Shown in pieces: positions 1-32,363 of a stretch of DNA of 32,363 bases. The notes under the pieces were generated by a model, which searched no databases, was not told the origin of the DNA, and saw only the letters and a list, made by a program, of their open reading frames with translations. The position numbers and the translations under genes were made by a program. Within the stretch, counting starts at the first letter, position 1. Each line of letters opens with the position of its first letter. The DNA comes from Planctomycetota bacterium (lineage in GTDB: Bacteria > Planctomycetota > Phycisphaerae > Sedimentisphaerales > Anaerobacaceae): positions 1,729,190 to 1,761,552 of the forward strand of contig CP070715.1 of NCBI GenBank assembly GCA_020350405.1. Direction: 5' to 3'.

Positions 1-427
1 CGGGGAGGGCGGTGTGGACTTTGCGGACGAATTCGGTGAAGTTTTGTTTTACGACGTCGGGTTGAGTGCCTTGGGCGATATCGTTGTCACCGGCGTAAAA
101 GACAATGGCCTTCGGCCGGTACTTGATGACGATGCGGTCGACGAAGAGGTTAACGTCATAAATGGTCGAACCTCCAAAGCCCCTGTTTATAACGGGGAAT
201 TCGGGAAAATAACGGGCGGTTTCCCATGACTTTATGCTGGAACTGCCCACAAAGAGGACGGAGTCGGGAGGGAAGCTGTTTTTGGCATCCCACCGCTCAA
301 ATTCGGTGATGGCTTTGTCCCATTTGCTTTTGGATTTATTCGAACCGGAAGTACTGCCAATCAAACAAATGCTCGTTACAACTGCAAAAAACAAAATGCA
401 GACTTTTTTCAAGTGTATTGATGTCAT
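1..427 (-). CDS. Secreted SGNH/GDSL-family hydrolase (3' end beyond window)
   Basis: The reading frame starts at an ATG at 427 and runs off the left edge after 142 codons, so only the N-terminal part is present. AAGGAAG lies just upstream of the ATG. Residues 1-24 form a signal peptide or membrane anchor. Three SGNH-family blocks are visible: GSSS at 61-64 holds the expected serine nucleophile, RGFGGS at 82-87 holds the block II glycine, and GDND at 113-116 matches the GxND oxyanion block. The block V Asp-His pair would lie outside the window. Family members are esterases or deacetylases acting on lipids or carbohydrate esters; the substrate here cannot be told. It points away from the gene at 586, so the two could share a divergent promoter region. 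Confidence 0.8.
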   Translation of the reverse strand, partial: MTSIHLKKVCILFFAVVTSICLIGSTSGSNKSKSKWDKAITEFERWDAKNSFPPDSVLFVGSSSIKSWETARYFPEFPVINRGFGGSTIYDVNLFVDRIVIKYRPKAIVFYAGDNDIAQGTQPDVVKQNFTEFVRKVHTALP

Positions 428-585
428 CTTTCACTTCCTTTGTGATATGTGATATTATTTTCTTCTAAACTCAAAAGGTTCTTAGGACACTAAAGATAGT
501 TGGTTTGGGCAAGTGGGCCCTAACGGCAAATCCGAAGCACCCCTGCCGGGGACGCGCAGGGGCGGGGAAGTAAGGAGTTCGAATT
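428..585. other. Divergent intergenic region with GC-rich hairpin
   Basis: This gap separates the leftward SGNH gene from the rightward lipoprotein gene. It holds an inverted repeat CCCCTGC (540-546) / GCAGGGG (556-562) just upstream of the ribosome binding site AAGGAG of the gene at 586. No T-run follows, so it is not an obvious terminator. I could not assign a confident promoter. Confidence 0.35.
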
Positions 586-933
586 ATGAGGGAATTAGGT
601 ATTTTGTTATTGGCGGGGGTATTGGTTGGGTTTGTTTTTGGGGGTTGCGAGGGCGAGCGTCGTATAGAAGGACGGGGAGAGGAATCTGAAAGGGAGATGG
701 CAGTTCGGATGGGAAGGGCTGCAATGGTCGAGGAAGGGTACAGATTAGCGGAGTATCGACTGGTGGGGGTATCGAACGAGTATTGGAAGGGGCCTGAACA
801 CTGGACGGTTACGTTTAAGCCGGATAGACTACTGCCGGAGAGACCATCAAATACGCCAGTGGGGACGGGTGGTGAGGTCTTTGTGCATGTGAACGTAGAG
901 TCGGAAGAATGGTATTTAACTCTTGGAGAATAA
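586..933 (+). CDS. Small predicted lipoprotein
   Basis: This 115-residue protein starts with a hydrophobic signal segment ending in FGGC, so Cys21 is the likely lipidated residue. AAGGAG stands 9 nt before the ATG. The region after the cysteine is charged and probably flexible (about 22-40). The rest is a short alpha/beta domain ending in alternating beta-type residues (VFVHVNVES, then WYLTL). That pattern loosely recalls PepSY-like or NTF2-like small domains, but I do not recognise the family and give no function. The gene lies 63 nt before the secreted protein at 997 in the same direction, so the two could be cotranscribed. Confidence 0.6.
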   Translation: MRELGILLLAGVLVGFVFGGCEGERRIEGRGEESEREMAVRMGRAAMVEEGYRLAEYRLVGVSNEYWKGPEHWTVTFKPDRLLPERPSNTPVGTGGEVFVHVNVESEEWYLTLGE

Positions 934-996
934 GGGCCTAAGCGGAAGCATGTGAGCCTCAGGAAGAAGGGAGAATAAGAATGTGGGAGATATATT

Positions 997-2004
997 ATGA
1001 AGCGGATTTTAATCTGTCTTATCATCGTGCTGCTTGGGTCGGTCGGTGTGGAGGCGAAGCGCGGCGATGGTGGGCGAGTTGAATTGACGATGGAGCTGGC
1101 GAAGGCAGTTGAAGACTCGCGGAGATACAGGCTGCTGCCGGGCGAGGAGGAGCAGGTGGACGAGGATGCGGTAAAGCTATATAAGGAAGCCGTGGCGTCA
1201 CTGCCGGAAGATATGGACCCGATGAAAATTGGCGGTTGGGTGAGAGGGCCGCTGGATGCACTACCCCGTAAGGAGGCAGAATCGGTGTTGGGGGAACTTA
1301 AGGGCACCCTGGAATTGGTTGAAAGAGCTGCGAGGTGTAAGAGATGTGACTGGCCGTTTGCAGTTGATGCGAAGCGGGGGGAGCTGCGCGGATATCGCGT
1401 GATTGCCTACGGTATTGCCTTAAAGGCGCGTCTTAGAATGGCTGAGAGCAAGTATGATGAGGCCATCAGCACGATTCAGACCGGTCTTACTATGGGGAGG
1501 CACTTAGGCGAGAGCAGCGTTTTGCCTCAGGGCTTAGTCGGGATAGCCATTTCGGGGTTGATGTGTGCTCAGCTTGAACAGTTTGTGCAGGGGCCTGATG
1601 CGCCGAATGTTTATTGGGCGTTGAAGGAGCTGCCGAGGCCGTTGATTGATTTGACTTATCAGATGAAAATGCAACTCGAAGACGGCCCTCTTCGTACCAA
1701 GATTGAGGGCTTGATGGATAGATTAGACCGGCATGTGGCGATTTTGCAATGCATTGAGGGACTGCGCCAGTGGGCAGCGACGCACAAGGGCAAATTTCCC
1801 AGTTCATTAGGCGAGGTTACGGAAGTAGCCATTCGGAATGACCCTGTTACGGAGAAGCCGTTTATTTACAGCAGCAGCGGCACGGAAGTTGTTTTGAAGG
1901 GACCCGCGCCAAAGGGCGCAGAAAGCAAGTGGGCGATAGACTACAGACTAAGATTGAAAGAGAAAGAAAACGGCCATAAAAGGAAAATGCCCAAAAACGG
2001 GTAA
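997..2004 (+). CDS. Secreted helical protein of unknown function
   Basis: This 335-residue protein has a clear signal peptide (residues 1-20, ending VEA). GGGAG lies 8 nt before the ATG. The mature part is mainly helical. The segment around 140-200 (KARLRMAESKYDEAISTIQ) resembles a TPR-like helical pair, and a CKRC pair lies near 113-116. The C-terminal part has the pattern FPSSLGEV...DPVTEKPFIY...LKGP, which I associate with large families of uncharacterised secreted planctomycete proteins. The last 20 residues are strongly basic. The function is unknown. Confidence 0.65.
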   Translation: MKRILICLIIVLLGSVGVEAKRGDGGRVELTMELAKAVEDSRRYRLLPGEEEQVDEDAVKLYKEAVASLPEDMDPMKIGGWVRGPLDALPRKEAESVLGELKGTLELVERAARCKRCDWPFAVDAKRGELRGYRVIAYGIALKARLRMAESKYDEAISTIQTGLTMGRHLGESSVLPQGLVGIAISGLMCAQLEQFVQGPDAPNVYWALKELPRPLIDLTYQMKMQLEDGPLRTKIEGLMDRLDRHVAILQCIEGLRQWAATHKGKFPSSLGEVTEVAIRNDPVTEKPFIYSSSGTEVVLKGPAPKGAESKWAIDYRLRLKEKENGHKRKMPKNG

Positions 2005-2208
2005 AGGGAATGGGTGAATGGGGGTGATTAGGGGGCGATAAAAAATTGGAATGGTGGTGGTGGTGGTGTGGATTTTGGGGCGGTGAGGGCGGTTTGAGGG
2101 GATTTGCGTCGGTTGGGGAGGTCAATTTACTTAATTTGGCATAATTTTGTGCCGATAGAGGATTTTAGAATCAGATTGGCCGGATTGGCTTGAAAAAGGA
2201 GTGCTAAA
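2005..2208. other. Intergenic stretch with short TGG repeat
   Basis: This is a purine-rich, G-rich gap between the secreted protein and the STAS gene. It contains five perfect TGG units at 2052-2066. AAAAAGGAG upstream of 2209 is the ribosome binding site of the next gene. I see nothing else that I can support. Confidence 0.4.
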
Positions 2209-2562
2209 ATGGGGATTGAAAATTTGACTGAGGATGTTGTTTATGTGACCTTGCCTGCCGAGCCGGAACTGGGAGGCGAACTCGATAAGGTTTATAAAAT
2301 CGCGTCTGAGAAAGGCGGCTGTAACATTGTAGTTGACTTTTCGGATGTGAATATTGTCACATCTCCGAACCTCTCGACGCTGCTGAAACTACGCAAGGAG
2401 CTTGACAGCAATTCGAAGCGGCTTATTTGCTGCGGTGTTAGCACCATGACGAAGGGCATTTTTACAATAACGGGGCTTGAAACGGTCTTTGAATTTATGG
2501 ATGACCAATCGAGCGCCTTAGGTGCTCTCGAGGCCCAGGAGGAAGCGGTAGCCAGCGAATAA
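2209..2562 (+). CDS. STAS-domain protein, anti-sigma-factor-antagonist type
   Basis: This 117-residue single-domain protein fits the usual size of SpoIIAA/RsbV-like STAS proteins. The pattern NIVVDFSDVNIVTSPNLSTL (about residues 39-58) matches the beta-strand and loop that carry the phosphorylatable serine in that family. Here the usual SSG is replaced by TSPNLS, so the phosphorylation site may have shifted or been lost. LICCGVS and a hydrophobic C-terminal helix follow as expected. In the known family these proteins bind anti-sigma kinases in a partner switch. No kinase, phosphatase or sigma gene is adjacent. AAAAAGGAG precedes the ATG. It converges on the minus-strand gene that ends at 2630. 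Confidence 0.8.
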   Translation: MGIENLTEDVVYVTLPAEPELGGELDKVYKIASEKGGCNIVVDFSDVNIVTSPNLSTLLKLRKELDSNSKRLICCGVSTMTKGIFTITGLETVFEFMDDQSSALGALEAQEEAVASE

Positions 2563-2629
2563 GAGTTCCGGCGGCCGGCACAACGCGGGGTAGCAGGCAA
2601 ACCTACAGGAATCTTATACTTCTTTTTCG

Positions 2630-4708
2630 CTATCGGTGCGCATGGCGATTTTGCCTGCGGGCTTTGTTCAAAACTTTGATTACATCTGTTCCTTCGAAGA
2701 GGGTGCCGTCGCTGAGTTGTCCGGAGACGAACAGTTCGACGGTTGTTGGTGTTTCTAAGTCAGCAAGGAGCTCCTGGAGTGCTGAGCGGCTGAACTTAGA
2801 CATGATAACTTGCTGGTCTTCGTCGACCCATACCTTGTCTGCTTCGATCTCATCCTCAAGGAAGATGCTGTCTGGTTCGATGTCAGCTACGTTGTAGTCT
2901 TCGGGCAGAGAGATATGGCAGGTAATCCATTTACCCCTGCTTCGCAGATTAAGTGTCCTGGGGCGAACCTTAACTACGGCTTCTATAGGGGGTAAAGAGC
3001 CGAATTCATAAGCGCCCATATCGACTACGGCCGTACCGTCCTCGTTGCCATCGAGGACACGGGGTTTACCGTCGAGGTCGGTTTCGTTTGGTTGAGGCAG
3101 ATAATTGGGGTCGCCGGCATCTATGCAAGGTGAAAAAGCTGATAAACGATAGTCGCCATCGTCAGGGCCAACGAAGCACGGATCGGCATCAATATTCGCA
3201 ATACCTCCCAAACTCCCTGTCAAACCTTGAATGCAAGAGTAATTGGTGGTGAATTGTCCGCTCCCGATCTGATCGGATTCGCTTGTGCCCCCATTGCTCC
3301 AAAAAATGCAGTTAGTCAGTGTTACGTATGTATACCAACGCGAACCAGTCATGCCGCGGCCGGAATTGTTGCTGACCGTGCAGTTAATCAAAGTTAGGTT
3401 GCAAGGGTTGCTATATATCCCCCCACCAGTGGCGGAGTTCCCAAAAAAGATACAGTTAACAAGTGTGATATTGCCGGAGTTATTGTACATCCCCCCACCA
3501 TACATCGCAATATTTCTGCTAAATATACAGTTGGTGGCTGTTAGTTGGCAACCCGAATGGTTGTACAGGCCAGCACCGGCACCTCGACCTCCAAAGGCGT
3601 TGCCGCCGCTTATTGTCAAGCCATCAAGAGCCACTGTCCCATCGCAATGCGCAACTGTGTGGCTATTCTCGCCGTTGTTGGCAAAGTTCAAACCATCGTC
3701 GCCATTAAGGTCGCCGCTAAGAGTTGTCTTGTAAAGGCTCATATCACGGACATTGAGGTCTGACTCACCAAAACCGGCGTAGCCGCCTGTTATTCTTATA
3801 TTAGTGAGATTGAAGCTAGCACTGCGATTGCCATTCGGTTCTGCCGGCGTATATACCCCTTGTGCTACCCGGATTTCCTGTACCTCAGGGTAGGCCGCTG
3901 CTATGCTCAGGGCATCTTGTAAGTCCGTATATGCATCGGACCAATTCGTACCATTATTACTGCCTATGGCATTTACATCTACGTAGAGTACAGATGGGGT
4001 ATCGTTATCTGCTTCGGTGGCAGTGACCTCGGTTGTCAAATACTCAGGGGCCGAAACCAGAATCACGGTCGCCCCATCGAGGTAGTCTTCATCCTCCTCT
4101 GCCGAGACTATTACGGTTTGCGGTTCAGAATAATTGGACGAGTCAAAAGTCAACAATGCCCCGGACTCGACCGTTATGTCGGGATCGCCTGATTCGTTAG
4201 CTACAGTTACTTCAACAGTTCCGAGCGGATTCAGCAGCGCCACGGTAAATGTTGTTGTTCCCCCCTCAGGCACCGTAATCGATTCGGTGCTAAGGACGAA
4301 CCGATAATCCGTTACAATAAATTCCGTCAGGGGCGTGTATGTCTCCGGAATGTAAGGGTCTCCGACGATACGTGCGTAAACGGTGTATATCCCTGGTGAC
4401 AAAGGACCGACAGATTGTGTCTGTTGCCAAGGTGTAATGACTGTAAGACAGATAATGTCCGGCGGATAATCGTAAATCACATCGAAATAAATATCGTTAC
4501 CTGTTACCGAAACCGACGAACCATTGGGTATACAACTATCGGGCCAATCACCCGATAAGGTTATGACCACGACATCAGACGAGGTGGGGTTCTCCGGAAG
4601 AATCTGGATATTGTCCGTTGGCGGCCAGTACCAAGGGGTCCAATCTCCGCTCGCTTGGCCGGTGATGATAAAGAAAACTGCAAAACTGATTAGACTTGCT
4701 TTTTTCAT
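2630..4708 (-). CDS. Large secreted Calx-beta / right-handed beta-helix protein
   Basis: I place the start at the ATG at 4708 because AGAGGAAG lies about 9 nt upstream and the protein then begins with a clean signal peptide (MKKASLISFAVFFIITGQASG). An in-frame ATG at 4744 is a less likely start. Of 692 residues, roughly 140-240 form a Calx-beta-like domain (SITVPEGGTTTFTV, then EDEDYLDGA). The part from about 245 to 580 has the signature of surface proteins with a parallel beta-helix: VLYVDVNAIGSNNGTNWSDA, repeated TLTNC/NxF units such as GGGMYNNSG, then DAGDPN, DLDGKPR and VVDMGAYEFG. The C-terminal domain follows a pattern common in planctomycete secreted proteins (RTLNLRSRGKWITCHISLP). I see no sorting signal. 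A role in adhesion or carbohydrate binding is only inferred. Confidence 0.75.
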   Translation of the reverse strand: MKKASLISFAVFFIITGQASGDWTPWYWPPTDNIQILPENPTSSDVVVITLSGDWPDSCIPNGSSVSVTGNDIYFDVIYDYPPDIICLTVITPWQQTQSVGPLSPGIYTVYARIVGDPYIPETYTPLTEFIVTDYRFVLSTESITVPEGGTTTFTVALLNPLGTVEVTVANESGDPDITVESGALLTFDSSNYSEPQTVIVSAEEDEDYLDGATVILVSAPEYLTTEVTATEADNDTPSVLYVDVNAIGSNNGTNWSDAYTDLQDALSIAAAYPEVQEIRVAQGVYTPAEPNGNRSASFNLTNIRITGGYAGFGESDLNVRDMSLYKTTLSGDLNGDDGLNFANNGENSHTVAHCDGTVALDGLTISGGNAFGGRGAGAGLYNHSGCQLTATNCIFSRNIAMYGGGMYNNSGNITLVNCIFFGNSATGGGIYSNPCNLTLINCTVSNNSGRGMTGSRWYTYVTLTNCIFWSNGGTSESDQIGSGQFTTNYSCIQGLTGSLGGIANIDADPCFVGPDDGDYRLSAFSPCIDAGDPNYLPQPNETDLDGKPRVLDGNEDGTAVVDMGAYEFGSLPPIEAVVKVRPRTLNLRSRGKWITCHISLPEDYNVADIEPDSIFLEDEIEADKVWVDEDQQVIMSKFSRSALQELLADLETPTTVELFVSGQLSDGTLFEGTDVIKVLNKARRQNRHAHR

Positions 4709-5025
4709 TTCCCAGCTTCCTCTTGACTTTTGGTGCTTTTCCAACCGCTAAAGCGGGTGCAATTATACACGATTCTTGCGGGGATTGCAAGGTTTTTTTG
4801 CAAGAGAGGTGTTTAGAAACGGGAGAATTTCAATCAAAAGTGCGGGTGTCTAGAGAGGGAGGTTAATATTTTTTAATAAATTTTAAGTTCCGTCTTTATA
4901 AGAGGTTGAGGGGAGCAGGCTCGAGGGGAAGGTGGTAATTTTCGCAACGTTCGCGCGGGCCCGTGCGAGTTCGGGGGGATGGTGTTTTGGTCGTTGGTTA
5001 GCAAACAAGAAAAACCGAGGCTGCG
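4709..5025. other. Intergenic region upstream of the ABC/GNAT/ParB operon
   Basis: This gap lies between divergent genes. Its middle is AT-rich (about 4865-4900, with runs of T and A) and its right part is G-rich. It must hold the promoters of both neighbours, but I find no convincing -35/-10 pair. The downstream gene starts at a GTG preceded only by a modest GAGG. Confidence 0.3.
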
Positions 5026-5670
5026 GTGAGGTACAAGATATCGAAAAGGTTTGAGCAGGGCAGGGAAGTGAGTGAGCGGTGTGCGGCGGTGATGCAGATG
5101 TTCGGCGTTACGGCGGAGCGGCTGGGAGAGAAGAGTTTTGGTGTTGATTGTGAGTTAGAGATAGAGGAGGGGAGCGTTGTTTATATCACGGGGCCATCGG
5201 GCGCGGGCAAGAGCGTGCTTTTGAGGGAGCTTGAGGAGTGTACGCCAGCGTGGGAGCGTGTTAATCTGGATGAGATTCAGCCAGCAAGTGAGAAGGCGGT
5301 GATAGACTGCGTCGATGGCGACATTGTGCAGGGCCTGAGACTATTGAGCGACGCGGGGCTGAGCGATGTTTTCTGCGTTGTGGAGAAGTGCGGTAATTTG
5401 AGCGAGGGGCAGAGGTATCGGCTGCGATTGGCGATGGCGCTGGGAAGAGGGAAGAAATATGTGTTTGCGGACGAGTTCTGTTCGACGCTCGACAGGATAA
5501 CGGCCTCGGTGATTTCGTATAACGTGCAGAGATATGCAAAGCGGAGCGGCGTGACTTTTGTATTGGCTTCAAGTCACGAGGACATATTGATTGATTTGCT
5601 GCCGGACGTCGTGGTCGTGAAAGAGCTATGCGGAGAGACGCGAATCGTCTATAAGGATGGGAAGAGGTAA
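5026..5670 (+). CDS. Soluble ABC-type ATPase (COG2401-like)
   Basis: This 214-residue protein is a complete ABC ATPase without any membrane segment. The Walker A GPSGAGKS is at 56-63, the ABC signature NLSEGQ at 124-129, Walker B KYVFADE at 144-150 with the catalytic Glu150, a D-loop STLD at 153-156 and the switch histidine in SSH at 182-184. It has the short helical insert typical of non-transport ABC proteins. A family of ABC ATPases fused to an acetyltransferase domain is known (COG2401); here the next gene, 2 nt away, encodes the acetyltransferase part, so I infer that the two proteins act together. The start is a GTG. It is the first gene of a four-gene operon with ParB-like and terminase-like genes. 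Its substrate is unknown. Confidence 0.8.
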   Translation: MRYKISKRFEQGREVSERCAAVMQMFGVTAERLGEKSFGVDCELEIEEGSVVYITGPSGAGKSVLLRELEECTPAWERVNLDEIQPASEKAVIDCVDGDIVQGLRLLSDAGLSDVFCVVEKCGNLSEGQRYRLRLAMALGRGKKYVFADEFCSTLDRITASVISYNVQRYAKRSGVTFVLASSHEDILIDLLPDVVVVKELCGETRIVYKDGKR

Positions 5671-5672
5671 AG

Positions 5673-6413
5673 GTGCGAGGCTGTTCGATTACAAAGGAGC
5701 TGGAGGTTGTTCGCGGGGATGCGGGTGACTACGAGCGTTTGGCGGGGTATCACTATCGCGAGAGGAAGGTGGGTCCCTATGCGGGGATTTTTGCATTAAG
5801 GGCAAAGGGACATTTAGCAAGGCGGTGCGGAGTAAAGACGGTCGGCGTTATTGTTTACAGGATGCCGAGCATGAGCTGCGAGCTTCGCAATGCGGCTACA
5901 GGTGGGGTCTTTGCGGGATTTAACAGGGTGACGGGGCTATCATTAGTCAACAAGAATGTTCGGTGTATCAGCCGGGTGATTATCGAGCCGAGGTTTCGCG
6001 GGATTGGACTGGCGAGCCGGTTGGTAAGCGAGACCTTAGCGGAGACAGGCGTGGCAATTATTGAGGCGATAGCGGAGATGGGGATGGTAAATCCATTTTT
6101 CAAGAAGGCAGGGATGAAGGCATATACAGGTGAACTGCCGGCGAGATGCGCGCAGATGCAGGAAGCGTTGAGCATGGTAGGGATTGAGAAGGAGGAATTA
6201 GGGTGCGCTGAAAAGGTGCAACGAAAGCTGGAGGAACTGGAGGGTGACGAGGCGGCATTTATCGAGTGTGAGATAAGAGGGTTTTTGGAGCATTACGGCA
6301 AGAGGCGTTTTATGTCGGCGGGGCGTGAGCGGTCGGCGTTTGTACTGAGCAAGCTTTCGCGGCGGCCGGTTTATTATATATGGTTTAATCCAAAGATAAG
6401 GCTCAGCGCGTAG
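5673..6413 (+). CDS. GNAT-family acetyltransferase paired with the ABC ATPase
   Basis: This 246-residue protein starts at a GTG 2 nt after the ATPase stop, which implies translational coupling. The acetyl-CoA binding motif A is visible as RVIIEPRFRGIGLASRLV (101-118), giving the R-x-x-G-x-A signature at Arg109, Gly112 and Ala114. NPFFKKAGM (140-148) matches the GNAT motif B that ends the domain. The N-terminal part contains YHYRE at 26-30, and the C-terminal 90 residues form an added helical, basic extension ending in YYIWFNPKIRL. In COG2401 this domain is fused to an ABC ATPase. The acetylation target is unknown. The pairing with ParB-like and terminase-like genes suggests a role on DNA, but that is inference. 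Confidence 0.75.
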   Translation: MRGCSITKELEVVRGDAGDYERLAGYHYRERKVGPYAGIFALRAKGHLARRCGVKTVGVIVYRMPSMSCELRNAATGGVFAGFNRVTGLSLVNKNVRCISRVIIEPRFRGIGLASRLVSETLAETGVAIIEAIAEMGMVNPFFKKAGMKAYTGELPARCAQMQEALSMVGIEKEELGCAEKVQRKLEELEGDEAAFIECEIRGFLEHYGKRRFMSAGRERSAFVLSKLSRRPVYYIWFNPKIRLSA

Positions 6414-6427
6414 GGACGGAGGAAAGA

Positions 6428-7063
6428 ATGGCAAATGCAATCCGCTCGATAGCGTTGGATAAGTTAGTTGCGCATCCGGCGAGTGCGAATCGGCAGAGCA
6501 GGGTAACATTCGGCAAGCTGGTCCGAAACATAGAGCGAAGCGGGCTGTATGAGCCGTTGATAGTTCGGCCCTGTGCGGGGAGGGAAGGCTGCTTTGAGAT
6601 AATTAACGGGTGTCACCGGTGGCGTGCTTTGACTGAACTCGGGTATAAAAGGTGCGATTGTGTAGTGTGGGAGGTTGATGATGAGGAGGCTGAGATTTTA
6701 CTTTCGACGCTGAACCGGCTGGGGGGGACGGACGAATTAGGCAAGAAGCAGGCGCTGCTGAGACGGTTAAACAAGAAAAGGGAATTGGCGGAGCTTGGGA
6801 AGGTGCTGCCGCAGACGGCAAGGCAGATTGAGCGATTAGTGAATATGGAGCGGCCGGGCGCGGCGGTGAAGGCGAAGGCGGCAAATTTTGCGAATCCGGT
6901 GGTGTTTTTTGTGGATGATACGCAGCAGCAGATTATCGCGAAGGCTATTTCATTAGCCGGCGAGCGCGAGGCCAAAATGACAAAGGCCGGGAGACGGGCG
7001 ACAGGGCTGGCAACAATCGCCAAATACTTTCTTGACAATTCACAAATCAAGTCGCGGTCTTGA
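6428..7063 (+). CDS. ParB/Srx-like domain protein
   Basis: This 211-residue protein begins with a ParB N-terminal-like domain: IALDKLVAHPASANRQ (8-23), LIVRP (44-48) and NGCHRWRAL (60-68). The last replaces the usual ParB GxRRxxA box with a CHRWR form common in phage-linked ParB-like proteins. The region from 100 to 140 (DELGKKQALLRRL, then LPQTARQIERLV) may be a helix-turn-helix. The C-terminal 60 residues are not recognised. GGAGGAAAG precedes the ATG. It lacks the dimerisation domain of a true chromosomal ParB and has no ParA partner here, so chromosome partitioning is unlikely. ParB-like proteins often lie beside terminase genes in phages, which fits this operon. Confidence 0.8.
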   Translation: MANAIRSIALDKLVAHPASANRQSRVTFGKLVRNIERSGLYEPLIVRPCAGREGCFEIINGCHRWRALTELGYKRCDCVVWEVDDEEAEILLSTLNRLGGTDELGKKQALLRRLNKKRELAELGKVLPQTARQIERLVNMERPGAAVKAKAANFANPVVFFVDDTQQQIIAKAISLAGEREAKMTKAGRRATGLATIAKYFLDNSQIKSRS

Positions 7064-7067
7064 GGTT

Positions 7068-7496
7068 ATGGGAAGGCGCAAGTACCTAACTCAAAAGCAG
7101 TTAGCGGTTTTAGACGATTTATTCAACGGTGAGCTGGATGAGCAGGCGGTGCTGAAGGAACACAGGGTCCGGCGGGGGACATATGAGAGGTGGTTGGCGG
7201 ATCAGGCGTTTGCGGAGCAGTTTAAGCAATACGTTAACGTGCTTGCGCGCCGAAGCGAGCTTTTGTTGGCGAAATACAGTTGTGTGGCGGCGGCGAAATT
7301 GGTTGAGCTGACTGCGTCGGCGAAGGGGGAGATTGCGAGGCGGGCGTGTATTGATATTATGGGGATGCCGAAGAGGATTTCGCAGCAGCTAGAGGCGGCA
7401 AAGGTCTCTGAGTGTAGTGAGGTCGCGGAGATTCCGCGGCTGTCGGCGAGGGCAGCCAGCAAGCTGCTGGCGGTCTTGGCGGAGGACAAGGGGTGA
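7068..7496 (+). CDS. Small HTH protein, terminase small-subunit-like
   Basis: I use the ATG at 7068, 4 nt after the ParB-like stop. An upstream in-frame TTG at 7032 would overlap the previous gene and is less likely. The 142-residue protein has an N-terminal helix-turn-helix: QLAVLDDLFNGELDEQAVLKE then RRGTYERWLAD (about 11-45), followed by a helical region rich in alanine and charged residues. This is the layout of small terminase subunits and homeodomain-like DNA-binding proteins. The assignment is supported mainly by context, since ParB-like and TerL-like genes are nearby. A general HTH regulator remains possible. It is the last gene of the operon. Confidence 0.6.
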   Translation: MGRRKYLTQKQLAVLDDLFNGELDEQAVLKEHRVRRGTYERWLADQAFAEQFKQYVNVLARRSELLLAKYSCVAAAKLVELTASAKGEIARRACIDIMGMPKRISQQLEAAKVSECSEVAEIPRLSARAASKLLAVLAEDKG

Positions 7497-7524
7497 AAAA
7501 GCCACGGAAAAGCGGGCGCAAAAT

Positions 7525-7576
7525 AAGAGAGGCGTGGGTCCTTTTTTATGGTATGTATTCGAGACCAGCCTCTCTT
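7525..7576 (+). repeat. Long inverted repeat, possible operon terminator
   Basis: AAGAGAGGC (7525-7533) pairs perfectly with GCCTCTCTT (7568-7576). Inside it, TGGGTC and GACCA can extend the stem with one bulged G. The right arm runs into TTTT, so on the plus strand it can act as a terminator for the ParB/TerS-like operon that ends 29 nt earlier. The loop is long for a simple intrinsic terminator. Confidence 0.45.
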
Positions 7577-7580
7577 TTAA

Positions 7581-7649
7581 GATAATGCCATGCAGTATTT
7601 ATCATCGCCCTCACGAAGCCGAAAGGGGGCTTCATTGCATGGCACTATC
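7581..7649. repeat. Nested inverted repeat with inner hairpin
   Basis: GATAATGCCATGCA (7581-7594) pairs with TGCATGGCACTATC (7636-7649) over 14 positions with one mismatch. The mismatch is A-C on the plus strand but a G-U wobble on the minus strand. Inside lies a second stem GAAGCC (7615-7620) / GGCTTC (7628-7633) with a 7-nt loop. It could be a structured RNA, a REP-like element or a short non-autonomous element. No copy is seen elsewhere in the window. Confidence 0.4.
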
Positions 7650-7719
7650 TATATTAAAATATAACCCAACTTTTGGAGAAGGGGAAAAAATTTAGAGAAA
7701 AAAGTTAAAATAAAATGTT

Positions 7720-7747
7720 TTGACAGAATAAAGCTGGAAGTTAAAAT
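7720..7747 (+). promoter_or_regulatory. Sigma-70-type promoter upstream of rpiB
   Basis: TTGACA (7720-7725), a 16-nt spacer and TAAAAT (7742-7747) form a near-consensus promoter. Transcription would start near 7754, about 330 nt before the rpiB start codon. The transcript would therefore begin with a long leader. Confidence 0.6.
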
Positions 7748-7753
7748 AGGGGA

Positions 7754-7962
7754 GTAAAAGACAGATGTTAAAAAGGGAAACGGCGGCCTCCCTTTATCCT
7801 GTAATGTGGCTGGCGGTCCCGTCTCCCTTACAGGTTTATGTCACTCAACAAGTTAACACCAACCTCGCGAAGTCAGAACCTTTTATCGGCAGCTGTCTCT
7901 ATAAAGTATACACCATTTTTTGTCACTCGGTTCTGAAACAAACAAAAATTTGTTTTTTTTCG
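7754..7962 (+). ncRNA. Structured leader or free small RNA upstream of rpiB
   Basis: The segment after the promoter contains three successive complementary pairs: AAAGGGA/TCCCTTT, CCTGTAA/TTACAGG and TCAGAACC/GGTTCTGA. GTCACT/AGTGAC can close the last part. It ends in an AAACAAA...TTTGTTT pair that runs into TTTTT near 7955-7962, which could terminate transcription. I cannot match it to a known riboswitch class. It could be an attenuated 5' leader of rpiB or an independent RNA of about 210 nt. A 66-codon frame at 7765 overlaps it but has no convincing start signal. Confidence 0.35.
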
Positions 7963-8084
7963 TAAGTGACCTCTGCGCCGTCTGTAAAGGGGTAAGGCAA
8001 CGGCATAAGCGTCGGAGACATTAAAAAATGGTTGAATGGAACAGGGCTGCAGATATAATAGCGGCAGATAAGAAAGGGAAGATT

Positions 8085-8522
8085 ATGAAAATCGCGATTG
8101 CATCAGACCACGCGGGCTTTAGTTACAAGGAACAGATAAAGACGGTGTTGATAGAGCAGGGACACGAGCTGAAGGACTTCGGCGCGCACTCGGCGGAACC
8201 GGTTGACTATCCCGATTATATCCGCCCAGCGGCGGAGGCGGTGGCATCGGCGGAATGTGAGTGCGGGATAGTTCTGGGGGGCAGCGGCAACGGCGAGGCG
8301 ATGGTGGCGAACAAGGTGCGTGGGATACGCTGCGCGGTGTGCTGGGACCTTCGGTCGGCAAAGCTCAGCCGGGAACACAACAATGCCAACATGTTCTCGT
8401 TAGGCGAGCGGATGCTATCGATACACGAGGCTCTGGAGATAGTGGATTTGTGGCTGAAAACGCCATTCGCAGGCGACCGTCATCAGCGGCGTATCGAAAA
8501 GATTGAGAAACAGCAGGGGTGA
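8085..8522 (+). CDS. rpiB: Ribose-5-phosphate isomerase B / LacA-RpiB family sugar-phosphate isomerase
   Basis: The start is the ATG at 8085, preceded by AAAGGGAAG. A 19-codon extension to 8028 is possible but does not match the family, whose N-terminus is MKIAIASDHAGF as seen here. The 145-residue length fits RpiB. The GGSGNGE motif and REHNNANMFSLGERM are both present. GGSGNGE is the form found in the actinobacterial (Mycobacterium-type) RpiB, where a glutamate replaces the catalytic cysteine of the E. coli type. The enzyme interconverts ribulose-5-phosphate and ribose-5-phosphate in the non-oxidative pentose phosphate pathway; relatives act on other aldose phosphates. It may be cotranscribed with the sugar-related genes that follow. 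Confidence 0.9.
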   Translation: MKIAIASDHAGFSYKEQIKTVLIEQGHELKDFGAHSAEPVDYPDYIRPAAEAVASAECECGIVLGGSGNGEAMVANKVRGIRCAVCWDLRSAKLSREHNNANMFSLGERMLSIHEALEIVDLWLKTPFAGDRHQRRIEKIEKQQG

Positions 8523-8589
8523 ACGTAGACTGCGGGCAGGTTAGATGGTGATTAGCAGGAGGTATGCAGGTGATTTTTCGGGAGAAATC

Positions 8590-10410
8590 ATGAGAATCGA
8601 CGGTAGAGGTTGTATTTGGGGGATAGTATTTGTTTTACTTATAGGTTCGACCTGTTGCGGGCAGACGGTGCTGGTTGAGGCGGAGGGTTTCGAGGATGTT
8701 GGGGGCTGGGTGGTTGACCAGCAGTTTATGGACAAGATGGGCTCGCCGTATTTGCTCGCGCATGGATTAGGTGAGCCGGTTGCGGATGCAAGAACGACGG
8801 TTCGGCTCCCAGAGGTCGGGAAGTACCGGGTCTGGGTGCGTACTCGTGACTGGGTTGGACCGTGGAAGGCACCGGGAGGACCGGGTAAATTCCAAGCGCT
8901 TATTGACGGCAGAGCCCTAGAGACAGTCTTCGGGACTGAGGGGGCCGAGTGGCACTGGCAGGATGGAGGGACGGTTGAGATAAGCAAAAAAAAGGTTGAG
9001 ATTAATCTGCATGACCTGGCGGGCTTTGAAGGGCGGTGCGACGCAATTGTTTTTACAGGCGATGTGGATTTTGTTCCGCCTAATGACGGCGAGACAATGA
9101 AGGAGTTTCGGCGGAAGGCGCTGGGGCTGGGCGATGAGCCGGATGATGGCGGTGAATACGACTTAGTCGTGGTTGGGGGAGGTATGGCGGGGACATGTGC
9201 AGCTCTATCAGCGGCGCGGTCAGGATTAAACGTAGCACTTATTCAGAATCGTCCTGTTCTCGGCGGCAATAACAGCTCAGAAGTGCGGGTCTGGCTGGGG
9301 GGCAAGACGAACTTCGAGCCATATCCGAGGATTGGAGATGTAGTCAAGGAATTAGACCCGAAGAGGCGCGCGCATTACGGACCTGAAAACGTAGGCGAGA
9401 TATACGAGGACGAGAATAAGCTCGGAGTAGTTCGGGCGGAGAAGAATATCAGCTTGTTTTTGAACATGCACGCATTTGCGGTTGAAAAGGAAGGGGAGAG
9501 AATCGCCGCAGTGGTTGCCAAGCATATCCGGAACGGCAGGGAGGTGCGTTTTTCGGGTCGGGTTTTCGCGGACTGCACGGGGGACGGGACGATAGGTTTT
9601 CTTGCAGGCGCCGATTTCGATATGACAATCAAGGGGCACATGGGCAGGAGCAACCTGTGGAACGTGGCGGACACAGGCAGGCCGGTGAGTTTCCCTCGAT
9701 GTCCGTGGGCGGTCGATATGCGAGGCAAGGCGTTTCCGGGAGACGGCAACAGTCCAGGAACTTACGGCAAGAAAAACGTGGAGGCGCTTGGGGGCTGGTA
9801 CTGGGAGAGCGGATTTTTTTATGACCCGATTGAGAAGGGTGAGTACATACGCGATTTGAACCTGCGGGCGATGTACGGGGCGTGGGACTATCTTAAGAAC
9901 GAGGCGAAGCTCTATCCGAACCACAAGTTGGCGTGGGCGGCGTATATATCGGGCAAGCGTGAGTCGCGGCGGCTGTTGGGGGACGTTATTTTAACTGCGC
10001 AGGATTTGCTCGGCAACAAGAAGTACGAGGACGGGTGTGTGCCGACGAGCTGGGACATGGATACCCATCTTCCGCTGGCGAAGTATGTGAGCGATTTCGG
10101 GGAAGACGCATTTATTTCGCTGGACTACCACACGGCGTACCCACGGCCGTACTGGATACCGTACAGGTGTTTGTATTCGCGGAACATAGGAAATTTATTC
10201 ATGGCGGGGCGGGACATAAGCGTAACGCATGAGGCGCTGGGGACGGTGCGGGTGATGCGGACGACCGGTATGATGGGCGAGGTTGTCGGAATGGCGGCAA
10301 CACTCTGCAAGAAGCATGGTACGAGTCCACGAGGTGTGTATAAGGAGCATCTGGGAGAACTTAGGGAACTGATGAAAAAGGGTGTAGGCAGGAAGAAAGA
10401 GGTGCGGTAA
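8590..10410 (+). CDS. Secreted FAD-dependent oxidoreductase
   Basis: The start is placed at the ATG at 8590 because GGGAG lies 6 nt upstream and the protein then begins with a signal peptide ending at about residue 23; an in-frame ATG at 8545 is less likely. The 606-residue protein has an N-terminal beta-rich region (about 25-165) resembling a carbohydrate-binding-type module. The FAD dinucleotide-binding fold follows, marked by VVVGGGMAGTCAALSAARSG, then GGNNSSEVRVW and later DCTGDGTIGFLAGA. A C-terminal MAGRDISVTHEALGTVRVM block completes the FAD_oxidored-type pattern. Such proteins are frequent in polysaccharide-degrading loci of planctomycetes and related bacteria, where their substrate is mostly unknown. 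The next gene is an agarase-type glycosidase, so a role in modifying a marine polysaccharide is likely but inferred. Confidence 0.8.
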   Translation: MRIDGRGCIWGIVFVLLIGSTCCGQTVLVEAEGFEDVGGWVVDQQFMDKMGSPYLLAHGLGEPVADARTTVRLPEVGKYRVWVRTRDWVGPWKAPGGPGKFQALIDGRALETVFGTEGAEWHWQDGGTVEISKKKVEINLHDLAGFEGRCDAIVFTGDVDFVPPNDGETMKEFRRKALGLGDEPDDGGEYDLVVVGGGMAGTCAALSAARSGLNVALIQNRPVLGGNNSSEVRVWLGGKTNFEPYPRIGDVVKELDPKRRAHYGPENVGEIYEDENKLGVVRAEKNISLFLNMHAFAVEKEGERIAAVVAKHIRNGREVRFSGRVFADCTGDGTIGFLAGADFDMTIKGHMGRSNLWNVADTGRPVSFPRCPWAVDMRGKAFPGDGNSPGTYGKKNVEALGGWYWESGFFYDPIEKGEYIRDLNLRAMYGAWDYLKNEAKLYPNHKLAWAAYISGKRESRRLLGDVILTAQDLLGNKKYEDGCVPTSWDMDTHLPLAKYVSDFGEDAFISLDYHTAYPRPYWIPYRCLYSRNIGNLFMAGRDISVTHEALGTVRVMRTTGMMGEVVGMAATLCKKHGTSPRGVYKEHLGELRELMKKGVGRKKEVR

Positions 10411-10445
10411 AATCGCTTCGGCAATCGGTGTTGAAGGAGAAAATG

Positions 10446-12596
10446 ATGACAGTAAGAGCGCTATTGTTGAGCACTGCAATACTTGTTTGGGGATGCCAGG
10501 TCACAGAAAGTGCGGTACCGAGCGTGGTAGAGGAGGAAGGGGCGCTGGTTCTTTTTGACTTTGAGGGGGATTTTGACATTGGCAAGGTCAATACGAGCGG
10601 TGACGCCAAGGTTAGTCTGTCGGACGGCAAGCGCGGCAAGGCCCTACGGATAGCGACGGGCGGGAAGGAACCAAGGGCCGGAGTTACGCTCGGCGCGCCT
10701 CGGAGACGGTGGGACCTGTCCGAGTATGTTTACGTGGCGATGGACGTGCGGAACGTGGGGGCAGATGATGTGATGGTGAACTGCCGGGTCGATGATAAGC
10801 AGTGGGTGGACGGTAGTGTTGCGGCGCCGGCGGGAGAGCAGAGGACACTGATGGCGCTACTGAAGCGCGATATACCGCCGGGGGAATTGGCCAAGTATCT
10901 GTTTGGTATGAACGGGCTGCCGGGTGGACACGTCTGGATTTGGGCGCCCGTTTATCCGAAGCGGACGAGGGAGCTTGTTATTGCTGTTGTAGAACCGAAG
11001 GGGCCGAAGGTTGTTGAGATTGACAATATCCGGGCGGTCGGCTCTTACGAGGTACCATCGGAGGAGGATCTGAAGTTATCATATTTTCCGTTTATCGATG
11101 CTTACGGTCAGTACAATAAAAAGGACTGGCCGGGCAAGACGCATTCAGAAGAGGACTTTGAGCGGGCAAAGAAGGAAGAGGCTGCGGATTTAGAGGAGCA
11201 TCCGGGGCCAAGTGACTGGAACAAGTACGGCGGTTGGGCATCCGGGCCGAAGCTCGAAGCGACGGGGCGTTTCCGCGTGGAGAAGTATCAGGGCAAATGG
11301 TGGTTGGTTGACCCGGAGGGGCGGTTGTTCTGGTCGCATGGTGTGGACTGCGTGAATATGCGGTTCGGTTCGACACCTGTCAGCGACCGCGAGCACTATT
11401 TTGAGAATCTGCCGGACCCGAAGACAGCAGTAGGGAAGTTCTACCAGATGGGCAGCCGTGCTCCGCACGGGTACTACAAGGGGCGAAACTCGTATAAGAC
11501 GTACGACTTCGGCCGGGCGAACCTGCTTCGCAAGTACGGCGAGGACTGGCAGGAGGCGTTTGGCGAGGTCAGTCACAAGCGCCTGCGGAGCTGGGGCATG
11601 AACACCATCGCAAACTGGTCGGCGCCGCCGATTTACCTTATGCGCAAGACAGCCTACGTGGGGACGATCCATACGGGCGGTCGGCCCATAGAGGGCGCGA
11701 AGGGGCACTGGCGCAAGTTCCCTGATCCGTTTGCCGCGAGCTTTCGTTCCGGGCTGACGCAGCGACTTACAATGGTGGAAAAGAACAAGAACAGGACAAC
11801 GAACGATCCGTGGTGCATCGGTTATTTTGTCGACAATGAGATGACCTGGGGTGACGAGACATATCTTGCGACGGGGTGCTTGCAGTCGCCGGCAGACCAG
11901 CCGGCCAAGATGGCCTTTGTTGAGGAGCTGAAGTCAAAATACGGGTCTATTAGAAAATTGAACGCTTACTGGGCGACAAACTATGGTTCGTGGGAGGCGC
12001 TATCGGAAAGTAGAACGAAACCTCGGGGGAAAAATGCCGAGGCGGACCTGAAGGCGTTTTCGGTGAAGATAGCGGAGCAGTATTTTAAGGCGGTCAGAGA
12101 TGCAATAAAGCAGGTTGCGCCGAAGAAGCTGTATTTGGGGTGTCGGTTTGACTTTCATTTTTATCCCGGGGAAGAGAAACACCGTGAATGGGTGATTCAC
12201 GTGGCGGCAAAATACTGTGACGTTATAAGTTTCAACAGGTACAGGTTCAGCGCGGGGACACTGGTGCCGCCGAAAGGGATAGACAAGCCGCTGATTATTG
12301 GAGAATTCCATTTCGGGGCACTGGACAGGGGGATGTTCCATACGGGGCTGCGGAGCGTGACGGACCAAGCCCAGCGCGGCGAGATGTACATAAGCTATGT
12401 GAAGAGCGCATTGGAGAATCCGTACATGATAGGGACGCACTGGTTTCAATATGGCGACCAGGCGACGACGGGCCGGCGGGACGGGGAGAATTATCAGGTG
12501 GGTTTCGTTGACATCTGTGACACACCGTATCCGGAGACTGTAAAGGCTTGTCGGGAGGCTGGATACAAGCTTTATGAATACAGGATGGGAAAGTAA
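10446..12596 (+). CDS. GH50-type agarase-like glycoside hydrolase (lipoprotein)
   Basis: AAGGAG lies 6 nt before the ATG at 10446, which I prefer to the adjacent ATG at 10443 and to an upstream GTG at 10428. The 716-residue protein begins with a signal segment ending in LVWGC, a plausible lipobox. A beta-sandwich domain (about 30-200) is followed by a catalytic domain with GH50 hallmarks: DAYGQYNKKDWPGK, GKWWLVDPEGRLFWSHG, GYFVDNEMTWG and IIGEFHFG. Glu465 in DNE is the expected acid/base and Glu620 in GEFHFG the nucleophile. GH50 enzymes release neoagaro-oligosaccharides from agarose or act on related beta-galactans. The exact substrate cannot be fixed from sequence. The preceding gene is 35 nt upstream, so cotranscription is likely. 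Confidence 0.85.
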   Translation: MTVRALLLSTAILVWGCQVTESAVPSVVEEEGALVLFDFEGDFDIGKVNTSGDAKVSLSDGKRGKALRIATGGKEPRAGVTLGAPRRRWDLSEYVYVAMDVRNVGADDVMVNCRVDDKQWVDGSVAAPAGEQRTLMALLKRDIPPGELAKYLFGMNGLPGGHVWIWAPVYPKRTRELVIAVVEPKGPKVVEIDNIRAVGSYEVPSEEDLKLSYFPFIDAYGQYNKKDWPGKTHSEEDFERAKKEEAADLEEHPGPSDWNKYGGWASGPKLEATGRFRVEKYQGKWWLVDPEGRLFWSHGVDCVNMRFGSTPVSDREHYFENLPDPKTAVGKFYQMGSRAPHGYYKGRNSYKTYDFGRANLLRKYGEDWQEAFGEVSHKRLRSWGMNTIANWSAPPIYLMRKTAYVGTIHTGGRPIEGAKGHWRKFPDPFAASFRSGLTQRLTMVEKNKNRTTNDPWCIGYFVDNEMTWGDETYLATGCLQSPADQPAKMAFVEELKSKYGSIRKLNAYWATNYGSWEALSESRTKPRGKNAEADLKAFSVKIAEQYFKAVRDAIKQVAPKKLYLGCRFDFHFYPGEEKHREWVIHVAAKYCDVISFNRYRFSAGTLVPPKGIDKPLIIGEFHFGALDRGMFHTGLRSVTDQAQRGEMYISYVKSALENPYMIGTHWFQYGDQATTGRRDGENYQVGFVDICDTPYPETVKACREAGYKLYEYRMGK

Positions 12597-12651
12597 AAAT
12601 TTAAAACCTTTCTAATAATTGGGGGCAAGGCCTGAAACATTGACGTGATTT

Positions 12652-12680
12652 TTGCATTGGTTGAGTAATACGGATATACA
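12652..12680 (+). promoter_or_regulatory. Possible promoter of the TerL-like gene
   Basis: TTGCAT (12652-12657) and TATACA (12675-12680) are separated by 17 nt. A TTGACG lies at 12640. Transcription would start near 12687, ahead of a G-rich ribosome binding region. The match is modest. Confidence 0.35.
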
Positions 12681-12719
12681 ATTAGCGCGCCAAATCAGGG
12701 GGGGGTAGAGACGGCAAGG

Positions 12720-14204
12720 GTGGGATTAGATAAATCCAAATTGAAAGGAAACATAGAAAAGGTCGGTGGCGTATATTCGGCGCTTAGGCGTGTACGGCCG
12801 GAGAGCCGGCGGGACCTTGGGAATTACGTGAAGGTCTTTTTGGGGATTGATGTTCCCGATAAGAAAATCTGCGGTGAGCACAACAGTCCGATGGATTATC
12901 TCTGGTATAGTTTTTCGAGTGACTTTGATGCGGAGAAGCGGACGAATGCGGACGCGGTAGTATGGGCGAACCGCGGCGGGGGCAAGACGGAGTTAGCGGC
13001 GATAGCAACGCTATTGGACTGCGTTTTTAAGCCGGGCTGTCAGGTGCGGATATTGGCCGGGTCGGGTGAGCAGGCGGGTAGGATGTACGAACATTTAACC
13101 GGCTTTTTAAACAACGGGTTTGATGAACTGCTTGCGGGGGCGGTGTTGAAAGGTAAATGCAGGTTTGCCAACGGTTCCGGGGTTGAGGTCCTGACGCAAT
13201 CGGCGGCGAGCGTGCGGGGGCAGCATATTCAGAAACTTCGATGCGATGAGGTCGAGCTGTTCGATGAAAAGGTCTTTTCGGCAGCGAAGTTCACCACGCA
13301 CAGCAAGGCAGGACTAACAGCGGGTATGGAGATGATAAGCACGATGCATCGGCCGTATGGATTGATGCAAAGGATAGTCACATCAGCGAAGCAATTCGGC
13401 ACGCCGGTATTTAGGTGGTGCATGTGGGAGGCGATTGAGAGGTGCAGGGACAGGAGCTGCTCGCAGTGCAGCCTGTTGGGTGATTGTCAGGGTAAGGCGA
13501 AGAAGGCGGATGGTTATTTGAAGATAGATGACTGCATCAGCGCGATGCATCGCGCGAGCAGGGCCGGGTGGGAGGCGGAGATGTTGTGCAAGAGGCCAAG
13601 CAGGGAGCATGTCGTCTTTGACGAATTTGACCCGGACGTACACGTTAAGTCGGTAGACTATGACGCGAATCTACCGTTGTACCGAGCGATTGATTTTGGT
13701 TTTGTCAATCCGTTTGTGTGTCTGTGGATTCAGGTTGACGATGAGGGGGTCGTGCGGGTGATCGATGAATACGTCCGAAGCAGGGCAACGATTGATGTAC
13801 ACGCGGAACAGATAAAGGAAAGGACGCCGGGCGGTGAGGAGCGTGTGGCGGCGACCTTCTGTGACCCGGCCGGCAGAAGTACGAATGATGTTACCGGCAC
13901 AAGTACCATTCGTGAGCTGCGCAGTCTGGGGATAGCCGTTCGGTATCGGCGGAGCGGGATTTTGGAGGGCATTGAGCTTATCCGGCGGGCGATAAGGGCG
14001 GGGGACGGCAAAAGCAGATTGGTGATTTCGCCGAGGTGCCAGCGGCTGATAGAGGCGATGCGGTGCTATCATTATCCGGAGGGCGGCACGGCGGCGAGCG
14101 AGCTGCCGTTAAAAGATGGGCTGTACGACCATCCGATAGACGCCCTGCGATACTTCTTCGTCAATTACAAACACAGCGACAAGACCACAAGCAGAAGGTA
14201 TTAA
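12720..14204 (+). CDS. Terminase large-subunit-like ATPase/nuclease
   Basis: This 494-residue protein has both halves of a phage DNA-packaging motor. The ATPase shows ANRGGGKTELAA with the P-loop at 83-90 and a Walker B-type KLRCDEVELFD with Asp176-Glu177. The C-terminal RNase H-like nuclease is marked by AIDFGFVNPFVCLW (Asp325), IDEY (Asp349), FCDPAG (Asp382) and YDHPIDALRYFF (Asp470, Asp474). Between them lies a cysteine cluster at Cys242, Cys247, Cys250 and Cys256, in the pattern C-x4-C-x2-C-x5-C, which may bind zinc or an iron-sulphur cluster. All catalytic residues appear intact. The start is a GTG. No portal, capsid or tail gene is found in the 18 kb downstream. It is on the same strand as the ParB/TerS-like operon but 5.2 kb away. 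Confidence 0.85.
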   Translation: MGLDKSKLKGNIEKVGGVYSALRRVRPESRRDLGNYVKVFLGIDVPDKKICGEHNSPMDYLWYSFSSDFDAEKRTNADAVVWANRGGGKTELAAIATLLDCVFKPGCQVRILAGSGEQAGRMYEHLTGFLNNGFDELLAGAVLKGKCRFANGSGVEVLTQSAASVRGQHIQKLRCDEVELFDEKVFSAAKFTTHSKAGLTAGMEMISTMHRPYGLMQRIVTSAKQFGTPVFRWCMWEAIERCRDRSCSQCSLLGDCQGKAKKADGYLKIDDCISAMHRASRAGWEAEMLCKRPSREHVVFDEFDPDVHVKSVDYDANLPLYRAIDFGFVNPFVCLWIQVDDEGVVRVIDEYVRSRATIDVHAEQIKERTPGGEERVAATFCDPAGRSTNDVTGTSTIRELRSLGIAVRYRRSGILEGIELIRRAIRAGDGKSRLVISPRCQRLIEAMRCYHYPEGGTAASELPLKDGLYDHPIDALRYFFVNYKHSDKTTSRRY

Positions 14205-14244
14205 AATGGCCGAAAATAGCCGAAAAACCGGGAAAAGCTAAGAA

Positions 14245-14316
14245 TTTTCTGTTTTACAGAAAAAATGTTGCCCGTTTAGCCGAAATATATGGTATAATAT
14301 TCTGTTGATTAGAAAA
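14245..14316 (+). promoter_or_regulatory. Promoter of the XRE/PIN pair with two operator-like palindromes
   Basis: A perfect palindrome TTTTCTGT-TTT-ACAGAAAA lies at 14245-14263. A related site TATTCTGTTGATTAGAAAA lies at 14298-14316 and matches it at 14 of 19 positions. Between them is an extended -10 box, TGG followed by TATAAT at 14293-14298. The second site overlaps the end of the -10 and the transcription start. This is the expected layout for autorepression by the HTH protein encoded just downstream. A TAGCCGAAA motif also occurs twice, near 14216 and 14277. Confidence 0.6.
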
Positions 14317-14327
14317 GGAGGTGATAA

Positions 14328-15440
14328 ATGGACATCGGGCGGCAATTGAAAATTGCAAGGGAATCCATCGGCTATACTTTGCAGAAAGTCGAAGAGGAAA
14401 GCGGTATAGGCAAATCTTCTCTTAGCGAATTTGAAAACGGCAGAAGAGAACCCAAGTTTTCCCAACTCAGCAGGTTAGCAGAGGTTTACAAGAGAGCGAT
14501 AGAATTCTTCTTTGCTGATGAACCGCCTATTGAGAACATTATGCTTTGGCGAGAAACGCCAAGCATTGAGGGAGAGAAAGAGATGATAGAGGCGGAATTC
14601 CGTCAGCTTTGCCATCGGTACCGCAACCTTGAAGTGGTTATGAACGAAGTGAAAGAGAACAAACTGCCGGAGTTAGATATCGACCGTGAAAAGTTTAGCT
14701 ATAAAGATGCTAACGAGCTCGCAGAGGAAACGCAAAGACGGTTTTTGCTGGGCGACGTACCATGTACATCGCTAAAGCATACGTTGGAGGAGAAGTTCTA
14801 TGTGAAGATATTCCATTTGGCCTTCTCTGGCTCGGGAAGCGCGATTTCAACAGTATCCCAGGAATTCGGCCCGGCCATCTTGTTAAACTCAGCGAGCAAA
14901 CTATGGCGTCGCAATTTTGACCTTGCTCACGAATTATTTCACATCTTAACCTGGAAAGTTTTTAGAAGCGGCGATTTCGAAGGTAGCGAGCCAAGCAAAT
15001 ATGAGGAAAAACTCGCCAACGCATTTGCGAGCAGACTATTATTGCCAACAGACGTTGTTAAGGGAAAGATAGAAAGTGGTATGAACGAGAAAGGGCAGAT
15101 TGGTTTGGAGGCGTTGGACGAGATAGCAAGAGAGTTTGGTGTTTCAACAGAAGCTTTGCTGTGGCGATTGCTGTATCTCTATAATAAGCCTGCGGAAGAG
15201 GTCGAAAAGTACATCGAACAGGTAAAAAGCCTAAGGTTTAATCGACCCGCGCGCCGATCGGACGAGCCAGATAAACTTCCGGAGCGTTATTGCAGTTTGG
15301 CGATAAGGGCCCTTGGTGAAGGGAAGTTGTCACTGATTCAATTTGCCAAGTACATGGGCATAAGTTACAAGCAAGCAGAGGAGTATCTCATGGATGAAGG
15401 GGGCTTCAAGGATGAAGAAGTTTCAATTTCTGTTGCTTGA
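14328..15440 (+). CDS. XRE-family HTH regulator with ImmA/IrrE metallopeptidase domain
   Basis: This 370-residue protein follows an almost ideal ribosome binding site, AAAGGAGGTGAT. Residues 5-60 form an XRE helix-turn-helix (IGRQLKIARESIGYTLQKVE, then SLSEFENGRREP). Residues about 130-260 are an ImmA/IrrE-type peptidase domain with the zinc-binding motif HELFH at 201-205 and a following EEKLANAFASRLLLP helix that carries the third ligand. Related proteins cleave or control a partner repressor or toxin. The gene overlaps the PIN-like gene by 29 nt, so the two are translationally coupled. It is likely the antitoxin and autorepressor of the pair, judging from gene order and the flanking operators. 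Whether it degrades a protein is not shown. Confidence 0.85.
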   Translation: MDIGRQLKIARESIGYTLQKVEEESGIGKSSLSEFENGRREPKFSQLSRLAEVYKRAIEFFFADEPPIENIMLWRETPSIEGEKEMIEAEFRQLCHRYRNLEVVMNEVKENKLPELDIDREKFSYKDANELAEETQRRFLLGDVPCTSLKHTLEEKFYVKIFHLAFSGSGSAISTVSQEFGPAILLNSASKLWRRNFDLAHELFHILTWKVFRSGDFEGSEPSKYEEKLANAFASRLLLPTDVVKGKIESGMNEKGQIGLEALDEIAREFGVSTEALLWRLLYLYNKPAEEVEKYIEQVKSLRFNRPARRSDEPDKLPERYCSLAIRALGEGKLSLIQFAKYMGISYKQAEEYLMDEGGFKDEEVSISVA

Positions 15441-15930
15441 TGCCGGGCCCATTATCAAACTTTTTCAATTAGGCGTCTGGGGTGAGTTCATCGAGAAGTG
15501 CCATGCGACGATAGCATGTACAGTGGTAGAGCAATGCATTCACAAGGGGGGAGGTGATGCGCTTGACTACATTGATTTTCCTTTTGAAGAAGCTGATGTA
15601 AAAGGCCTGATTAAAATCGTCGAGGTTGAGCCGTCGGAAGTTAAGGCCTTTTATGATGAGTCTCATGTGGAAGGGAGATATATAATTGACGGCGGAGAGC
15701 AGGAAACGCTAGCGTTCGTACATAGGCAATCGGAAGATTGGAAGGTGTGCAGTACTGACAGAGCGGTTTATAGTGTTCTTGGATTCTTGGGAAAAGGTGA
15801 GCTGGGGGTCTCTTTAGAGGAGATTCTAAAGGAGGTAGGACTGTCAAAAGGCAAATTGGAATGGAAATACACCAGAAAATTCCGTGAGAAGTTCACGCGT
15901 AAGGGTGAGGTGGACGCGGTTCAAAGTTAG
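15412..15930 (+). CDS. PIN-like domain protein, probable toxin of the pair
   Basis: I place the start at the ATG at 15412 (GAAGGGGG upstream) because the protein then begins MKKFQFLLLDAGPIIKL, the usual PIN-like start with Asp10 as the first metal ligand. Other likely acidic residues are Glu40 (TVVEQ), Glu96/Glu98 (GGEQETLAF) and Asp116 (CSTDRAVY), matching the PIN nuclease layout. The protein is 172 residues long with a basic C-terminal tail (KYTRKFREKFTRKGE). PIN toxins are ribonucleases. The gene overlaps the upstream XRE/peptidase gene by 29 nt, typical of toxin-antitoxin operons. The family is divergent, so nuclease activity is inferred. Confidence 0.75.
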   Translation: MKKFQFLLLDAGPIIKLFQLGVWGEFIEKCHATIACTVVEQCIHKGGGDALDYIDFPFEEADVKGLIKIVEVEPSEVKAFYDESHVEGRYIIDGGEQETLAFVHRQSEDWKVCSTDRAVYSVLGFLGKGELGVSLEEILKEVGLSKGKLEWKYTRKFREKFTRKGEVDAVQS

Positions 15931-16004
15931 CACTTGACGTGATGAGGGGCACTGGAACAGTTTAGTGGAAATGGACAAATGGCTCTTGCGGGTCATTTTT
16001 GCGC

Positions 16005-16061
16005 AAAAAAAGACAGGGCTGAGATGCGGAGGGAGAGGAAAAAGCGATATATTCTCAGCCC
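16005..16061 (-). terminator. Hairpin and U-tract, copy 1
   Basis: GGGCTGAGA (16016-16024) and TCTCAGCCC (16053-16061) form a 9-bp stem with a 28-nt loop. On the minus strand the stem is followed after 4 nt by seven T residues (16011-16005), giving an intrinsic-terminator form. No T-run follows it on the plus strand. Confidence 0.5.
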
Positions 16062-16228
16062 TGTAAAAGTGCTCTGCCGGACTAATGTTTTACAACTTCT
16101 ACAAGTTAACGGGATTGCCGCGGGAAAGCACTTTTATCCGGCAAAACTTAACTGCCTGCAAAGAAGCAATCCCACTGCTAATCGCTATAAGTGGGTGTGT
16201 TACTGGAGGCACTCCGACCTCCCGTATA
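16005..16228 (-). ncRNA. Candidate minus-strand small RNA, copy 1
   Basis: A complete transcription unit is visible on the minus strand. A promoter at 16263-16235 precedes a start near 16228, and a hairpin with a U-tract ends it near 16005, giving about 224 nt. The interior is rich in complementary segments (plus-strand coordinates): GGAGG 16205-16209 with CCTCC 16218-16222, CCCACT 16171-16176 with AGTGGG 16190-16195, GGGATTGC 16111-16118 with GCAATCCC 16166-16173, AAAAGTGCT 16065-16073 with AGCACTTTT 16127-16135 and TGCCGGA 16075-16081 with TCCGGCA 16137-16143. Several pairs exclude each other or would form a pseudoknot. The terminator loop is C-rich (CCUCUCCCUCCG), which could pair with Shine-Dalgarno sequences. 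A second unit of the same shape lies at 17835-18059. Confidence 0.45.
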
Positions 16229-16234
16229 ATTACG

Positions 16235-16263
16235 ATTATATTAAAACGGTGCAATTCCAACAA
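16235..16263 (-). promoter_or_regulatory. Minus-strand promoter of candidate small RNA copy 1
   Basis: On the minus strand TTGTTG (16263-16258) is followed by a 17-nt spacer and a perfect TATAAT (16240-16235). The expected start is near 16228. Confidence 0.45.
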
Positions 16264-16293
16264 GAGTATTTTTGAGGATAAATCAAAATTTTT

Positions 16294-16596
16294 ATGTCAG
16301 GCGAGCACAAGGGGACAGCAGCGCGAAACCGGCCTGCAAAATGCTCTTTTTGCGGGCAAAACGGGCGGAAAGTGACCTTAGCCTTTGTTCAAAGTGCCAG
16401 CAGACGGACAGGTTAAGTGGCCTGCGGAGGGCAATACTACAACATATCCGCCAAGGTAAGCAGGGTGGTATTTGAGCCGAGCGACGCAAAAATCCGCGAC
16501 CAAACCGTGAAAACAGGCTTCAAGATCAGGCAATCCCTTAGGACAGTTGGTGGGCCGAATTCTGAGAGGCGCCTAAACAGGTCAGAATTTCCTTGA
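16294..16596 (+). pseudogene. Possible decayed small gene with one in-frame stop
   Basis: A frame starting at the ATG at 16294 encodes 40 residues including KCSFCGQNGRKVTLAF, which looks like half a zinc finger. It stops at TAA 16414-16416 and then reads on in the same frame for 59 codons (VACGGQYYNISAKV, then VFEPSDAKIRDQTVKTGF) to TGA 16594-16596. A GTG directly after the stop could start the second part as a separate gene. The second half reads like real protein, but I recognise no family, and the signal may be chance. Confidence 0.2.
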
Positions 16597-16621
16597 CAAA
16601 TCCAATTTAATGCGGTAGGCT
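16593..16621 (+). promoter_or_regulatory. Possible promoter of the prepilin-like gene
   Basis: A consensus TTGACA (16593-16598) is followed by a 17-nt spacer and a weak -10, TAGGCT (16616-16621). A TATATT lies closer to the gene, near 16652. The leader would be about 45 nt. Confidence 0.4.
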
Positions 16622-16670
16622 GTATGTGTCGTAATGGCATATTTTTCTGTTATATTTTGAGGATTATAGA

Positions 16671-17570
16671 ATGAAATCGAAAGTCAAAAAATTGGGTTTT
16701 ACGATTGTAGAGCTGTTAACTGTAATGAGTATCATTGTGATACTGCTAAGTCTGCTTTTGCCGTCGCTCGCATCGGTGAGGCGTTACGCGAGGAAGGTAA
16801 GGCAAAAAGGGCAGTTCCACGAGATTGCTAAATGTCTGGAAATGTTCAGGATCCAATATGATACCTATCCGGACTCGTCGCCGTTTGACCTGGGCGGGGA
16901 AAGCTATTGTGGTGCGATGAAGCTGTGCGAAGCAGTGATGGGACAGGACGGGCTGGGATTCCACCCAGATTCAATGTTTGACGATATGGGTCGGGACAAG
17001 AGCAACAACGAGCTATATTATAACAGGACGACGGACAAGCCTACCCCACCTTACAGCGACGAGGAGGAGGAGAATTTACGTTCCAGGCGCCCGCCCTGTC
17101 TGGAGGAGGCCGCCAAGGTTGTGCCAATACAGGCTTTACTCGGCGGTTTAGGATTCGGTAACGTAGCAAATTTTGACCCGTGCTGCCCGGTTCTCTGCGA
17201 CGTATTCGCTCGCACGGAGCTTACCGATCAGGGTGGAGAAAGAGTGGGTATGCCGGTATTGTACTATAAGGCGGACCCGGCCAAACTTACCCATGACGCC
17301 AACGAAGCCGCGACCAGCACAAATATCTACAGCTACACGGACAATCAAGAGATCGTTCAGATTCAAGTGCCGTGGGCGGCGGCCACCGACCAATACCGTC
17401 ACCCGGTGTACGACAGCAGCGGCAGAAGCGTCTTGTTTCGTAAAGTGACCAAGGACCCGGACGTAGATGTTGTCACCAAACCGGAGAACCCAGACACCTA
17501 CATCTTGATGTCGGCGGGGTGGGACGGCCTGTATGGGACAAGAGACGACGTTTTCAACTTTGGTAGGTAA
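16671..17570 (+). CDS. Prepilin-like secreted protein (type II secretion pseudopilin family)
   Basis: The N-terminus carries a type IV prepilin signal: a short basic leader, then G9 followed by FTIVELLTVMSIIVILLSL, with the family glutamate at position 14. Prepilin peptidase would cut after Gly9. The long hydrophobic helix is followed by a charged helix (RRYARKVRQKGQFHEIAKCLE) and a globular domain of about 220 residues containing several cysteines (PCC, VLC). The end, ILMSAGWDGLYGTRDDVFNF, is a pattern I associate with many planctomycete pseudopilin-like proteins. There are no other secretion genes here, so it is probably one of many scattered paralogues rather than part of a secretion operon. 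Its role is not known. Confidence 0.8.
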   Translation: MKSKVKKLGFTIVELLTVMSIIVILLSLLLPSLASVRRYARKVRQKGQFHEIAKCLEMFRIQYDTYPDSSPFDLGGESYCGAMKLCEAVMGQDGLGFHPDSMFDDMGRDKSNNELYYNRTTDKPTPPYSDEEEENLRSRRPPCLEEAAKVVPIQALLGGLGFGNVANFDPCCPVLCDVFARTELTDQGGERVGMPVLYYKADPAKLTHDANEAATSTNIYSYTDNQEIVQIQVPWAAATDQYRHPVYDSSGRSVLFRKVTKDPDVDVVTKPENPDTYILMSAGWDGLYGTRDDVFNFGR

Positions 17571-17620
17571 ACACGGCAACAAATATTCCTTCACTTCGGT
17601 TTTTGCGGGAGAATGAAGAG

Positions 17621-17726
17621 GCGGTCTAAAAGCATACGGGCCTTTAGGGTGGTGCGTGACCGGAGCGGCCTCATAGCCACGGCCTGCAACAAGACATAAA
17701 TGGCGCCTTAATCCTGAGAAGACCGC
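17621..17726. other. Stem-closed segment downstream of the prepilin gene
   Basis: GCGGTCT (17621-17627) pairs with AGACCGC (17720-17726), closing 92 nt that contain GTGG/CCAC and other GC-rich complementary pieces. It could be a structured 3' untranslated region or a separate RNA. I cannot match it to a known class and see no clear promoter. Confidence 0.25.
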
Positions 17727-17755
17727 AGCACATCATCCAAATTGGAGGATTCTCT

Positions 17756-17848
17756 ATGTGCAAGCCACAAGAACCTGGAAATCGTTACGCCGTCGTGGAA
17801 TCTACACAACAACCGGTGTTAAGGATTTGGGGCGAAAAAAAGGGCTGA
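17756..17848 (+). CDS. Possible 30-residue peptide ORF
   Basis: An ATG preceded by GGAGG at 7-nt spacing opens a 30-codon frame (MCKPQEPGNRYAVVEST and on) whose stop lies within the left arm of the downstream hairpin. The only support is the good ribosome binding site. It may be chance. Confidence 0.2.
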   Translation: MCKPQEPGNRYAVVESTQQPVLRIWGEKKG

Positions 17849-17887
17849 GGTCGGAGGGAGGAAAGAGGAGTTTAAAAACCTCAGCCC
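17835..17887 (-). terminator. Hairpin and U-tract, copy 2
   Basis: GGGCTGAGG (17842-17850) and CCTCAGCCC (17879-17887) form a 9-bp stem with a 28-nt loop, the same length as in copy 1. On the minus strand seven T residues (17841-17835) follow directly. Compared with copy 1, the ninth pair changed from A-T to G-C on both sides. Confidence 0.55.
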
Positions 17888-18059
17888 ATGGAAAACATAC
17901 TTAACTTTGTGTTTACGGCCGAGACTGTAAGAAGTTCGACCGCAAGACAAAACCCACTATCAACAATATTCTGTATATCGGTCCGCAGCAGAAGAAAACC
18001 TCTCGCATCGCTGTATGCTACCACTGTATAAAAAGACTCAGGTAGTGCAACAAAAAAAT
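17835..18059 (-). ncRNA. Candidate minus-strand small RNA, copy 2
   Basis: This region has the same layout as 16005-16228: a minus-strand TATAAT (18071-18066), then 178 nt (173 in copy 1), then the shared hairpin, then seven U residues. A short block ATCGCT starts 120 nt from the hairpin in both copies (16181 and 18007). Internal pairs include CTACC/GGTAG and GACCG/CGGTC. The -35 region is poor (CTGTTT at 17-nt spacing), so its promoter is less certain. Most of the interior has diverged from copy 1. The loop carries CCUCUUUCCUCCCUCCG, again able to pair with Shine-Dalgarno sequences. Confidence 0.35.
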
Positions 18060-18071
18060 CGGCCGATTATA

Positions 18072-18296
18072 GAAAAATCTCCGCGTAGAAACAGCGAGGG
18101 CAGCGGGAAGCGGGCGGTCGGCGCGGGAAATCGTTGAGAATCACTTTTTTTTAAAAAGAGGCTTTTTTGGCAGCACGAACGCAGCCAGCGGGCGTAGCAA
18201 GTCATAGCATAGTAGAAAGGATTTGTATTACGAGGGCGATTAGACGCATAATAGGGTAATATATAAGTCGAAGCAATTTAAGGAAAGGGTAGAGCC
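18072..18296. other. Intergenic region upstream of the redoxin gene
   Basis: It contains an AT-rich perfect hairpin AAAAAG-AGG-CTTTTT near 18155-18170 that is flanked by T and A runs and could terminate transcripts in either direction. A TAATATATAA stretch near 18258 may hold the redoxin promoter, but no clear -35 is seen. No gene was found. Confidence 0.3.
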
Positions 18297-18908
18297 ATGA
18301 ACAAGACAATTCTTACAATGTTGGCAGCTCTGGTGGTATCAGTTCTGGTGTTTGGCGTTTGTCAGGGCAAAGAACACAAAGGCGAATCGGCCGAGGATGT
18401 TAAAGCGCCGCAGTTTACGCTGAAGAACTACGACGGCAAGGAGGTGAGCCTGTCAGACTACGCGGGCAAGACTGTGGTTCTGGAGTGGTTCAATTACGAG
18501 TGTCCGTTTGTCTTATACCACTACGAGAAGCCAAAGACGATGGCAGGGCTTGCGGACAAGTACAAAGACAAAGACGTGGTCTGGCTAGCGGTAAACAGCA
18601 CAAAGCATTTGAGTGTAGAAAAGAACGAGAATTTTGCTGAAAAGCACAATCTCACTTATCCGATACTGGATGACCGGTCGGGCAAGGTCGGGCGGGCATA
18701 TGGCGCCAAGACGACGCCGCATATGTTCATCATAGACGCCAAGGACAAGATTGTATACGACGGCGCGATTGACGATTCACCCATGGGCAACAAGAAAGAA
18801 GACGCAGTTAACTATGTTGACAAGGCCCTGGCGGAGCTGACGGCCGGCAAGGCGGTAAGCACGCCCAAGACGAAGCCCTACGGCTGCTCCGTAAAGTATG
18901 CCCGGTAA
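18297..18908 (+). CDS. Exported thioredoxin-fold redoxin (AhpC/TSA type)
   Basis: AAAGGGTAGAG precedes the ATG. The 203-residue protein has a signal peptide (residues 1-22). The thioredoxin fold follows: APQFTLKNYDGKEVSLSDY (37-55), then EWFNYECPFVLYH (63-75), TYPILDD and TTPHMFIID. The active-site motif has only one cysteine, Cys69 in ECPFV, so it is not a CxxC thioredoxin but resembles one-Cys peroxiredoxin-like redoxins. A second cysteine near the end, Cys197 in KPYGCSVKY, is a conserved tail feature of this subgroup and may act as the resolving residue. It probably reduces peroxides or disulphides in the cell envelope. The msrB gene lies downstream on the same strand, which fits an oxidative-damage role. 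Confidence 0.8.
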   Translation: MNKTILTMLAALVVSVLVFGVCQGKEHKGESAEDVKAPQFTLKNYDGKEVSLSDYAGKTVVLEWFNYECPFVLYHYEKPKTMAGLADKYKDKDVVWLAVNSTKHLSVEKNENFAEKHNLTYPILDDRSGKVGRAYGAKTTPHMFIIDAKDKIVYDGAIDDSPMGNKKEDAVNYVDKALAELTAGKAVSTPKTKPYGCSVKYAR

Positions 18909-18940
18909 GTGGTGCAGGTTAAAATCTGTAAGGTACCGCT

Positions 18941-19090
18941 ATGAGAGAGCGACTTATTAGAATCTATGCGCTAGTAGTTTGCGGTTTTTTGTTGATCAGC
19001 TTGTTCGATTGCGATAATAGAAAATCAGGCAAGGATGAAGGGCTGTTCAATCTTCAAACCAGGAGGGCCAAGAGATGGCCGAGAAGTTAG
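18941..19090 (+). CDS. Small signal-peptide-like ORF overlapping msrB
   Basis: This 49-codon frame encodes a basic start, a hydrophobic stretch (IYALVVCGFLLISLF) and DCDN, then a polar tail. It overlaps msrB by 16 nt in another frame. It may be a separate tiny membrane protein. It may instead be a former export signal for MsrB that a frameshift has cut off, since many related MsrB proteins carry such a signal. Confidence 0.35.
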   Translation: MRERLIRIYALVVCGFLLISLFDCDNRKSGKDEGLFNLQTRRAKRWPRS

Positions 19091-19479
19091 TCAAGACAGA
19101 TGAGCAATGGCGGGAGCAGTTGATGCAAGAGCAGTATAATATTACGCGTAAGAAAGGGACTGAGCCGGCGTTTACAGGCAAGTACTGGGACTTCAAGGGC
19201 AGAGGGACATACAAGTGCGTGTGTTGCGGGAACGAATTATTCGGTTCGGAGACGAAGTTTGATTCGGGTACGGGCTGGCCGAGCTTTTACGCGCCGATTT
19301 CAGAGGAGAATATTGCGACTGCGATAGACAAGAGCCTTCTTAGGACAAGGACGGAAGTGTTATGCGGCAGGTGCGATGCGCATTTAGGCCATGTCTTTAA
19401 GGATGGACCGGAGCCAACCGGCCTTCGGTACTGCATTAATTCAGCGTCGCTGGAGTTCGCTGAGCATAAAGAACAATAA
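19075..19479 (+). CDS. msrB: Peptide-methionine (R)-S-oxide reductase
   Basis: AGGAGG stands 9 nt before the ATG. The 134-residue protein matches MsrB in full: two zinc-binding pairs, Cys48/Cys51 (CVCC) and Cys97/Cys100 (CGRC), the substrate motif FDSGTGWPSFY (62-72), HLGHVF (103-108) and the catalytic Cys120 in RYCINSASLEF. MsrB reduces the R-epimer of methionine sulphoxide in proteins using thioredoxin or a similar donor. No signal peptide is present in this frame, so it reads as cytoplasmic unless the upstream small ORF was once joined to it. No msrA is seen nearby. Confidence 0.95.
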   Translation: MAEKLVKTDEQWREQLMQEQYNITRKKGTEPAFTGKYWDFKGRGTYKCVCCGNELFGSETKFDSGTGWPSFYAPISEENIATAIDKSLLRTRTEVLCGRCDAHLGHVFKDGPEPTGLRYCINSASLEFAEHKEQ

Positions 19480-19701
19480 GCTCAACCGACTAATCCGAAT
19501 TTTCTTGTTCAACATCTCATTGCAAGGGAAAGGCACTTTCCATATATTGGTGGTCAAGCAGCCGACACATTGACGACACTTATAGAAGCGATATGCCTCT
19601 GAAGAAGCGAACGGATATAAAGAGTCATCTGCACTCGACTCATTAGTACAACGGCAGTCTTGTGAACGGCCTGAAAGGCTTTTAAACATGGGAGGTGCCA
19701 A
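19480..19701. other. Intergenic region upstream of the membrane protein
   Basis: I see no gene here. TTGACG at 19571 with TATGCC 16 nt further is a weak promoter candidate. A short GCCT-GAA-AGGC hairpin followed by TTTT lies just before the ribosome binding site GGGAGG of the next gene. Confidence 0.3.
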
Positions 19702-20394
19702 ATGGCCAAATGGGCGTTTTGGACAATACTGCTTTATATCATTTTGGTAGTGATTATATTCGTGCCTTTGCTTCACTGGTTGGCATTTTTAGGTGGTGCC
19801 AGTTTTGTCGATAGTTTGAGGCTGTACATCTCTTGGGACTTTTGGTCTTTCTTCTGCATCTTTGTTTTGATACAGGCAGGCCTTCTTCTGATTCCGGTGA
19901 AAATGGCGGATGAGAGCTATCAACCCCGACGCCACGTCTGGGTCCCAATCGTGTCGACTGCTTTGGCTTTCTCAATAATACTTATTGGAATAATATGGTC
20001 GATATTAATGGCGATCTGGGGGGATAACGCCTGGGAGATGGTATATCCGTGGGCCAGTCTGGGCTTCGTTGCGATAAGCTGGCTCATCTGGTCGATAGTT
20101 TTTTATCGCTGGTGGCGCGATGTGGAGCCCGGCGGACTAACCAAGCGTATAACCACCTGGCTCATCAGTGGAAGTATCCTCGAGCTGCTTGTGGCGGTGC
20201 CGAGCCACATTATAGTAAGACGCAGAGAGGATTGCTGTGCACCGGGACTGACTTTTCTTGGTATTGCGACAGGCCTGGTGATAATGGCGTTGGCTTTCGG
20301 GCCCGGATTGTACTTTTTGTTCCGCGAGCGATTCGAGAGGATGAAACCAAGAAGTAGACGCAGCAACGCTCTGCTTTCGAGCCAGCAGCAATAA
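19702..20394 (+). CDS. Multi-pass membrane protein of unknown function
   Basis: GGGAGG precedes the ATG. The 230-residue protein has about six hydrophobic segments, at roughly 5-28, 48-66, 82-106, 113-133, 150-165 and 183-207. A loop holds RRREDCCAPGL with paired cysteines, and the tail is basic. The CC pair in an otherwise cysteine-poor protein may bind metal or a cofactor. I do not recognise the family. It lies between msrB and aspS on the same strand with its own spacing on both sides, so it is probably transcribed alone. Confidence 0.65.
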   Translation: MAKWAFWTILLYIILVVIIFVPLLHWLAFLGGASFVDSLRLYISWDFWSFFCIFVLIQAGLLLIPVKMADESYQPRRHVWVPIVSTALAFSIILIGIIWSILMAIWGDNAWEMVYPWASLGFVAISWLIWSIVFYRWWRDVEPGGLTKRITTWLISGSILELLVAVPSHIIVRRREDCCAPGLTFLGIATGLVIMALAFGPGLYFLFRERFERMKPRSRRSNALLSSQQQ

Positions 20395-20460
20395 GGGCAC
20401 CGTTGGTCTGAGGGGTCCGGCCGGCGGCCAATCCGCCAAATCAAATCTCAAAAGCCATTA

Positions 20461-20489
20461 TTGACGAGGCGGCGGCTGTAGACTATCCT
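20461..20489 (+). promoter_or_regulatory. Probable aspS promoter
   Basis: TTGACG (20461-20466), a 17-nt spacer and TATCCT (20484-20489) give a reasonable sigma-70-type promoter. The leader to the aspS start at 20582 would be about 85 nt. Confidence 0.45.
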
Positions 20490-20581
20490 AAACCGGCTGG
20501 AAATTACTATTCGGTATTGCTGCTCGCCTGCGTGCTGCTGGGGGCAAGCGGGTGAGCGAATTTTTTAGAGAGATTTTTGGT

Positions 20582-22405
20582 ATGCTAAAAAGGACACATA
20601 ATTGCGGTCAGCTTCGTCTAAGCGACGTAAACAAGAAGGTAACATTAGGGGGGTGGGTGCATTCTTATCGCGACCACGGCGGGCTGGTGTTTATTGACCT
20701 GCGTGACAAGGAAGGGCTGACACAGTTGGTTTTCAATCCCAAGACGCAGCCGGAAGCGCATAAGGTTGCGAGGACGGCGCGGTGTGAGTGGGTGATTGCG
20801 GCAAGGGGGGTCGTTCAGCCTCGAAGCGAGGGTATGGCAAATCCGAAGCTGCCTACCGGAGAGATTGAAGTATCGGTCCAGGAGTTGGAGATACTCAATG
20901 TTTCCAAGACGCCGCCGTTTGAGATTGACGAGGCGGACAAGACAAGCGAGGAGATTCGGTTGGCCAGCCGGTATCTCGATTTGCGTCGGCCCGAAATGCA
21001 GAAGAGCCTTCGCGTACGGCATCGGGTGGCGAAAATTACTCGGGACTATTTCGACCGGCTGGGCTTTCTGGAGATAGAGACGCCGATGCTGGCCAAGAGC
21101 ACGCCGGAGGGGGCGAGGGATTTTTTGGTGCCGAGCCGACTGCACAAGAACTGCTTCTACGCCCTGCCGCAGTCGCCGCAATTGTTCAAGCAGATTCTGA
21201 TGGTAAGCGGTGTGGACAAATACTTTCAGATAGTCCGGTGCTTTCGGGATGAGGACCCGCGGGCGGACAGGCAGGCGGAGTTTACGCAGATAGACGTCGA
21301 GATGAGCTTCGTCGACAGCAGCGACGTTATCGGCGTTCACGAGAACCTGCTGGCGAAGATATGGAAACAGATTTCGGACGTGGACGTGGTGGCGCCGATG
21401 CGGCGGATGACATACAAGGAGGCGATGGACGACTACGGGACAGACAGGCCGGATTTGCGGTTCGAAATGAAATTAAAAGATATATCCGATATTGCCAAAG
21501 GCTGTACCTTCGCGGTGTTTGCCAAAGCGATCGAGGCCGGTGGAGTTGTAAAAGGGCTTTGCGCCCCGGCAGGCAGTGAAAAATACTCCAGAAGTGACGT
21601 CGAAAAGGGATTAACTGAATTTGTGGGCGACTATGGAGCAAGAGGGCTGGCCTGGGCCAAAGTGAAAAAAGAAAACGAGACGTTCGGATTTGTCGGCGGT
21701 CTTGCAAAGTTTTTCAGCGCCGAACAGGTTCAGCAGATAGTTGCGCGATTCGGCGCCAAAGACGGAGATTTGCTTTTGTTGGTTGCTGATGATGAAGGGA
21801 CTGTCAACAAGGCGCTGGCGCCGCTGCGGTGCAGACTGGCAAGGGATTTGAAGCTTTATGACCAGAAGGCCTTTGAGTTTGTGTGGGTAGTGGATTTTCC
21901 GCTGTTCGAGTGGAATGAGGACGAGAAGCGTTACGATTCGCTTCACCATCCGTTCACCTCACCGGTGCCGGAGGATTTGGAGAAACTCGACAGTGACCCT
22001 GCTGGTGTTTGCTCGCAGGCCTACGACGTGGTCGTTAACGGCTCCGAGATTGGCGGAGGCAGCATTCGTATTCACAATCCGAGGGTGCAGGAGAAGGTCT
22101 TTGAGCTGCTTAAAATCTCGAAGGCCCAGGCGCAGCAACGGTTCGGATTCTTCCTGAAGGCACTGGAGTTTGGCGCGCCGCCGCACGGCGGGATTGCGCT
22201 CGGCCTGGACAGGATAATTATGCTGCTTAACGGTACGGACAATATAAGGGACGTGATTGCTTTTCCGAAGACGCAGCGCGGCCAGTGCCTGCTGACGGAT
22301 GCGCCGAGCGAGGTGGACCAGAAGCAGTTGGACGAGCTGAATCTGCGAATGCAAAGGCACTCGCACGGGATAGAGCAGCCGGGCAGCAGTGAAGGTCAGC
22401 CGTGA
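20582..22405 (+). CDS. aspS: Aspartate--tRNA ligase
   Basis: I choose the ATG at 20582 because the protein then starts MLKRTHNCGQLRLSD, the usual N-terminus of bacterial AspRS; a GTG at 20552 would add ten unmatched residues. The 607-residue length fits the bacterial type with the inserted GAD domain. An N-terminal OB fold (GGWVHSYRDHGGLVFIDLRD) binds the anticodon. Class II catalytic motifs follow: FLEIETPMLAKSTPEGARDF, the FRDEDPRADRQAEFTQIDVE block with the motif 2 arginine, and motif 3 GIALGLDRIIMLL. The insert lies between them. The enzyme charges tRNA-Asp. Whether it also misacylates tRNA-Asn cannot be judged here, because no gatCAB or asnS is in the window. Confidence 0.97.
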   Translation: MLKRTHNCGQLRLSDVNKKVTLGGWVHSYRDHGGLVFIDLRDKEGLTQLVFNPKTQPEAHKVARTARCEWVIAARGVVQPRSEGMANPKLPTGEIEVSVQELEILNVSKTPPFEIDEADKTSEEIRLASRYLDLRRPEMQKSLRVRHRVAKITRDYFDRLGFLEIETPMLAKSTPEGARDFLVPSRLHKNCFYALPQSPQLFKQILMVSGVDKYFQIVRCFRDEDPRADRQAEFTQIDVEMSFVDSSDVIGVHENLLAKIWKQISDVDVVAPMRRMTYKEAMDDYGTDRPDLRFEMKLKDISDIAKGCTFAVFAKAIEAGGVVKGLCAPAGSEKYSRSDVEKGLTEFVGDYGARGLAWAKVKKENETFGFVGGLAKFFSAEQVQQIVARFGAKDGDLLLLVADDEGTVNKALAPLRCRLARDLKLYDQKAFEFVWVVDFPLFEWNEDEKRYDSLHHPFTSPVPEDLEKLDSDPAGVCSQAYDVVVNGSEIGGGSIRIHNPRVQEKVFELLKISKAQAQQRFGFFLKALEFGAPPHGGIALGLDRIIMLLNGTDNIRDVIAFPKTQRGQCLLTDAPSEVDQKQLDELNLRMQRHSHGIEQPGSSEGQP

Positions 22406-22441
22406 TGGTAAACGATTTTCACAGGCGAAAGGGGCGAATAT

Positions 22442-23512
22442 ATGTTAGCGAGTATTGAACAGTGGAGAGAAGCGGCGTTACCTATCGGGATTTTGGCTTT
22501 GGCGGTCGTTGTGGTCGCGGTGGCACATTACGTGGTGTTTGTGATTTTGGGGCGGGTAAGTAAAAAGAGCAGCTCGATTCCGGAAGGTGCCATCAGAAAG
22601 CACTTTAGCAGGGCAACAAGATGGATAGCAATGGTGATTGTGATCCGGTTTATGCTGCCCTGGTTTGACATTGCGGAGGGACCGGCCGATTTCGCCGGGC
22701 ACATTATAAGCCTGGTCTTGATAGGGTGCGTGTTCTGGCTTTTGATAAAGGGGGCGTATTTTCTGGAAGAGTGTGTCGTCAGCCGCTTCGACCTTAGCGC
22801 AAAAGACAACCTGCAGGCGAGGAAGATTTACACGCAGCTTCGGGTGGCAAAGCGGATATTTGTTGTGGTGGTGGTGATTTTGGCGGCGGGGACGATGCTG
22901 ATGACATTTCCAAAGGTCCGCCAGGTGGGCACGACGATTCTGGCCTCGGCGGGGATTATCGGCATTGTCGTGGGCATGGCGGCGCAGCGAACGATAGGGA
23001 CATTTATCGCGGGGCTTCAAATCGCCTTTACTCAGCCGATACGGGTCGACGACGTGGTGATAGTGGAAAACGAATGGGGCAGAATAGAGGAGATAACGCT
23101 GACGTACGTGGTCGTTAAGATATGGGACTTGAGGCGGCTGATAGTTCCTATCACCTACTTTATCGAGAGGCCATTTCAAAACTGGACTCGCAAGACCGCG
23201 GACATATTAGGGACGGTGCTTATTTACGTTGATTACACGGTCCCTTTCGATGCCATAAGGGAGCAATTACAGAAAATCCTGAACGAATCAGAGTTGTGGG
23301 ACAAAAAGGTCTGCGTGCTGCAGGTAACCAACGCGACGGAGCGCACGGTGGAACTGCGTGCGCTCGTCAGCGCCGCGGACGCTTCGACGGCGTGGAGCCT
23401 GCGCTGTGAGGTCAGAGAAAGATTGATCGAGTTTATAAGGAACAAATACCCGCAGGCCCTGCCTAAGTTCAGGGCCGAGCTCGGCGAGCCGAAAAAGCAG
23501 CGAGGTAGGTAA
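22442..23512 (+). CDS. MscS-family mechanosensitive ion channel
   Basis: The 356-residue protein has about four membrane segments, at roughly 14-38, 55-75, 80-100 and 135-160. The pore-lining helix and beta domain follow: TTILASAGIIGIVVGMAAQ, then GTFIAGLQIAFTQPIRVDDVV and VENEWGRIEEITLTYVVVKIWDLRRLIVP. This is the MscS signature. The C-terminal alpha/beta region (about 270-350) is the usual cytoplasmic vestibule. Such channels release solutes on osmotic downshock; many family members have other gating roles. It is 36 nt after aspS, and the sensor kinase starts right at its end, so a transcription unit with the kinase is likely. AAAGGGG precedes the ATG. Confidence 0.9.
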   Translation: MLASIEQWREAALPIGILALAVVVVAVAHYVVFVILGRVSKKSSSIPEGAIRKHFSRATRWIAMVIVIRFMLPWFDIAEGPADFAGHIISLVLIGCVFWLLIKGAYFLEECVVSRFDLSAKDNLQARKIYTQLRVAKRIFVVVVVILAAGTMLMTFPKVRQVGTTILASAGIIGIVVGMAAQRTIGTFIAGLQIAFTQPIRVDDVVIVENEWGRIEEITLTYVVVKIWDLRRLIVPITYFIERPFQNWTRKTADILGTVLIYVDYTVPFDAIREQLQKILNESELWDKKVCVLQVTNATERTVELRALVSAADASTAWSLRCEVRERLIEFIRNKYPQALPKFRAELGEPKKQRGR

Positions 23513-23514
23513 CG

Positions 23515-25167
23515 GTGTTGCTTTTCGGCCGGCAGAGGTGGTTTATGCAAATTAGGTTGAAGCGAATTTGGGTTAAGGTTTTGCGGGCTTTTCGGTTGAC
23601 GCCGCTGTCCTTGGCGGAGAAGTGCCGGGTCGCATTTGGCGCGGCGGTGGTGCTGACGCTGACACTGGCGCTATTTATTCCTTATGCGTGGATGCGTCAG
23701 CTGACGAGGCAGATTCCATTGGACGCCGGTCGAGCGAAGGCCGAGATGCTGCTTCGCAGTCACTTTCAGTTGGCAGAGCCGGGAGATACGGCCCTTGCCG
23801 TGCTGGACAGTACCGGCGGCGTGTTGGATGTGGACCACTCGCAAATAAAGTGGATTCGCTTTGCAAGGCAAAATGAAAAACAGCCCGTACAGTTGAGCAG
23901 ACAACAGCAAGAGATGGTTGAATCACTGAAGGCGCGGCCGGAGCGGGACGATTTAATTCAGTTTGCAAAGGAGCACGGCATTGTTTATAGTAATTATGTG
24001 AGGGTTTTCCGTGCCGCGGACAGCTGTATAAGCTGCCACAATCCGGAGGGTTCTGCCGGGCCATTTAGACTAAATGAGGCTGTAGGTGCGGTGGTGATTC
24101 ACCGGCCGGCCGCCGGTATGAGCCGGACGGTCCTGTTAAATCGGGTCTGGATAACCGCTGCATTTCTGATTGCGGGGGCAGGGGCGTTCGTAGCGTTTTA
24201 TATGATAACGCAACGGGTAATCCTTCGCCCCATTCGCCAGTTGCGGGCAATCGCAAACAATGTCGCAGAGGGCAATTTGGATATCCGAAGCGCGATACAG
24301 ACAGGCGATGAATACGAGAAATTAGCCGACGCATTTAATCATATGCTGGACGGGCTGCGGGCTGCGCAGGAGAAGCTGCGCAACGCAAACAAGCAGCTCG
24401 ATGCGAAAATAGCAGAACTTTCGGAGCGAAATATTGAGCTGTTTAAGGCGAACAAGGTCAAGAGCGAATTTCTGGCGAATATCTCGCACGAGTTCCGGAC
24501 GCCCTTGAACGCGATATTGGGCTTTGCCGAAATCCTGCGTGAGAAGCCAGGCACACTAAGGAGCGAAAAGGGGCGAAAATATGCCGAGAACATCATTGCG
24601 GGGGGAAAGAGCCTTTTGAATATGATTAACGACCTACTGGATTTGGCGAAGACCGAGGCGGGCAAAATGGAACTGCACATTGAAAAGACCTCGATACCGC
24701 AGCTTTGCAAGACAGTTGTGGGTTCTTTCGCAGCACTTACAAAAAAGAAAAAAATCAAGGTCAAACTATCGGCCGAGAGCGATATACCCGAGCTGATGAC
24801 GGATGCGGGCAAGGTCCAGCAGATACTCTACAACTTTCTAAGTAACGCGGTGAAGTTCACGGCGGAGCGCGGCAGGATTGAGATTCGAGCGAATATGCTG
24901 GATGACCAGACGGTTCGTATTGCAGTTTCCGACACCGGCTGCGGCATTGCAGAGCCGGATAAGGAAAAGATATTCGAGAAGTTCCGCCAGGCAGACGGCT
25001 CGATTACGCGTGAATCGACGGGCAGTGGGTTGGGCCTTGCAATCTGCAAGGAACTCGCCACCATGCTGGCGGGTACTATCGGTATGGAAAGCGAAGCCAG
25101 TAAAGGCTCAACTTTCCGGCTGGATATCCCCGTCACCCTTACCAAAAACGGAAATCACAAGACATAA
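23515..25167 (+). CDS. Sensor histidine kinase with haem-c-type (CxxCH) sensory domain
   Basis: The start is either the GTG at 23515 (550 residues) or the ATG at 23545, which has GAGGTG upstream. A membrane segment lies at about 43-62 and another at about 213-238. The region between is outside the membrane and carries CISCH at 171-175, the covalent haem-c attachment motif, in a Tll0287/DUF3365-like context. A HAMP linker follows (ILRPIRQLRAIANNVAEGNL), then a coiled coil, the HisKA domain with the phosphorylated His325 in ISHEFRTPLNAILGF, and an ATPase domain with NFLSNAVKF, DTGCGI and GSGLGLAI. It probably senses redox state or a gas through haem. No response regulator gene is adjacent, so its partner is elsewhere. 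It starts 2 nt after the MscS-type gene. Confidence 0.85.
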   Translation: MLLFGRQRWFMQIRLKRIWVKVLRAFRLTPLSLAEKCRVAFGAAVVLTLTLALFIPYAWMRQLTRQIPLDAGRAKAEMLLRSHFQLAEPGDTALAVLDSTGGVLDVDHSQIKWIRFARQNEKQPVQLSRQQQEMVESLKARPERDDLIQFAKEHGIVYSNYVRVFRAADSCISCHNPEGSAGPFRLNEAVGAVVIHRPAAGMSRTVLLNRVWITAAFLIAGAGAFVAFYMITQRVILRPIRQLRAIANNVAEGNLDIRSAIQTGDEYEKLADAFNHMLDGLRAAQEKLRNANKQLDAKIAELSERNIELFKANKVKSEFLANISHEFRTPLNAILGFAEILREKPGTLRSEKGRKYAENIIAGGKSLLNMINDLLDLAKTEAGKMELHIEKTSIPQLCKTVVGSFAALTKKKKIKVKLSAESDIPELMTDAGKVQQILYNFLSNAVKFTAERGRIEIRANMLDDQTVRIAVSDTGCGIAEPDKEKIFEKFRQADGSITRESTGSGLGLAICKELATMLAGTIGMESEASKGSTFRLDIPVTLTKNGNHKT

Positions 25168-25253
25168 AACGGCGACAGCCCGACAGTTGCGATTGTTTTC
25201 ATTTCTCATTAGACTACAAAGCAAATTGCCATTTAACTGTAAAGGGGAAAATT

Positions 25254-27305
25254 ATGTATCTGAGATATTTAGTTGGTTTTGTTTTGTTGAGTATAAGTGT
25301 TGCCGTTTGCACAGCGGCCCCCGGTGAGCAGACTCATCCGTTTTCGGTCCACGACATACTGGCGATGGAGAGGATTTCGGACCCGCAGGTTTCGCCCGAC
25401 GGCGAGTGGATTGTTTTTGTGCTGCGGAAGACCGACCTTGAGGAGAATCTCGGGCGGACCGACCTCTGGCTGGTTGGTGTGGATGGCGTGGGACTAAGGC
25501 GTCTGACATCGCATCCGGAAAACGATTTTAATCCCCGCTGGGCCCCCGACGGCAAGAGCATATGGTTTCTTTCGAAGCGGTCGGAGTCGTCACAGGTCTG
25601 GCGGATAAGAATCGACGGAGGTGAGGCGGAACAGGTAACAGATTTGCCTCTGGATGTCGGCAATCTGGTTGTCTCGCGTGATGGCAGGCACATCGCGTTT
25701 ACGATGGAGGTTTTTGTAGACTGCAATAGTATCGAGTGCACAAAGGACAGGCTCGACGAAATCGAGAACAAAAAGGCGAGCGGGCGGATTTACGATAGAA
25801 TATTTGTTCGTCACTGGGATACGTGGAAGGACGGCAGGCGTTCGCACCTGTTTGTGATGCCGACAAAAGGAGGTGAACCAATTGATGTGATGCAAGGTAC
25901 GGACGCCGATACACCTTCGAAACCCTTTGGCGGTCCGGGGGAGATTACTTTTACGCCGAACGGCAGGGGAATTATCTTTACCGCACGTGATGTGGGTCGG
26001 GAGGAACCGTGGTCGACCGACCTCGACCTTTACCAGGTTTTCATCGACGGTTCGAAGCCGCCAAGATGTCTGACCGAGAAAAATCAGGCATGGGATACAG
26101 GTCCAGTTTTCTCACCTAATGGCAAGACACTCGCATATTTAGCTATGGTCAGGCCGAGGTACGAATCGGACCGCTTTCGAATCATCCTCAGGCCCTGGCC
26201 GGAGGGCAAAGAGCGGGTTTTGACGGAGGATTGGGACAGAAGTCCCTCGTCAATCTTTTGGGCGCCGGACTGCCGAACCATCTATGCAAGGGCAAGTAAC
26301 ACAGGGCAAAAATCTCTCTTCGCCATTGATGTAAAGACCGGCGAAGTTCGTACCGTGGTCAAAGATGGCTATGTCAGTTCGCCACGCGCGGCAGGTGAGA
26401 AGATTATTTACGGGCTGGATAACCTCAGGTCGCCGGTTGAATTGTATTCAGTCAGGCCCGACGGCAGTGATGTACGCAAAATAACCAAAATCAATGCAGA
26501 AAAAATCGCTGCCGTTCGGATGAGGGAGCATGAGCAGTTTTCTTTCAAAGGATGGAACGATGAAAAGGTCTACTGCTATGTTGTAAAGCCGGCGGATTTT
26601 GACGCGAGCAAAAAGTATCCGGTGGCCTTTTTGATTCACGGCGGCCCGCAGGGTTCTTTCGGGAACCATTTCCATTATCGGTGGAACCCACAGGTGTATG
26701 CCGGGGCAGGTTACGGAGCGGTCATGGTGGACTTTCATGGCTCGGTAGGATACGGCCAGGCCTTCACCGACTCAATCAGGGGCGACTGGGGCGGCAAGCC
26801 TTTAGTGGATTTGCAGAAGGGCCTTGCCACTGCGCTAAAACGCTATCCGTGGATGGACGGCGAGAGGGTATGCGCCCTAGGCGCTTCATTCGGCGGTTAT
26901 ATGATTAACTGGATTGCGGGCCAATGGCCGGACGGTTTTAAGTGCCTGGTCAATCATGCCGGCACTTTAGATGAGCGTTTTGGGTATTTTGACACGGAAG
27001 AATTGTGGTTTCCCGAGTGGGACCATATCGGGACACCGTGGGACAATCCGGAGAGTTACGAAAAACATAACCCTGTCAACTATGTCAAGAACTGGCGGAC
27101 GCCAATGCTGGTTATTCACGGAGCAAACGACTTTCGAGTCGTAGAGACGCAGGGCTTGTCCACATTTAACGCCCTGCAGCGGCTTGGTATTGAAAGTAAG
27201 CTGTTGTACTTTCCGGATGAAGGCCACTGGATAAACAAGCCGGCAAACTCAATCCTCTGGCACGAGACGGTCCTCAGCTGGCTCGATGAATGGGCGAAAG
27301 AATAA
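25254..27305 (+). CDS. Exported S9-family prolyl oligopeptidase-like peptidase
   Basis: AAAGGGGAAA precedes the ATG. The 683-residue protein starts with a signal peptide (about 1-22). The region from about 30 to 420 is a beta-propeller with TolB/WD-like repeats (DPQVSPDGEWIVFVLRK, RWAPDGKSIWFLS, FSPNGKTLAYLA). The alpha/beta hydrolase domain follows, with an HGGPQGSFG oxyanion region, the nucleophile Ser545 in GASFGGYM, Asp626 in HGANDFRV and His658 in DEGHWI. This is an intact S9C-type catalytic triad. The enzyme should cleave peptides outside the cytoplasm; such peptidases serve nutrient peptide uptake. The exact specificity is unknown. It stands between the kinase and coaD without obvious operon links. 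Confidence 0.9.
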   Translation: MYLRYLVGFVLLSISVAVCTAAPGEQTHPFSVHDILAMERISDPQVSPDGEWIVFVLRKTDLEENLGRTDLWLVGVDGVGLRRLTSHPENDFNPRWAPDGKSIWFLSKRSESSQVWRIRIDGGEAEQVTDLPLDVGNLVVSRDGRHIAFTMEVFVDCNSIECTKDRLDEIENKKASGRIYDRIFVRHWDTWKDGRRSHLFVMPTKGGEPIDVMQGTDADTPSKPFGGPGEITFTPNGRGIIFTARDVGREEPWSTDLDLYQVFIDGSKPPRCLTEKNQAWDTGPVFSPNGKTLAYLAMVRPRYESDRFRIILRPWPEGKERVLTEDWDRSPSSIFWAPDCRTIYARASNTGQKSLFAIDVKTGEVRTVVKDGYVSSPRAAGEKIIYGLDNLRSPVELYSVRPDGSDVRKITKINAEKIAAVRMREHEQFSFKGWNDEKVYCYVVKPADFDASKKYPVAFLIHGGPQGSFGNHFHYRWNPQVYAGAGYGAVMVDFHGSVGYGQAFTDSIRGDWGGKPLVDLQKGLATALKRYPWMDGERVCALGASFGGYMINWIAGQWPDGFKCLVNHAGTLDERFGYFDTEELWFPEWDHIGTPWDNPESYEKHNPVNYVKNWRTPMLVIHGANDFRVVETQGLSTFNALQRLGIESKLLYFPDEGHWINKPANSILWHETVLSWLDEWAKE

Positions 27306-27337
27306 GCAGCTTATTCAGATGCGATGCGCGAAGCGGT

Positions 27338-27365
27338 TTGACGCGTGGGGCGGTTTGGGTATAAT
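27338..27365 (+). promoter_or_regulatory. coaD promoter
   Basis: TTGACG (27338-27343), a 16-nt spacer and a perfect TATAAT (27360-27365) precede coaD. Transcription would begin near 27372, giving a leader of about 20 nt that carries the ribosome binding site. Confidence 0.6.
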
Positions 27366-27391
27366 AGCGGCTTTGGAAAAGAGGTGCAGGA

Positions 27392-27895
27392 ATGGCCAAG
27401 AAACATGTAAGGGCGATTTTCCCCGGCTCGTTCGACCCGATTACAAACGGGCATTTAGACGTTATTAAACGCGGCATAGAGCTCTTTGACGAGCTTATTA
27501 TCGCGGTCGGTCGAAGCCCCATAAAGAATCCGCTGTTCACGCCGGACGAGCGGGTGGAGATGATTGCCGAGCTGGTGGCGGATATACCGGGGGTCTCGGT
27601 GGAGAGCTTTGACGGGCTGACGGTCGAATACGCCGCCAAGAAAAAGGCCGAGGTTATTCTGCGGGGTCTGCGGAGCCTTACGGACGTACAGTATGAGTTC
27701 AAGCTTGCCATGACCAATCGGGCGGTGGCGGGGATAGAAACTGTTTTTATTATGACGAGCGAGGAATACGGCTTTACCAGTTCGACCCTGATTCGCGAGG
27801 TCGCTTCATTGGGCGGCAACGTCTCGAACCTGATTCCGAAAAATATCTACGACCGCGTGCAGCAGCGCCTTGAAAGATTAAAAAATCAACAATAA
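27392..27895 (+). CDS. coaD: Phosphopantetheine adenylyltransferase
   Basis: The 167-residue protein matches CoaD throughout. FPGSFDPITNGHLDVI (10-25) holds the nucleotide-binding (T/H)xGH motif as NGH, RGLRSLTDVQYEF is the conserved central block, and YGFTSSTLIREVASLGG carries the family's SSTxxR motif. It catalyses transfer of AMP from ATP to 4'-phosphopantetheine, the penultimate step of coenzyme A synthesis, in the cytoplasm. It has its own promoter at 27338. The PTPS-like gene follows after only 14 nt. Confidence 0.97.
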   Translation: MAKKHVRAIFPGSFDPITNGHLDVIKRGIELFDELIIAVGRSPIKNPLFTPDERVEMIAELVADIPGVSVESFDGLTVEYAAKKKAEVILRGLRSLTDVQYEFKLAMTNRAVAGIETVFIMTSEEYGFTSSTLIREVASLGGNVSNLIPKNIYDRVQQRLERLKNQQ

Positions 27896-27909
27896 GTTGC
27901 TCTGCAAGG

Positions 27910-28320
27910 ATGCAGCGTCAATGTAGGTCGGGTAGCTGGAGTTTTGTTTTGTTTACAGTCAGCGTAGAAACGCACTTTTGGGCGTCACATGAGTTGGCCC
28001 TGCCGGACGGCTCAAGAGAGCCGCCGCACCAGCACAACTGGGCGGTTACCGCCGAGGTCAGCGGCAACGAGCTCAACAGAATGGGGCTTGTAATGGATTT
28101 TCAGCGGCTCAGGACGATGCTCGATAGTATCGCTGGCGAGCTCGATAACACCACCATTGAGAAAATCGACTATTTCCAAAAGAACTGCTCGTCTGCTGAG
28201 AACTTGGCCAGATATATATATGAGAGGCTTGAACCCAAACTACCTAAGGGCGTAAAACTTGAGGTGGTCAGGGTTGGTGAGGAGCGGGGTTGCTCGGCGA
28301 AATTCAGCCAGGATGGTTGA
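27910..28320 (+). CDS. 6-pyruvoyl-tetrahydropterin synthase / QueD family protein, non-canonical active site
   Basis: The 136-residue frame begins at the ATG at 27910, but the recognisable fold starts at FTVSVETHFWASHEL. A TTG at 27949 with GGAG upstream may be the true start. Two of the zinc-binding histidines sit in the HQHNW box, and the third is probably a histidine of THFWASHEL. The usual catalytic cysteine of the C-x3-HGH motif is absent: here the sequence is GSREPPHQHNW, with Glu three residues before the first His. GLVMDFQRL and the C-terminal glutamate region (LEVVRVGEERG) are present. The family makes pterins or the queuosine precursor. With this variant motif the reaction cannot be assigned. 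It may be cotranscribed with coaD. Confidence 0.8.
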   Translation: MQRQCRSGSWSFVLFTVSVETHFWASHELALPDGSREPPHQHNWAVTAEVSGNELNRMGLVMDFQRLRTMLDSIAGELDNTTIEKIDYFQKNCSSAENLARYIYERLEPKLPKGVKLEVVRVGEERGCSAKFSQDG

Positions 28321-28440
28321 GGCCGCCGGCCCATTAGGACGCATTACCGGGTGCACGGCCCCTTAGAGGGCAAAAACTGTGTGGGAACCAGAGGATGGCC
28401 AAGGGGCAAAGGGGCAAATCGGCCTACAGAGGCCCTTAAA
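28321..28440. other. Intergenic region between the PTPS gene and the mcsA promoter region
   Basis: This stretch is rich in GGCC and GGGGCAAA repeats, including AAGGGGCAAAGGGGCAAA near 28400-28417. I see no gene, tRNA or clear terminator. Confidence 0.3.
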
Positions 28441-28549
28441 ATTTGACGATTATTCAAATGGAATGCGCGTATAATCAATACGTAATAAGCCGGCCGCTGA
28501 GACGGACCTGTAAATTTGACAACACCTCAAGGCGGAATTCTGGTATAAT
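28441..28549 (+). promoter_or_regulatory. Tandem inverted-repeat promoter elements upstream of mcsA
   Basis: Two copies of one arrangement lie 73 bp apart. Copy 1 is ATTTGA-N7-TCAAAT (28441-28459) followed by TATAAT at 28470-28475. Copy 2 is ATTTGA-N7-TCAA (28514-28530) followed by an extended -10, TGG plus TATAAT at 28544-28549. The distance from repeat start to -10 is 29 and 30 nt, and both contain GGAAT after the repeat. The second would give a leader of only about 14 nt before the mcsA ATG, and the first about 88 nt. The repeats resemble operators. They are not the direct heptamer repeats of known CtsR boxes. Confidence 0.55.
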
Positions 28550-28569
28550 ACGGAAAAGGGCGTACTTGC

Positions 28570-29067
28570 ATGTATTGTCAGAACTGCCAAGAAAAAGAAG
28601 CGACTATTCATCTGACCGAGATAACGGACGGGCTGCGCACTGAGACGCATCTTTGTGAGCAGTGTGCCCAGAAAGAGGGCGTAGCGGTCAAAAGCCAGCT
28701 TTCTATCAATGAGCTGCTGAGCAGCCTGCTTGCAAGCCAGCCGTCGGACGACGAAGTGTTCGGCGATTCCAAGCAAAATACCTCTTGTCCGCACTGCGGC
28801 TCGACATTAGAGCAATTCACCAAGAACGCGGTGTTAGGTTGTCCTTATGATTATGAGGTCTTTGAGAAATCGCTGCTGCCGCTTATCAAAAAGGCTCATA
28901 ACGGCAAAAAAACCCACTGCGGCAAGGTCCCTTCAAAAACATCAACAGGTACAAAAAAGCAGATAGAGCTTATGAAGCTGCGCCAAGAACTGGAAGCAGC
29001 GGTGCAAAACGAGGATTACGAACTGGCAGCCGAATTGCGGGACAAAATAAATCAGCGCGAAAAGTAA
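28570..29067 (+). CDS. mcsA: McsA-type protein with zinc-binding pairs and UVR motif
   Basis: The 165-residue protein starts MYCQNCQEKEATIHLTEI and has four CxxC-type pairs: CQNC at 3-6, CEQC near 34-37, CPHC near 73-76, and a later cysteine pair that is less regular (LGCP, with THCGK). The C-terminus is a UVR motif (LRQELEAAVQNEDYELAAELRDKI). This is the McsA layout. In Bacillus, McsA activates the arginine kinase McsB and the two feed damaged proteins to ClpC. The mcsB gene follows after 30 nt. There is no ctsR or clpC next to it here. The short leader and the tandem elements upstream suggest a stress-controlled promoter. Confidence 0.85.
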   Translation: MYCQNCQEKEATIHLTEITDGLRTETHLCEQCAQKEGVAVKSQLSINELLSSLLASQPSDDEVFGDSKQNTSCPHCGSTLEQFTKNAVLGCPYDYEVFEKSLLPLIKKAHNGKKTHCGKVPSKTSTGTKKQIELMKLRQELEAAVQNEDYELAAELRDKINQREK

Positions 29068-29097
29068 CAAGCGATGTTTGCAACCGGATAACCTTAT

Positions 29098-30222
29098 ATG
29101 AAGCTGACCGATATAAGTGCTAATATAAACGAATGGTTTGACGGCTCGGGGCCGCTGGCGGATATTGTCATATCCTCGCGGATTCGTTTAGCCAGGAACA
29201 TAGCGGGGCATAAGTTCCTCAGCCGCTGCTCCGTCGCTGAGAAGTCAGAAATACTAAAGAAGCTCAGAGACACGCTGATGTCCCTGGAGCTGGGGGACAA
29301 AGTTTTCTATCTCAGCGTGGACAAAACCTCTCTTCTGGGCAGACATTTCCTTGTGGAGAGGCACCTGATCAGCCGGCACCACGCTTTCGGCAATGGGCCC
29401 CGCGGGGCGGTCATCGCCCAGCGGGAGTTTTTCACCGCAATGATTAACGAAGAGGACCACCTCCGAATCCAGGTACTAAAAGGGGGGTGTCAGCTGAGCC
29501 AGTGTTATGAGCAGATAAATCGTATCGATGATATGATAGAGCAAAAGGTGGATTACGCCTTTAGCCCGCGCTACGGTTACCTGACGGCGTGTCCGACCAA
29601 TCTGGGCACGGGGATAAGGGTCTCGGTAATGCTGCATCTGCCGGCGTTGAAGATGACCGGCCAAATCGAGAAGTTCCTGAACGCGACGAGGGACATGGGC
29701 CTGGCTGTGCGGGGCCTGTTCGGCGAAGGCACCGAGGCGGCAGGCGATTTCTATCAGATATCCAATCAGGTGACGCTCGGGGCTTCAGAGTCGGACATAA
29801 TATCGCTGTTTGAAAACGCGATTATTCCCGAGATTGTTGAATACGAGAATGCGGCGAGGAACCAGCTGCTATCAAAGGAGCCTGAAGTGCTCGACGACAA
29901 AATCTCGCGGGCGATGGCGCTTTTGCGAAATGCCCATCTTATAAGTTCTCAGGAGGCGCTGTTTTTGTTAAGTCACCTGCGCATGGGTATTAATATGCGC
30001 GAGCATTTGGGCGCTTCGACGCCGGCAATAGAGAAGCTGTCTGGGCTAAGCGATGCCAGCAGGGGTACGGACAAGTCCGAGACACTTTCCATCAGTACCA
30101 TAAATCGCCTGTTTATGCTTACTCAGCCTGCACATCTGCAGTTAAACTACGGAAAGCAACTGGGTCCTGAACGCAGAGACGCACTCAGGGCCGAAATAAT
30201 CCGCTCAGCACTTAACGGATAG
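29098..30222 (+). CDS. mcsB: Protein arginine kinase McsB
   Basis: The 374-residue protein carries the phosphagen-kinase-type fold of McsB. Key motifs are SSRIRLARNIAGHKF, NEEDHLRIQVLKGG (the McsB form of the loop) and LTACPTNLGTGIRVSVMLHLP with the conserved active-site cysteine, plus RGLFGEGTEA with FYQISNQVTLG for nucleotide binding. The C-terminal helical part (about 290-374) is present, so the protein is complete. McsB phosphorylates arginines on damaged proteins and marks them for ClpCP. It forms a pair with mcsA. The ribosome binding site is weak, which suggests coupling to mcsA. Confidence 0.95.
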   Translation: MKLTDISANINEWFDGSGPLADIVISSRIRLARNIAGHKFLSRCSVAEKSEILKKLRDTLMSLELGDKVFYLSVDKTSLLGRHFLVERHLISRHHAFGNGPRGAVIAQREFFTAMINEEDHLRIQVLKGGCQLSQCYEQINRIDDMIEQKVDYAFSPRYGYLTACPTNLGTGIRVSVMLHLPALKMTGQIEKFLNATRDMGLAVRGLFGEGTEAAGDFYQISNQVTLGASESDIISLFENAIIPEIVEYENAARNQLLSKEPEVLDDKISRAMALLRNAHLISSQEALFLLSHLRMGINMREHLGASTPAIEKLSGLSDASRGTDKSETLSISTINRLFMLTQPAHLQLNYGKQLGPERRDALRAEIIRSALNG

Positions 30223-30393
30223 CGGTTACGGGCCAACAGCGGTCGTCGCAGGCGCGGTGTGGACGACAGGCCGCTTATATCTGCCAAAATGGCACGTTCC
30301 GCTGCGCGCACCAAGTCCGCCATCGGGGCAAATCAAATATAAACTGCTGCAATTAAAGACCTTAGGCAAATCAGCCAACGCGGAGTCTATAGC
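30223..30393. other. Intergenic region upstream of the dnaK promoter
   Basis: It has no ORF with support. I looked for the CIRCE operator (TTAGCACTC-N9-GAGTGCTAA) and did not find one. The GC-rich left half contains several complementary pieces that are not convincing as a terminator of mcsB. Confidence 0.35.
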
Positions 30394-30409
30394 TGGCACA
30401 GCTTTTGCA
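30394..30409 (+). promoter_or_regulatory. Sigma-54-type promoter of dnaK
   Basis: TGGCAC (30394-30399), five nt and TTGCA (30405-30409) match the -24/-12 consensus TGGCACG-N4-TTGCA at every invariant position, with GG and GC exactly 10 nt apart. Transcription would begin near 30420, about 50 nt before the dnaK ATG. A CATAAT follows but has no matching -35. Sigma-54 promoters need an enhancer-binding protein, which is not in the window. Confidence 0.55.
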
Positions 30410-30469
30410 ATTGCATAATGTGCAAGCTTTACGTACAAAGAAAATTATGTAAGCGAAAGGAAGCTGACT

Positions 30470-32363
30470 ATGGCTAAAATAATAGGGATAGATTTGGGAA
30501 CGACAAATTCGGTGGTGGCTGTGATGGAAGGTGCGGCACCGAAGGTCCTGATAAACTCTTCGGGCTCGCGGCTGACCCCCTCGGTGGTCGGGTTTACCGA
30601 CAAGGGAGAGAGGCTCATCGGCCAGATTGCACGCCATCAGCAGGTAACCAATCCGGAAAACACGGTGTTTTCCATCAAGCGCTTTATGGGTCGGCGCCAC
30701 AGTGAGGTCTCATCGGAGGAAAAGATTGTGCCTTACAAGATTACCGGCGGCGCAGAGGAACTGGTGAAGGTCGGCGTCCGCGGGAAGGAATACACTCCGC
30801 CTGAGATTTCGGCGATGATTCTGCAGGATTTGAGAAAAACGGCCGAGGATTACCTCGGCGAAAAAGTAACCGATGCCGTCATTACGGTACCTGCATATTT
30901 TAACGACTCACAGCGCCAGGCAACCAAAGATGCCGGCACAATCACAGGACTCAATGTCCGGCGGATTATAAATGAACCCACGGCAGCAGCACTCGCCTAT
31001 GGCGCTGACAAAAAGAAGGACGAGAAGGTAGCAGTTTTTGACTTTGGAGGCGGGACATTCGATATCTCCATCCTTGATATTGGTGGCTTCCAAGAACAGA
31101 CCGGGGTAATTGACGTGATTGCCACCAACGGCGACGGACATCTGGGCGGTGACGATTTGGATGCTGAGTTGATGAATTACTTGGCTGACGAGTTCAAAAA
31201 GACGGAAGGTATCGACCTTCGCGACGACCCGATGGCGCATCAGAGACTCAAAGAGGCGGCTGAAAAGGCAAAATGCGAACTGAGCACGCAGGTTGAGGCC
31301 ACTGTGAATCTGCCGTTTATCACCGCCGACGCCAAAGGCCCGAAGCACCTTCAGATTACGTTGACCCGCAGCAGGTTCGAATCACTCGTGGAGCCAATCT
31401 TCGAGCGGCTCAAATCTCCGTGCTACAGGGCACTGGAAGATGCGAAATTGACAGCCGGCGATATAGCCGAGGTCCTTCTTGTGGGCGGCTCGACCAGAAT
31501 CCCGCGAGTACAGGAGATTGTTAAAGAGATATTCGGCAAGGAACCCAACAAGAGCATAAATCCCGACGAAGTGGTCGCTCTTGGAGCGGCGCTGCAGGGT
31601 GCAGTTCTTGCCGGTGACGCAGGGGTTAAGGACATACTGCTTCTGGACGTAACACCGCTCTCGCTGGGCGTAGAGACACTGGGCGGTGTGATGACCAGGC
31701 TGATTGAGCGCAATACAACAATTCCCACGAGTAAAAAGGAGATTTTCTCGACGGCCGCAGACAGCCAGACCACCGTCGATATTCACGTTTTGCAGGGCGA
31801 GAGGGAGTTTGCCGCAGACAACCGCACGCTGGGCAGGTTCCAGCTCGCGGAGATTGCCCCTGCGCCTCGGGGAATACCGCAGATTGAGGTTGCATTTGAT
31901 ATCGACGCCAACGGCATTCTGAATGTCTCCGCCAAGGACTTAGGCACCGGCAAGCAGCAGTCTATCGTGATTAAGTCCAGCTCGGGCTTAAGCGAGGAGG
32001 AAGTTGAGAGTATGAAGAAAGAGGCCGAGTCGCATGCCGGGGAGGACAAAAAGAAAAGAGAGGTTGTCGACCTGAAGAACCAGGCGGACCAATTGATTTA
32101 CTCAACCGAAAAGACACTAAAAGAGCACGGTGATAAGGTCTCCGCGGAGGTTCGCGGCAATATAGAAGCTGCGGTCAATAACCTGAAGGAAGCGATAAAG
32201 GGCGACAACTCCGACGCGATAAAAAAGGCCATCGAAAACCTCGGCAACGTCAGCCAGGAATTGGGCAAGGTGCTTTACGAAGAGGCGGCCAAGAAGCAGG
32301 CCGCGTCAGGCGCTACCGGCCAGGCCGAGCAGGCGCCGCCACCGCCGCCCGAAGGCGAGGTCA
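30470..32363 (+). CDS. dnaK: Hsp70 chaperone DnaK (3' end beyond window)
   Basis: The frame starts at the ATG at 30470 (AAAGGAAG upstream) and is open to the right edge, 631 codons, so it is almost complete. The nucleotide-binding domain shows [65 protein letters not shown] and [13 protein letters not shown]. The substrate-binding domain begins at [17 protein letters not shown] and continues with [15 protein letters not shown], followed by the helical lid. The tail contains a run of prolines and a glutamate-rich end, as in other DnaK proteins. It folds proteins with DnaJ and GrpE, neither of which is visible here. Its neighbours are mcsA and mcsB, so this end of the window is a protein-quality-control cluster. 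Confidence 0.97.

Follow-up and report, generated by a model that had tools for sequence, protein, structure and literature searches.

Upstream of mcsA, the Sedimentisphaerales carry a conserved two-box element which recurs before clpC and which is predicted, from its sequence and spacing, to be a promoter of the sigma-28/WhiG type. In the window, by which we mean the whole 32,363-nt stretch of DNA analysed, this element occupies positions 28425-28452, and we consider it likely that a WhiG-like sigma factor encoded in the same genome (L088) co-drives mcsAB and clpC from such sites alongside a sigma-70-type promoter, rather than that the region harbours a new inverted-repeat switch. The McsAB–ClpC system has been studied mostly in Firmicutes, where it is under CtsR. 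A conserved WhiG/FliA-type promoter at mcsA and clpC offers a concrete, testable answer to the question of how these genes may be coordinated without CtsR; if the prediction is true, protein quality control would join motility and development among the roles of this sigma family. The promoter class and the sigma family are already known; what is new is the prediction that planctomycetes employ them at mcsAB and clpC, our literature search having found no publication in which WhiG/FliA controls clpC or mcsA in these bacteria.

The genome of the window (G000) is a single contig of 2.96 Mb, 84% complete. The features discussed below are as follows.

27910-28320, plus strand: upstream gene, QueD/PTPS-like (6-carboxytetrahydropterin synthase; PF01242, TIGR03367 below cut-off)
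28425-28429, plus strand: TACAG, predicted -35-like box (TNYAG) of WhiG/sigma-28 type, at N15 from GNCGAT in 50/75 regions; genome position of the element G000:C1:1757614-1757641
28430-28444, plus strand: 15-nt spacer, A/T-rich beside the -10 box (spacing profile)
28445-28452, plus strand: GACGATTA, predicted -10-like box (GNCGATWW), to be compared with GCCGATAA and RYCGAWRN
28428-28475, plus strand: copy 1 of a tandem duplication, sigma-28-type boxes kept (local alignment)
28441-28459, no strand: first inverted repeat, ATTTGA-N7-TCAAAT, not conserved (shuffles, same genus, 88 regions)
28470-28475, plus strand: TATAAT of copy 1, sigma-70-type -10 hexamer (letters present)
28500-28549, plus strand: copy 2 of the tandem duplication (local alignment), also found in the same-genus locus L022
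28514-28530, no strand: second inverted repeat, ATTTGA-N7-TCAA, not conserved (shuffles, same genus, 88 regions)
28541-28549, plus strand: TGGTATAAT, extended -10 of sigma-70 type in copy 2, conserved in L022, likely the mcsAB housekeeping promoter
28570-29067, plus strand: mcsA, 165 aa, activator of protein-arginine kinase (NF053706, E 1.1e-43, 149 bits, below the cut-off of 210; UVR motif PF02151)
29098-30222, plus strand: mcsB, 374 aa, protein-arginine kinase (NF002194, 392 bits, cut-off 385; PF00217)

A conserved two-box element upstream of mcsA

The conserved element reads TNYAG-N15-GNCGAT. In the window it consists of TACAG, the spacer and GACGATTA, with TTTGACGAT as the -10 side, and it lies partly upstream of the span singled out in the earlier note, outside which its -35 side falls. 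The mcsA set comprised 89 loci taken from a larger number of matches, of which L041, having no upstream sequence, was left out, so that 88 regions were compared. One site per region was picked by GNCGAT and its A/T neighbours alone, which gave a site in 75 regions and none in 13. TNYAG was located exactly 15 nt upstream of GNCGAT in 50 of these 75 sites, and no other spacing between 6 and 35 was seen in more than two. The more relaxed pattern AG-N15-GNCGAT[AT] is present in 57 of the 88 regions (45 of 70 genera), compared with three on the reverse strand and a mean of 1.0 (maximum 5) in 100 shuffles, and the flanks of the element have diverged. The distant McsA loci L307-L310, which do not belong to Sedimentisphaerales, showed no two-box element whose -35 would fit.

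The strict pattern TNYAGN12WWWGNCGATWW was also considered as the definition of a regulon in 41 genomes. It was rejected: matches were few per genome, many of them at chance level with controls alike in several genomes, and the sites opened besides mcsA (L436-L438) fall inside ORFs.

The same element before clpC

ClpC is the unfoldase taking McsB-marked proteins. The abstract of PMC8370763 describes ClpCP in the same way. The regions upstream of clpC from 49 of 50 genomes were compared, G033 being left out since the N-terminus was not located. AG-N15-GNCGAT[AT] occurs in 38 of the 49 (35 of 44 genera), with one on the reverse strand and a shuffle mean of 0.54 (maximum 2). GNCGAT itself is present in 47 of them, preceded by AG at N15 in 37 of the 47 and at other spacings from 6 to 29 in five at most. 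The extended form AAAG-N15-GNCGATA, which reached at most 1 in shuffles, is found in 33 of the 49 regions, so that clpC carries the more canonical version of the element. Among seven genomes checked at this gene, six showed AAAG- or CAG-N15-GTCGATAA, and G028 a poor match. None of five regions before clpB contained the element.

Relationship with the sigma-28/WhiG promoter class

The flagellar/WhiG consensus comprises TAAA and GCCGATAA, as given in part of PMC8325347, and that of chlamydial sigma-28 is TAAAGWWY-N11/12-RYCGAWRN in the passages used from PMC8762339, which corresponds to TAAAG followed by 14 or 15 nt up to the -10 box. The -10 side agrees with GCCGATAA/RYCGAWRN, both through GACGATTA in the window and through GNCGAT in 75/88 mcsA and 47/49 clpC regions. 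The fixed spacing agrees as well, with a sharp peak at N15 and with N14 before the sigma factor's own gene. As regards the -35 side, clpC retains TAAAG except for its first T (AAAG in 33/49), and at mcsA the TNYAG box keeps the T, A and G of TAAAG, AAAG-N15 being present in none of the 88 regions. The element of the window fits this promoter class in its -10 box and spacing, with a weak -35, and two sigma factors encoded in the genome, L088 and L090, pass the TIGR02479 cut-off of the corresponding family.

It could be argued that the two boxes, being about 20 bp apart, are half-sites separated by two helical turns and form the operator of an unknown activator or repressor rather than a promoter, the more so as a sigma-70-type -10 often follows (51/75) and a separate TTGACA/TATAAT lies downstream of the element at clpC. 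We hold this to be improbable: the boxes do not repeat one another in either orientation, and the non-palindromic element is nearly always oriented in the direction of the gene at both mcsA and clpC (57 versus 3, and 38 versus 1). Its distance to TATAAT ranges between 11 and 139. Furthermore, a known promoter class is matched in sequence and in spacing.

Sigma factors L088 and L090

With a region-2 model, the genome gave 20 matches to the sigma-70 family. Scores were obtained for three of the longer matches, two of which belong to the FliA/WhiG family (FliA_WhiG, TIGR02479, cut-off 189.6): L088, located at G000:C1:21788-22561 (261.9 bits), and L090 (196.8 bits). On the WhiG equivalog model NF004935, L088 reaches 265.9 bits, below the curated cut-off of 343, and is therefore described here as a WhiG-like member of the FliA/WhiG subfamily rather than as WhiG proper. 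Among solved structures, its best relatives are 6pfv and 6pfj, the RsiG–WhiG complexes, and the alignment shares the stretches DELR..DW.PR.VR and ESRVSQ.H. Nearby genes include a small MerR-like one, a 138-aa ORF with no Pfam match and an ORF read as dapF. The sigma gene is preceded by TAAAG-N14-GNCGATAA in G000, G001, G011, G015 and G054, with a spacing one base shorter than that of the mcsA/clpC element; no site of this type was seen before the ortholog in G025 and G028. L090 is probably the flagellar FliA, because it shortly follows an ORF read as FlhA.

Both sigma factors being FliA_WhiG members, and L090 being found behind the FlhA-like ORF, the elements might be read by FliA (L090) instead of L088, which would make mcsAB and clpC flagellar late genes. 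This appears quite unlikely, as G011 and G015 have an L088 ortholog and no FliA-like second match at E 1e-12, and still keep the elements before mcsA and clpC; each has two matches, the other of which sits in a frame of about 600 aa, the size of RpoD. Moreover, L088 orthologs are widely and strongly conserved, being present in most of 80 genomes (none was found in 12) with 62-97% identity among the matches listed.

Two further observations concern these loci. The 138-aa ORF beside L088 (L485, 7078-7491) is also found at L487 in G015, a genome without a FliA-like second sigma. The 20 sigma-70-family matches of the 3-Mb genome G000 include a short sigma resembling RpoS/RpoD (L082), and several of them are sigma-like domains within longer frames.

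Presence of the sigma factor and of the element

Three genomes that are 98-99% complete (G027, G032 and G036) possess neither sigma factor and neither element, whereas G048, from the same family, has the sigma together with both elements. This joint absence may represent one loss event, since the three genomes make up two genera of a single family. Across the whole set the correspondence is looser. The sigma was found and the element missing in 23 of 68 genomes for mcsA and in 7 of 44 for clpC; conversely, the sigma was not found and the element present in 6 of 12 and 1 of 5, respectively. Most genomes of the latter kind are incomplete assemblies; G003, in which both elements are present and no sigma was found, is 91% complete.

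Genome-wide counts were rejected as a diagnostic of the sigma factor. Matches to HAG-N15-GNCGATAA exceed their control in the genomes lacking it too (29 versus 19 in G032, 30 versus 9 in G036, 49 versus 20 in G027), compared with 28 versus 22 in G011, which has it, and TAAA-N15/16 gave 28 versus 30 in the same G011.

Sigma-70-type promoters and other known controls

TATAAT follows GNCGAT in 51 of the 75 mcsA regions with a site, at distances of 11 to 139, and TGN precedes it in 33 of the 75. These extended -10 sequences, and the absence of the mcsA element in 23 of 68 genomes that have the sigma, would suit an explanation in which only the sigma-70-type promoters (TATAAT at 28470 and 28544) matter and GNCGAT is a conserved remnant, a reading that becomes very unlikely when the box and its spacing are retained over 45/70 genera at mcsA and 35/44 at clpC between diverged flanks. 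A sigma-70 -35 at TTTGAC was discarded; it lies 21-22 nt from TATAAT, which is too long, and a promoter scan had no plus-strand site there.

With regard to CtsR, its operator consists of tandem GTCAAA heptads. Such heptads occur in 0/88 mcsA and 0/49 clpC regions, which bears out the earlier note's contrast with the direct repeats bound by CtsR at mcsA and extends it to clpC. A PF05848 search for ctsR gave no match in the 84%-complete genome, the control search having matched only Lactococcus and not Bacillus subtilis, also among the control genomes, although B. subtilis has CtsR. The HrcA/CIRCE sequence TTAGCACTC-N9-GAGTGCTAA, as exact consensus only, is present in 0/88 mcsA and 0/49 clpC regions, and for structured RNA leaders, no Rfam match was obtained at E<=1 within positions 27300-29200.

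A duplicated region with a fortuitous inverted repeat

The earlier note had described a duplicated promoter region before mcsAB, and all the letters are indeed present. Copy 1 comprises ATTTGA (28441-28446), N7, TCAAAT (28454-28459), GGAAT (28460-28464) and TATAAT (28470-28475), and copy 2 ATTTGA (28514-28519), N7, TCAA (28527-28530), GGAAT (28534-28538) and TATAAT (28544-28549). The offset of 73 bp given there holds for the first part, GGAAT and TATAAT being 74 apart. Local alignment of the two copies, which has one-base gaps, scores 18, a value compared with no more than 12 in any of 1000 shuffles; ungapped identity at offset 73 is only 18/39. They are an old, diverged tandem duplication. 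Copy 2 reads GACAACA in place of GACGATT, with its upstream AG shifted one base further off, so that the sigma-28-type element has been lost there.

The inverted repeat is another matter. The earlier note had let its functional reading stand or fall with conservation upstream of related mcsA genes, and among the 88 regions of Sedimentisphaerales the repeat occurs in one, the window's own. In the same-genus locus L022 it is broken in both copies, which read TTGACGATTATCTG (copy 1) and TTGACAACACCTTAA (copy 2). Over the whole genome, TTTGA-N7-TCAA has 20 matches compared with 15 for the reversed control, so that the inverted repeat as such is not enriched. Taken together, the 1/88 conservation, the breakage in L022 and genome counts near the control show that the repeat is the product of chance plus duplication, a coincidence of this genome, and it was rejected as an operator. 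The proposal that an unrecognised stress regulator binds a duplicated ATTTGA-N7-TCAAAT is hardly credible for these same reasons, even though two copies stand 73 bp apart and TTGA-N7-TCAA occurs three times in the window versus 0.54 expected, a number reached in 2 of 100 shuffles. What survives of it is an implied regulator other than CtsR, common to clpC, though one predicted to be a sigma of a known family and not an unrecognised repressor.

Proposed mechanism and comparison with known systems

Returning to the predicted sigma-28/WhiG-type promoter, TACAG-N15-GACGATTA would start an mcsAB transcript with a leader of roughly 110 nt, and the WhiG-like sigma L088, when free, would bring the polymerase to both 28425-28452 and the element before clpC. 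Upon induction, McsB, which marks proteins, its activator McsA and the unfoldase ClpC would rise together without CtsR, while the sigma-70-type extended -10 at 28541-28549 would give basal mcsAB expression. In this genus, the duplication may have split two functions, copy 1 retaining the alternative promoter and copy 2 the stronger extended -10.

In Bacillus subtilis, the ctsR-mcsA-mcsB-clpC operon is repressed by CtsR and has sigma-B and sigma-A promoters. Both systems would control McsA, McsB and ClpC jointly, pairing a housekeeping promoter with one for an alternative group-3 sigma; here, however, mcsAB lies apart from clpC, CtsR operators were not found, and the alternative sigma is FliA/WhiG-like and not SigB. 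The -35 and -10 classes resemble those of the flagellar promoters of E. coli FliA (sigma-28), whereas here proteolysis genes are the targets, and the sigma likely to read them is a paralog encoded away from the locus that contains L090.

Chlamydia trachomatis, from a related PVC phylum, has sigma-28 promoters that share the -10 core and allow the same two spacings (N14 or N15 between AG and the -10). According to the passages of PMC10597470 cited here, double knockdown of chlamydial sigma-28 and sigma-54 lowered mcsB 3.93-fold and mcsA 2.71-fold, and knockdown of sigma-54 alone lowered mcsA 2.27-fold. In those passages mcsA is not presented as a sigma-28 target, whereas mcsA and clpC themselves carry the sigma-28-type element here. 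The WhiG of Rubrobacter radiotolerans is likewise a WhiG-like sigma with a TAAA/GCCGATAA promoter and a type IV pilus regulon, and similar sites precede T2SSF, pilM and pilin-like genes in our genome; clpC and mcsAB are not mentioned in the part of PMC8325347 cited here. As a tentative proposal, the Sedimentisphaerales WhiG-like sigma might couple surface life to protein turnover, a single switch serving type IV pilus genes, itself, ClpC and McsAB and removing arginine-phosphorylated regulators at a change of cell state, with the chlamydial drop in mcsAB perhaps a vestige of one ancient circuit shared across PVC bacteria.

Other candidate targets and neighbouring genes

Intergenic TAAA-/AAG-type sites in G000 precede pilM (L260), a T2SSF-domain gene (L255, pilC/gspF-like) and a pilin-like gene (L421/L422), as well as a sigma-54 activator (L254), a trypsin-like protease (L259) and an ORF that we read as signal-peptidase-like (L427). 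This list is biased toward promising sites, many opened sites being inside ORFs and the genome-wide counts showing no enrichment that tracks the sigma. Those also seen in another genome are the sites of the sigma gene, of an 86-aa ORF (L250) and of the pilin-like gene. The latter gene (L421, G000:C1:2604750-2606500; N_methyl) lies directly behind AAAAG-N15-GTCGATAA, the clpC-like form, in G001 too. The conserved protein of about 86 aa, without Pfam match (L250, 460-717, site at G000:C1:783247; L251-L253), lies behind TAAAG-N15-GCCGATAA, a site nearly identical in G000, G001, G015 and G054, and is a candidate anti-sigma factor or regulator.

Elsewhere in the window, positions 5026-14204 encode a large protein resembling a terminase (Terminase_6C) together with a ParB_N protein and an ATPase of ABC type. 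The genes scanned there include no further phage gene, and the stretch may be a phage-like element that is unusual or has decayed. Finally, at 14328-15930, a protein with HTH and IrrE-like (Peptidase_M78) domains overlaps a 178-aa ORF without Pfam match, an arrangement that looks like a two-gene toxin–antitoxin or immunity–repressor pair.
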